Below are positions 1 to 64,000 of a stretch of 64,000 bases of DNA, one piece after another. The position numbers and the translations under genes were made by a program. Source of the DNA: Tetrapyrgos nigripes (Eukaryota > Basidiomycota > Agaricomycetes > Agaricales > Campanellaceae); assembly GCA_013368315.1 (NCBI GenBank), contig JAACJM010000243.1, forward strand, positions 59,363 to 123,362, read 5' to 3'. Under the pieces are notes generated by a model. It was not told where the DNA came from, searched no databases, and was given only the letters and a program-made list of their open reading frames with translations. The number at the start of each line of letters is the position of its first letter. Within the stretch, counting starts at the first letter, position 1.

Positions 1-2885
1 CGGAGGGCAGAGCAAAAAGCCTTACCTTTGCAAGAGTTCATAGCCAACGAGACAATTTCCCATTCCTCCACAAACCATTCACATAAGGACCTCTGTTCCC
101 TCTTTAGGCGTTCCTCCTCCTCAGCGGCACGGTCAAGCTCCAATATAGCTCTAATCCCCTTTCTCACATCCTCATCTCCCATCCACGGTGGTGGTGTATC
201 GCTCAACTCACGGTCGAGTCCCTCATTTTGCCAAATGTCTTCGTCAACATCCAAGTTGAAGAGATTTCCTTTCTCTATCTTCCGTGGTGCGATGGCGTGG
301 GCGGGCACCTTTCCCTGACATATCAGATGAGATATGTCATCACAGAGTGTGTTGTACTTGGTGGCCAACATGTTGATACTGGGGTCTCAGCGTTGAATAG
401 CATCTTGAGTGTGGGCATGGAGGCGTTCTTCTGCATAGGGACGACAAGCGTTATTAGTACACGGTGTACTCTGCACAATCAGTAAATAAACTTGCCGCTT
501 CTCTGATATCGGGTTAGTTCAAATTTCCGAGCAATTAACTTCCGACGGAGGTGTTGTTTGACCGCTAGAGCATTTAGTCATTTGGTGAAAAAGGGATGGC
601 TTCGGAGGCTCTTCAGCTCCTTCCGTTCTGCTGGACCAAGCTGGCATTCCTTTTGGATCAGCTTGGTACAGAGTTGATCCCTTGATTGACGTGCTTTGAT
701 GAGTTCGTCTTGCATTGCCATGGTTTTGTAGCACTCGGTGTTTGGTGATGTCATCACTCGCTCTGAGATCGTTTATCTTCAATTCCATGACGTCCAAGTT
801 TTCATGAAGACAAAGGGCTTCCTTTACAGCTGCTTTACCAGCATGAGGGTTTTGTTCTGGATAATTAAGTGTTAGCCAACTATGTATTAAAAAAAAAAAC
901 AATAAATGCACTTGGAAGAGGCTTAGTTTGCACTTTAACCTGCTCATCCCACTGCAACCTAAGAAAACCCTCGTCTACTTTGCATTCCGCCATGGCTTTA
1001 GCAGCTTCTTCCCGTTGATTGTGTAGCATCCTCTTCTTGCGCTCTAGAGTGCTTGCAGAGCTCAGAAGCACCTGATCGTTATCCTGGTGGAGCTGCATAT
1101 CCAGTGTATATAACCAAAGGTAAAACTGTAGACTCATTAGCACCTTATGATTCCAGACTACACAAGCATCACTTACCCCAATGACTCTGGTGTATGCTAC
1201 CAGATGATTCAGACAGCTCCAACATCGTTCACAACCTTCTCTGTCACAAAACCCGAACCAAATGCGTTTCCGGGGGTGGTATATCAGTTGACAAGCCCAG
1301 TTGTGACCGTACACATAGAATACAGAAACTGCCCAATAGATGCACTTGTGGAAACCTTTGAGAAAGCCCCACTTCAAACAGCTACATTCCAACTGGCAAG
1401 CAATGTCGTACAGTATTCCGACCTTCCAGCTATCTGGGATATGCTCGAAGAGAGTGGCGATTAAGGCTAATGCGTAATGTTGTTTCTCGCCAACGGACTC
1501 CATAGAAACCATAAACAGTGCTGCATCATGGATACAAAACATGCCAGCGCAGGCAGTCGCATCATAACCTGCTGCTGGTGATTTTGCCAAGTTCTCCTGA
1601 GCTGCATGAAAGCTAGATTGGCATCCATCAAGGGCAGATTTCGGTACACGCATGCCATGCTTGAAATGGTCCTGTACCCGAGTTCATCATCTCCTTTGCC
1701 TCGTTTTGGTGGGCAACCATTCCTTGTGTCCTCAAAATGCAACTCCCACTCCTTTACTGTCTCCTCTGGAATGAAGAAGGTGTCCAGATGGAAATGAGGA
1801 GGGTCTCGAGTACTCTTCTTGTTATGCTTCTGCATCAAGCAAGCATCTATTGTCACGAAAAAACGAGGTCCAGGTGCAGCCTCCTCAGTTGACGTGCTGC
1901 CAAAACACTTCGGACATTGTGAACGGAGATATTCACTGGGACGGTGGCATTGTCACTGCAGTGCTACCGGAGAATTCTCAGATGAAGTAGCTGGAGTAAT
2001 GGATGATGAGGTATGGGTATTGGATGAACTCGGATTCCCTGGGTTCACAAATGAAGGAGATGCATCAGAAGTGGAGGCAGCTGCAGGAGTAGAAGGAGCT
2101 GGAATAGTTGGTGATGACGAATGAGGATTGGATGAAGTTGAGTTATTCACCTGATTCACCTCGCCTGATGAGGGCTCCTCAGGCTGGGAAGGAACAGAGA
2201 GTTGGCCTCTAGCGATCTCCAACTTTATTTTGACTCGTTCTTGTGTGGCATCCCGTAGGCTTTGGAACCACAACAAGCAGTTCCCAAAACATGGGTGTAA
2301 AGGGTCCTGGCCATGGAGTCAGTAGCCTGGCTCAGAAAGCTGTTCAATTAGTGTTCTGCTCCAGGCAGTCATGTTGGGTCGAGTTACGAAATTGAGCATT
2401 CGGATATCGACAGCTAGTGTTGGTAGCAAAGACGCACAGGGAAAGAAGCTGTTCTTGATGAGCTAGACAGCGGCAGGAGCACAATATTTGCAGATCCAAA
2501 ACTGTAGTGTCTCGATACCTATACAAAAACTCTCATTTAGTCAATATTTAAGTGTGAGCGCAAAAGATGTACTGTTGAACCGAATCATCAACACTGAATG
2601 CCACAGCTCTGGCAAACTGCTCTCAGGATCATTTCGTAGGTTTTCTGTCCTTCTCAGCAGCTCCATATAGTGATCTACCAGCGACGGTATTGTGGACTTC
2701 AGCCAATGTCTCCACTGATGCTCTTTCTTCAACCTATGGGATTGTTTATGAGGTTCATCCTTGTAAATCTTCACTTTCAATGTGTGAATAGTAGTCCAGT
2801 TTAGGTGGCCACGTTTGCTGATAGTGCATACATAAGGGCACTGTATAAAGATGACCAGGAGCCAGGAGGAGTCAGGAGGAGTCAA
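1..2885 (-). pseudogene. KDZ-family transposase relic, 3' end off the window
   Basis: Reading leftwards on the minus strand, fragments appear in the order expected for the basidiomycete Kyakuja-Dileera-Zisupton transposases. The N-terminal piece (about 2885-2541) contains RHWLKSTIPSLVDHYMELLR. A cysteine-containing stretch follows (2526-2344), then CPKCFG and the catalytic-core opening VTIDACLMQKHNKK (about 1930-1810). Next comes ILYDIACQLE with GHNWACQLIYHPRK and GCERCW (about 1400-1230). The C-terminal acidic/helical part includes LFNLDVDEDIW and LLELDR-like LELDRAAEEEERL (about 260-100). The frame changes near 1650 and the 880-947 junction may be a small intron. Another piece near the C-terminus contains an in-frame stop (about 385), so this copy looks inactive. 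The family assignment comes from these motifs. Exact exon boundaries are uncertain. Confidence 0.8.
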
Positions 2886-2974
2886 TGAAGAATAGATGGT
2901 GATGGTTGCAGATTGAGAGCTCGATGGTTGAGAGATGATGCATCGATGATGACGTGTTTGTCAATGTCAACAGC

Positions 2975-3131
2975 CCTTGGATCCAGTCCAGACCGAGTCT
3001 AGAGATTTCGGTTGTCGGGATGGCTAGAGACCGGCTTGATTTGAGTGGCAACGAAAAGGGGTGGGAGTTTGAGATCGTGGTAAAAGTTTTGAGGTTGACA
3101 TAAGTTAACTCGGCCTTAAAGGGCCTCGTAA
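2975..3131 (-). repeat. Dispersed repeat, TTACGAGGCC-end family, copy 1
   Basis: Read on the minus strand, this starts with TTACGAGGCCC and continues with GGCCGAGTTAACTTATGTC, a CCCACCCCTTTTC stretch, and CCCGACAACCGAAAT followed by GTCTGGACTGG. The same order of blocks recurs at 12066-12230 on the plus strand. The first ~40 bp also recur at 20651-20725. It is non-coding and looks like the end of a transposable element family. The outer boundary is the TTACGAGGCC end; the inner limit is uncertain. Confidence 0.6.
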
Positions 3132-3149
3132 TGATTCCCCCAATTTACG

Positions 3150-3650
3150 TCACACGTCACTGGGCTGGAATCCTGATTTCCGAGCTTCATCTATCATCTT
3201 CTGAATCCTCCATGCTGGACACAGGACACTGTAGCACAAGTGAGCAATAGTGCAGGTGTTATACACATACTCAGGGTCAACATTGAGTCCTTTGCCCAGC
3301 AGCTTTGTATCTCTTGGTCCTGACTCTGGACTTGCAACAAGGGTCATGTCAGGGTTGTTGTAGATTGGAAGAGAAAGAGTTGGAACAGTGATTGGAGCTT
3401 TCTGAGGGGTTTTCATGATATCCAAGTCCACAACATCACGAAAAACGCCAATCCGAAGTCTTGAATGGGTCCCAAGGTCATTGAGACATGACGCGCAACC
3501 GTTGTTAATGTAAAAAACGCGTCGCTTGGGGCGACTTACAGTTATGTAAGCATGTGATGTGACTGATGCGCTCGCGTGGCTCTGTGCAAAATGCTCGATT
3601 TCAATGACAGCGACGATGAGCACCCTTCCTCCCCACTGAAAAATCCACAT
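3150..3650 (-). CDS. Hypothetical ORF, ~166 aa, function unknown
   Basis: This is an uninterrupted ORF. The first ATG is at 3650, three codons inside a longer open frame. The protein starts with a short hydrophobic stretch (WGGRVLIVAVIEIEHFAQ) and then has a basic patch (SRPKRRVFYI). There are cysteines near NNGCASC and a C-terminal part with YNTCTIAHLCYSVLCPAW. I do not recognise the family. It lies just upstream of the KDZ relic and next to a dispersed-repeat end, so it may be transposon-associated or an exon of a larger gene. No introns are obvious. Confidence 0.35.
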   Translation of the reverse strand: MWIFQWGGRVLIVAVIEIEHFAQSHASASVTSHAYITVSRPKRRVFYINNGCASCLNDLGTHSRLRIGVFRDVVDLDIMKTPQKAPITVPTLSLPIYNNPDMTLVASPESGPRDTKLLGKGLNVDPEYVYNTCTIAHLCYSVLCPAWRIQKMIDEARKSGFQPSDV

Positions 3651-3659
3651 CTTTGTCAA

Positions 3660-5132
3660 GAAGGAGAATTTATATGTAGAACAAATATGTACTAGTCAGT
3701 TTTGCAATTTAATTTACCTAGATCTCATTACGGCAAAGTGTGCCATTGGCTGGTGGATGACTGTACCGGTCGCAAAGATATTGAGACAACGGCATTGTTT
3801 GGTCATGTTAAGAAATACAGGAGCCGCGGATATGGGCAAGGACTCGGAGGAAACCGGAAACAACAGCGCGGGAGGAGACGGGATGAATATGCACCGCCAC
3901 ACGCAGAAACGGAGTGTAAAGAACTCAGCCTCATTTCATTCGGCCTGGTAAATATCCGCTCGGCAGGAAGGCGTACGGAAACACACTTTTTTACAGATAT
4001 ATCTTATGTCAGTATTAGTAATGTGATCTATCCGTCGAGTGGATATTTTTGTCTTTTCGGCGTGTTTAAAAGTCAATGGAGATGCTCGTTTTCACGTCGG
4101 GCTCTTATTGCACAGAGTCGCAGGTATCCCTTAATGAGAGGTCAGTAACCCTAAGTCCCCGCAGATTTACGTATACTGCCTTGGCCATAACCCCAACATT
4201 GTCATTGAAGACCAGGGTGAAGCCATCGGGGCATCTCAGGCTCAAAAGCCTGAACCCAAGCCTGAGCCCAACATCAGTAGTACAGTGCAAGGTACGACCA
4301 GCACCACCTTAGTACCTCATAGAGCTTCTATACCTGTTCCTTGGCTTCGCCCTCGTCAAACTTGGCTTTTCCTCCTCCATCTAGTCATGGTCACTGCCAG
4401 CTCACAATATTCTCGGCTTACTTTTTGTTCACATTTCTATTTTCGTTTTCGTTTTTGGTCTGGCTATGCGGTTTCGGGTACTGTTCTGGTCTCTAGCCAC
4501 CGATCTGCTGTACACCCTACCGCAATTAGATATTATGTATGGACACGTCCGGAGACAGGGGGTAGACTCCAGGTCGGGGTGATTATGGCATAAGTACCTT
4601 TGTTTTCCCTTCATTCTCATTATTGTTCTTTCCATTGTTGTTCGTCTCCCCATCAGGCTTCCTTGAAATTGTACCTATGTTCTCACTGAGAGAAGGGAGT
4701 TCAAGAGGGCAATGAGGTGATGAATCCAAAGCTTGAGTTCTTGAGTATTTGGTCAAGACCGTTTCTAATGTAGCGTAGTATAACTTGACTGTGTAAGTAA
4801 TCCTAGAATAGTGAAGATGACTGAGTTCTGTTTCAAGAGGTTAAAAATCCTGGAGAGCTTTGATGTGATCAGCGATGGGTTGAAATGCTGTTTCTTGTAC
4901 ACAAAGATGTTCAAGCTTTCTAGAATAGCGATGAATTTATTGAGGAGTACAATCAATGTAGCCTACTCAAGGGGGAGGAAAATAGGAAAATACGCTGTAT
5001 GACAGATGAGAAAGATGGTATCAAACATAAATAAGCAAATGAGGGATATAGAGAATCATTCCATAAATACAATAAACTTGTCCTTCGCACTATTCCTGCT
5101 GTGTTTTATATCCCTCAATCCAAATCTCCAGA
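3660..5132. other. Intergenic, no supported gene; one dispersed-repeat copy
   Basis: Only short overlapping open frames in conflicting directions are present, none with recognisable motifs. At 3896-3952 there is a copy of the GTGTAAAGAACTCA...GGCCTCGTAA repeat end described separately. The remainder (about 4000-5100) shows nothing I can assign. Confidence 0.5.
3896..3952 (+). repeat. Dispersed repeat end (AGTGTAAAGAACTCA), copy A
   Basis: Contains GCCACACGCAGAAACGGAGT, then GTAAAGAACTCAGCCTCA, then TTTCATTCGGCCTGGTAA. This ~55-bp block occurs five times in the window, always in plus orientation (also about 9438, 11955, 20545 and 63664). The 3' boundary falls at a GGCCTCGTAA-like end. It is not conserved as protein in any frame. 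Confidence 0.65.
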
Positions 5133-6526
5133 TTAAACCATCACAGAATATCCTCTACTGACTTCCTGGATATCATTCTCATCATCTTGAGTGCCATGTA
5201 CCTGTGTGGATGCTGGTTGATCAGATTGGGATGATGGAGCAGGAGCTGCAAATTCCAGAGGTTGAGAAAGACTCTGGAGAATAGAGTCTTGTTGGTTATT
5301 GTAGAGGTGGGAAAGGAGGATGATTGCAGTGGGGTAGATTGTTTCCAGGTGGGGCAACATCATCTCCACATAGATTCCTACAGAATCATCATACCCTTGA
5401 TTGAATATATCAGGTAAGGTTAGAATCTGGGTTTCAAAATGTCATTAGGATTCAAGCTCTAAGAAAGCACAAATGATTACCTACCCAGGGAATGCAATAG
5501 ATTATACCACACTCAACTAAGAGTATCAGTATCTGCTCAACTTGGCTTTTTGCATTTAAGTTGCCAAGGTGATCTTTAACAGATTGTCTATAGCGCCTGT
5601 TGAGAACTCAAGTTAAAGCTGGAAACTACAAAGCCAATAATTTGCTGTCTGCTCACCAAGTCTTGTTTGCAATCAGAAAAGCTGCTGTGAGGTTGGTGAA
5701 AACAAGTGATATTGGCAGTATCACTTCGAGAGATTGATATTTTCCCTGCATAAATGAGAGCTAGGCCTTGATAAATCAATTCAATCTATACATACAAAAT
5801 CTGCATCAAAGAGACCAAGGAGCATTTTGATCTCAAGGAACACATTATGGATACCGCATCCTAAATCCAGAAATGTCAGCTCAACAAATCTAATTTCTTC
5901 AAAGTACAGTATCAATCCTTACCTAGTGATTGAGCAATACAGAAAAGAAGAATCCGTCTGGGAATAGGTTCCCTTTGAAAAATGATCCATGCCCTCCAAA
6001 CCACAATTAGGTCTCCTATGAAAAACTATTCACATATACTTCAGTATTCAGATGAGGAATTAGAATAGCTCAGAGGAACTCACACTGATTCTTGTCACCA
6101 CTATCTGCATCATTGCAATCATATTCATAGTTGGAAAAGGATTGTATGTTGGACATGCCATGCCTTGGATCTGAACTATATTAAATATCTGACCAATCAC
6201 TGTGAACCACACGGAGCTTATAAGCATGACTGCACATGCAGCCACCAGGAAAACTCGCATTGGTGACTGTCGGAGTCCTTGCTGACTGGGTCCATGTTTG
6301 AAATTGTGTCAGAAAAGTTTGGGACAGGCCTACCATAGCAGCAAGATGGTAGAAATGGTAATCAAGAGCTCAATGCCTAGATATCAAGGTTACGATGAGT
6401 GGGGAGATCTTTCAAAGTTGAAAGTTGGATTCTGGACTTACCAACGCAGAGTCCTTCAACTGCATTTTGCATTAAAGTGTCTTGAATGGCAGCAATATCC
6501 GAAGGTGTAAGGAAGGAGAATTGCAT
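5133..6526 (-). CDS. Agaricomycete multi-pass membrane protein, 8 exons
   Basis: Joining eight exons by GT-AG introns gives a complete 330-aa protein: 6526-6442, 6376-6334, 6285-6084, 6025-5923, 5860-5796, 5745-5657, 5596-5485 and 5426-5133. The ATG at 6526 opens MQFSFLTPSDIAAIQDTLMQ and the stop is at 5135-5133. Hydrophobic segments follow in order: IELLITISTILLL; VFLVAACAVMLISSVWF; a segment leading to NMIAMMQIVV; FFIGDLIVVWRAWIIF; a LLFCIAQSLG segment; EVILPISLVFTNLTAAFLIA followed by NKTW; QILILLVECGIIYCIPW; and ETIYPTAIILL. The GD-x-IVVWRAW motif and NKTW-RYRQ loop are typical of the large family of uncharacterised fungal integral membrane proteins expanded in mushrooms. The C-terminus is a polar Ser/Gln-rich tail. 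The intron pattern is clean and no frame is broken, so the gene looks functional. Substrate and role are unknown. Confidence 0.85.
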
Positions 6527-8102
6527 CCCTGGCGTTTGCTACGACTGCACTGAAGAGTGTGAGGGCACAAACTAGTTGTGAGAATGACATTGTTTCGTCT
6601 GTCCTTAAATATCTGTCCGTTTGCTGTGAATCTCATTTCACCTGTTGCATATTTGGCACTGAAGCCGCCGTACTGTGAATGATGAATGTAGCTCAACTGT
6701 ATGCATCGTGTAGCAGACTTATGCAATACAAGGAGAGACAAGATCAGCACATCACTATGTTGATGGATGTTCAGGGGCACTAGTATTGATACCTTGTTCT
6801 AAGCATGTTTAATACAAGGCATAAAGGAGGAACATCCCTTTGTTGATAGATATTCGGCAGTGCCAGTCTGGATACCTTCAGTTTAGACAAGGTAATAGCT
6901 ATCATGATCATATCATGATATTGATAGATGCACAAAGACTATAGGATAGTCTATGATCTGAGCGGAGCACACCAATGATGACGTTGCAGCATCATCAACC
7001 TATCTAACTAAGAATTATATACAACTGATGTATCCCCCGTTATGTATATTCAGGTATCCGAGGAACCCCGTCCCTCCCTCACCTTTCACGCTCTCATCAT
7101 CTACTTTTTCATTCCTTTAGAGATCAGAAGAATACAAGGCATCACGGTGATGGTATCTGTAGCCAATGGTTGGATCATGGACATTTGGATGGGGGAGATG
7201 GAGTAAAAGAGCTGAATTTGGGAAAAAAACACTTTTACGAACCGGGCGGCACAATTCCAATGACATTGCTTTAACAGGCTGGGCATGAGGGACTTGATGA
7301 CGGTGATGGTCGGTCCCTGAGCGTAATTTTTCCACTGCCAATGGGACATCACCCCAGATTGGTTTGGTCAGTGCCTTACAATGTCGCCAATTCGAGACAT
7401 CCCCAGAAAGGGTAATCCGAGACCTTCTGGCTTCTTTGATGAAATTAAATAAGAGGAATCGAGTGTAGGCTTCTCGCTTGCTGTTTGCCCTTGTCATCAT
7501 CTTTCAGATAATTGCCGCATGCACCTCGATTTGTAGATGTAGCCCCCAGAATGGGTATTCCAAGGCCTTCTGGCTTCGTCGATGGGATCGAATAAGAGAA
7601 ATCGAGCGTAGACTCCTCGCTGTTTGCCCTTGTCTTGTGATCAGCCAATACACATCAGCAAAATGACCACCTGGCTTTTCGGAACTTTTTTGATCCTTTT
7701 TCCCGGTGCCGACCAACTGTTAAAACTTAGGCCCCTCTAATTTTAAAAGTTTGCTGGCCCTTTTCAAAGGTCTAAAAAAGTATGTAAAAAGTGATTATCA
7801 AAGTACTGTAGAACCTCTTTGCACCCCACTTCGTGTGTTTAATGACCTCGTGTATTCATAGGTGGAAACAAATTTATGATGACAATATACATGCGAATCA
7901 GCTACCCTATTCCGCCATAGCCCATAACACACACCCTCCGAGTCACACCCACCTAGTGACCACATTCCAGGCTCACCCAAAACAATGAAATAGAAGCGGT
8001 GTATGAGAAAGCTTAATGTAGTAGAATGAAAGGGGTGTGGGCCATCTCTAACGCGTGGCGAGTACGAGGCCGCAGGGTTCAGTCAATTAAATAAGAATTA
8101 AA
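6527..8102. other. Intergenic; degenerate tandem duplication at 7400-7640
   Basis: No convincing gene. Two related blocks lie in tandem at about 7400-7495 and 7545-7635. Both carry CCTTCTGGCTTC, GAAATCGAG-like and TTTGCCCTTGTC segments. Around 8000-8095 there is a block with AAAGGGGTGTGGGCCA and a GAGTACGAG segment, which recurs at 10360-10440. Several short frames in opposite directions overlap these repeats and are not supported as coding. Confidence 0.45.
8003..8095 (+). repeat. Dispersed repeat with AAAGGGGTGTGGGCCA, copy 1
   Basis: GATGAAAGGGGTGTGGGCCA at 10367-10389 and GAATGAAAGGGGTGTGGGCC at 8026-8045 sit in matching contexts. Each is followed by GCGTGG, GAGTACGAG and a short GGTT(C/G)A stretch. 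The two copies are direct repeats. The family is unknown. Confidence 0.5.
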
Positions 8103-9188
8103 CTATATTCCATTTTCGCTACAGACATAAAGGACGACTACAGCCTTCTTATTCGCAAAGAATTCCAGAGCGTCATTGTTAGCTTGGACATCTGGAGATA
8201 ACTTTGTTGCTATACCAGTTCCAATGCCGTCATAGACCCATTCATGGGCACCATCAAACATCCTAGTGATGAAGTGATCATTTCCGAAATAAATAATACC
8301 ATTTATGTGATACTGTTTTGACTCAGCTCCTTGAGGCACATGTATGATATTCTGAATCTGCATATTGCACTCATAAGGTATTGACATTAGGAAAAATTTG
8401 GGGAATCTTTGGAATGTGTATTTCCGAAGCATGTCTGAGTGACAAGTGGGACATTGATCAGCCCATGGCTCCACAAAATGAGACACGCAAGCTTGAGTTG
8501 ACTGATAAGTACCAGTAGTCCGAGTCAACAGGAGATTGTGTTGCATCCTCTCCCGAAGCGAGAAGTGGTTGTTACCGCAGAAAACTGTTCTCTTAGTGGT
8601 GGGATTGACTGACCGCATCAACTCATGCAGGACATCGCTCGTATCTGCATAAGCCCCATCTGGAAAAGCATCAGGATCAATTATAGAAAGCTGTCTTCGT
8701 ATTTGATCTCTGATATCAGCGTAGTTTGATGAGTTTGACTGGAAAGTGGCTGAAAGCTCATTCATTAAAATTGAGGAGAAATTATCACTTTCACCAAGAA
8801 AAGCAGCTCTTTCTGTTCTGAACAAATGATAAAGAAGCATGAGAGCAGAGTCATATGCACAACTGTTAGCAGACCACTTGAGTGTGGGATAATCATGACT
8901 TGGAGCTTGTTCAGATACACTGGTTTCTTCTGAAATAATTGCAATTGATTTGTCCTTCATTTCATTGCAATCCAGACTGGTCATATCAATAGGTACAAAA
9001 TTACCTGATTGCTCTTTCTTTGCATGATGTTTTGTCTCTTCTTTTTCCAGTATTATCCAAGAAATATCTTTATGCAGCGTAGACTCAAATTTCTCATCTG
9101 CATCCCATACTAGACTCTGATGAAGCCCTTCAGGTCTATGTCTACCAGAACAATTGCCAATCAGTCCTCCAGAATCCAAAACTGACAC
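8103..9188 (-). CDS. USP-like (C19-type) cysteine peptidase ORF, 5' end uncertain
   Basis: An uninterrupted 361-codon frame whose first codon is GTG. The first in-frame ATG is codon 69, so an upstream exon or a shorter start is likely; a CAG acceptor-like site sits at the frame's beginning. It shows the architecture of ubiquitin-specific peptidases. There is a Cys box NSCAYDSALM (candidate nucleophile Cys110 of the open frame) and a zinc-ribbon-like pair, C-x-S-H ... CPTCH, around residues 234-250. The His box is YHINGIIYFGNDHFITR (His305), followed by WVYDG with Asp320 as the possible third residue. By family knowledge it would cleave ubiquitin or a ubiquitin-like modifier. Divergent USP-like ORFs occur in repeat-rich fungal DNA, and its neighbours here are all transposon relics. 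It could be a transposon passenger or a host deubiquitinase. It is intact over the catalytic region. Confidence 0.6.
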   Translation of the reverse strand: MSVLDSGGLIGNCSGRHRPEGLHQSLVWDADEKFESTLHKDISWIILEKEETKHHAKKEQSGNFVPIDMTSLDCNEMKDKSIAIISEETSVSEQAPSHDYPTLKWSANSCAYDSALMLLYHLFRTERAAFLGESDNFSSILMNELSATFQSNSSNYADIRDQIRRQLSIIDPDAFPDGAYADTSDVLHELMRSVNPTTKRTVFCGNNHFSLRERMQHNLLLTRTTGTYQSTQACVSHFVEPWADQCPTCHSDMLRKYTFQRFPKFFLMSIPYECNMQIQNIIHVPQGAESKQYHINGIIYFGNDHFITRMFDGAHEWVYDGIGTGIATKLSPDVQANNDALEFFANKKAVVVLYVCSENGI

Positions 9189-9437
9189 AATAGAATCACA
9201 TAGAACTTGCTATAGAATCAGGACTAGACGATACAGATACACAACGCCATTTGGAAGTTGAAAGCGTGCATTTTTTTTTGGACGCGGAAAGGTTACTCAA
9301 GACGCTTGTTCAAAGACACTTGTTCAATGACCGTGTCATGCTATCACCAGGCTGGACACATGAACAAGCTGCACGGAAACTCAACTCGGATGAGATTGGA
9401 ATGAAGCGCGGAAAAAACTGGGGCACAAATGCAACAT

Positions 9438-9493
9438 AGCCACACGCGGAAAAGGAGTGTATAAAACTCAGCCTCATTCTTCAGCCTTGTAAT
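9438..9493 (+). repeat. Dispersed repeat end (AGTGTAAAGAACTCA), copy B
   Basis: AGCCACACGCGGAAAAGGAG, then TGTATAAAACTCAGCCTCAT, then TCTTCAGCCTTGTAA. It is more diverged than copies C-E but keeps the same order and orientation. Confidence 0.55.
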
Positions 9494-10083
9494 GGAGCAC
9501 GTCAAAACATGGGTATCTCAAGGAAAAGATAATGACACACACCTATAAGTTAACTGTCAACTCTGAATATGAGAAGAATAGGGCATGTCAAAAAAAGTAA
9601 CAATGTGCAGTTACATTGGAGCTGCCCAATTCCTAGTTCCAATAACCTAAGGGTAAAATATCAAATGAGATATATTAACAACCATGAGACCATGAAAGAC
9701 ATACCTATTGAGTCCTTCCAAGGGCTTCCATGGTGAGAGGGCCGAGCTACAACAAAATAGCTGTCATCGAGAGCTCGTTAGCAAGGACACTACACCCAAC
9801 TTGGGAGAAGACTTACAGCGACAATGACATCAGGTATTCATGAAATCGGGAGTCATACGTAGGAGACATGTGTACAGCAGAAAGAGAAGGGAATGGGGAG
9901 GGAAGATAAGTCGAAGACGCGTCTGTTGATAAAAAATTTTCAAGGTCCGAAGGTCCCGTGACCATAACGTCTTTCTTCAGCAGTCGCGCGCACGTCGCAC
10001 CTTGGATGGTGTTGCATATTTCCAAAGATCTCTGTGCAAACTTGAATTTTAGATTTTTCAGTGTCATTTTTGCTCGCCCGGGT

Positions 10084-10130
10084 CTACTCCATATGGGACC
10101 AATTTGAGGCCAAACAGCCATATGGAGTAG
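10084..10130. repeat. Perfect 13-bp inverted repeat containing two CArG boxes
   Basis: CTACTCCATATGG at 10084-10096 and its exact reverse complement at 10118-10130 are separated by 21 bp. Each arm contains CCATATGG, which fits the MADS-box/SRF consensus CC(A/T)6GG. This could be a hairpin or a paired binding site. No gene close by is supported. Confidence 0.6.
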
Positions 10131-10359
10131 CTCCGGCGCCGAGCATAAATTCGTCATTTATGTTTGCTCAAAAGATCTTTCCCAATATGCATTGCCGCTC
10201 AAGGTGTCAGATATTCTTTCCTCTCTTTTCCTCTCTAGTTTCCCTTCGTGTTGGGCACACGGGTTCACTTTTCTTTTCATCTGGCTGTATTAGCGACTGC
10301 CCAGCAGATACGACAACACAGGAATTTGTAGGGTTATATCCAGAATTGAATATGGGCTC

Positions 10360-10440
10360 ATACACTATGATGAAAGGGGTGTGGGCCAATGCCAAGGCGT
10401 GGGGAGTACGAGACTGTAGGTTGCAATAATGATAAAGTCA
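10360..10440 (+). repeat. Dispersed repeat with AAAGGGGTGTGGGCCA, copy 2
   Basis: Direct-repeat partner of 8003-8095, sharing AAAGGGGTGTGGGCCA, GCGTGG and GAGTACGAG blocks at matching spacing. Confidence 0.5.
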
Positions 10441-11954
10441 AGGGGGTCCAGGCCGGAGAATCCTGTACTGGGGCTAGGTAGGTAGGTTCCCTGGCGAAGC
10501 CCTTAAATTTATTTTTTTTACCGACTCATTTGGAGCTGGCAAGCATGCTGGCGGGTGTCAATCTGGTGAGCTGTGAAGTTAAACACATAAATATATGCTC
10601 ACCAGATGTTTTTGACAATTACGCAGTATCTCTAAGCACAAGCTGGGTAAGGTTCCGACTGTCCAGCAAAGCATGAGACTTGAGGTCATGTGCACATACT
10701 ATATTTGGCAGGTAAATTCGTGTGAACTTACCTTATATAGAAGGTAAGGTAGGTAGGTTCCTCGACCGAGGCACTAAATTTTTTTCTGACCCCCGGTCAT
10801 TAATTTTTTTTTTGGACCCCTTGGATAAAGTACACATTATTTGTTATTGAACTTCTTCTTTACTATCATCAAACAAATACTAGTAGTACATGTACCTGGA
10901 TTGAAAATCTACTTGCTTTTTTTTTCCTAACTGGGTCAGAGACTTACAGACTTGAGATTCAATGCCAACATAGCCCCACCACTACCAGTGTGAGTAGTAG
11001 GTAACACGGATTGGGAAGACGGTGGCAATAGAATTGTCATTCAATCATCATTCATCTTCATTTATCTTGAGGTGTTGACATAGGCTCTGTATAAGAGTAA
11101 GCACCTTGAGGATGAACAACAAGACAACAGAAAAGAAAAAGAAAGAAAGAAAAGGAAGAAAAGAAGAAGAGGCAAACACGATGCCGACAACGCTGACAAG
11201 CGAAAATGAAAAGCGAAAACGTAACCGCACACGAAACCAAAAAAGGAACCTCACCTCGTTGGAAACAGAGTAAAAACCATGGTCAAAGTAAGCATAGCCA
11301 AGTACAGACAAGAACAGTGTAGGCAAGGTAGCGCAAAACACGTCATATGTGTTAAGAGAGTACATGATGGTATGAAAGGAGGGACAAAGTGAACGCAACG
11401 CAGATGACCCCTACATCTGCCGATGAACATCACGCACTCTACAGCCCTCAGATGCAATTGGCAAAAACTGCTGAGCGATGAAACAGGACAGATGTAAGGA
11501 AGAGTCAGCGCAAGTACATCCAGCATAGGGACCACACATACCCAGCAAACCGATACGAGCGTTACCACCAGCGACAAATGTCTCCCTTCGCGCTTATTGG
11601 TACCCGCACCCAGATCAAAAATCTACTCCAACTCCCGATCACGTTACACTTCCGAAGTCCGGACCAGATCATAAACAGTACACAGAGACCAACGTTGTGC
11701 AAATAGACATGTCGTCTGCGGACTGTCGTTCTTAATGAGCTTGCAATAATGGGCCGTGGTGGTGGTAAAAAGCGGGAAGATCGGTTATTATAATGATGGT
11801 ATAGGTATGCAGTATTTGGAGGAGGAGGAGGAGCTTTAGATGACTTGGCGAGCGTCGCGGACAGGAGACGACGCAACGTTATTAGACATATAGGAGTCGC
11901 TGGCAAGGAAAAAACAGAAACAATGGCTCTGGAAAAAACGGGAACAATTCGTAT

Positions 11955-12010
11955 AGCCACAAGCAGAAAGTGAGTGTAAAGAACTCATCCTCATTTCATT
12001 CGGCCTCATA
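11955..12010 (+). repeat. Dispersed repeat end (AGTGTAAAGAACTCA), copy C
   Basis: AGCCACAAGCAGAAAGTGAG, then TGTAAAGAACTCATCCTCAT, then TTCATTCGGCCTCATAA. About 60 bp downstream begins the TTATGAGGCC-end repeat at 12066. The two GGCCTCATAA-type ends therefore face each other, as they also do at 20545-20725. Confidence 0.65.
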
Positions 12011-12065
12011 ACTAGGCCAACACTTTCCCTTTTAGGTAACGCATGGCAAAAAAAAATCATTCTCA

Positions 12066-12230
12066 TTATGAGGCCTTTAGGCTGAGTTAACTTAGGTCGA
12101 CCTCAAAAATGTTCCCAGGGGTTCAGTCTCCCACCCCTTTTCATCCGGTCTCTACCTTCCCGACAACCGAAATGTGTCTAGACTCAGTCTGGACTGGGTC
12201 CAATGACCGCTGGTGACGTCGACAACCCAT
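12066..12230 (+). repeat. Dispersed repeat, TTACGAGGCC-end family, copy 2
   Basis: TTATGAGGCCTTTAGGCTGA followed by GTTAACTTAGGTCGACC, CCCACCCCTTTTCATC, CCCGACAACCGAAATG and GTCTGGACTGG. It matches the minus-strand block at 2975-3131 in order and spacing. Confidence 0.6.
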
Positions 12231-12466
12231 GCTAGCGTGTCAAGCGTGTCGACTCGTCTTGCTCGCAGCTCATCATGTTTCTCCCCACCACAAATCCCTC
12301 TAAAAGCAAACCAGATCCAATGGGAAAGTATATATATTGGTCAACAAGGACCTCAACCGCTGGGAACTGTCGCTTTTGAAGAGATACTTAGAAGGAAAGG
12401 CCAAAGAGAAACTGAAACCTTTTTCTATGTATGTCTACATTGCGCCTATATAAGTATACTGACTCA

Positions 12467-12925
12467 CAGTGCTCTCCTTAAGGCCTTATTTAAGGGCGAT
12501 CCCAGGACTTACGCCTTAAATATTTAATAATGGTTATTAACTAGAGCTTATTTAAGGCTTATTTAAGGGCAAATGATTTTTTTTTCTACAAGTCTACTCT
12601 TTATATTCATTCCCAGAACTCTCTAACACTCCGTCATCTAGTACCTCATATCATACTTGATGCACCTGAGACAGTGAGCCCTTGAGTCAGACTTGTTTGA
12701 CTTTTCTCCTTCTTAGATGAACTTCCAGAGTGGTCCCTTGTCACAAGCTGTGGCTTGAGAGAAATAGAGTGTATTGCTGAGGAGTACTGTACTTCAGGCT
12801 TCACAAAAAGTTATGTGGCTATGTAGTAACATATGTATATTAAGGCTTAATTAAGGCTTAGATTCCTCCTGCTCCTCAGTAAAGCCTTAATTATTTTTCA
12901 TTTTAAGCCCTTAGGGAGAACACTG
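12467..12925. mobile_element. Non-autonomous hAT-like element with 8-bp target duplication
   Basis: The left end CAGTGCTCTCCTTAAGG and the reverse complement of the right end, CAGTGTTCTCCCTAAGG, form a terminal inverted repeat with two mismatches in 17 bp. The element (459 bp) is flanked by identical 8-bp copies of CTGACTCA at 12459-12466 and 12926-12933. The 8-bp duplication and short CAGTG terminus are hAT-superfamily features. Subterminal TTATTTAAGG / TTAATTAAGG motifs repeat near both ends. There is no coding capacity, so it would depend on a transposase in trans. Confidence 0.85.
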
Positions 12926-13427
12926 CTGACTCACCTATCTTCACAGGTGCATTCGACTACGCCCATAGTTCTGACGGTACCTTCTCGACTCACATCAGGA
13001 AAACAGTCCATGAATAATGTAGCATTAGCTTCTGGAAATTATTGAGACCGTCTGTAGCATGGGAATTCTTATTGGAATTGTTCACTATTATCAACCTTCA
13101 CATACCAAAGATGATAGTTATCATTTCCAGGGTATAATTGTCACTATTTACATATTTGCGTATTCCACGTTGAAGAAGTGGTACTTCACGTTGTTCTGTC
13201 AAACATGAGCTTTTTCCCCACTTTATGGGTTGAAAGAGGTGGGCAGGGATTCTTCATGTTTTTGCAAGAGCAGAAAGTAAATGTTTCATAGAGTACCTAG
13301 TACCTACTGTATCTCCATAATACTAGTATTTGTATAACTCAGGAAGTAGTGTTGGAATAACTTGCTGAAGAAGTATTGGGAGAGCACACTACAAGGTCTA
13401 CATATCACAAATTATCGTCAAATTATC
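12926..13427. other. Intergenic, nothing recognised
   Basis: AT-rich sequence between the hAT-like element and the 3' end of the Plavaka gene. No open frame of note. A CACTACAAGG at about 13387 could be a CACTA-like end of the Plavaka element, but no matching opposite end was found. Confidence 0.4.
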
Positions 13428-16400
13428 CTAAATTAAATTAAAATATGATGCATCATCTCTGAAACAGCTAACCAAGAATGACTCGCAATTATCCAGAACA
13501 GTCTCACTGCTCCAGGATGAAGGTACAGACCCACCCCATTTGGGAAATAGATGAACGCTCCAAACTATAGTTTCAATGGGTATGACCAGAGACCAGTGGC
13601 TGTCCATCATGGTCTACCTGCTTCTTGACCCTATACAGACCAGAGTGTGCCTCCGGCGAATGTGAAAATCTTGTGAACCATTCAACAAAAGCTAAGTGGT
13701 TGGGAGGCTGATGATTAGGGGGAAATAGAGTATCAAGTTTATCACATGGAAGGGAAAAGATAGCCCAAACGCGGGCAACACACATATCTACTGGAGTCTT
13801 GAGTACAAATACACTTAAGTAAGAATACATTAAAGTACTCGCCTTGCACTGAGCCTCCAGATCCACTATCCCGCACCTTCACTAGTACTGGATCAAAGCG
13901 TGAGGCTTTGACAACCTTGCCTTCCTTGTTTGTTTTGTGTGGATGGGCTGAAATAGAGTCAAGAGTCTTGTTTCCGTACAAGTCTTGATTGAGAAACTTT
14001 ATTTTGTGCCAGATGGGAAGTGCTCAGAATGGAAGAACAATAAATTTGGCGTACTCATCAACTTGGGTGGGGGGATACTCGGGATGATTAAATTGGACAA
14101 TGAAGCGAGACAAGAAAGTCTTAAAATCTTGGGCATGGTAGATGACCTGAAGCTTGGAAATCGAGACCAATTTGACCGTGGGGAAACGTGTCATCTTTTG
14201 AGTGTATGCACATTTCAGATCAGTCAAAGAACGCCGAGCGCCCGGAAAGTCAAATCTGCACCATCGGGTACGACTGACGGCAAATACTGGGAGTAGTTAT
14301 TGATTCTCTATGAGATGTATGCCGCATGATGCATAATCTTTTCACACCTCTCTAACCAATGTGTCATTTGTGAAAACTCGTCCTTGTGGTTAGATGCACG
14401 GTAAGCATTCTTTGCAAAGTCAATGTGCAGGTGTTCAGTGGTCTCGGTGTTGTAGTTGTCGGTGGTGCCATATAATCGGATTGTACGAGTATAGTGAATA
14501 AGAAAGTGGAGCTTCAGAAGGTTAAAATGTTCTCTTGCACCAAGTTCAATGAAGATGTTGCGGTTATTATGAAATGTGGAGAGGGACTTGTCGAGAGCTT
14601 CAGGGACTCCTTGCAATGGATAGGATAGTGTGCGAGATAGAGGAAGTCAAGTAGAGCATGAGTCGCCGTCAGAAGTTGATTTGACTGATGTATACCAAGG
14701 GAAGGGATATCGGTAACAACACCGAGTATAAAGGAGCATATCTGCTTGTGCTCCACTCCACTGACGCGGGATAAGGAGGAAATTCCCTTGTGAAATATCC
14801 GAACACCATGACTGGCTGGAAGGCAACGGACTCGTGCATCAAGCTCGTCTGCTCCGCATATATCAGTCAACCAGGCAATAAGATGTTTCATCACTCCCTG
14901 GTATAGCTGATGAAGGATATCAGGAGTTATTGACCGGAATATATCTGTATAGGGCAAGTCCTCCTAGAAAGGATGTTGGACCGGCTTGATGTTTGCGTCA
15001 AGACAGTTCTGCACCCAAACGTCTATTCCAATTGCAGTCTGCACCACTGTGAGTGCTTCATCCAAGTTGTGACTGTGTTGATATGGACATAGATAGTCTC
15101 CGAGCTGATCTTTTTCGGTAGGACAAGTTGGACAATCTCCATAGTAACATGTTGTTACCAGGCATTGCTCCAGATAATCTCCGATGTAGGCAGCCAAAAT
15201 ATGATGACATCGCCGCTGGACTCCATCACCACTTGCCAAGACAATACCTTCGAGCCCCGCATCTTTCAGAGGTGCAAGAAGATGCGACATGCACACATGG
15301 AATAGATTTGTAACAGCTCGACGGCGCTGTGCTTTGTTGGTAAGATGCTTGAGGCATGACGTAGGTAGATACGCAAGTAGAATCTGTCCTTTGCTGTGAC
15401 AGCTTGTGGTGGATCTCCTTGGGAAGGTTTCCTATGGTAAGATATACAGGATAGGCTGATTTGTTTCGAAATAAAGTAATTTGAGTTTCATTGCTGGATA
15501 TGATTACTGGAATGACAGTTGCACCAGGTTTGTCTTTCTCGAGTGCTTTCTGTCAAATTTTTAGTGATAGTGTTGAGAAATATAGATAGAGCTGTGACCA
15601 TACCTGTGTACTCCACCACCATTGACCTGTATGAAAGTCATGGTATAAACGGATGGTGTGGTCAGCGTCTGCATAATGCTGCTCGGGTACAAAGCACATA
15701 TATTGACAATGCTCAGGATTTCTGTAGAGCGCCTTGATGCAGTCAAGGATGTCTCGCTGATACAGATCAAATGCCTTCCCACCAATGACGACCTCTGAAT
15801 GAGAAAATGCTGGGCGCCAAGATGGAAGATGGTTGTCAATGATAGAATTGAGACCATTACTATTCCAGTAAGACAATCTGAGAGATTCAGAAACCTAGAC
15901 TGCAATTATAGTTAGACAAGTTTTGGTAAGTCAGATCCATAACACTATACTTACACCCTCAATCGACAACAAGTTGGAAAAGGCAGTTGAGCCTGAACCC
16001 CACAGTTTGGCCCATTGGGCAACCTCCCAGTCTATTTGAGATGTAAAGGGTGCCCAAGGATTTGTATCCCCTTCTTCCAACTTTGATTGATATCGAGAAA
16101 ATCCTGTTTTCGAGGTATAAGCTGTTGACATAGATCCAGGCAGCAATGCACCAGCTTCACCACCAAATTCCTCCACATGAATTCCATTTCGATGAGCAGG
16201 TAGAAATTGTGCAGCTCAGGAACATCAACATCCATTTGCTCCTCTGGTGCAACTGCGGCGAATGCCTGCTGTGGTGGCTCCCAGTGCTCCTCCAGCTCAG
16301 GAGCCGGATTTCCATAGTTGACTACATTGTCTTCATCGCTGCCATCATCATCCACAGAACGATTATGAGTGGGGGAGGTAGATTCATCATCAAAGCCAGG

Positions 16401-16694
16401 AAAGTCAGCCATTTCGTAATCTTGGCCGAAAAAATCTCCTTCAAATGTTCTAGGTGATTCTGAGTCTTCGAGATGATCAGGAGTTGGTGATTGGGATGGA
16501 GAAGGTGATTTGGACTGTCTTTGGCAAGGACGTACAAGGCGTGGTCCAAGACGGGACCTATGCAACTGAGCAATCTCCTTCTCCCCAGCCTTTTTACATG
16601 CAGGATCTAGAGTTTTCTGGTGATGCTGAATATGGTCACCGATGCGCTTGAAAACCCTGTTACAGGCTGTACAAGTATGGGAAGTTGTTGTCAT
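13428..16694 (-). pseudogene. Plavaka-type (CACTA-related) transposase, decayed
   Basis: The ATG at 16694 opens MTTTSHTCTACNRVFKRIGD, a zinc-finger-like Cys-x2-Cys ... His-x-x-His start characteristic of Plavaka transposases. Recognisable pieces follow in order on the minus strand. An acidic linker comes first, then WEPPQQAFAAVAPEEQMDVD. Next are VIGGKAFDLYQRDILDCIKA with FHTGQWWW (15876-15600), CYYGDCPTCPTEKDQLGDY (about 15160), DLPYTDIFRSITPDILHQLY with QGVMKHLI (about 14950), HFNLLKLHFLIHY and TETTEHLHIDFAKNAYRASN (14540-14390). The C-terminal VEWFTRF...GLYRV...VIPIETI..SVHLFPKWG...VLDNCESF closes the order. Damage seen: a TAG at about 14960 in a position normally within PF-x-EDLPY, and a frame change near 14628. 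Some other frame changes could be introns. By family knowledge it is a DDE transposase of the CMC group. Element termini were not found. Confidence 0.8.
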
Positions 16695-16889
16695 TATGGG
16701 AGGTATAGAGAGGTAAAGTGAGTTGTAGTGAAGTATCAGAGAAAAAAGGCGATGTTGGAGTTGGACTTGGGGACTTGGAATGGTGCATATGCAAGTGTAA
16801 TAACCAAGAAATTTTCTTCCCTAACACCCATTATACCCATTATTTCTGTGTCTCCTTCTCCCCTCAAATCCCCTACACTCTTCCGCATA
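16695..16889. promoter_or_regulatory. 195-bp intergenic space between divergent start codons
   Basis: The Plavaka start (16694, minus) and the start of the companion gene (16890, plus) are only 195 bp apart. Both genes probably share this region for transcription initiation. No specific operator or TATA motif could be assigned with confidence. Confidence 0.4.
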
Positions 16890-19442
16890 ATGAACAATCC
16901 CTGTGTCACAGGAGCCAAGTCTGCTCGGGTCCAGCAACATATGGACACAGCTGCAAAAGCTGACACTGCTGGCGTAACCACCAGGTCAGCAAAACGTAAC
17001 CATGCCAACACGGGCACCAGCTCTGCTGGAAGAGATAATGGTAAGTCTCTTTTAAGTACTCAAGAGAATAGAATGAACGAATACTGCCCATAGAAAATTC
17101 ATCCAAACCTGCTACAAAGCGCAAGAAGAAAAATGCCCCAAACCAGGAGCCTGCTGTGACTCCGACTCTGACTGCAGGCCCGAAGTCTAAAGCAGCTCCA
17201 GCAAAGCCAAAAGCGAACACACCTGACAATACCAGGAAATCATCCACTAAAAAGGTGGTACAGGCTCCAAGTCATCGAAGTGAGTCTCAAAGTGCTAATT
17301 ACTAAGTATCTGATCACTTACATTGGTTGTTTCATGTAGGAGGAGGTGCACCCGTCATCCAAGAGAATTCTGACAATGAGTCCGAGCATGGTGTGTACCT
17401 GGAAAATTTTTCATGAAGCATGTACTCACTTTATTTTGATTCAGAGATTACTCAGAACTCCTCTAGACAGTCAAATCTTCAATCTGTAATCAAAGATGAC
17501 AAGGAAGAATCAGACGAAGAGGAAGATGACGAGATTGAAATGGCAGATGAGTGCAAACAAGATCTTGATGCCAGCACTCTCTTCCACAATGAGGTGAGCC
17601 AAACATCCATATAATAGAGATGATAGTGTTTGATGTTTTGGGCCCTCGTCGTTAGATTGTTGTATTTGTGAGTGCTGCTGGCCGTGGTCAGAGCTCAAGG
17701 AGTTATAATGTTGACTGATGCGTGAACCACTTTCCTTTTCCAGGTGTATTACTGAGTCATTACATCATATCTGCTTCTTAGCTGACTGTGAGGATGACCT
17801 TGGGCTCATTGATGATGCAGTCTCTCTTCCACCCACCTCTGACGGAGAAGGATTTACATCAGGACTTACTGATGCAGATTTAGTGTCTGATGATGAGCCA
17901 GATGAACCAAGAGTGGTCACGAAACCGGTGCTAGTGTGTACTACAATTCATGTGGATAACAACGTGCACTAATCCTCTACGCCAGAAACGTACTACAAAA
18001 AAAGCCGAGAAGCTTGCCCAAGAGGTATGTGACTGTTCTCTACACTTGCCTGACACTAACAGTATACTGTATCTGCTAGCTTCCAGTTGTAAACCCCTCC
18101 ATCAATTCTAATTCCTCGTCTCAGACTGCTTCACCACCTGACGAACCTATTCCATGGAAACCACACACCAACATTACCCTCAAGCCACACGGACCCAATG
18201 CTCGTACCTTCAAGATAGGAACCACTGGCCAGTCGAAGGAGATCAAAGACACTATCGACAAGGCTTGGCGTTCCGGCATCATCCTTATGGTGACTGAGAA
18301 GGAGTATTGTGGTCTGGATGTAGATGAGCTCAATTGTCTCTCACTTGCCTGCCTAATACACAGTGCCGAGGGGCTAAAACTTGGAGGACTGTTTGACGTG
18401 GCTCACCATTTGGAGGATGACGACCACGACAAGTATGTCAGCCCAATGTACTCTTGTGTGCGTCATCAGTATTCGTTCATCATGACTTCTTATACAATTG
18501 TATCACAACAGGTGTCCCAACGCATCGGAATAGAACGTACAAAGCTCAAGACGGGTTATGCGGCAACTATCTTGACAGTGCTCGATATCGATAACTCTCC
18601 AGAAGGTGTTGAGCTTTCCCGGACTCTTGTACAGGAAACGGACTACATCTATCCAATTAAAGATGTACGTCGTCTTTTTTCATGATGATACACTTACTAA
18701 CAAAGGTAATCTTCCTTCTGTAGGACTCATACAACTACCAACAGCCTTTCGCCCATCCCGCAGCGGTTTTCTTCAGCAACACGAAGTGGTCCCAAACGAT
18801 CAAGGCGGTCAAGGCAGAAATCTTTCGGTCCTCAATGCCCGGTAAGCCTCTGGAGCTCGAGGTCCCAAAGGCTATGGCTGCTGTCGCTGGATGTGTGCTA
18901 TGATTTTAGACATTATCAAATGTTGTTTTTTTAATGACACTTTCAATTCACTTTCAAAATTCAGATTCACACTATCCTGAAAGACCATGCTGAGTCTCAG
19001 GGTGAACAGGACTTTCCACCAGTCAACATCAAGGATAAATGGTTAACATTCATGGAAATACTTGAGATGGCCGAGAACACAAATAAGCAGAAGTATCACA
19101 AGCTCATGCATGAGCTATACCTAAGGGCGTCGTTAGTATTGTCTGTGTTTTCTTCATTCTACTCAAGTTGAATATCCCTCCCCTTGCAACAGGTCTACAC
19201 TTGCACCCACTGTAGATGGACTTTCGCGGGCCCAGGCTGTCAAGAAGATTGACTGGTCTCGTTTCGCTGCTGAGGAATCAGATGGTGATGATGCCAAGCA
19301 TTCTCGACAAGCAGGTACTGGAGCTCCCGGAAGTGGGTCCGATGGTACTCCAGTCGCAAAAGTGAGTGCTTCAGGAGGGTTGGGAGCGATGAACACGTCT
19401 TCGAGTGAGAAAGATTCTTCTGCTACTAATGTTTCTGTTTGA
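16890..19442 (+). CDS. Multi-exon gene divergent from Plavaka; possible transposon second ORF
   Basis: The ATG at 16890 opens MNNPCVTGAKSARVQQHMDT. About eight to ten short-intron exons can be followed to a TGA at 19440-19442. The first part is a basic, Lys/Ala/Pro-rich disordered region (RSAKRN, KRKKKN, KPKANT). Acidic stretches follow (KEESDEEEDDEIEMAD; DDEPDEPRVV). A more globular part begins near 18130 with WKPHTNITLKPHGPNARTFK, IKDTIDKAWRSGI and LSLACLIHSAEGLKLGGLFD. It continues through TGYAATILTVLDIDNSPEGV, QQPFAHPAAVFFSN and DKWLTFMEILEMAENTNKQK to a Ser/Gly-rich tail. I do not recognise a named domain. Its divergent position against Plavaka suggests an accessory (DNA-binding?) protein of the same element. 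Exact exon joins, especially at 17590-17770, are uncertain. Confidence 0.55.
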
Positions 19443-20280
19443 GTCACGTACACTATGATTTACTGTCGTCAGACCAATATCAAGTCTACTATACATTAAT
19501 ATACAATAATACGTGGTATTTCCTATTATATGTGCTTCATAAGTGACAGCTAAAGCACTGAAATCTCAGCTAGGAGGCTTGCAACTGGCACTAATCATCA
19601 GCTATCGTAGCAGAAAGATTGAAGAAAGATTGAAACTTGTCAATAATATCAATAAGTCTCAGGGGGGGCCCCTTAATTTTGGACAATCTTGATAAGTATT
19701 GGCAAAGCCGATAATCTGGTGAGTCTTCAAATCTTATTGACTATTTCTCAACTATTATTATCTATTATTCGTGGACCATTTTCCTGATGCACCATGGCAA
19801 CCTTGCAACCCTCCGCTGCCTGCGCATCGTTGCACGCATGCTCGACCCCACCAACACCCGTTCCCTCTCTACTAGGCATCTGGCACCCCTCTCCCACTCT
19901 CATTGCTCCTCTCGGTCTCCAAAGTATCTTTGTTCAAGACGGCTCACTCGCCCCAACGTGTTCTGGTCTTCACCTAAGTCAGGCGTTGCCGTTGGTGCTG
20001 ACATTGATTTCTCATGCCTTTATGTGATGGGTGACTTGGTGGTTAGATTGGGCTTTGCGCTCTTCACTGCGTAATTGTTGTGTCGACATGAAGCTAGAGT
20101 TGAGTTGGATTTAGCCGTTGCGTTGGGTGTCTGGCAGCGCGTTGATGATCTTTGGATGTCAGTTTCGATTTTTTCCTCCTTAGCACATAGATACTTAAGC
20201 TTATTTCACTCATACTACTTTGTAAGTAACTGCTATGTAGTCAATACAAGAGTGAAATTTTGGTATGATCTTGTTGAGGA

Positions 20281-20325
20281 GGGCCTCATACCTTGCCATG
20301 CGAAGCAGTGGCACCTTTCCCCAGT
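20281..20325 (+). repeat. TTGCCATGCGAAGCAGTGGC repeat, copy 1
   Basis: GGGCCTCATACC precedes TTGCCATGCGAAGCAGTGGC and ACCTTTCCCCAGT. The same block follows GGGCCTCGTAA at 20971-21015. A third, inverted copy lies at 24912-24943. It shares the GGGCCTC(G/A)TA end with the other dispersed repeats. Confidence 0.65.
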
Positions 20326-20544
20326 TGTTTTCCGGAACAACTGTAATTGAGACAGGCAGGAACAGAGGGTAGAGTACATAGCGTTGACCTGACCGAGAAA
20401 AATTGAGAATGATTACTGTAATGGTGGCATTTAGACGAAAAGGGCATTGCCGCAAACAACGTATATTTGCAATAATATGTAGCGGTCAGGGGCCAAGGCG
20501 AAAACCGGAGGCAAAGGACCAGGAAAAATCGGGAACAATTTGTA

Positions 20545-20600
20545 TAGCCACAAGCGGAAAACGGGTGTAAAGAACTCAGCCTCATTCTTCGGCCTCGTAA
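20545..20600 (+). repeat. Dispersed repeat end (AGTGTAAAGAACTCA), copy D
   Basis: AGCCACAAGCGGAAAACGGG, then TGTAAAGAACTCAGCCTCAT, then TCTTCGGCCTCGTAA. A facing TTACGAGGCC end starts at 20651. Confidence 0.65.
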
Positions 20601-20650
20601 AGAAGGGTTTCCTCGCCGCTAGCTCACTCCTATAGACACAAAGATGGGTG

Positions 20651-20725
20651 GTTACGAGGCCCTTTAGGCCGAGTTAACTTATGTCGACCCCTCAATTGAG
20701 TAGCAAAGGTTCTCACGGGTTCTAA
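20651..20725 (+). repeat. Dispersed repeat, TTACGAGGCC-end family, copy 3
   Basis: GTTACGAGGCCCTTTAGGCC followed by GAGTTAACTTATGTCGACC, then a diverged continuation. It is shorter than copies 1 and 2. Confidence 0.55.
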
Positions 20726-20970
20726 CTTTCACACGCCACCACAGCGCTCCGAAGTACCCGAACTGATGCTCAATACGTCATAGCTCATTTCTGCCCACCA
20801 ACCACGACGAGCTTCAGGCGTATTTACCTTCCCTCAGCAGCCGTCGCAAGTCCAACTGCCGCTCTCTGAGCCACTATGGGCTCCTCCACCCAATGTTCAA
20901 GGTGTCATTACAGAAGATATTAAGCTCTATCTAATTTTTTTAGTCAATTTTACAGTATTACTTATACAAT

Positions 20971-21015
20971 GGGCCTCGTAATTTGCCATGCGAAGCAGTG
21001 GCACCTTTCCCCAGT
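20971..21015 (+). repeat. TTGCCATGCGAAGCAGTGGC repeat, copy 2
   Basis: GGGCCTCGTAAT followed by TTGCCATGCGAAGCAGTGGC and ACCTTTCCCCAGT, in direct orientation to the copy at 20281. Confidence 0.65.
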
Positions 21016-21490
21016 ATGGAAAGCTATTGAACTAAGCTTCATAACGAAGTACAACTAGAGGGTACCAGCCCAGAGACAAGGGGTCCGAGTCATTATAACG
21101 ACCTTATTCCCAATTACTGTGGGAAAGAACTCATTATAATCGGCTAAAATGATTTTTCCGATACAGTGGGTCAAAAAATTGTCCACATGTTTCGCATTTT
21201 TGGAAAGATTGCCAATTTAAGCAATACTGAGTAGAGATATTGAAATGTGGTCAGTGATGGGCAGAACGCCCTTGATAAGAGCTACAATAATCTGTTTTAT
21301 TTGTCCTATTTGGCTCAAAACTCATGGAGATATGATTGATTTAAAATGGTATGTCATTTGGACAATTTTTTGAGTTGCCACTTCAAAATCAGTATTGTAA
21401 CTATGTGATGTCTCATAGATGACATCATAAGTGGAGTTGTACAATGATGCAATGGCTACATCATAATGATATCATAGCTGCCAGCTGGAC

Positions 21491-21498
21491 CATATATA
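21491..21498 (+). promoter_or_regulatory. TATA box of the Tc1 transposase gene
   Basis: TATATAAG lies 43 bp upstream of the ATG at 21534 and downstream of an earlier in-frame ATG at 21444. Its position implies transcription starts after 21444 and decides in favour of the 21534 start. Confidence 0.6.
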
Positions 21499-21533
21499 AG
21501 GGCATCCAGTTGTTCTATAGCCCTCATCAAATC

Positions 21534-22550
21534 ATGAGACCCATCACATCCACCCAGAAAGACAATATCCTCTCTCTCCTCCAAACTTCTGCTTCATCCA
21601 GGGAAATCTCTGCTAAAACTGGGGTATCCAAGTCAAAGATTGCTTCTCTGGCCAAAGAGATGTATCCTGACAAGGAGAACCATCAAGCAGGGCGTCCTAG
21701 AAAGCTGTCTACCACTGATGAACGTGCTGCTATCCAACAAATCAACACTGGCAAAGCTGAAAATGCTACAGAAGTGGCCAGAAACATCAATCCCCTCCTT
21801 GACCAACCTGCCTCCACCCAAACCATTCGAAATTCCCTTCTCAGGCATGATGTGGACACATCTAAAACGAAGAAGAAGCCCAAACTCACTGCAGCTCACA
21901 GGAAGGCTCGTTTAAACTTTGCACAGAAGTACAGAAACTGGACTGTGGATGACTGGAAAAGGGTTATTTGGTCAGATGAGACTAAAATCAATCGATATGG
22001 GTCAGATGGACAGCAGTATGTGTGGGGGAGGAAGGGTGAATCCTTGGGAGAGAGAAATGTGGTGGAAACAGTCAAATTTGGAGGAGGAAATATCATGGTG
22101 TGGGGATGTATGGGGTGGGAAGGAGTTGGAAACATGGCAGAGGTGGAGGGCAGGATGAATGCAGAGCAGTATGTGGACATTTTGGAGAACAACCTTCTGG
22201 AGAGCATGGATATTTTGGGTGTTGATCCAGAGGTGGCCATTTTTCAGCAAGACAATGATCCTAAACACAAGTCAAAACTGGCCACCAAGTGGTTTGAAGA
22301 CAACAACATCCATTGCATGAGCTGGCCTGCTCAATCTCCTGACCTGAACCCCATTGAACACCTCTGGACAACCCTCAAACACAAGCTCAATGGATATGAC
22401 ACAGCACCCTCTGGAGTTTGGGAAATATGGGACAGAGCAGCTGAAAAGTGGGATGAAATCACAGAAGAAGATTGTCAGAAATTGATCAGGAGCATGCCTA
22501 GAAGGATTGAGGCTGTGTTGAAGGCCAAAGGAGGGCATACCAAGTACTGA
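21534..22550 (+). CDS. Tc1/mariner-family DDE transposase (DD34E), intact
   Basis: From the ATG at 21534 (MRPITSTQKDNILSLLQTSA) the frame runs 338 codons to TGA without interruption, the usual Tc1 length. The open frame extends back to 21444, but the TATA box argues for the later start. N-terminal helix-turn-helix DNA-binding regions include SSREISAKTGVSKSKIASLA and the GRPRKLS hook between the paired subdomains. The catalytic domain has VIWSDETKIN (first Asp), FQQDNDPKHKSK (second Asp) and SPDLNPIEHLW (Glu), with 34 residues between the second and third residues. By family knowledge it binds the terminal repeats and does cut-and-paste transposition at TA. All catalytic residues are present, so the copy may still be active or recently active. 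Confidence 0.93.
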   Translation: MRPITSTQKDNILSLLQTSASSREISAKTGVSKSKIASLAKEMYPDKENHQAGRPRKLSTTDERAAIQQINTGKAENATEVARNINPLLDQPASTQTIRNSLLRHDVDTSKTKKKPKLTAAHRKARLNFAQKYRNWTVDDWKRVIWSDETKINRYGSDGQQYVWGRKGESLGERNVVETVKFGGGNIMVWGCMGWEGVGNMAEVEGRMNAEQYVDILENNLLESMDILGVDPEVAIFQQDNDPKHKSKLATKWFEDNNIHCMSWPAQSPDLNPIEHLWTTLKHKLNGYDTAPSGVWEIWDRAAEKWDEITEEDCQKLIRSMPRRIEAVLKAKGGHTKY

Positions 22551-22792
22551 GCTAGCACTTTCTGTATTTTCACTTGCATGTCAAAAAATTGTCCAAATGA
22601 CATACCATTTTAAATCAGTCATATCTCCATGAGTTTTAAGCCAAATAAGACAAAACAGACAGAATATTGTAGCGTTTATCAAGGGCTTTCTGCCCATCAC
22701 TGACCACATTTTAATATCTCTACTCAGTATTGCTTAAATTGGCAATCTTTCCAAAAATGCGAAACATGTGGACAATTTTTTGACCCACTGTA

Positions 22793-23889
22793 TACTGTCT
22801 TCGATTTGACAGAACGCACTGGTTGGATATAGTATGAGATTACCACTAGACCACATACATAGTATGTGTATCGTCAGTCTGGTTTCGAGACTAAATATTG
22901 ATAAGAAGACTCTTCAACGGGAGTCCAGCGTCAAACCTTCTAAACAATTTGTACCCGTGCACGTACATTGCTTTGCGAGATATGTCAAACTAGAAGATGA
23001 AATGAGGTCCAGTGCTCATTCACTGTTCCTGTCAGTGCAGCCAAGACCTTGCTGATTCACCGTGGCCTCAAACTGAAGCACTCGAGGTTCCTGTCATATC
23101 ATGAAATTCCAGTATACACTTCAAGCTCAGACATGTGTGTCGTGAATGATAGGAATTCCAGATTTTCGCAGGTGCGCTGTCTTGACACACTGTTTTTGTT
23201 TTTTCTCGCCGAAGTCGTCAATTGCAATGCCCCTTTCTACATACATATCGGTATGTTACATCAATGTAGTTTCAGACTGATGATTGATGAATTAGTCCCC
23301 CCACTCTCTTGACGTGGGATTTTATGTAATTTCTAGCCCAAAAACTACCACACACCAAAAAGACAAAAATATCAGCTCAACGGAAAAATGAACTGATAGA
23401 CAAGTATTGTAGAATTTATCATTGATTTTATTGCCATCCACCTGCCATCTGCTTGCCATTCGCCAGCTCTGCCACCTGCCAAGCTGCCACGTCCTCAAGA
23501 TGACTTGCCATACACACTGCGTCCAGTATACACTTCAAGCTCAGCCGTGTGTGTCGTGAATGATAGGAATTCTAGATTTTCGCAGGTGCGCTGTCTTGAC
23601 ACACCGTTTTAGTTTTTTCTCGTCGAATTCGTCAATTGCAATGCCCCTTTCTACATGCGTATCGGTATGTTGCAATTGCATTAACGTAGTTTCAGATTGA
23701 TGAATTGGTCTCCCACTCTCTTGACGTGGGATTTTGATTTCTAGCCCAAAAACTACCAGCGGGGTTGTCCGCGAAATACACGACCTCCAGCATGACCGCG
23801 AGCGTATAAAAACAGCAACGGTGAGCGAAGAAATCAGCATACTGCCCTAGTATCTCCAGTCCTAGAGACCTTCCATTCCTGCCTCAACT
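22793..23889 (+). promoter_or_regulatory. Upstream region of the secreted-protein gene with a ~235-bp direct repeat
   Basis: Blocks at about 23110-23350 and 23523-23759 are direct repeats. Both start CAGTATACACTTCAAGCTCA and share TGTCGTGAATGATAGGAATT, GCAGGTGCGCTGTCTTGACA, GTCAATTGCAATGCCCCTTT and CACTCTCTTGACGTGGGATT, ending in AGCCCAAAAACTACCA. The second copy ends ~130 bp before the start codon at 23890 and contains the likely core promoter environment, so the upstream regulatory region has been duplicated. CCACCTGCCATCTGCTTGCC-type short repeats fill the spacer. Confidence 0.6.
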
Positions 23890-24639
23890 ATGAAGACCGC
23901 ATTCACCGTCGTGCGTACAAGTTTGATTCAAGTCGAACTGTTGTGTTCTCCCGCTGACCTCTCGAAACACAGTTTGCGCTCGCAACCTCCTTCTTCAGCT
24001 TAGTCTCAGCACAAGGCTCCGTTCGCAAATGTCATGACTCCGGTCTCAAGTCCAAGGTTTCCGAGGGATTGGAGATCACCCCGACAATCTGTCAACAAGT
24101 GAGTCGTGGTCCGTACCCTTCAAGTTCTCTCCGTTCGTCTGATTAGTTGCATTGCCATTGTTGTCTCGACCACTTCGTAGGCTGCTAACCGCAACATCCC
24201 GAACGGTGAGTATTTTTTCTCGCATTCTGACATCCCACATCGTTCAATTTGTCCTGATCCAATCGACTTGTGCCGCCTTTCTTCGATTCAATTTCTAGGT
24301 GGCAGCATCAGTGCCTGTGTGACCTTCCACTCCGATGGTACGACTGACCAGACCAACTACCGTTGGGACCTCACTGTGAGACATAACGGCCCGAGTGCCC
24401 CGGGGTAAGTTGGTGTCTAGTTACTCATGCAAAGTGTTCCATCTCATTTTTAACGGATGTTTACAAATTCTCACAGAGTACCCGGTCGAATTTCGGACGT
24501 GAACCAGTGCGAGCAAGCTTTGAACGCAATACTCACTCAGTGTGGAGATGGATCCCTAACTCAAGGTGGTTATGGATTCGTTGGCAACAACATCATCGAA
24601 TGGGAAATCGACCCCGTGCGTAATTCTCAGTGCAAATAA
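23890..24639 (+). CDS. Small secreted six-cysteine protein, 5 exons
   Basis: Five exons joined by GT-AG introns: 23890-23910, 23973-24098, 24181-24205, 24299-24404 and 24477-24639. They give a complete protein of about 146 aa. The first exon junction forms a signal peptide, MKTAFTV-FALATSFFSLVSA, with a likely cleavage after SA or AQG. The mature part has six cysteines: RKCHDSG, TICQQ, SACVTF, NQCEQA, TQCGDG and the C-terminal SQCK. This would allow three disulfides. It is secreted by prediction and could be a cell-surface, effector-like or glycan-binding protein. The pattern slightly resembles mushroom Y3-type glycan-binding proteins, but I am not sure of that. It is intact, with a duplicated promoter region upstream. 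Confidence 0.75.
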
Positions 24640-25180
24640 CTTGTCATACCGTCAAGCTGATGCAATTTCCCGTTATAGAATCACGAAGATAATTGCTAAC
24701 ACCGTTACGGAAGTTCTGAAATTATACAAACCCTTTGGTCCTCTCCTTCTGTGCCGTATTATATTCGAACTCTACGAATTCTCAATTCGCATATGCACAG
24801 CACTCTCGAACATTTTGCCAATCAGTGAGATCTTATCCATAAACAGCCAGGGAAGCTTAAAAGTTAACACCAGCCGTGTATGACATAAGTTCCACCGTGA
24901 TGGTTTTGAGACTGGGGAAAGGTGCCACTTTCGCATGGCAAATTCTCCACCGCTGTCAAAAATTGGATCACGTTATAATCACGTTTTTTGAGCCAATCAG
25001 AGGTCTTCGCTTTGGGCATAGCTTGCGCACTGACGATGTTAGAAACATGAAATCGACCAATCAAACTCGTTTTAAGCACAGCCATTATGTAGACCTTTCA
25101 AGGGGAACTTAGTTCTTCTGTCCTTTATCTCTCTTTCTGCCCACTGGCTCTACTAGACTAGTAGACTGCTAGTAGCTACT
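24640..25180. other. Intergenic with an inverted copy of the TTGCC repeat
   Basis: No supported gene. At 24912-24943 the reverse complement of the TTGCCATGCGAAGCAGTGGC block occurs (ACTGGGGAAAGGTGCCACTT). The rest shows nothing recognisable. Confidence 0.5.
24912..24943 (-). repeat. TTGCCATGCGAAGCAGTGGC repeat, copy 3 (inverted)
   Basis: On the minus strand, TTTGCCATGCGAAAGTGGCA is followed by CCTTTCCCCAGT. It has an indel against copies 1 and 2 but is clearly the same block. Confidence 0.6.
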
Positions 25181-25185
25181 CACAT

Positions 25186-25407
25186 TGTAATGGGCCTGTC
25201 CCATTTAGGTATATCTTATCTTATCTTTTCTTTTCTTGCTCTTAAATTTTGTTTATCAATAGTTAAATCAAAGTTAAATAAGCATCTTCATCTTTACTTT
25301 TTACCTTCACCTTGGTTGTACGAACCCTTGTATCTCGTATATTTTACAGAATGGAAAGGGGCCGAGGTCTACTCGTACGAATTGGGTGAAGAGTAAGGAC
25401 CGTTACA
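25186..25407. mobile_element. Solo LTR, 222 bp, with 5-bp target duplication
   Basis: Begins TGTAATGGGCC and ends GGACCGTTACA, imperfectly inverted ends of the TG...CA type. Identical CACAT pentamers flank it at 25181-25185 and 25408-25412. It contains a TATCTTATCTTATC tract and no gene. This is what remains after LTR-LTR recombination of a retrotransposon. The parent family is unknown and is not the gypsy or copia LTR seen later in the window. Confidence 0.7.
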
Positions 25408-25412
25408 CACAT

Positions 25413-25865
25413 TCTGTGCACCCACGGTTGTGGCCAAGTTGTGGCACCACCCTTAACACTCCTGGTTCCGGCAGCACCGAAACCCTGTGGTTGTTGAAAG
25501 ATTGACAGAAGAGAAAAAAATCCAAAGCCGCAAGAAGTCGGTCATAGGCCGGACAACGAGTGGGTTTGGAAGCTATATATGTAAAGCTACTACAGGCACT
25601 TATTCGGAACCTTTTATATTTTTGAGTTACGACTTATATTCCATGTCTTTAACTTGACCTCGTAATGTGAACGCTATGTATCGGGAGTGGCGCCCCCAAC
25701 GGCGGCGCGCTAGCTATATGAAAAGGGAACATGCATAGGCGTATGGTATGCACCAGTCGCGATGAAGCGTTGCGTCCTTCCACGTGACAGGTCCATCGAT
25801 GACATCACGCGCTCGGTGCCGACCAAAACGAAAATTTTGGCTGGATCGATCAACCTCCCACCACC
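25413..25865 (+). promoter_or_regulatory. Upstream region of the ABC-F gene
   Basis: CACGTGAC at 25781-25788 matches the Cbf1/E-box type site. TGACATCA at 25800-25807 resembles an ATF/CRE-type site. Both lie 60-85 bp before the ATG at 25866, which sits in a good CCACCATGC context. These are motif matches only; no binding is implied. Confidence 0.4.
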
Positions 25866-28800
25866 ATGCCTCCCTCTGCCTCCAAACAAAAAAGATTGGC
25901 CGAAAAAGCCGCAAAAAGGTCTGCAAAGGACGGAGGTGCCTCTACTACCACCACCACCCCCACTGGATCTGTCAATGGCGGCACGGGTGGGGTCAACACT
26001 CCTTTGACCAGTGTCAGTGCCTCAAACAGCAATGACGACTTGACGAGCATGGCCAAGCTGCAGATAGCAACGGAAAGGTATGCCACACTTGACTCTAATA
26101 CCTTGGCTCACCTTTTGCCCCAGGAGCGCAGCAGGCGTCCTCGTCTCGGATCCAAAAGGTCGCGACATCAAAATGGACCAGTACACCCTCTCCTTCCACG
26201 GCCGTCTCCTCATAGAAGGCGCCGAAATAGCTCTCAACTATGGCCAACGTTATGGTCTTTTGGGTGAAAACGGTTCCGGAAAGGTAGGCCCCAGTCTTAT
26301 CCTTCTCTTCACATCCCTCATAACCCTCCCAGTCAACCTTCCTCCAATCCATCGCCGAACGCGACATCGAAATCCCTCCCCACATCGACATCTATCTCGT
26401 CCGCGGCGAAGCCGAGCCCTCCGAAGTCAACGCCCTCGACTTCATCGTCGCATCCGCCAAAGCCAAAGTCGCAAAACTAGAAGCCTACATCGAGGAACTC
26501 TCCGTCGCAGACATCGTAGACGACCTCGCTCTCGAATCCGCTTATGAAGAACTCGAAGAAATGGATCCTGCTACATTCGAAGTGAAAGCAGGCTCTATTC
26601 TTCACGGTTTAGGGTTTAGTCAGGAAATGATGAGGAAACCTACCAAAGACATGTCTGGAGGTTGGAGGATGCGTGTAGCCCTTGCCCGAGCGCTTTTCGT
26701 CAAACCTCATTTGTTGCTGTTGGACGAGCCGACCAATCATTTGGATCTTGGCGCTGTTGTTTGGTTGGAAGCGTACTTGTCGACGTACAACCACATCCTC
26801 GTCATCACCTCTCATTCTCAAGATTTCATGGACACCGTTTGCACCAATATCATGGATTTGACGTTGAAGAAAAAGTTGGTGTATTATGGTGGTAACTACT
26901 CGACGTATGTCCGTACCAAGGAGGAGAACGAGGTTAACCAGATGAAGGCGTACCAGAAACAACAGGACGAAATCCTTCATATTAAAAAGTCCGTCTCCCT
27001 TTTCTTATTTACACTTTTTCTCACCTCTCCTCTAGGTTCATCGCCTCAGCCGGTACCTACGCCAACCTCGTCCGCCAAGCCAAATCCAAACAAAAAATCC
27101 TCGACAAAATGGAAGCAGCAGGTCTCATCGAAAAAATCGAAGCTCCCCGTCCCCTCCATTTCAATTTCGAAGATATTAGAAAACTACCTCCTCCAATTAT
27201 CGCTTTTGATGAGGTGGCGTTTAGTTATAATGGAAAACGAGAGAATTATCTTTATCAGGGGTTGAGTTTTGGGATTGAGTGCGTAACCTCTTTGCAGATG
27301 TATCTATGTATCTAACTGCCTTCCAGCATGGACTCCCGCCTAGCCATCCTCGGCGCAAACGGAACCGGCAAATCCACCCTCCTCAACCTCATAACCGGAG
27401 TCCTCCAACCCGTCGAAGGCACCATCTCCCGTCACTCCGCTCTCAAACTCGCGAAATACTCTCAACATTCCGCCGATCAACTTCCTTACGATAAATCCCC
27501 TATAGAATACTTTCAATCCTTGTTTGCGGAAAAGTATCCAGAAAAGGATGTTCAGGCTTGGAGAGCTCAGTTGGGGAGGTTTGGGTTGAGTGGGGCACAT
27601 CAGACGAGTGTGATTAGGCAGTTGAGTGATGGGTTGAGGAATCGGTGAGTGACTCATATGGGTCATTTGGGGTGTGGTGCTGATGTAGCGACTGACAGGG
27701 TGGTTTTTGCACAATTGGCGATGGAGCATCCGCATATCTTGTTGCTTGGTGAGTGTTGCCGTCTCTTTTTCTCTCAAATTTTTTTCTTTCTTTCGTCGTT
27801 TCTTTCCTTCTCTTTCTTTCTTTAGCTATCTCTTCCTCTTCCTCTTTCTCCTATCTCTCTTTTGGGGCTTTTGGGGAGAAATATTTCCCTTTACTTCGCT
27901 TCTCGCATCGTCACCGTCACATCACCATATACCCTCTTTGAGTTTGGGTCCCTTTTCCTTTCCTTTCCATTCTCTGGGCCCCAAATACCGAAATACGTCC
28001 CGGGGCCGGAACTAGCTCTGGGGGTTCATGTTGGTTGTTGTGTCGTGTCGTCATATCGCTTTGAGGTTGGGGCTGGCGTTGGTGTTAGTTTTGGTTTTGG
28101 TTTTGGTTTTGGTGTTGGTGTTGGTGTTGGTTTCGGTTTCTGTTTCGGTGTTGGCGTTGGCGGTGCTGATGGTGGGACGTATGGTACCGGTATGGCTAGG
28201 TTGGGAGATTTCTCGGGTTTTCGGGTTTTCGGGTTTTCTACCCAGGCGGTTAGGCGGTTATCAGACGTCGTTTGTCGTTTGTCGGTAGTGCGTGGTGCGT
28301 GGTTGGTGGTCTTTTGCCCATCCCGCATGCCTATCTATACCTGACCCGTCGTGTTCTGCTCTTGTTCTTGTTCTTGTCTTCGTTGATCTGCCTTGTGTGG
28401 TGGCTGACGTTGACGTGGTTGACCGTTGTCGTGGTCTGATCACGGTCGTAGACGGAGTCGTCGATTTCGGTTCTGGTTTCTGTTTCTGTCTCTGTTTATT
28501 CGGTGTTTTTGGGGTTAGTGGTACCCGGTACTATCTAGCTGGCTCTTATGTCGGTGCTGGTGCTTGGTCCATGCCCGCCGACCTCGTCATCGTCGTCGTC
28601 ATTGTTCGCATTGGGCATTGGTGTTGGACTTGGACTTGGAGCTGTCGTTGGGCCCGGTCAGCATGGATATAGAGAAGTTGACGTTTTTGGATACTGTTTC
28701 CCTTTTGACCGATGTTGGACGTTGGACTTTTTTCAAAGCCCTCTGAGACCATGTCTCGCCGTCACCGCTGGGTTATCATGGTCATGGTCATGGGATGGTG

Positions 28801-30286
28801 GATGGTGGATGGTGCTTGTAAGATTGCTGTTGCTGTTATTAGCGCTCATTGTGTATTGTGTTGGTTCTGGTTCTGGTGTGGAGGTTGTAGGTTGTACATC
28901 ACATCGCCCTGTCTTATCCGTTTTGTTCGTCTCTTTTGGTTTCTGGGACCGACATGACGAGATTAGACTGGGCTGGACAGGGTAGGGGCAGTCAGTGCAT
29001 CCTGGGGTTTTGATGATGCTTTTGGCGGCGATGGTGATGGTGATGCAGACGTCGGCGTTGTCATTGGCATTGACGTGGTCAGTGTCGTCGGGTGTCGTTG
29101 AGGCCCGTTTTTGTTTTTCATATTTGACTCACTTTTTTGAGTCGGTCTCCCTTTTTTTCTTCTCTTTGTTTTCTCTTTCACTCTCGTCCGCTGCTCTACT
29201 GTAGTGATGGATAACCCTCATCTGCTGCTGGACGTAAAGTTAGTTAAAGTGGTCGTTGCAGACTTGGTGCTGGGAGTTTTTGCGTTCTTTTTTGTTTTTG
29301 TTTTTGTTTGTTCACCGCGACTATCTCCGCCCCAGTCAGTCTCCACTCGCTGTGGGTAATCATAGTTGGAGTCTGAACCTATGTGCCAGTGCTACTCTGG
29401 GTCTTTTATCACTGTCGTCGTGGATGTTGGTGTTGGTGGTCAGTGGTCGGCGTTGGTGGTCGTTCGACCCTGGTTACCTTTCTTTCTCGGTGTTCTGTTC
29501 ACCTCGGTGCTACGATTGCGGTTTTTGGAGCACGTCTTTATGCTGTTTATCTTCGTTGGGTCCGTTTCGTTGGCGCTTCGCCGTCCGTCCAGCAGACGGA
29601 GTCCGTTGTCGTCTTCTCTTGAATTTGCTCGGTGTCTATACTAGTAACGGTGATAGGACTTGGAGAGATTTCGGCCATTTTTTCTTTCTTTCTTTCCTTT
29701 TTGGTCTTTGTTCTTCTCTTCCTTCCTTCCTTCCTTCCTTCCTTCCGTCCTTCCTCCTCTCTTCTTCTATTCCTCTCGGTCCTTCACCGTAGTCTTTTTC
29801 TCTCTCTCGTCTGGTGTTGTCGACTTTTTCCCGTTCTTTCAGTCTCCGTCAAATCCGCCGCATACTGATAAATTTCGGTCCTTAGACGAACCCACTAACC
29901 ACTTGGACATGGCCTCCATTGACGCTCTGGCCAAAGCCATCAAGGAATTTGAGGGTGGTGTTGTGATTGTATCACACGACTTCCGTATGTCCTGTACCGA
30001 TTATGCTCCCTCCCGCTTTCTCTGACGTCTTTTTGTTTTTTGCAGGACTCATCGGTCAAGTCGCTGAAGAGCTTTGGGAGGTAGCCAACAAGAAAATCCG
30101 CAACCTTACCAAAGAGGGCATCAGCATCGTCGACTACAAGAAGAAACTTGCACAAGAGAGTGAGTCGTCTTCGTCACTTCTTTTTATCTTTTTATCTGGT
30201 ACTCATCTCCCCCCGTCTTCCCAGGTGCCGCCGCCATCGAGAAAGCCAAGCTCTTCAGTAAATCAGCACCCAAAGGCAAAGCATAA
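25866..30286 (+). CDS. ARB1: ABC-F family ATPase, ARB1/ABCF2-like, 9 exons
   Basis: Exons: 25866-26077, 26124-26283, 26333-26988, 27036-27278, 27327-27644, 27699-27748, 29886-29984, 30046-30159 and 30225-30286. A lysine-rich N-terminus ([15 protein letters not shown]) precedes two nucleotide-binding domains. NBD1 has Walker A GENGSGKST (split by an intron after the Lys), signature [16 protein letters not shown] and Walker [16 protein letters not shown]2 has GANGTGKST, the ARB1-type signature [11 protein letters not shown] and Walker [13 protein letters not shown], then VSHDFR. The [12 protein letters not shown] segment and the [12 protein letters not shown] opening fit ARB1, a soluble ABC-F protein needed for ribosome biogenesis and export; it has no membrane segments. 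All intron joins keep frame. The oddity is the 2,137-bp intron that cuts the second Walker B between LLL and D; every other intron is about 45-65 bp. Confidence 0.9.
27749..29885 (+). other. 2,137-bp intron inside the ABC-F Walker B codon
   Basis: The donor GTGAGT follows the first base of the Asp codon and the acceptor is CCTTAG. Exon bases rejoin as G|AC, restoring [11 protein letters not shown]. The intron is strongly T- and G-rich on the coding strand. It has simple tracts: GGTTTTGGTTTTGGTTTTGG and GTTGGTGTTGGTGTTGG near 28085-28125, CGGGTTTTCGGGTTTTC near 28215, TTTTTGTTTTTG near 29285 and (TTCC)n near 29722-29750. No transposon ends or convincing ORF were seen in either strand. Confidence 0.75.
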
Positions 30287-32056
30287 AGCGTATTATCAAG
30301 TCCAAGTCTCGTTACATTTGTACAACTTGAAACAAACCCAACTTTGTACAAGTAACTGTACTGTACTTCGTATGTATCTGTAGCCTTCTATTCTTCTATC
30401 TTATCCCTATCCCACATTCACCCTAAGTTGCGTTATCGACGTCCATGTTGACGTTGTTGTCTGTGTCCGTATCTGTCTGTCTGTCTGTGCTGATTGTGTT
30501 GACTCCAATCTCAGCTTTGACTTGTTCTCATGCCTAGCTAGCTATAAATTTACTTAGATGTCGTCGTCAAGAACATTCCACGCTATCTCTTGTTTGTTCG
30601 TCTTTTTCGTCCATGCTACCTACTACGTTTTACTTTCCTTTGCGTTCGTCATCGCTCATTAACTACACTCACGATCTCGTTCTCGTTCTCTCTCTCTTCA
30701 TAACATACATGCACATAGAACAACGTATTGAATCAATTGTATCGTATTTTGCATGACAAGATCCCATATGTCACATCACAAGAGAGACTAAGAATTCACT
30801 TCTCCCGCTGCCTCCCATTCTCATACCTATTTCCAAATCATTCCTTGCCCAAGTTCTCACGTCGGAGTGTATCAGCGTTACAGTTCACGTACTCGTCAAC
30901 TAGCTAGGCCTGTATGAGTATTAAAGTTAGACAAAGGTTGGAGGTTGGTCGGAGATGAAGGCAGGTGTCTGGTGGACCCCGATGCATACCTTGCATAGAC
31001 TTGGAGCGAACTCCAGGCCAGACAGAGGTAGCAGTGCGCCTGAGGCAGCAGACAGGCCAAGACATACCCGCTGGCGTAATGTTTAGACGTGCGCAGGTTT
31101 GGTGATGAAGAAAGACGGTTGTGCATGGAGCGAAGCTGCATGCGCAGGCGTAGAATTGTCAGGTCATCAGGACTTGGCGAGTGTCTTTGGAAAGTACTCA
31201 CGTCTAGATGCTAGCTAGACGTTCAAGTTACCCCCTAGCCAAGCCTAGAAGAGGTGGAGCCTATGTCGCTTGAAGTTAGATCTTCGCGTCTCTGAATTTC
31301 TGGCAGGGTGGACCCACTCGGAGTCGCGACGCGTATTTGACGCCATCAGGAAAAGGGGAGGTTCATTATTCCCGCTACCGTTTAGGTAGTGGGTCTTGGC
31401 TGTTTGCAAGCCGCTGACAAATTCCTGCCGTATTCATGCCGTTCCCTCCTAAAGCCTCGCTGCCTTCTCACCATGACGGGTTTTTCCATGGAGGCTGATC
31501 ACAGAGTATTGACAATTACAGCACATGCCACTTTCTTTGTTAACTGTGACGAGCAGGCATGGTACAATATATACACTAAAAGCAGAGTGGCAACTCCATA
31601 ACTTACCTGGGATGAGAATTACTTGTTAGAGCTGGTTGAGGCTTGTTAGAGCAATTGAGAGTAAGTATGAAACTTGTCATTTGGGGGACTTTCTAGTAGT
31701 CCTTATATACCTGCAAGATGTGGCTGTAACTATGAATGTGGCTACTAATTACCTCAATATAAATCTGTATGTATGACTACTTAGAACTACATATGATCAA
31801 TCTATCAATTAATGATAGATATCGATGTGCTGCAGTCATGCTGTACACTATACAACATCTTTGATTGCTGAACCTTTAGGTAAGGCTCCTTTCAGGAATC
31901 CTCAGTGCGTGTTTTACAGACTCGAACTCCCACGAACCATATATAGAGATTTTTTGCTGCAGACTCCAGCATTTCTTTTCCCATATGACATGTCATAGTT
32001 CCTCTCTGAGTCCCTTTACTATGTACTTTCTCTTGTTCTAATCCTTCGCGCAAAAT
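30287..32056. other. Intergenic, no supported gene
   Basis: 3' flank of the ABC-F gene followed by unassigned sequence. Short frames at 30896-31201 (minus) and 31389-31601 (plus) have no recognisable motifs. The last ~100 bp before 32057 would be the promoter side of the interrupted gene. Confidence 0.4.
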
Positions 32057-32528
32057 ATGGCACCTCATGGCTCTCGCCTTTTCCAGTTATATCCCACTCA
32101 AACTGCAGCCGCTGGCTCTGACATACCAGTCTGTCTTTCTGCTCCTTAAACTGGCTCGATGTTAGTGACATTCATCTCATTAGACTGCAGCTTCTTAGAG
32201 GTCAGCGCTGCCGGTGTTGTCGTCTGTGAGTGGGCACATGGTGCATCATCAACTCTTCTGTTACTCCATCTACTCACTGTCTTTTCTCCTGTAGACCTGT
32301 ACTACACCTTTGCCTCCCAATGATGCCTTTGTTTTTAATAATGATAACAATACTGTCATGCAAAATGTTAATGAAATTAGAACCTCTTTGCCTGTTCCCA
32401 ATGAGACCGCTCCCTCTGTCATGTCTCACACCAATTTTCCATGCACTGTGCAAGCTCAAGCACATTATTGTCCCTCTGACTTCATCCTCCTCAACAATTC
32501 TCACAAGTGTCAGATCGTTGCCAAGTTG
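32057..32528 (+). pseudogene. 5' part of a gene split by the giant palindromic element
   Basis: A possible start ATG at 32057 opens MAPHGSRLFQLYPTQTAAAG. After one or more introns (acceptor CTGTAG at about 32294) a frame runs TTPLPPNDAFVFNNDNN... to SDFILLNNSHKCQIVAKL, where the element begins at 32529. The frame resumes at 47481 beyond the element, with the 3-bp TTG target duplication being the Leu codon. The function is unknown and no domain is recognised. It may be a host gene or an ORF of another transposon. Exon structure upstream of 32300 is uncertain. Confidence 0.5.
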
Positions 32529-33812
32529 CACTGGGTGCAAACACTTGTAAATCCTCTGCTTTACTGAGGTTTTACAAGAGTATTACACCAAGCCAATCAA
32601 TATGTAAGACTCCTTGTCATACATTAGTATTACAAGAGACAGAAAAAATTAGAACAACCTTGTATGACCATTGTAAGTCATAAAGAAATACCATGGACTT
32701 TCAGTGTGACTTGCTGTGACTGTATACCCTTGGTGGATATACTGTGGAATTACACAGGAATTTCAGGGTGACTTTTTGTCACAATATGTCATGTAGTAAG
32801 ACACATAGGAAATACTGGAGTATTTCAGTGTGACAGATAATCACAGTATGACAAACAGTAAGGCAAGAGAGATTTACAAAGGACTTACAAGGAAGCAAAA
32901 TCTGCAGGAAATTTACAAAGTGACAATCAAGTCACAGTAATACACTTGTAAGACTAGCTGTATTATGAAGGAATTACAAGAAAGATTTGCTACAAACACT
33001 GGTAAATCCTCAGCCTTACTGGAGTATTACAAGAGTATTATGGGGAACCAATCAATATGTAAGTTGGCTTGACTTACAAGTGTATTACAAAATAGACAAA
33101 AAATGAGGACTATTCTGAAAGACCATTGTAAGCTGCAAGGACATACCATGGACTTTCAGTGTGAGGCTTTGTCACAGTATAGCACTGAAGAGCATACAGT
33201 GGAATTACAAGGTGACTTTTTTGTCACAGTGTGTCTTCTTGTAAAACAGAACTGAAATACCAGGGTATTTCAGTGTGAGATAATGTCACAGTAAGACAAT
33301 TTGTAAACCAAGTAAAATTTACAGAGGACTTACCAGAAGGTGGAACTTGAAAGTCTTGGGTAAGACTGCTCATATTTACACTGAATTTACGGAGGGACAG
33401 CTGTGTCACAGTAATACCCTAGAAAGACTTGTGACTTTACAAGGGAATTACAAGATGCAGGTTTTAAAAGTCTATCTCGTAAGTCTCTGGAAAAAACCTG
33501 CATGCTAAATGGAGAATATACAGTGTGACAGACTGGTCACAGTAAGACACTTGTAAGTCACAAGACATTACAATGACTTTACTGAAAAGTGACTATTTTG
33601 TAAGTCATCATGTATATCCAATGGACTTACAAGAGACTTGTTGGATGGATTTGCAGTGCATGTCAATTAAGTAATACAGAAGGGCTTACTGAAAATTTAC
33701 AGGATGTAATACAATGAATTCATTCAACCAGGTCAATTAAATGTTACTAAATATAAATAGACAGCTCAGGCTGGACTGTGTCTGCCTTGTCATCTTCGTC
33801 TGCTCAGTCTGT
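32529..33812 (+). repeat. Left terminal inverted repeat of the giant element, ~1.28 kb
   Basis: Nearly identical to the reverse complement of 46196-47480, with only scattered single-base differences in the parts I compared. It is built from degenerate direct repeats: the ~360 bp starting at 32529 recurs from about 32996 (shared AAACACTKGTAAATCCTC, GAGTATTAC, CCAATCAATATGTAAG, ACCATGGACTTTCAGTGTGA, GTATTTCAGTGTGA). About nine short hairpin motifs of the form GTGAC-(5-8 nt)-GTCACAGTA occur at about 32707, 32768, 32827, 32921, 33158, 33213, 33274, 33394 and 33519. The first and last 30 bp are not low complexity. Confidence 0.88.
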
Positions 33813-34684
33813 TAGGTCTACCTTGTCTGCCTTGTCTGCCCTGTCTGCCCCATCTGTCTCATCTGCCTCGTCTGCCCTGTCTGCCTTGGGACTGTGTCTC
33901 CCCATCTGCCTTGTCTGCCTTGTCTGCCTTGTCTGCCTTGTCTGCCTCGTCTGCCTTGTCTGCCTTGTCTGCCTCGTCTGCCTCGTCTGCCTCGTCTGCC
34001 TCGTCTGCCTTGGGACTGTGTCTCCCCATCTGCCTTGTCTGCCTTGTCTGCCTTGTCTGCCTTGTCTGCCTTGTCTGCCTTGTCTGCCTCGTCTGCCTCG
34101 TCTGCCTCGTCTGCCTCGTCTGCCTCGTCTGCCTTGGGACTGTGTCTCCCCATCTGCCTTGTCTGCCTTGTCTGCCTTGTCTGCCTTGTCTGCCTCGTCT
34201 GCCTCGTCTGCCTTGTCTGCCTTGTCTGCCTTGTCTGCCCCGTCTGCTCTGTCTGCCCCGTCTGCCCCGTCTGCCCCGTCTGCCCCGTCTGCCTCGTCTG
34301 CCTCGTCTGCCTTGTCTGCCTTGTCTGCCCCGTCTGCCCCGTCTGCCTCGTCTGCCCCGTCTGCCCCGTCTGCCTTGTCTGCCTTGTCTGCCCCGTCTGC
34401 CTCGTCTGCCCCGTCTGCTCCGTCTGCCCCATCTGCCTCGTCTGCCTCGTCTGCCTCGTCTGCCTCGTCTGCCTCGTCTGCCTCGTCTGCCTCGTCTGCC
34501 TCGTCTGCCTTGTCTGCCTCGTCTGCCTCGTCTGCCTCGTCTGCTCCGTCTGCCTCGTCTGCCCCGTCTGCTCCGTCTGCCTTGTCTGCTCTGTCTGCCT
34601 TGTCTGGCTTGTCTGCCCTTGTCTGGCTTGTCTGGCTTGTCTGCCCCGTCTGCCTTGTCTGCCTTGTCTGCTCCGTCTGCCTCG
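33813..34684 (-). repeat. 9-bp minisatellite, reversed-polarity segment (GTCTGC on plus)
   Basis: About 97 units of 9 bp, reading (CTC/CTT/CCC)GTCTGC-type on the plus strand, that is GCAGAC plus a triplet on the minus strand. Three copies of a ~123-bp higher-order unit carry TTGGGACTGTGTCTCCCCAT at about 33888, 34010 and 34134. Polarity is as expected for the left arm of the palindrome. Confidence 0.85.
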
Positions 34685-37542
34685 GATAGACAAGGCAGAC
34701 AAGGCAGACAAGGCAGACGGAGCAGACAAAGCAGATGGAGCAGATGAGGCAGACGGGGCAGACGAGGCAGACGGAGCAGATGAGGCAGACGAGGCAGACA
34801 GAGCAGACGAGGCAGACAGAGCAGACAGAGCAGACGGGGCAGACGAGGCAGACGGAGCAGATGAGGCAGACGAGGCAGACGGAGCAGACGAGGCAGACGG
34901 AGCAGACGAGGCAGACGGAGCAGACGAGGCAGACGGAGCAGACAGAGCAGACGGGGCAGACGAGGCAGACGGAGCAGATGAGGCAGACGAGGAGCAGACA
35001 AGGCAGACAAGGCAGACGAAGCAGACGAGGCAGACGAGGCAGACGAAGCAGACGAGGCAGACGAGGCAGACGAAGCAGACGAGGCAGACGAGGCAGACGA
35101 GGCAGACGGAGCAGACAAGGCAAACGAGGCAGACGGAGCAGACGAGGCAGACGAGGCAGACGGAGCAGACGAGGCAGACGGAGCAGACGAGGCAGACGAG
35201 GCAGACGGAGCAGACGAGGCAGACGAGGCAGACGGAGCAGACGAGGCAGACGAGGCAGACGGAGCAGACGAGGCAGACGAGGCAGACGAGCAGACGAGGC
35301 AGACGAGGCAGACGGAGCAGACGAGGCAGACGGAGCAGACGAGGCAGACGAGCGACGAGCAGACGAGGCAGACGGAGCAGACGAGGCAGACGAGGCAGAC
35401 GGAGCAGACGAGGCAGACGAGGCAGACGGAGCAGACAAGGCAGACAAGGCAGACAAGGCAGACAAGGCAGACGGAGCAGACGAGGCAGACAAGGCAGACG
35501 GAGCAGACAAAGCAGATGAGGCAGACAAGGCAGACGGAGCAGACGAGGCAGACAAGGCAGACGAGGCAGACGGAGCAGACAGAGCAGACAGAGCAGACAA
35601 GGCAGACAAGGCAGATGGAGCAGACGGAGCAGACGAGGCAGACGAGGCAGACGAGGCAGACGGAGCAGACAGAGCAGACGGAGCAGACAGAGCAGACAAG
35701 GCAGACAAGGCAGACAGAGCAGACGGAGCAGACAAGGCAGACGAGGCAGACGGAGCAGACAAGGCAGACGAGGCAGACGAGGCAGACGAGGCAGACGGAG
35801 CAGACGAGGCAGACGAGGCAGACGGAGCAGACGAGGCAGACGAGGCAGACGAGGCAGACGAGGCAGACGAGGCAGACGAGGCAGACGAGGCAGACGAGGC
35901 AGACGAGGCAGACGAGGCAGACGAGGCAGACGGAGCAGACGGAGCAGACGGGGCAGACGAGGCAGACGGGGCAGACAAGGCAGACAAGGCAGACGGGGCA
36001 GACGGGGCAGACGAGGCAGACGGGGCAGACGGGGCAGACAAGGCAGCCAAGGCAGACGAGGCAGACGAGGCAGACGGGGCAGACGGGGCAGACGGGGCAG
36101 ACGGGGCAGACAGAGCAGACGGGGCAGACAAGGCAGACAAGGCAGACAAGGCAGACAGGGCAGACAAGGCAGACGAGGCAGATGGGGCAGACCAGGCAGA
36201 CGGGGCAGATGAGGCAGACAACGCAGACGGGGCAGACAACGCAGACGAGGCAGACGGCGCAGATGGAGCAGACAGGGCAGACGAAGCAGACGAGGCAGAC
36301 GGAGCAGACGGGGCAGACGAGGCAGACGGGGCAGACGAGGCAGACGAGGCAGACGGAGCAGACGAGGCAGACAGGGCAGATGAGGCAGACGAGGCAGACG
36401 GGGCAGACGGGGCAGACGGGACAGACGGGGCAGACAGAGCAGACGGGGCAGACAAGGCAGACAAAGCAGATGAGGCAGATGGAGCAGACGGGGCAGACGA
36501 GGCAGACGGAGCAGACGGGGCAGACGAGGCAGACGGAGCAGACGGGGCAGACGAGGCAGATGGAGCAGACGGGGCAGACGAGGCAGACGGAGCAGACGGG
36601 GCAGACGAGCCAGACGGAGCAGACGAGGCACACAAGGCAGACGGAGCAGACAAGGCAGAGAGCAGACGAGCCAGACGAGCCAGACGGAGCAGACAAGGCA
36701 GACAAGGCAGACGGAGCAGACAAGGCAGACGGAGCAGACAAGGCAGACGGAGCAGACAGAGCAGACAGAGCAGACAAGGCAGACAAGGCAGATGGAGCAG
36801 ACGGAGCAGACGAGGCAGACGAGGCAGACAGAGCAGACAGAGCAGACGGAGCAGACAGAGCAGACAAGGCAGACAAGGCAGACGGAGTAGACAAGGAAGA
36901 CAAGGCAGACGGAGCAGATGAGGCAGACGAGGCAGACGGAGCAGACGAGGCAGACGAGGCAGACGGAGCAGACAGAGCAGACGAGGCAGACGGAGCAGAC
37001 AGAGCAGACGAGGCAGACAGAGCAGACGAGGCAGACGAGGCAGACAGAGCAGATGAGGCAGACGGGGCAGACGAGGCAGACGGGGCAGACGAGGCAGACG
37101 GGGCAGACGAGGCAGACGGGGCAGACGGGACAGACGAGGCAGACGGGGCAGACGAGGCAGACGAGGCAGACGAGGCAGACGGGGCAGACGGGGCAGACGA
37201 GGCAGACGAGGCAGACGGGGCAGACGAGGCAGACGAGGCAGACGGGGCAGACGAGGCAGACGAGGCAGACGAGGCAGACGAGGCAGACGGAGCAGACGAG
37301 GCAGACAAGGCAGACAAGGCAGACAAGGCAGACAAGGCAGACAAGGCAGACAAGGCAGACAAGGCAGACAAGGCAGACGACGCAGACGACGCAGACGGAG
37401 CAGACAACGCAGACAACGCAGACGGAGCAGACAACGCAGACAACGCAGACAACGCAGACAACGCAGACAACACAGACAACACAGACAACACAGACAACGC
37501 AGACAACGCAGACAACGCAGACCACGCAGACCACGCAGACCA
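34685..37542 (+). repeat. 9-bp minisatellite, GCAGAC polarity, left block
   Basis: Polarity switches at CTCGGATAGACAAGGCAGAC (34681-34700). About 315 units of GCAGAC + triplet follow, the triplet being mainly GAG, AAG, GGG, GGA, AGA, AGG or AAC. It ends in a run of GCAGACAAC / GCAGACCAC units near 37400-37542. Higher-order blocks here match the right array in the same orientation, for example 36100-36340 against about 43495-43740. Occasional 7-, 8- and 10-bp units break the frame. Confidence 0.85.
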
Positions 37543-40430
37543 CCAGTAGTTGTAACTGCCATGCATAGTATACAGGCAGTACTCACCCAACACAATGCGT
37601 AGTCAACAGTCCTTTCTCTGTGTATACTTTGGGTGAGCATATGATGCATTGTATGGCTATTTTCATACTATGCATTGTGTGCACAATATTCTACTATACC
37701 ACGCATGGTATACCTTAAGTAAATTTGGCAGGTTTTTCCCACAGCTGGTAATTTGATGTGGCGGTAGGCAGGGCCTTAGGGGCCAGGAGGGCTGGTTTTT
37801 CTCACGCCTCAAAATTTGATAGGAGGTGCAGGCGGTCAGTAGGGGCCAAAATCTGTAAATGGAATAGGGGTAGTAGCTGTGGCTGGCTCCGAAAATGCAA
37901 AATAAATTCCTGGAGCCGGCAATGAAAAGTGATGTAAGTATATAAGAGGGTGTATTTTGGGTCGCTAAATCCAAATATCCAATCAAATTTGCAATAACTG
38001 CAGTGGGTATAGAGATATGGCCAAAATACTGTCCAAAATACAGCAAAATAGCAGGATGGGTACTGGTCATTGCATCCAATCAGCTCTGATCATTATGCAA
38101 ATTGGTAGGATACTGCTTTTGGATTCTATAAACTTGGGAATAACATTTATTTTATTATATAATCAATGTCTAGTGAGATATCCTCAATTTACTCTCAAAA
38201 AAGTGAAAAATTTGGGATGGCCATGCACACTGCATGTTATAGCATCTAATATAATTATGGATATGCTTACAAGGATATTTTGTGTCCCTGACTCAGAATA
38301 TCTACTTGGATAAGCTCTATATTCTGTGGTTCTGGTGATATGGAATACTTACCCCTAAATATAGGTACCTGTGGCATCCACAAATATGCAACTTATAAAT
38401 TTGTTTGAGAGGCTGGATAAATGTTCATTAATACCCTTAATCATAATATACAGTCATGTTTTTGATATCTTCAAAATACAAGACTCTATTTTCAATTCAT
38501 TCCCCAAAAATTGCCACAAAAGTGAAAAAGAGGAATGGCCATGCACAGGGCATGGTGTGGCATCCAATATGATCATGGATATGCCTACTAAGATAAATTT
38601 GGTTGTGGAATCCTAATATCCACTTGGATTGGCTCTATAGGCCATGGGTACTCTGCTATTCAAGACTTACCCCCAAACGTCGGTACCTGTGGCACCTGCA
38701 AATATGTACTTTATAAAATAGGTTGAGTGGGTTTAAAAGTGTTGATTGATGTAACAAACAGTAATATGAAGTCATATCACCTATATCCCTAAGTTCTAAG
38801 ACTCTATTCTCAATTTATTCCCCAGACAGCAAAGATAGCCTTAATTTTCACCTTCATTGACACATATACCTATCTTTTGGCTTTGAGACTGGCATTCTGA
38901 CTACCCTCCCATCATCCTAAGCCATAATTCTTGTGTTACTGGCAGTTTGGAAGTTCTCACTGAAAGACATGTTCAGATATAGCCTTAAGTGCTATAAGTA
39001 TCATTATCTGCAACTCAGTTTGACTTTAACCTGGTGCATGTACCTAGAACATCTGCTAGATATTTTGGATGGCTGATCATCTTTTGAGTGGTACTAAAAG
39101 ATGAAATACATAGTATGAGTGCCTCCAGTAACCTCTGGAATGAGATATGCCCATGTATATGGTTCCAAAAGGTACTATTTTCGCTTTTTGAGTAATAAAT
39201 TGGGAATAGAGTCTTGGATCTTGGGGATATGGAACATATGACCTCATATTCTTGTTTGGGGCTTTTATAAACAGTTATCCACCTATCTCCACAGTTTTTT
39301 AAGATACATATTTACAGGTGCCACAGGTACCCATGCTTGGGAGTAAGTCTTCAATAGCAGAGTAGCCACAGCTTATAGAGCCAATCTAAGTGGATATTTG
39401 GATTTAAGGACCCGGACTACTTCAATAGACATATACATAGCTGTATTGGATGCCATACCATGCCCTCTCCATGGCCATCTCACTTTTTTCGCTTTTGTGG
39501 CAATTTTTGGGAAATAAATTGAAAATAGAGTCTTGTATCTTCAAGATATGAAGAATATGACTTTGTATTCTGATTGAAAGTATTAATGGACATTTATCCA
39601 CCCTCTCAAACAAATTTATAAGTTGCATATTTGTGGGTGCCACAGGTACCTATATTTAGGAGTAAGTATTCCATATCACCAGAACCACAGAATATAGAGC
39701 TTATCCAAGGGAATATTCTGATTCAGGGACACAGAATACCCTAGTAAGCATATCCATAACTATATTAGATGCTATAACATGTAGTGTCCATGGCCATCCC
39801 AAATTTTCACTTTTTTGAGAGTAAATTGAGGATATCTCACTAAACATTGATTATATAATGAAATAAATGTTATTCCCAAGTTTATAGAATCCGAAAGCAG
39901 TATCCTACCAATTTGCATAATGATCAGAGCTGATTGGATGCAATGGCCAGTACCCATCCTGCTATTTGCTGTATTTTGGACAGTATTTTGGCCATATCTC
40001 TATAGGCACTGCAGGTATTGCGAATCTGATTAGATATTTGAATTCAGTGACCCAAAATACATCCTCTTATATACTTATATCACTTTTCATTGCCGGCTCC
40101 AGGAATTTATTTTGCATTTTCTGAGCCAGCCACAGCTACTACCCCTATTCCATTTGCAGATTCAGGGCCCTATCGACGGCCTGCACCTCCCATCAAATTT
40201 TGAGGGGTGAGAAAAACCCGCCCTACTGCCCCCTAAGGGGCACAGTGGCTTACTATGCGTGATATGCGAAAATAAAATGGGATATACTATGCATGGTATG
40301 GGGTGGAACAGTGATTCACTATGCATAGTATCATACCATAATATAGGTACAGATAAGCCTCTACAAACTATGCATTGTGCCCAGCAGAGTACTATCAGTA
40401 TACTATGTGTAGCAGTTACAGCTACAGCTG
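37543..40430. repeat. Nested inverted repeat (2.9 kb) between the minisatellite blocks
   Basis: The arms are about 37545-38828 and 39200-40428, with a loop of ~370 bp. Matching ends: TGTAACTGCCATGCATAGTA (37552) against the inverse of 40400-40420. Matching interior: GGAATAGGGGTAGTAGCTGT (37860) against the inverse of 40133-40152. Within each arm a ~315-bp segment is tandemly duplicated (38202-38521 and 38522-38828), sharing TGGCCATGCACA, GGTACCTGTGGCA and AGACTCTATTYTCAATT. The arms are visibly more diverged (several per cent) than the outer terminal repeats. No protein-coding frame is supported. Confidence 0.82.
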
Positions 40431-43400
40431 GGCAGATGGGGCAGACGAGGCAGACGGGGCAGATGAGCCAGACGGGGCAGACGAGGCAGACGGAGCAGAC
40501 AAGGCAGACGGAGCAGACGAGGCAGACGGGGCAGACGAGGCAGACGGAGCAGATGAGGCAGACGGAGCAGATGAGGCAGACGAGGCAGACGGAGCAGACG
40601 AGGCAGACGAGGCAGATGGAGCAGACAGAGCAGACGAGGCAGACGAGGCAGATGGAGCAGACGAGGCAGATGGAGCAGACGAGGCAGACGAGGCAGACGG
40701 GGCAGACGAGGCAGACGAGGCAGACGGAGCAGACGGGGCAGACAAGGCAGACAAGGCAGACAAGGCAGACAAGGCAGACAGGGCAGACGAGGCAGACGAG
40801 GCAGATGGGGCAGACGAGGCAGACGGGGCAGACGAGGCAGACAACGCAGACGGGGCAGACGGAGCAGACGAGGCAGACAACGCAGATGGAGCAGACGAGG
40901 CAGACAGGGCAGACGAGGCAGATGAGGCAGACGGGGCAGACGGGGCAGACGGGGCAGACGGGGCAGACGGGGCAGACAGAGCAGACGGGGCAGACAAGGC
41001 AGACAAGGCAGACAAGGCAGACAGGGCAGACGAGGCAGACGAGGCAGATGGGGCAGACGGGGCAGATGGGGCAGACGAGGCAGACGGGGCAGACGAGGCA
41101 GACAACGCAGACAGGGCAGACGGAGCAGACGACGCAGACGACGCAGACGGGGCAGACGGGGCAGACGAGGCAGATGGGGCAAATGAGGCAGACGAGGCAG
41201 ACGAGGCAGACGGGGCAGACGAGGCAGACGAGGCAGACGGGGCAGACGACGCAGACGAGGCAGACGGCGCAGACGGAGCAGACAGGGCAGACGAAGCAGA
41301 CAAGGCAGACGGAGCAGACGAGACAGACGGAGCAGACGGAGCAGACGGGGCAGACAAGGCAGACGGGGCAGGCGGGGCAGACCGGGCAGACGAGGCAGAC
41401 GAGGCAGACAGGACGGACGAGGCAGACGAGGCAGACGGGGCAGACGAGGCAGACGGGGCAGACGAGGCAGACGGGGCAGACGAGGCAGACAATGCAGACG
41501 GGGCAGACAGAGCAGACGACGCAGACGACGCAGACGGGGCAGACGGGGCAGACGAGGCAGACGGGGCAGATGAGGCAGAGGAGGCAGACGAGGCAGACGG
41601 GGCAGACGACGCAGACGAGGCAGGCGGTGCAGACAGAGCAGACAGGGCAGACGAAGCAGACGAGGCAGACGGAGCAGACGAGGCAGACGAGGCAGACGAG
41701 GCAGACGGGGCAGACGGAGCAGACGAGGCAGACAAGGCAGACGGGGCAGACGGGGCAGACAAGGCAGACGGGGCAGGCAGGGCAGACCGGGCAGACGAGG
41801 CAGACGAGGCAGACGGGGCAGACGGGGCAGACGGGGCAGACAGCGCAGACGAGGCAGACGGGGCAGACGGGGCAGACGAGGCAGACGGGGCAGACGGGGC
41901 AGACGAGGCAGACGGGGCAGACGGGGCAGACGAGGCAGACGGGGCAGACGGGGCAGACGAGGCAGACAGGGCAGACGGGGCAGACGAGGCAGACGAAGCA
42001 GACAAGGCAGACAAGGCAGACAAGGCAGACGGGGCAGACAGGGCAGACGAGGCAGACCGAGCCAGACGGGGTAGAGGGGGCAGACAAGGCAGACAAGGCA
42101 GACGGAGCAGACGGGGCAGACAAGGCAGACGGAGCAGATGGGGCAGACGACGCAGGCGAGGCAGACGGGGCAGACGAAGCAGACGAGGCAGATGAGGCAG
42201 ATGGGGCAAACGGGGCAGACGGGGCAGACAAGGCAGACAGAGCAGACCAGGCAGACCAGGCAGACGGGGCAGACAGGGCAGACGAGGCAGACAGAGCAGA
42301 CCAGGCAGACGGGGCAGACGGGGCAGACGAGGCAGACGGGGCAGACGGGGCAGACAGCGCAGACGAGGCAGACGGGGCAGACGGGGCAGACGAGGCAGAC
42401 AGGGCAGACGGGGCAGACAAGGCAGACAAGGCAGACAAGGCAGACGAGGCAGACGGGGCAGACGGGGCAGACGGGGCAGACAAGGCAGACAAGGCAGACA
42501 AGGCAGACGAGGCAGACGGGGCAGACAGGGCAGACAAGGCAGACCGAGCCAGACGGGGTAGACGGGGCAGACAAGGCAGACAAGGCAGACGGAGCAGACG
42601 GGGCAGACAAGGCAGACGGAGCAGATGGGGCAGACGACGCAGGCGAGGCAGACGGGGCAGACGAAGCAGACGAGGCAGATGAGGCAGATGGGGCAAACGG
42701 GGCAGATGGGGCAGACAAGGCAGACAGAGCAGACCAGGCAGACGAGGCAGACGGGGCAGACAGGGCAGACCAGGCAGACAGAGCAGACGAGGCAGACGGG
42801 GCAGACGGGGCAGACAAGGCAGACAAGGCAGACGGGGCAGACGGGGCAGACCGAGCAGACGGAGCAGACAAGGCAGACAAGGCAGACAAGGCAGACGAGG
42901 CAGACAAGGCAGACGAGGCAGACGGGGCAGACGGGGCAGACGGGGCAGACGAGGCAGACGAAGCAGACGGGGCAGACGAGGCAGACGGAGCAGACAGGGC
43001 AGACAAGGTAGACGAGGCAGACAGGGCAGACGAGGCAGACAACGCAGACGGGGCAGACGGAGCAGACGAGGCAGACGGGGCAGACGGAGCAGACGAGGCA
43101 GACGAGGCAGACGGGGCAGACGGGGCAGACGAGGCAGACGGGGCAGATGAGGCAGACGACGCAGACGAGGCAGACGGCGCAGACGGAGCAGGCAGGGCAG
43201 ACGAAGCAGACGAGGCAGACGGAGCAGACGAGGCAGACGAGGCAGACGAGGCAGACAAGGCAGACGAGGCAGACGAGGCAGACAAGGCAGACAAGGCAGA
43301 CGAGGCAGACGAGGCAGACGGGGCAGACGGAGCAGACGGGGCAGACGAGGCAGACGGGGCAGACGGGGCAGACAAGGCAGACGGGGCAGACGGGGCAGAC

Positions 43401-46195
43401 GAGGCAGACGGGGCAGACGGGGCAGACGAGGCAGACAAGGCAGACAAGGCAGACAAGGCAGACGGGGCAGACGGGGCAGACGGGGCAGACGGGACAGACG
43501 GGGCAGACAGAGCAGACGGGGCAGACAAGGCAGACAAGGCAGACAAGGCAGACAGGGCAGACGAGGCAGACGAGGCCGATGGGGCAGACGAGGCAGACGG
43601 GGCAGATGAGGCAGACAACGCAGACGGGGCAGACAACGCAGACGAGGCAGACGGCGCAGATGGAGCAGACAGGGCAGACGAAGCAGACGAGGCAGACGGA
43701 GCAGATGGGGCAGACGAGGCAGACGGGGCAGACGAGGCAGATGGGGCAGACGGGGCAGATGAGGCAGACAACGCAGACGGGGCAGACAACGCAGACGAGG
43801 CAGACGGCGCAGACGGAGCAGACAGGGCAGACGAAGCAGACGAGGCAGACGGAGCAGACGGGGCAGATGAGGCAGACAGGGCAGACGAGGCAGACGAGGC
43901 AGACGGAGCAGACGAGGCAGACAGGGCAGACGAGGCAGACGAGGCAGACAGGGCAGACGAGGCAGACGAGGCAGACGGGGCAGACGGGGCAGACGGGGCA
44001 GACGGGGCAGACAGAGCAGACGGGGCAGACAAGGCAGACAAGGCAGACAAGGCAGACAGGGCAGACAAGGCAGACAAGGCAGATGGGGCAGACAAGGCAG
44101 ACGGGGCAGACGAGGCAGACAACGCAGACGGGGCAGACGGAGCAGACGAGGCAGACAACGCAGACGGGGCAGACGGGGCAGACGAGGCAGACGGGGCAGA
44201 TGAGGCAGACGAGGCAGACGGGGCAGACGACGCAGACGAGGCAGACGGCGCAGACGGAGCAGACAGGGCAGACGAAGCAGACGAGGCAGACGGAGCAGAC
44301 GAGGCAGACGAGGCAGACGGAGCAGACGAGGCAGACGAGGCAGACGGGGCAGACGGAGCAGACGGGGCAGACAAGGCAGACGGGGCAGACGGGGCAGACA
44401 AGGCAGACGGGGCAGGCGGGGCAGACCGGGCAGACGAGGCAGACGAGGCAGACAGGGCGGACGAGGCAGACGAGGCAGACGGGGCAGACGAGGCACACGG
44501 GGCAGACGAGGCAGACAATGCAGACGGGGCAGACGGAGCAGACGAGGCAGACGACGCAGACGGGGCAGACGGGGCAGATGAGGCAGACGGGGCAGATGAG
44601 GCAGACGAGGCAGACGAGGCAGACGGCGCAGACGGAGCAGACAGGGCAGACGAGGCAGACGAGGCAGACGGAGCAGACGAGGCAGACGAGGCAGACGGAG
44701 CAGACGAGGCAGACGAGGCAGACGGAGCAGACGAGGCAGACGAGGCAGACGGAGCAGACGAGGCAGACGAGGCAGACGGAGCAGACGAGGCAGACGAGGC
44801 AGACGGAGCAGACGAGGCAGACGAGGCAGACGGAGCAGACGAGGCAGACGAGGCAGACCGAGCAGACGAGGCAGACGAGCAGACGAGGCAGACGAGGCAG
44901 ACCGAGCAGACCGGGCAGACCGGGCAGACCGAGCAGACGAGGCAGACGAGGCAGACCGGGCAGACGGGGCAGACGGGGCAGACAGCGCAGACGAGGCAGA
45001 CGAGGCAGACGGGGCAGACGGGGCAGACGGGGCAGACAGCGCAGACGAGGCAGACGAGGCAGACGGGGCAGACGGGGCAGACGGGGCAGACAGCGCAGAC
45101 GAGGCAGACGGGGCAGACGAGGCAGACGGGGCAGACGGGGCAGACGACGGCAGACGAGACGCAGACGAGGCAGACGAGGCAGACGGGGGCAGACGAGGCA
45201 GACGAGGCAGACGGGGCAGACGAGGCAGACGAGGCAGACGGGGCAGACGAGGCAGACGAGGCAGACGGGGCAGACGAGGCAGACGAGGCAGACGAGGCAG
45301 ACGAGGCAGACGAGGCAGACGAGGCAGACGAGGCAGACGAGGCAGACGAGGCAGACGAGGCAGACGAGGCGAGGGCAGACGAGGCAGACGAGGCAGACGA
45401 GGCAGAGAGGCAGACGAGGCAGACGAGGCAGACGAGGCAGACGAGGCAGACGAGGCAGACGAAGCAGACGGGGCAGACGAGGCAGACGAGGCAGACGGGG
45501 CAGACGAGGCAGACGAGGCAGACGGAGCAGACAGGGCAGACGAAGCAGACAGGGCAGACGAAGCAGACGAGGCAGACAGGGCAGACGAGGCAGACGAAGC
45601 AGACGAGGCAGACGAGGCAGACGAGGCAGACAGGGCAGACGAGGCAGGCGAAGCAGACGAGGCAGATGGGGCAGACGGAGCAGGCGGGGCAGAACGGGGC
45701 AGACGGGGCAGACGGGGCAGACGGGGCAGACGAGGCAGACGAGGCAGACGAAGCAGACGAGGCAGACGAGGCAGACGAAGCAGACGAGGCAGACCGGGCA
45801 GACCGGGCAGACAAGGCAGACAAGGCAGACGTAACAGACGACAAGGCAGACGGGGCAGATGAGGCAGACGAGGCAGACGAAGCAGACGGGGCAGACGAGG
45901 CAGACGAGGCAGACGGAGCAGACAGGGCAGACAAGGCAGACAAGGCAGACAAGGCAGACGGAGCAGACAAGGCAGACGGAGCAGACAAGGCAGACAAGGC
46001 AGACGGGCCAGACAAGGCAGACAAGGCAGACAAGGCAGACAAGGCAGACAGAGCAGACAAGGCAGACAAGGCAGACGGGGCAGACAAGGCAGACAAGGCA
46101 GACAAGGCAGACGGGGCAGACAAGGCAGACAAGGCAGACAAGGCAGACGGGGCAGACAAGGCAGACAAGGCAGACAAGGCAGACAAGGCAGACGT
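40431..46195 (+). repeat. 9-bp minisatellite, GCAGAC polarity, right block
   Basis: About 640 units of GCAGAC + triplet in one orientation. Higher-order structure is clear. A block containing GACCGAGCCAGACGGGGTAG recurs at about 42055 and 42543 (~489-bp period). A block with GACAACGCAGACGGGGCAGA recurs at about 43614 and 43769 (~155 bp). Runs of GCAGACGGGG give four or more GGGG tracts spaced by CAGAC (for example 40931-40975 and 43976-44005). Because the unit is 9 bp, all frames stay open for kilobases. The resulting Ala-Asp-X, Gln-Thr-X or Leu-Pro-X polypeptides are not credible genes. Confidence 0.88.
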
Positions 46196-47480
46196 AACAG
46201 ACTGAGCAGACGAAGATGACAAGGCAGACACAGTCCAGCCTGAGCTGTCTATTTATATTTAGTGACATTCAATTGACCTGGTTGAATGAATTCATTGTAT
46301 TACATCCTGTAAATTTTCAGTAAGCCCTTCTGTATTACTTAATTGACATGCACTGCAAATCCATCCAACAAGTCTCTTGTAAGTCCATTGGATATACATG
46401 ATGACTTACAAAATAGTCACTTTTCAGTAAAGTCATTGTAATGTCTTGTGACTTACAAGTGTCTTACTGTGACCAGTCTGTCACACTGTATATTCTCCAT
46501 TTAGCATGCAGGTTTTTTCCAGAGACTTACGAGATAGACTTTTAAAACCTGCATCTTGTAATTCCCTTGTAAAACCACAAGTCTTTCTAGGGTATTACTG
46601 TGACACAGCTGTCCCTCCGTAAATTCTGTGTAAATATGAGCAGTCTTACCCAAGACTTTCAAGTTCTACCTTCTGGTAAGTCCTCTGTAAATTTTCCTTG
46701 GTTTACAAATTGTCTTACTGTTACATTATCTCACACTGAAATACCCTGGTATTTCAGTTCTGTTTTACAAGAAGACATACTGTGACAAAAAAGTCACCTT
46801 GTAATTCCACTGTATGCTCTTCAATGCTATACTGTGACAAAGCCTCACACTGAAAGTCCATGGTATGTCCTTGCAGCTTACAATGGTCTTTCAGAATAGT
46901 CCTCATTTTTTGTCTATTTTGTAATACACTTGTAAGTCAAGCCAACTTACATATTGATTGGTTCCCCATAATACTCTTGTAATACTCCAGTAAGGCTGAG
47001 GATTTACCAGTGTTTGTAGCAAATCTTTCTTGTAATTCCTTCATAATACAGCTAGTCTTACAAGTGTATTACTGTGACTTGATTGTCACTTTGTAAATTT
47101 CCTGCAGATTTTGCTTCCTTGTAAGTCCTTTGTAAATCTCTCTTGCCTTACTGTTTGTCATACTGTGATTATCTGTCACACTGAAATACTCCAGTATTTC
47201 TTATGTGTCTTACTACATGACATATTGTGACAAAAAGTCACTCTGAAATTCCTGTGTAATTCCACAGTATATCCACCAAGGGTATACAGTGACAGCAAGT
47301 CACACTGAAAGTCCATCGTATTTCTTTGTGACTTACAATGGTCATACAAGGTTGTTCTAATTTTTTCTGTCTCTTGTAATACTAATGTATGACAAGGAGT
47401 CTTACATATTGATTGGCTTGGTGTAATACTCTTGTAAAACCTCAGTAAAGCAGAGGATTTACAAGTGTTTGCACCCAGTG
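46196..47480 (-). repeat. Right terminal inverted repeat of the giant element
   Basis: Inverse of 32529-33812 including the junction sequence with the minisatellite (AAGATGACAAGGCAGACACA). In this copy the hairpin nearest the outer end reads GTGACAGCAAGTCAC, a perfect GTGAC/GTCAC pair. The left copy has a one-base change that destroys the pairing. Confidence 0.88.
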
Positions 47481-47906
47481 TTGGTTCCATTATTGTCAAA
47501 TGCTACTCTTCATGTAGGGATCACTGTCCAGCAAGGGAAGAGGAAAAAGACCCATATTGAACTTCAAAATGATTTTCATCGCCTTGTATGTTTGCCTACA
47601 TGTCTCATCCGACGTGAACATGCTGCTGCTATTGACCAGACTAGTATGCCTACTTTACCTGAACTGGATTTTTTTGTTTCTGCCAAAGCTCTGAAACTGA
47701 GAACACAAGCCGTGCAACAGTGCGGCGCACGCAAACACACTAATACTGATGATCAAAATGAAATGTCTTCAATGCAGCAAAAGACAACCACATCTGCCTC
47801 GTCAAGTACTACCCCTTCCTCTTTGCCTCCTCGGGACCTGATCATCACTAAACATGAATCCTGGCTCAACATCCTAGTGCTAGAATCTCTGTCACTATGT
47901 CCATAA
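47481..47906 (+). pseudogene. 3' part of the gene split by the giant element
   Basis: The frame resumes at the duplicated TTG and reads VPLLSNATLHVGITVQQGKR, then HIELQNDFHRLVCLPTCLIR, SMPTLPELDFFVSAKALKL and a Ser/Thr-rich stretch. It ends at a TAA at 47904-47906 about 25 bp before the gypsy 5' LTR. No known domain is recognised. It pairs with 32057-32528. Confidence 0.5.
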
Positions 47907-47931
47907 TGACAATGGGTATATATAGAGGCAC

Positions 47932-48448
47932 TGTCATGAATCGTCTCCTGCCTATTCATTTTCCTTTCTATTCTTTTCCCTTTACTACCTATTTCCACTC
48001 TAACCCCATAAACATCAACCATTTCTCATCATCGTCTGGAGTTACCATCTCTCTAGATCTATGACTCACATTCCTATCTCCTCCGATTCCTATCTCCATG
48101 GACATTCTCACTGTCAATCACTCCGTGTGATCCAGTACCTTCATCTATCCATATTCGACTTATTATTCTCTCGCCCTTGACATTTCCACATGATACCATC
48201 TATTACTACTTACTCTTTCCCATCTGTTCACATTTTACTTATATACCTGTGATCTTTGTAAACTATTCCTTAGTTCGTTCACTTCGTCTCCGCTCCGTAC
48301 TTTTACTACGCAGTGTAGAGCCTAGTCAGCTTACTTTCTCTCTATCTCTCTATCTCTTTATCCCTTCTGATCAATCTATCCTCTTGTGAATCGGCTTTCT
48401 CGTACTGTGTGACTTGGGTGGTTATCGAGTGTACCGACAACTTTGACA
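47932..48448 (+). repeat. Gypsy 5' LTR
   Basis: Starts TGTCATGAATCGTCTCC and ends CAACTTTGACA. TTATATA at 48238-48244 is a plausible TATA box, placing the transcript start near 48270. Confidence 0.92.
48272..48281 (+). promoter_or_regulatory. Putative self-primer (transcript 5' end), AGTTCGTTCA
   Basis: AGTTCGTTCA lies ~30 bp after the TATA box, at the expected 5' end of the genomic RNA. It is the exact reverse complement of TGAACGAACT at 48451-48460, just after the LTR. The same decamer is kept in the 3' LTR. Confidence 0.5.
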
Positions 48449-48450
48449 CT

Positions 48451-48460
48451 TGAACGAACT
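48451..48460 (+). promoter_or_regulatory. Primer binding site, complementary to the RNA's own 5' end
   Basis: TGAACGAACT begins 2 nt after the 5' LTR. No TGG-starting tRNA-complementary site is visible here, which supports Tf1-type self-priming over tRNA priming. Confidence 0.5.
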
Positions 48461-48485
48461 CCCATACACCCACCTCACTATTTGA

Positions 48486-48917
48486 GTCCTTTCCCTTATA
48501 TCCTATTCGTCTCTATTCTCAACTACTTTCATCCTGTCTACCCCACGTTCCCGAATTCGTATCGAACCTCCTGAAACCCCTCGTGACTATGAGCGAATTC
48601 CATTTCCCCTTCCCCGTTACCTCCTGTACTCCGAATACGCGGTCTCTCACGGAAGGAAACTACGAACGGATCCTTGGAGTCTCGACCGACACTTCGTTTG
48701 CACAAGACGTTGGGTGTGGAAACTTAGCTCAGGTGACGTAGTCCTCTCAACGTTCTCGTACATAACGGTAAAAGAAGACTTCGATACAGGAGAAACTGTG
48801 GTTCAGATTCAAGGACCTCTATTCCTCAAAGAACACGTCGATTACTCTCCACTTGCACCTTCCCCCGAATACGGCCTAGCATCTTCCTATATCCTAGGGC
48901 CCAACTACCTTTCATAA
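48486..48917 (+). CDS. Gypsy leader ORF upstream of gag, no early ATG
   Basis: Open from 48486 (after an in-frame TGA) to TAA at 48915-48917. The first ATG is only at 48714. It contains PRYLLYSEYAVSHGRKLRTD, RHFVCTRRWVWKLSSGDVV and ITVKEDFDTGETVVQIQGPL. It ends 10 nt before the gag ATG, in a different frame. It may be translated from a non-AUG codon or be a decayed N-terminal extension. Function unknown. Confidence 0.4.
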   Translation, partial: VLSLISYSSLFSTTFILSTPRSRIRIEPPETPRDYERIPFPLPRYLLYSEYAVSHGRKLRTDPWSLDRHFVCTRRWVWKLSSGDVVLSTFSYITVKEDFDTGETVVQIQGPLFLKEHVDYSPLAPSPEYGLASSYILGPNYLS

Positions 48918-48927
48918 AAATCAGTGT

Positions 48928-50427
48928 ATGACTGAGCGACGGTCCGCATCTGCAGATCCGAAACTCCGTTGTGCTAACCGACCACACGTATTCCACCCCG
49001 CATCGAACCAAGACGCTTGCTATATCCCTGAAAACGGCGACGACCCTTGGGTTCCGTGTAAAGCTCAACCTTGCCTAAACAGATACAATACTCAGCGACT
49101 CACCGACGTAGAACTCCCGAATTGGCTACACGTTATAACCCAGCTCCAAGAACTTGCGATTCAGAAAGCACATCGAAAACCTAGAACCAGATCAGGTCAA
49201 GAGACTTCTATGCCCACCAACCAACCTTCCGAACCCAACCCAGTACCAGAAACACCTTCCAATAACCCACCAGAACCAAACGACCCCACCTCCCCACCTT
49301 CTTCGCCCATCATTCCATCTGCTGAAGGACCATCCGTAGCCCCTCGCCGCCCCCCTACACCTCTGTCTCCAGACCCTTCAGACCCGAACGACTCAGTCAT
49401 GGCTGACACACCTCCTATTGGGTCAAACGGAACCTCCGAACGAGGAAGAAAACCGGATCCCTTTAACAGAGAACGTAGCGAGGCAAAACGATGGTTGGCC
49501 CAGTTTAATAACTATCTACGCATGAATGAAGGAAGGTACCCAACCGAAGAAAGCCGGGTTTCATTGTTTCTGTCATTCTTCACAGGAGAAAAAGGAGGAG
49601 ATTGGGCAACGCAGAGATTGACGGAACGAGACGACGATGAAGAAGACGAGGAGTTGAAGAGTGCACCAGATCAACGAAGATGGATAACCTTAAAAGAGAT
49701 ACGTGATCGATTCAAAAGGGACTTCAGACCTTTAGCCTCAGAAGATGTGGCCAGAACAAAGATCAAGTTTGCCAGAATGAAGGGGATGGATATCAGCGGC
49801 TATAACAGCATTTTTGACACGTATGGAGAAGAGTCCGAATTCGGAGAAGCAGCATTGTTGGAGTTCTATCAGGACGGACTACCACCCAAACTTCGAGAAG
49901 CAGTTGGAAGGACGTACCCGAAATGGAAAAACTTCGACCAATACCAGGAGAGAGCTGTGGAGCTTCACTTAGAGTGGTTGAAGGAACGAGAGAGACAAGG
50001 ACGCTGGAAGACTACTTCAACGTCGAAGAATAGTCCAGGTCCGTCTCAAGGAAGAACGGTGGCTAGCGTAAATGCGCTCATGGGATCAGGTGCTAACTCG
50101 TCTTTCAATTTACCGCCGAAACTGACACCTGATGAAAGGGACCGACTCCGAAAAGCAGGAGCATGCTTCGCATGTAGACAAACTGGACACATGAGTAACG
50201 AGTGTCCAACATTTCCGAGAACGTCGTCCCAGAACACTTCCCGAACCTTCCCTCCTCGTACCATTCGAACGGCTGAAACCGCATCCCCTCCACCGGTAAC
50301 GGTGGCACAGGCATCCTCTTCTCGAAACACGATCAAGGAAATCTCTGATATGGTAAACAGGGTTAAAGGATTAGAAGGAGAGGAAAAGGAAGCAAGCAAC
50401 CGTCTATTTGAAGGATATTATGTCTAA
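48928..50427 (+). CDS. gag: Gypsy Gag polyprotein
   Basis: A 499-aa frame from ATG 48928 to TAA 50425-50427. It has an N-terminal cysteine-containing region and a Pro/Ser-rich linker. The capsid-like region runs from RSEAKRWLAQFNNYLRMNEG through WITLKEIRDRFKRDFRPLAS to LPPKLREAVGRTYPKW. A CCHC zinc knuckle, CFACRQTGHMSNEC, lies near residue 412. The role is nucleocapsid formation and RNA packaging, by family knowledge. The frame is intact. It is followed in the same frame by the protease region, separated only by one TAA. Confidence 0.88.
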   Translation: MTERRSASADPKLRCANRPHVFHPASNQDACYIPENGDDPWVPCKAQPCLNRYNTQRLTDVELPNWLHVITQLQELAIQKAHRKPRTRSGQETSMPTNQPSEPNPVPETPSNNPPEPNDPTSPPSSPIIPSAEGPSVAPRRPPTPLSPDPSDPNDSVMADTPPIGSNGTSERGRKPDPFNRERSEAKRWLAQFNNYLRMNEGRYPTEESRVSLFLSFFTGEKGGDWATQRLTERDDDEEDEELKSAPDQRRWITLKEIRDRFKRDFRPLASEDVARTKIKFARMKGMDISGYNSIFDTYGEESEFGEAALLEFYQDGLPPKLREAVGRTYPKWKNFDQYQERAVELHLEWLKERERQGRWKTTSTSKNSPGPSQGRTVASVNALMGSGANSSFNLPPKLTPDERDRLRKAGACFACRQTGHMSNECPTFPRTSSQNTSRTFPPRTIRTAETASPPPVTVAQASSSRNTIKEISDMVNRVKGLEGEEKEASNRLFEGYYV

Positions 50428-53400
50428 ATTGGATTTTTAAATCACTCCTCTGTTACGTCGTCAGCAGGAGTAAAACAGTACACCGGACAGTTAAAGAACA
50501 ATCGATATAGTGTGTTATACCCCTCTTGTGAGCGATCCTTTCCTTCAGAAATAAGAATGTCAGCAATCACTCGCAATAAACAGATACCATCAATCACACT
50601 CAAAACTGAACTAATCGGCAAAATTACTGGCAGAAAAATCGACACAAACGCCCTAATAGACAGCGGTGCAGAAGGCATAATCATTAACAGTCAATTCGCA
50701 CAAAGAAATCAACTTACCCTTCTTCCTATCAAAAACCCATTCCCAGTACGAAACGTTGACGGCTCTGAAAACACTATGGGGTGGGTACGAGAATACACTA
50801 TCCAAAATCTTCGTATCTATTCTCGAGACAACAAGGCGTACCATGAAGAACAGGCCGAATTCTATGTAACGGACATCGGGGATCACGATGTAATCCTCGG
50901 TACCGACTGGTTGGAAGAACACAATCCAGATATAGACTGGTCTGACTCACGGGTAGACATGACTAGATGCCCAGAAACGTGTATCACGGCAAAACCTCCC
51001 GTTCTCCACTTAAAAACTAAAACCTCAAAACCCATAGTCATTGATCCAAGAACCCATCACAAGGAGTACCAAGTCAGATGGATAGAACCAGTTGGACGAT
51101 TCAAACCAACAGCTCAACCGAAAATTGCAGGACGACGTCGTCGAATTCCTATTCGATCTTTCCACCGAAATTCAGAAGAAACGGCAATCTTTACCGAAGA
51201 TGACTACAGGAGAGATACGATCCCAGAACGATGGGAACAGGACGTAATGGAAGAATTATTAGGGAAAGAGGAGAGATTCGATGAAGAAGCATCAGGGACA
51301 CCGGATCTGAACATCCGTGCGGGTTTTACGAAAGCACAAGAACTCGCAGAGGCAGCTCAGAACGTTCAGGTCGATGTACCTCTTAAAGATAAGATTCCTC
51401 CGCAGTATCATCAGTTCCTACGAGTCTTTGACAAACAAACCTCAGAAAGATTACCGAAACGTGGCGAATGGGATCACGCTATCGAGTTAAAATCGACTTT
51501 GAACCACGCCCTTGCAAAACATATCCGTTGTCCCCAAACGAACAAAAGGAACTCGACGAATTCATCAAGGAAAACTTGGAGAAAGGGTACATAAGACTGT
51601 CGAAGTCTCCTATGGCAAGTCCCTTCTTCTTTGTAAAAAAGAAAGACGGAAAACTACGACCAGTACAGGATTACCATGCCCTCAATAAAGGGACCGTCAA
51701 GAACGAATACCCTTTACCGCTTATATCGGAACTCGTAGACAAGCTCAAAGGGGCACGAATATTTTCCAAAATCAACCTTAGATGGGGGTATAACAACGTG
51801 CGTATCAAGAAGGGGGATGAATGGAAGGCGGCGTTCAAAACCAACCGCGGTCTCTTTGAACCAACGGTGATGTTTTTCGGTCTTATGAACTCTCCAGCCA
51901 CATTCCAAGCAATGATGAACACTCTATTCAAGGACCTGATCGACTCTGGAAAAGTCGTAATCTATATGGACGATATTCTCATATTCACGGAATCATTAGA
52001 AGAACATCGACACATGGTAAAACAAGTATTGGCACGACTCCATGATAACGACTTATACGCTAAACCGGAAAAATGCACCTTCGAAACCGACTCAGTAGAA
52101 TTCCTCGGCCTCATCGTGTCACATAACACATTGGCGATGGATCCAGTCAAGGTCGAAGGAGTAACTAAATGGCCAGTCCCGTGGAACGTCAAAGACGTAC
52201 AATCGTTCCTCGGCTTCGGAAACTTCTATCGTCGTTTCATACGAGATTTCTCAAAAATCGCACGACCGCTGTTCAATCTCACGAAAAAGGAACATCCATG
52301 GGAATGGTCCGAGGAAGCTCAAACGGGCCTTCCAGGCACTCAAAGATACGTTCACACTTCACCAGTTCTTCTCATGCCTGATCATTCTAAACCGTACCGA
52401 GTAGAAGTTGACGCGTCGGATTACGCCACAGGAGGTATCCTGCAACAACAAGGATCGGATGGCAAATGGCATCCAGTAGCCTACTTGTCAAAAGCGCTGT
52501 CCGAAACCGAACGGAATTACGACATCCATGACAAAGAACTGCTAGCAATCATACGTGGACTTGAAGCTTGGCGGCACTACCTGGAAGGAGGACCACACAC
52601 CATCGAAATCTTGACTGATCACGACAACCTCAGGTACTTCACCTCGGCTCAAAAGCTCAGTCGACGGCAAGCGAGAATGGCCTTGTTCCTGACCAGATTC
52701 GACTTTACGCTCACCCATAAACCTGGAAATCTGAATCGAAGTGACCCACTTTCTCGAAGATCGGACCATAAAGAGGGGGTCGAAAACGACAACAAGGACA
52801 GGGTCTTGCTCGACCCTAGATTCTTCAGGATTCGAGCGACACGACCAGGAACGGTAACTGCTATAGGAGATACAGAGTTGAAAAGACGGATTAAGGAGTG
52901 TCCGGATAAGGATGCCGAAGTCGTGAGTGCGTTACAAACTATTTTTAACAACGGACCACGCGCTTTGGCAAAGAATTTACAGGAATGGAACTACGAAGAC
53001 GGAATTATCTTGTTCCGAGGGAAGATCTACGTCCCAAATGATCAACAACTCAGACTGGACATCGTTAAAATGCATCACGACAGCCTTACTGCCGGACACC
53101 CGGGACGATTCAAAACATATGAACTTGTCAGTAGAGAATACTGGTGGCCTGGTATGTCAGTATTCGTTCGCAGCTACGTTGAAGGATGCGCTACCTGCCA
53201 GTTAACCAAGGCAAACAACCACCCTGCGCATGTACCCTTAATTCCAAACGAAATACCGGAACGACCCTTCGGTACCATTACGACTGACTTCATCACGGAC
53301 CTGCCAGAATGTGACGGCTTCAATGCAATTCACGTCATGGTCGACCGTTCAACAAAAACAGTTGTCATCTCCCCATGCAGAAAAGATATTGATAGCGACG

Positions 53401-54544
53401 GAACAATTGACCTATTGTTCGACAACACTTGGCGACGGTATGGCTTATGGGATAAAATGATATCTGACCGCGGACCTCAATTCGCAAGCCAAGTAATGAA
53501 AGGCATTTACGCTAAGTTAGGTATCACTTCGGCACTTAGTACCGCTTACCATCCCAGACAGACGGAGAAACAGAAAGGTTCAATCAAGAACTGGAACAAT
53601 ACCTTCGAACCTTCTGTAACTATCGCCAAGACGATTGGGTCAAATACCTACCGTACGCTGAATTCTGTCATAATACCCGGGTTCACTCAGCAACTGGGAA
53701 ATCGCCGTTTGAATTACTCCATGGATTTCTGCCCCGACTATTCCCTTCCATCAACCCAACTTCACACGTACCAAAAGTCGAAGAACGCCTCCAGAACTTG
53801 GATACAATTCGAGAAGAACTGAAAGCAAGTCTGGCGACGGCAGCTGAATTAATGAAAGAGCAAAACAAGGACTACCGGAACGAAGGGGTGAAGTTTAAGG
53901 TTGGGGATAAAGTGCTGCTGGACGGGAAGAATCTGAAAACGACGAGACCGAAAGCTAAGTTGGCAAATCGTCGTCACGGACCATTCGAAATCACTGACGT
54001 TATCAGTGAAGTCAATTATCGACTCAAATTACCGAATGGCTGGCGCATTCATCCAGTGTTCCACGCCTCACTCCTATCACCGTACAAAGAGACCGAAGCC
54101 CACGGAGCGAACTACCCGGGAGAACCTGCTGAGCTACTACCCGAAGACAACGAATATGATGTGGAAGCAATTCTAGATTCAAAACCAACGAGAAACCAAC
54201 GGGGAGTACAATACCTTGTCAAGTGGTTGGATTATGCTGACTCGGAAAATTCATGGGAACCAGCGTCAGGATTGACGAAGGTGAAGGAGATGATCGAGAC
54301 CTTCCATCAACAACATCCAGATGCATATCGACCCAAAAACTTGATACGTCCGGGAACAACGGTGCGTTCACTAGGCGTCGCCATGGAAGACATATGGCGA
54401 AGTACCCGTGTACTTCAAGCGAAGACACAACTCCGAGGAGAAACACTGTTACGAACTGTGGGCATCCTATGCCCGCCTTCACACCCCACTCGGCAATCGA
54501 ACTCAGAATTCTGTCATCACTCATCAATCGCATTCCCTCGTTAA
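50428..54544 (+). pseudogene. pol: Gypsy Pol: protease, RT, RNase H, integrase, chromodomain (disrupted)
   Basis: Protease has ALIDSGAEG and VILGTDWL. RT has SPFFFVKKKDGKLRPVQDY and YMDDILIF, followed by RNase H (VEVDASDYATGGIL and DKELLAI). Integrase has the His/His...CATC zinc domain and DDE motifs TTDF, SDRGPQFAS. A GPFEI-type region and a chromodomain (EYDVEAILDSKP to LVKWLDYADSENSWEP) follow. Damage: a one-base deletion near 51489 between protease and RT; motif A reads KINLRWGY, with Asn in place of the catalytic Asp (codon 51775-51777). A compensated double frameshift lies at about 52324-52357, and a one-base deletion near 53553 within integrase. After the last the frame continues to 54544. 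Pol is in the same frame as gag across a single stop codon. Confidence 0.9.
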
Positions 54545-54716
54545 CGGCGTTTACTGTCAAAACCATCCCCGGGGGTGACTTGACCGTCCATTCAAAGTTT
54601 CCTCCATACAGACAAACAAGTATAAAAGACCCCTCGCAACAACGAAGAAGGACAGAACTCAACCACATCCTACCAGTTTCACCCTACTCCTCTCATACTA
54701 CATCTTTATCATCGCC

Positions 54717-55157
54717 ATGTCTACCACTTCTTCTACCAACACCAACATGAACGACGCGCTCCCAACCAACAGGGGACGTTGCACCTATGGAATCCGTTCT
54801 GGACGACGGTGCCGAATGGCGAAACAACACGCAGGACCTCACAACGGGTGTCAACGCTGCACATGGGGAGGAGAGGATGGACCAGGACGATGCAGATTGG
54901 GCAGGGGACATAAGGCCCGTTGTGTGGTACAATGGACGTCGCTACGTGTGGAACATAAAGGAAATCTAGGATGGGGAGACGCCAGCATATGGGGGGCAAA
55001 CAACGTTGTACCATGGAGCATGGACGACAACGGAGGGGGATGGGGAACAGCTACCAACACAACGGAATGGGGGAACTTAGACTGGAACGACCCTAGATGG
55101 GAGAATGGAGACGGCACTATAGATTGGGACAGATATTGGCCGAGCCAGGGGATGTAG
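54717..55157 (+). CDS. Gypsy accessory ORF with two tandem Cys/His modules
   Basis: A 146-aa intact frame between pol and the 3' LTR, with an ATG in GCCATGT context. The N-terminus is Ser/Thr/Asn-rich. Two tandem modules follow with the spacing C-x9-C-x5-H-x6-C (Cys22, Cys32, His38, Cys45) and C-x10-C-x5-H-x3-C (Cys48, Cys59, His65, Cys69). Both start RCT-(Y/W)-G or similar and share G-x-RCR. The C-terminus is rich in Trp, Gly, Asn and Asp (WGDASIWGANN, WGNLDWNDPRWENGDG). It is possibly a zinc-binding nucleic-acid-binding protein. I do not know this as a standard gypsy gene. It is undamaged although pol is broken. Confidence 0.6.
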   Translation: MSTTSSTNTNMNDALPTNRGRCTYGIRSGRRCRMAKQHAGPHNGCQRCTWGGEDGPGRCRLGRGHKARCVVQWTSLRVEHKGNLGWGDASIWGANNVVPWSMDDNGGGWGTATNTTEWGNLDWNDPRWENGDGTIDWDRYWPSQGM

Positions 55158-55228
55158 ACCGACGGCTCCGCAAGCAATGGGCAGAGCATTGGAAAACTAG
55201 CTTGACGAGCTCCGGTGAAAGCTCGTCC

Positions 55229-55242
55229 TAAAGAGGGGGTAA
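55229..55242 (+). promoter_or_regulatory. Polypurine tract
   Basis: AAAGAGGGGGTAA directly precedes the TGTCA start of the 3' LTR at 55243, the expected plus-strand primer position. Confidence 0.75.
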
Positions 55243-55760
55243 TGTCATGAATCGTCTCCCGCCTATTCATTTCCTTTCTATTCTTTTCCTTTTACTACCT
55301 ATTTCCCACTTTAACCCCATAAATACTAACCATTTCTCATCATCGTCTATAGTTACCATCTCCATAGATCTATGACTCACACTCTTATCTCCTCCGATTC
55401 CTATCTCCATGGACATTCTCACTGTCAATCACTCCGTATGATCTAGTACCTTCATCTATCCATATTTGATTCATTATTCTCTCGCCCTCGACATTTCCAC
55501 ATGATACCGTCTATTATTACTTACTCTTTCCCATCTGTTCATATTTTACTTATATACCTGTGATCTTTGTAACCTATTCCTTAGTTCGTTCACTTCGTCT
55601 CCGCTCCGTACTTTTACTACGCAGTGTAGAGCCTAGTCAGCTTACTTCCTCTCTATCTCTTTATCTCTCTATCTCTCTTGATCAAATCTATCCTCTCGTA
55701 AATCGGCATTCTCGTATTGTGTGACTTGGGTGGTTATCGAGTGTAATGACAACCCTGACA
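55243..55760 (+). repeat. Gypsy 3' LTR
   Basis: TGTCATGAATCGTCTCCC ... CAACCCTGACA, 518 bp, a direct repeat of 47932-48448 with roughly 30 differences, mostly transitions. Confidence 0.92.
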
Positions 55761-56175
55761 TCAAACTGGCTTCTTTCTACAATTAGCCCAAGCACCATTT
55801 AGCTGGACGTCTAGACAACAAAAAACCGTTGCCCTATCATCGACTGAAGCTGAATACATGGCACTTAGTGACTGCAGTCGACAAGTATCCTGGATCAAGA
55901 CTCTTCTCAGTGAAATCGAATATCCTCTCCACGCTATTCCAATTTACGGTGACAATCAGGGATCAAATTTTATTGCATCAAACCCTGTCACAGATAAGCG
56001 AACCAAGCACATTGATATTTGATATCATTTTGTTCGAGAAAAAGTCATCGACGAGACAGTCAAGTTATTCTTCATTGAAGGAAGCAATAACCCTGCAGAT
56101 CTACTCACTAAAGCTCTAGATCGAGTAAAGTTTGAGAAGTTCAGGAAACAATTAGGACTTCAGTTTTATAATTGA
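55761..56175 (+). pseudogene. Ty1/copia Pol C-terminal fragment (RNase H)
   Basis: Begins abruptly at the gypsy LTR end and reads LAQAPFSWTSRQQKTVALSS, TEAEYMALSDCSRQVSWIK, YGDNQGSNFIASNPVTDKRT, KHIDI-stop-YHFVREKVI, then GSNNPADLLTKALDRVKFEK. These are the hallmark copia RNase H motifs. One TGA interrupts the KHID(I/M)RYHF motif where Arg is normal, consistent with CGA to TGA decay. Everything upstream (gag, integrase, RT) is missing. Confidence 0.88.
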
Positions 56176-56290
56176 AGAAAGTCCTATAAATCGCATCGAA
56201 AATATCGAGACACTGGATCCCTTCCTTCCATGGCTGCTTACAGCGCCTACCTATGCTTACACGCACTACCGTGCTGCTTAGCAAGGGGAG

Positions 56291-56595
56291 TGTTGAATTG
56301 GCGCATTCAGTTGCAGCCATCAACGTCATCTATGTAGAACAATAGTAGTAGTTATAAATAGAACAATAAGATTATATAGACAATAAATGTAGTACGACAA
56401 TAGTGTACGAAACCAGCATTGTGCTATCAAGTACAATAGAATCTTATTGTTACTCTAGTATTAGTTTACATGTATTTGTACCTCCTCAAAGGTATATAAG
56501 GACTCGTAGATAGTCCTCCAAATAACAAGTTTTATACTTAACTCTCATCGCTCAATAAGCCTCTTACAAGCCTTACAAGCTATTCTCTATCCACA
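56291..56595 (+). repeat. Copia 3' LTR, ~305 bp
   Basis: Starts TGTTGAATTGGCGCATTCAG right after a GCAAGGGGAG polypurine tract and ends CTCTATCCACA. It contains TATATAAGG at about 56500. This fits the 3' end of the copia element at 55761. No partner LTR is in the window. Confidence 0.75.
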
Positions 56596-57473
56596 GGTAA
56601 GTTGCGTAGTTGCCACTGCATTTAGTAGTGTACAGGATCGTACCATGCCTGCTTAACAGAAACTCTCTGAGATTTGGTACATACACACTTTGCTTAATCC
56701 ACTTACATGTAGGGACACAGCCTGAGGGAAGAGGCGGGAGGAAGCTGAGGGACGCTTAGAGGGACTCGAGCCTCTCTATGCAAAGACTTAACGAAATTTT
56801 GATGCAGCCGCAGCTCCGGTAAATGCCGGTCAACTGTATAGCTGCGGTTACATGTTGTGTTGACTTTGCGATTGCGCGTCCATCCCAACCTTCACTGTGT
56901 CCAGTCACTTGCACTCATCCTCGTCACCCTTCAGCGCTTTTTTGACAGTACATTTTTCGTTTCTAAAAGTCTTTCTTACCGCGCTAAATGCTTTGTTGTC
57001 CTAGCACAGCTCCCAGCTCACCCGAATATTTGCGATGTGTCAGTGGAGAGATAGGAATGGATAGGTGCGTGCTTTACATTTTCTAGTCCTTCAACATGTC
57101 TGACTTGTCCCCGCTATTCCGCTGTGCTGCATACTGAGGTAGTTTAATCCTTGAAAGGACAGTCTGTGGTGCGTTTCTTTTACACTTTTTTTTTACTGTA
57201 ATTATTACTAACGCAGAGATCTTCCTCCTTCAGGCGTAGGATATCTTTTGAAGAGGCATATTCGTTTGGTAAGTCAGCTTGTTCTCCATGACACGATATC
57301 GGAACCTAACCTGCTGTGTACACTCAGGACGATGGGATCCGCTTTCATTGGTTGACGGTACACTGCGACGACTGAATTGTACGCAGGAGTGGTTGAGGGA
57401 AGGGCCCCGTCTATAGTACCATAGCCCTTTCATTCCATGTACATATTTTACAGTGACTATAATGATATCCCTT
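56596..57473. other. Intergenic, nothing recognised
   Basis: Short frames only, no motif, repeat end or RNA gene seen. Confidence 0.4.
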
Positions 57474-57999
57474 TTAATGCACTACTAATAGAAATCTAAG
57501 GTACAAGGAGGTGGTTTTACTAATCCTATTTAGCAGCTTTCCCTGCACCTTTTCAGCAGCTTTTTCAGTGACTTTCAAAAGCAGGAGGTAGCTTTCAAAA
57601 GCGATCGGGCCTGTGTTTTGAAAGTATGGCGCGGATCCAAAAAAGTCACATAAAAGTTGCAAAAAGCCGGTTTGCCATTTTACTGATGTAGGTCGTCCTG
57701 GACTCCGAGCAGCTGCCGTATCATTAAGAGTACGTTGCAAAGCTGGCATGAGCTTTTCCTGGGAGATTCGGTGCTTTTTTTTGTAAAGCTTCAAGTCTGA
57801 GCGTGTACTGACGGTGTGGATTTTGAGCGCCTTCGGAGCCGTTGAGATCAATGAGCCGACTTTCTTCGACAGCGTCAACTTCGAAGAAAGATATCAGGGC
57901 GGAGATTTTCTCGTCTTCTGTGCGGAGCTCGTCCAAGGTGGACTCGAGCTGCTTGAAAGCTTCGTCCATCGATCGCGAGTAGAAGTATCGTGTGCGCAA
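57474..57999 (-). pseudogene. Unknown ORF broken by a frameshift at a T8 run
   Basis: On the minus strand one frame (57999 down to 57724) reads SMDEAFKQLESTLDELRTED and FFEVDAVEESRLIDLNGSEG, a helical acidic sequence. A second frame (57878 down to 57474) reads HRISQEKLMPALQRTLNDTA, SPGRPTSVKWQTGFLQLLCD and LLKVTEKAAEKVQGKLLNR. The two join plausibly at the homopolymer at 57775-57782 (A8 on the coding strand). A one-base slip there would give a single ~170-aa helical protein. No family is recognised. Confidence 0.35.
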
Positions 58000-60510
58000 G
58001 GGACGTGGTTTGAGAAGACTTGAAGTTGGCGCGGAGTTTCAAAAATGGTCATATGGCTAGACCCAACTCGCGCCTTCTCCCGAATTTGAACCTCTATCGT
58101 ACGTCCACGGTGTACCGCAACAACTGTAACCTCAACTCGAAGCCATTAAAGTCCACGATAAGCTAGCGGGCGAAGTGGCGATGCCCTTGCTGACAAATCT
58201 GCAATATGTGGCAGATTCGCCAAGGCTCTTTGTTCGCATCCTCTGCCATCCGACGCTCGCTCCCTCAGATGTGTCCTTTTCTCGACTCACCCTCCACATC
58301 CCTTCAGCTCTGGGTGCATTTGGACTCCTCCATGGTCTGCCTCTCTTCAGGCTGTAACACAACTTTTTTGTAAAAGTATAAAAAATTTGCGTGGTTTAAC
58401 CATGCAAGAGGCTTTATAAAACCTCTGGGTCATCCCTAGCACTTTTGCATAGCACATGGCTCGCATACAATCTTTGCAAAACCCAGCACCTCCTGGACCC
58501 TTTCTCATGACCTCAAAATCACGTCCTGGTCCATCGTCCATGTCCCATTTTAGGCAGGGACCAAGATCCTTCGCTCATTGCCGAGACTCACCCAGTTACC
58601 AGGAAATACAAACCGATGGCCTAGACCCTGGGTCTGCAACGTGACCTCGGCTTCATATACCCGACCGGTGACCGCATCGGTTTTATGCCTACGACTGCCC
58701 TACGACTGCCCTTGACCGCCCTCAGAACACTGGAATTCGAGAATACAGATCTAGGCGATTGTCCACTCCATTCTCTTCCTCCTTTAGTGATAATAAATTT
58801 ACCCTGTAGATATTAGTGTCTGTCTGCGAGCGCCGAGAATGTACTTGATATTTGCTTGATATGGAGGTCACGAATACATTAAATGGTACAACTTGCGAGA
58901 ATACGACACGACAAAGATACTCAGCATTGAGCAAGACTCAATGTCGCAGCTGGGTTCCTGCATTTCAGTATTTGCTCTTCGGCTCCGGACCAGGAATTGG
59001 GAATCAGATACACGTGGCAAGCTCACCTCGTCCGCTTTTTGGTTCCACTTTCACCCTGTATACATCACTGCTCCTTCATTCAATTCCTTTTCTCTTTGAA
59101 ATGTTGAGCACCAGAACTTCATAAGTGGTGTCTGGGTCTGTATAGACTCATGTTCTCCTTCAGCTCCCTGATGTGGATATGTTTTTGATGGGATAATAGA
59201 ACATATGCCTATGTGTGCTGATCCCTACCTGCTATACTGCTTTCTGAATACATACAGGAGTTATAGAATGGCAGTATTTCATTAATATCTTGAAGCTGTT
59301 TGCAGGGACCGTCCACTTGAGTGGGATACTAAACATTTTTGACTGAATGTTTTTGACTGAACAACATTTGTACACCTACATAAGAGTGGAAGTGGTTGAT
59401 TGTCTCGTCTAAAGCACCTCTAACCCAGTAAAAATTACTATTTGCAATTCCGAAGGATTTTTAAGTACCAAATATCAATCTGTGGTTGATCAGCCACAAT
59501 TGTGGCTGAAAGAGTAAGCATTGTTAGAAATCCTGCAGCATGTATGATCCACACTGCTTACTGATAAATGTACCCAGTATGCATACATCTGCTTTCTGGT
59601 TGAAAATAAGCTGTGCCAAGTGGCTTTATATGTGGTGTTCAGTGTTAAATGAACCTTTATGTGCAGGCCAAGCTTTTTTCTCTATACTATCTGACCCCAA
59701 CTGCTCAGATCATGTCCAGAGCTTGGAAATAAGAGCTGGATATGCATTTGGACTTGGCTGCAAGTTGTTGTGTCAAGTGTCGGTACATGCCGCAGGGTCT
59801 AACAAATCAGGTATACGTTTGAGCTTTTGGATGATACCCTTTTTCGAAGTTTCTGCATTCTAAAGGCTTTTAAGGCTCTGCCAGTTTCTAATGGCTGTAA
59901 TACGGCTGGATACTTTATATTACCAATCTATGTGCTGCCCATGGTATTATGTTATTTTCTGGCGATTTATGAAGCGATAGTTGATACCTCAATTCAACAC
60001 AAATGTCCCAGATTGACCATTTTATGACAGTTTTGGGTTAAATCCTAAGTATACCGTATATTATTCAAGGTATAACAACAAAAAATATTCAGGGAGGGTT
60101 CGTACATATCCTAAACCTTTCCTGAACTTCTCCGAGGTCCAAAATGGAGTGTCAACCCAACATGAGTGGAAGCAAAAATGGAGATGGCGCGCTAAGCGCC
60201 CAGGTGACGCGTGGGAATCTGATTCAGACTTTTATTCGAGATTCAGATTTGTATTTAAGATTCAGACTTTTAAAGCTTTTATTCCACTGGGGACATATCT
60301 TGGGAGTGGCTCATACATAGTATAATAGAATGCGAATGAAACTGCACAAACAAGACCCTGGCCGAATTTTTTAATCATGCACAGAAAATTCTCAGTCATA
60401 ATGACTGTTGGGCTTTTGTTTATTTCTGGGGGTATTATCATCATATGATCTAGCTATACTGGTGTATGCAGCCTGTCATACTGTATACTCGGAGTAAGCG
60501 TAGCATTTTC
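58000..60510. other. Intergenic, no supported gene
   Basis: Several overlapping short frames without motifs. At about 58405-58447 a block with TTTATAAAACCTCTGGGTCA and CCCTAGCACTTTTGC matches, inverted, 61456-61500 (TTTATAAAAGCTCTGGTTCA, TTCCTAGCACTTTT on the minus strand). Confidence 0.45.
58405..58447 (+). repeat. TTTATAAAA...CTAGCACTTTT repeat, copy 1
   Basis: GCAAGAGGCTTTATAAAACC then TCTGGGTCATCCCTAGCACT. The minus strand at 61456-61500 reads GCAAAAGGGTTTATAAAAGC, TCTGGTTCATTCCTAGCACT. The GGTTCATTCC core resembles a polymerase III B box, but no A box could be placed. Confidence 0.45.
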
Positions 60511-60524
60511 CACTGATGCATCTC

Positions 60525-60975
60525 AACACGTCTCGACGCGTCTCGACTCGAGACTCAATGTACACGTGGCATACAGGTCAACGCATGGTGTTGACACGTA
60601 GGTTCCCTGTCAGTGTCCCGTCAACACGCTTCTTTGCTCTCCTGCTCTCCTTTCTCTCATTATTTTTGCCCTTCCTTATACTTATACATTCAGACTGATT
60701 TTTCCTTCTTGCCTTTCCAGCTCTCCCGGCAAAGGTCCCCATTTATTCAGTAATACCGACGCGTCTCGACGCGTCAAGATGCACGTGGCACACAGGTTGT
60801 TTCATGTGTTGACACGTTAGTTTCCCAACAGTGTCCCGTCAACAGGCTCCTTTGCTCTCCTACTCTCCCTTCTCTTGCTATTTCTGCCCTTCATTATGTA
60901 CACTCAGACTGACTCGGATTTCTCTTCGCCTTTCCAGCTCTCCTGGAAAAAGTCCCCATCTATTCTATCAAACCT
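60525..60975 (+). repeat. Tandem duplication of ~230 bp with ACGCGT-rich start
   Basis: Two copies (about 60525-60745 and 60757-60975) share CGACGCGTCTCGAC, CACGTGGCA-AC-AGGT, GTGTTGACACGT, CAGTGTCCCGTCAACA, TTTGCTCTCCT and TTTCCAGCTCTCC. ACGCGT hexamers (MluI/MCB cell-cycle-box core) occur near 60537, 60760 and 60770. Confidence 0.6.
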
Positions 60976-61803
60976 TCATCATGCTGTTTTCCTTTTAAGT
61001 ATCTCCAGCATCATTTACAGGCTCATGGCGTTGGTGCAGAGCAGGGGTACATGTAGGAGTAGGAAACCAAAAGGAAATTGGCCATTAGTGGGAGAGCAAG
61101 CAGTGCTATGCAGCTAGATAAGCTAGCATCATCTAAGTATGTTTTTGCGGTGTGAACAGATGGTTTTGAAATGTCTGTGTATGTCTTAAATTATCATACC
61201 TACCACTGTATTTATGTATCAGCAACCTGTAGTACTAGTACTGTAGGTGTATGCTCTATGTACTCCTGAAACAATCAAGCAGGAGGGATTGTTTCTCGGG
61301 GGTTTTATTGTTTCACGCATCACCCGAGTTGGACCCGAGGCTTACTAAGTAGAGCCATGGACCTTGGTACATCGTAGATGGTCCTGAGTATACCTGAGCA
61401 TTCCATGCAGCGAGCCAGTGTATGGATATCTGTGGTTGTTTTGATGGTAAGTCTTAAAAAGTGCTAGGAATGAACCAGAGCTTTTATAAACCCTTTTGCA
61501 GGGTAATGCCATGATTTTTATAAAGCAGTCGCATCATAGGGTGCTCTCTTCTCCTAGCACCCAGACGCTCAGGACTCGGTCCCAATTGGTATGGAGATGC
61601 GCACAGCGAGGCGCGGAGCATATTTGCCAGCAATTTTTGTGCACTCTTAAATGACGGATAATTCACACGATTTTGGGCGAGATAAAATCAATCGTATTTG
61701 CTGTCGAAAACCAGGTCACAAACGCTCAGATTATGCACTTAAGTTTTTCCGTGCTAAAATCCTTATTCATTTGTGACCAAAAAAGGGAAGCAAACAGTAT
61801 GAG
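60976..61803. other. Intergenic, one repeat copy
   Basis: No supported gene. Contains the inverted copy of the TTTATAAAA...CTAGCACTTTT block at 61456-61500. Confidence 0.4.
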
Positions 61804-61960
61804 AATTTTCTTTTGTGAGAAAATGCGCCAAAAGGTATGATCAGTATTTGTGCGCCGGATTCTGGCGAGTAAAAGGAAAAGTAATTCGGACACAGTATCG
61901 AATCTGGCACACAAATTACTGATCATACCTTTTGGCGCATTTTCTCACAAAAGAAAATCT
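61804..61960. repeat. Long hairpin, ~54-bp stem, ~50-bp loop
   Basis: TTTTCTTTTGTGAGAAAATG then CGCCAAAAGGTATGATCAGT at 61806-61846 is repeated inverted at 61917-61957. The arms continue as TTTGTGCGCC / GGCACACAAA. No terminal target duplication could be identified. Confidence 0.7.
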
Positions 61961-62266
61961 AATACTATTTTCCCTTACTGACGTTGCAATCACAGGGGAA
62001 AGGGAGACGTAGGTACGGAGGGCAGTTTGCCGGGATCAGAGTAACCAGTACTTTCATATTACGTAGTAAGCATGTATGTATATTGTCCTGGGAATATACT
62101 ATTTTCTACTATTTTGTACAATGGTTCCAAAATCTGAGGGCGAGAAACAGCAGTAGCTGCAAGGTGTAGCAGAGTGTAGGGCACTGCTTCCCACACACAT
62201 GGTGTAGCAGGTGTAGTAGCTACACTTGGGTGTTCCTGTGTCGCCGAAAAGTGTAGCACTACACCC

Positions 62267-63241
62267 TAGTGATGTGCGGGCCAGGGCCGGGCCTGAAGCC
62301 CCGGGCTTGGGCCGGGTTTTGTAGGGCTCGGGCCTTGCAAAATCCAAAGCCTGGCCTAGGCCCAAGCCCTATGCGGGCCTGGGCTGGGCTTGGGCTAAGC
62401 CCAGGGCTTTACTGACAAAAAATGACTGTAGGCGTATGCAAAGTCCATGTACTTAGATTTCGTCTATAATACTAATACACTACTGCATTTTTGTCCCTCC
62501 AAAAGCCGTACTCTGTTTTGGACGATGCATGCTCTTGGAATCGGGGGAGTACGGAAAATAAATTTTATTACACTATGTTCGTCCGACTCAAGACCCCACC
62601 CAGACATACCTAATATAGCATTTTCCTACATCATATAAATTTGCTGAAGCGGCGGGCCCGATGTCATCCCCCGGTGTCTCAAATTGTGGCTGCAACACCC
62701 AGGACAGTAAATACAAAGTTTACAATGACACTGCATTTGATGATTGATAAGTGCATCTCAAACTGCGAGCTTGCTCATATAGAATCAAAGCACTCACCTG
62801 CCAGGTCTAACGTTATTTTTCATTGCTTTTGGGGACATGCAAATTGTGGTCGCAGCATCAGTCACCTAAATAGTAAATACCCTGTCCAAAATGGAAACTA
62901 AATGAAAATTACTGTCGAAGTGGTCCATCTATGTCAATCTACATTGATGATTGGCTTTGAAAACTTTAACCGAGCATGATTTCAATGTAAAAGTATGACA
63001 TTTTGACCAGCAAGGCCGTCTACAAGGAGCAGTGTCAAAGTCTAAAACTCTAAAAATTTGCGATATGTGGCGCGCCCAGAGATAAAAAAGAGCCCGAGGC
63101 CGGCCCAGGCTTCGGGCCTGCTACATTCATAAGCCCGGCCCTCAGGCCCTACAGGCCCTCCATCGGGCTTGGGCTGGGCCAGGCTTTTTTTTGGCGGGTT
63201 TGGGCGGGCTTCGGGCTTTAGGCCCTGCCCGCACATCACTA
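62267..63241. mobile_element. Non-autonomous hAT-like element with 8-bp target duplication
   Basis: Starts TAGTGATGTGCGGGCC and ends with its inverse (GCCCGCACATCACTA). CTACACCC octamers flank it at 62259-62266 and 63242-63249. Both subterminal regions are crowded with GGGCC/GGCCC and GGGCTTGGGC motifs, as is common for hAT transposase binding regions. The 975-bp element has no transposase; internal frames carry no motif. Confidence 0.88.
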
Positions 63242-63249
63242 CTACACCC

Positions 63250-64000
63250 TTGCTACACTCTTGTGGTTTTGCTGATGGCGAGCCCTACTCGGGACTTTCT
63301 CGGTGAGGCTTTTGTCTGGACGTGGACACCTGTAGTAAGCAGACTCGTTACCAGCATTCCCGTGTTCATCTGGGCTTAGTCTTATGAAGTGGTTATGGCC
63401 AGCGCTGAAGCATGCGAATACGAGGCCATTGCAGTCCAAGCTTTTAATGTACACATTGTTTTATTGGACTTATTTGTACTTGAATCTTGATGGATGCAAA
63501 GGACTATAACCGTGCAAAGAGAAGGGAAAGAAATCGGACGCTATGATGCATTGTAGATGCTGCAAGTGTTCGGAAACAAAACGGAAAGGAAAGGCCGATC
63601 ACCTGTTAGCAAAAAGGCCGCACAGAAAAGAACGGATGGGTGAAGTCGGGAGCATTTGCACATAGCCACACGCAGAAGAGGGTGTAAAGAACTCATCCTC
63701 ATTTCATTCGGCCTCGTAACTCTATACTCCTCATGTTTTCCCTCAAGGTCTTCTACTGTCTGGTGGTGTAGGCTTTGCTGCTAAACTCACACCTGGCATG
63801 CAAGGCTAGTCTCTCGGAGTCGTAGTCGTAGACATACCCTAACGAAGTTAAGGCAAAGCATGGTTAGTGTATGCTTCAACTGCTGTAGACCTCGTGTACT
63901 TAGAAGTGGCAATGCATGTAGTAGTGTGTTGCGCCAAACGTTGCACACATTGTAAAGTCACCATATGTGCACATATGATGAGGACCATAAGTACTTTGAC
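63250..64000. other. Intergenic with one dispersed-repeat end
   Basis: No supported gene. Contains copy E of the AGTGTAAAGAACTCA repeat end. Confidence 0.45.
63664..63719 (+). repeat. Dispersed repeat end (GTGTAAAGAACTCA), copy E
   Basis: AGCCACACGCAGAAGAGGGT, then GTAAAGAACTCATCCTCATT, then TCATTCGGCCTCGTAAC. Same orientation as copies A-D. Confidence 0.65.

Follow-up and report, generated by a model that had tools for sequence, protein, structure and literature searches.

A CACTA-like foldback transposon family with hundreds of ends and a hypervariable array, and a putative KDZ-type element nested in one of its copies in Tetrapyrgos nigripes

The window, the whole stretch of 64,000 nucleotides of Tetrapyrgos nigripes DNA that was analysed, contains an element of 15.0 kb (32529-47480) that starts with CACTG at 32529, ends with CAGTG at 47480, and has TTG directly outside both ends, as the first-pass annotation had reported. 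All coordinates are window positions unless a contig is named. The window copy is designated C238w, and C with any other number is a contig label from the genome of ~98 Mb. The parts of the element and their strands are as follows.

32526-32528, unstranded: left target-site duplication (TSD) TTG, directly outside the CACTG end
32529-33779, plus strand: left terminal inverted repeat (TIR) of the CACTA-like element, with the CACTG start, from self-comparison of the TIRs
33816-34684, plus strand: left array arm, 9-bp unit, T-rich strand GTCTGCCTC
34681-34691, unstranded: foldback flip CTCGGATAGAC, also present in C132, C46a, C46b, and C144
34688-37540, plus strand: right array arm, A-rich strand AGACGAGGC, the portion left of the nested element
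37541-40430, unstranded: nested palindromic element with CA..TG ends, CACCAGTAGTTGTA and CAGCTGTAGCTGTA
37774-38838, plus strand: left arm of the nested palindrome, tandem units of ~317 bp
39175-40238, minus strand: right arm of the nested palindrome, 87.4%
40431-46229, plus strand: right array arm resumed beyond the nested element, A-rich strand GGCAGACGA
46230-47480, minus strand: right TIR with the CAGTG end
47481-47483, unstranded: right TSD TTG

The two TIRs are 98.8% identical over 1251 bp (32529-33779 versus 46230-47480), close to the near-identical terminal repeats of ~1.28 kb described earlier, and with the adjoining first array bases added, 1334 of 1360 positions are identical. They are, as had also been noted, more alike than the arms of the nested palindrome (98.8% versus 87.4%). 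The left TIR itself contains two related direct units (32538-32891 and 32993-33336, 73.5%). The interior consists mostly of 9-bp arrays, in which long reading frames stay open because the 9-bp unit holds no stop. Among the frames of at least 120 amino acids in the open reading frame list, none within 32529-47480 resembled a transposase, in agreement with the earlier description of a 15-kb object without one. The 9-bp arrays and the central inverted repeat of that description are present, but its two minisatellite blocks are one foldback array cut at 37541-40430, and the inverted repeat, which had been counted as part of the same element, is a different transposon with ends of its own.

Several other mobile sequences surround the element. 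A Ty3/gypsy-type retrotransposon with reverse transcriptase, RNase H, and integrase domains lies ~450 bp to its right (47932-55760), with direct ends (47932-48448 versus 55243-55760) that are 92.5% identical. A Tc1/mariner-like element (21161-22793) has 213-bp inverted ends (94.8%) and a 375-amino-acid frame with a DDE_3 domain. Pieces of a Plavaka transposase (14514-15431) and of a KDZ sequence (880-1683) are on the minus strand. For an ABCF gene of the window, the named relatives come from basidiomycetes, the nearest from Marasmius tenuissimus (87%). The flanks of the 15-kb element, 32129-32528 and 47484-48083, join into a single open frame, so the element may interrupt a gene.

The 30-bp terminus of the outer element matched 467 places in 98 Mb with three or fewer mismatches (237 forward and 230 reverse), versus none in either orientation for a reversed-pattern control. 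Further copies, predicted from the window sequence, are therefore present elsewhere, and the outer element is real and multicopy, neither a chance pattern nor a one-off assembly artefact. We read 34 copies, namely, the window copy and 33 facing pairs of termini no more than 20 kb apart among the first 100 termini listed. These copies span 0.77 to 18.4 kb, and all 34 have CACTG..CAGTG ends, the terminus by which they were chosen. An exact 3-bp TSD flanks 31 of the 34 and also two longer pairs of which the edges alone were read (C96, TGT; C28, TTA), which gives 33 of 36 copies checked. In the three exceptions the flanks share no base (C31b) or one base each (C31a and C120).

Uninterrupted related sites were found for 3 of 12 joined flanks when the best 40 of 602 candidates were scored. 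The C6 repeat accounted for 38 of the 40 matches (91 to 96%), and C7 and C11a for one each; the other flanks searched included C173, C46a, C132, C44, C49, and C131. We read the matches for C6, C7, and C11a as related repeats. The expectation that empty sites exist was thus borne out for those three copies but not for the window copy, for which a genome search with 100 bp from each side returned its own flanks alone. Searches for empty sites of C17 and C33 likewise returned only their own flanks.

The smallest copy, C173 (6611-7378), is 768 bp long, with 258-bp TIRs, a TCA TSD, and no array. The array would therefore not be needed in cis for movement. This copy sits inserted in a KDZ-related gene. 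The ends and the 3-bp duplications support the view that the outer element is a real mobile family of CACTA-like character, of which the window copy is a non-autonomous member.

The arrays of the family are arranged as inverted arms. In 32 of the 34 copies the array opens with a T-rich block and closes with an A-rich one, the exceptions being C173, which has no array, and C29. Between 1260-bp ends, 19 of 33 copies lack any non-array stretch of at least 150 bp, C173 being too short for this measure. The outer element is thus a foldback, with inverted arms and little or no unique middle. C96 departs from this layout in that, by probe sampling, all seven of its left array probes match the A strand and its right probes are T and then A. 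The 11-base flip of the window copy recurs in C132, C46a, and C46b and, turned round, in C144, so that 5 of 34 copies have the same junction. Fourteen of the 30 junctions compared were unmatched in other copies at two or fewer mismatches, and since two of these (C154 and C155) are not array flips, 12 unmatched array flips remain. We infer one founder for the five copies that share a flip and several separate origins for the others.

The arrays change far faster than the TIRs. For example, between the sister copies C46a and C132, 2 of 2468 aligned TIR positions are different, with further gaps of 52 and 1, whereas their arrays differ at 219 of 5186 positions, some of which may stem from shifted alignment, and have 62 gaps, of which 40 have a length divisible by 9. 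In C131 the junction between array and palindrome is present as three tandem 81-bp copies (element positions 2196, 2277, and 2358), an arrangement consistent with growth by local copying.

Recent insertion or gene conversion had been proposed as the cause of the likeness of the window's terminal repeats. Insertion itself does not equalise two TIRs. Each window TIR has closer matches in other copies than at the opposite end, whose TIR ranks only 19th and 27th, so neither cause is supported for the window copy; its ends are alike to the degree seen across the whole family. TIRs of the same copy diverge by a median of 1.2%, and those of different copies by 1.9%. The two ends are each other's nearest TIRs in 10 of 32 copies, and homogenisation of ends may occur in some copies. 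Given the ranks of the window ends, TIR likeness was dropped as a gauge of insertion age.

The palindrome within the right array arm has separate ends, and copies of it elsewhere are flanked by exact 7-bp duplications, GTCTGCC in C194b and CTGCCCC in C131. In the window its flanks, CGCAGAC and GGCAGAT, are equal at 5 of 7 bases, and their phase fits a 7-bp duplication, a match that chance would give in one of nine copies, the array unit being 9 bp. A 7-bp duplication also fits a 78% relative in C27b if its end is set 3 bases in. In C48 the left end of the palindrome is gone, and the right end borders directly on the array. A genome search with the palindrome, in which the best 40 of 189 candidates were scored, gave at least 77 matched pieces, and the left end fell at the predicted base in all of 16 further loci, starting with CACCAG or CACCCG.

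No KDZ transposase frame was seen in the open reading frame list for 37541-40430. The ends of the palindrome, compared with those of a unit carrying a KDZ gene in C31a, scored 29 on the left (best of 200 shuffles, 20) and 49 on the right (best of 200 shuffles, 27) with array bases left out, and crossed pairs of ends did not score above shuffles. In a stricter comparison that included array bases, the right end alone stood out. Because its two ends match the C31a KDZ element side by side, the inner element is considered a putative non-autonomous KDZ-type transposon, an assignment based on end similarity and 7-bp duplications in an element without coding sequence.

The position of the left end was used to determine how often this element lies in arrays. 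The sample comprised the 19 loci, among the best 40 of 189 candidates scored, that matched from the first query base; three had already been read (C238w, C194b, and C131), and the left end was predicted for the other 16. C48 and loci whose match lacked the left end were not counted. In the subfamily of the window palindrome (95 to 99%), 10 of the 16 copies with a testable left end are in array and 6 are outside, and in the 90% subfamily none of three is in array, for a total of 10 of 19. Masked array makes up 110,533 of 242,009 bases in the 34 outer copies, which extrapolates to ~0.77% of the genome when scaled to 467/2 copies. With this extrapolated share, the chance of at least 10 of 19 copies in array is ~6e-17 if the copies are assumed to be independent, which they are not fully. 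The ten array copies have 7 different junctions by strand and phase, and for 7 distinct array junctions versus 9 other sites the chance, on the same extrapolated share, is ~2e-11. The 9-bp array of the CACTA-type foldbacks may be a dispersed landing pad chosen by several KDZ branches, which would gain harmless sites and carriage; we regard this as having an even chance of being correct.

It is possible, but doubtful, that the enrichment reflects a safe haven, arising from the loss of harmful insertions elsewhere without any choice of target. The 6 of 16 subfamily copies and all 3 copies of the 90% subfamily outside arrays indicate that insertion is not strictly array-bound, as this explanation would have it. 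However, the window has pieces of four other transposon kinds, and harmless sites outside arrays would be expected to abound, yet 10 of 16 copies are in array, which by extrapolation is ~0.8% of the genome.

We consider it unlikely that palindromes are common in arrays because composites were copied whole rather than because of target preference. The outer family did multiply, and some composites could share an origin: C238w, C194b, and C188a agree in the strand and phase of the junction, as do C131 and C46:160642. Against this, one copied composite would not be expected to give 7 different junctions among ten array copies, some of which array turnover could have shifted, and the flip of C238w is common to C132, C46a, and C46b, all of which lack the palindrome.

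KDZ-bearing units lie in other outer copies. C155 (15.6 kb, TTA TSD) and C31a (18.4 kb) have CxC2 and KDZ domains between the outer TIRs and arrays, C243 has the same right side as C155, and C302 has array beside a near-equal KDZ gene, with no TIR in the stretch read. The C155/C243 unit has relatives at C82 and C333 (80 to 81% over the right 2.7 kb, with the left in pieces) whose borders, inspected by eye, lie in unrelated DNA and show the 7-bp duplications TGCATCC and TAGAAAG. The slice beside the C82 unit contained neither array nor TIR because the unit there stands in unrelated DNA; the slice read at C42 stopped at the contig end, after 104 bases. The flanks of the C31a unit are equal at 5 of 7 bases, as are those of the window palindrome. 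The C155 unit has no duplication and has opposite array strands on its two sides, and the C155 and C243 units join the array at different phases. The occurrence of relatives in unrelated DNA with 7-bp duplications marks the KDZ units as independent transposons, which in C155, C243, and C31a are nested in the arrays.

It is very improbable that all of this is one element, in which KDZ is the transposase encoded by the family itself and the palindrome is the shrunken inside of KDZ-bearing copies, as the interiors of C155, C31a, and C243, the array at C302, and the matching ends of palindrome and C31a unit might suggest, because the C82 and C333 units overturn KDZ as the outer family's transposase, the C155 and C243 units meet the array at different phases, and KDZ duplications, in the portions of PMC12730594 and PMC12810828 available to us, are 7 to 8 bp (4 to 8 bp in Cryptococcus) rather than 3 bp.

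The CMC/Plavaka partner suggested by the first-pass annotation may be right in its CMC half. The genome has 117 hits to PF02992, the EnSpm transposase domain, and with that number a few near termini could be chance. A TIR pair at C96, 23.9 kb apart with a TGT TSD and arrays on both sides, has PF02992 inside (78.2 bits). Another hit (45.7 bits) lies 2.8 kb from a terminus in C79, with a short array and an open frame in between, and a third is 7.9 kb inside a terminus in C34. The scores in C79 and C96 are far apart, and these hits may belong to different branches. C96 is the best candidate for an autonomous copy, and its gene could itself be nested. Fungal EnSpm elements have CAC..GTG ends and 3-bp duplications, according to the available portion of PMC12730594. 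EnSpm is probably the likeliest partner because PF02992 occurs near termini, evidence that is weak by count, and because of the 3-bp duplications and CAC..GTG ends. The Plavaka half was not supported: the ends given for Plavaka in the same portion of that paper are CATCA..TGATG or TGT..ACA, not CACTG..CAGTG, and there was no Plavaka hit inside the read pairs among the matches listed. The C28 pair (503445-531846), 28.4 kb apart, has the same ends and a TTA TSD, and no KDZ, Plavaka, or PF02992 hit was among the matches listed for its interior.

We consider it highly probable that the 15-kb object was formed when a palindromic non-autonomous KDZ-type element inserted in the right array arm of a non-autonomous CACTA/EnSpm-like foldback. 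The ends, 3-bp duplications, copy number, and foldback layout of the outer element were observed directly, as were the separate ends of the inner element and the 7-bp duplications around its copies elsewhere. The outer element would have been moved in trans by a CMC-type transposase. The foldback form could have arisen several times over by loss of the interior and joining of two array arms, and the arrays would lengthen and shorten by 9 bp at a time through errors in copying. The inner element would have been moved by a KDZ transposase that has arrays as its preferred targets.

These elements resemble, and differ from, several known systems, as those are described in the parts of the cited papers available to us. 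The outer element shares CAC..GTG ends and 3-bp duplications with CACTA/EnSpm (CMC) elements (PMC12730594), but it has CACTG rather than CACTA and a 1.25-kb TIR, and most read copies are filled by kilobases of 9-bp array, to a total of 15.0 kb in the window. Its long inverted tandem-repeat arms, non-coding and variable inside, are like those of the foldbacks Tetris of Drosophila virilis and Galileo, whereas Tetris has duplications of 8 to 10 bp and units of ~220 bp rather than 3 bp and 9 bp; most foldbacks seem to belong to Mutator (PMC4079207). The inner element and the C82 and C333 units have CA..TG ends and 7-bp duplications like the KDZ group Kyakuja (PMC12730594). Unlike Kyakuja, the inner element is gene-less and palindromic, with 10 of 16 copies of its subfamily in arrays, and the ends here are short, imperfect, and inverted, whereas Kyakuja-1/2_LB are given without TIRs in the available portion of that paper. 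Tandem repeats are also linked to CACTA derivatives in Chenopodium (PMC7320549), but here the tandem array stays within mobile copies. Neither minisatellite-bearing CACTA foldbacks nor array-targeted KDZ elements were found in the literature searched, which is no proof of their absence.

The combination of nearly equal TIRs and strongly different arrays provides a natural gauge of how minisatellites change, and foldbacks that descend from a single founder can be recognised by their shared flip junctions. If KDZ elements truly target the arrays, the system would offer a testable example in which one DNA transposon exploits a second, and it would open the target choice of KDZ transposases to experiment.
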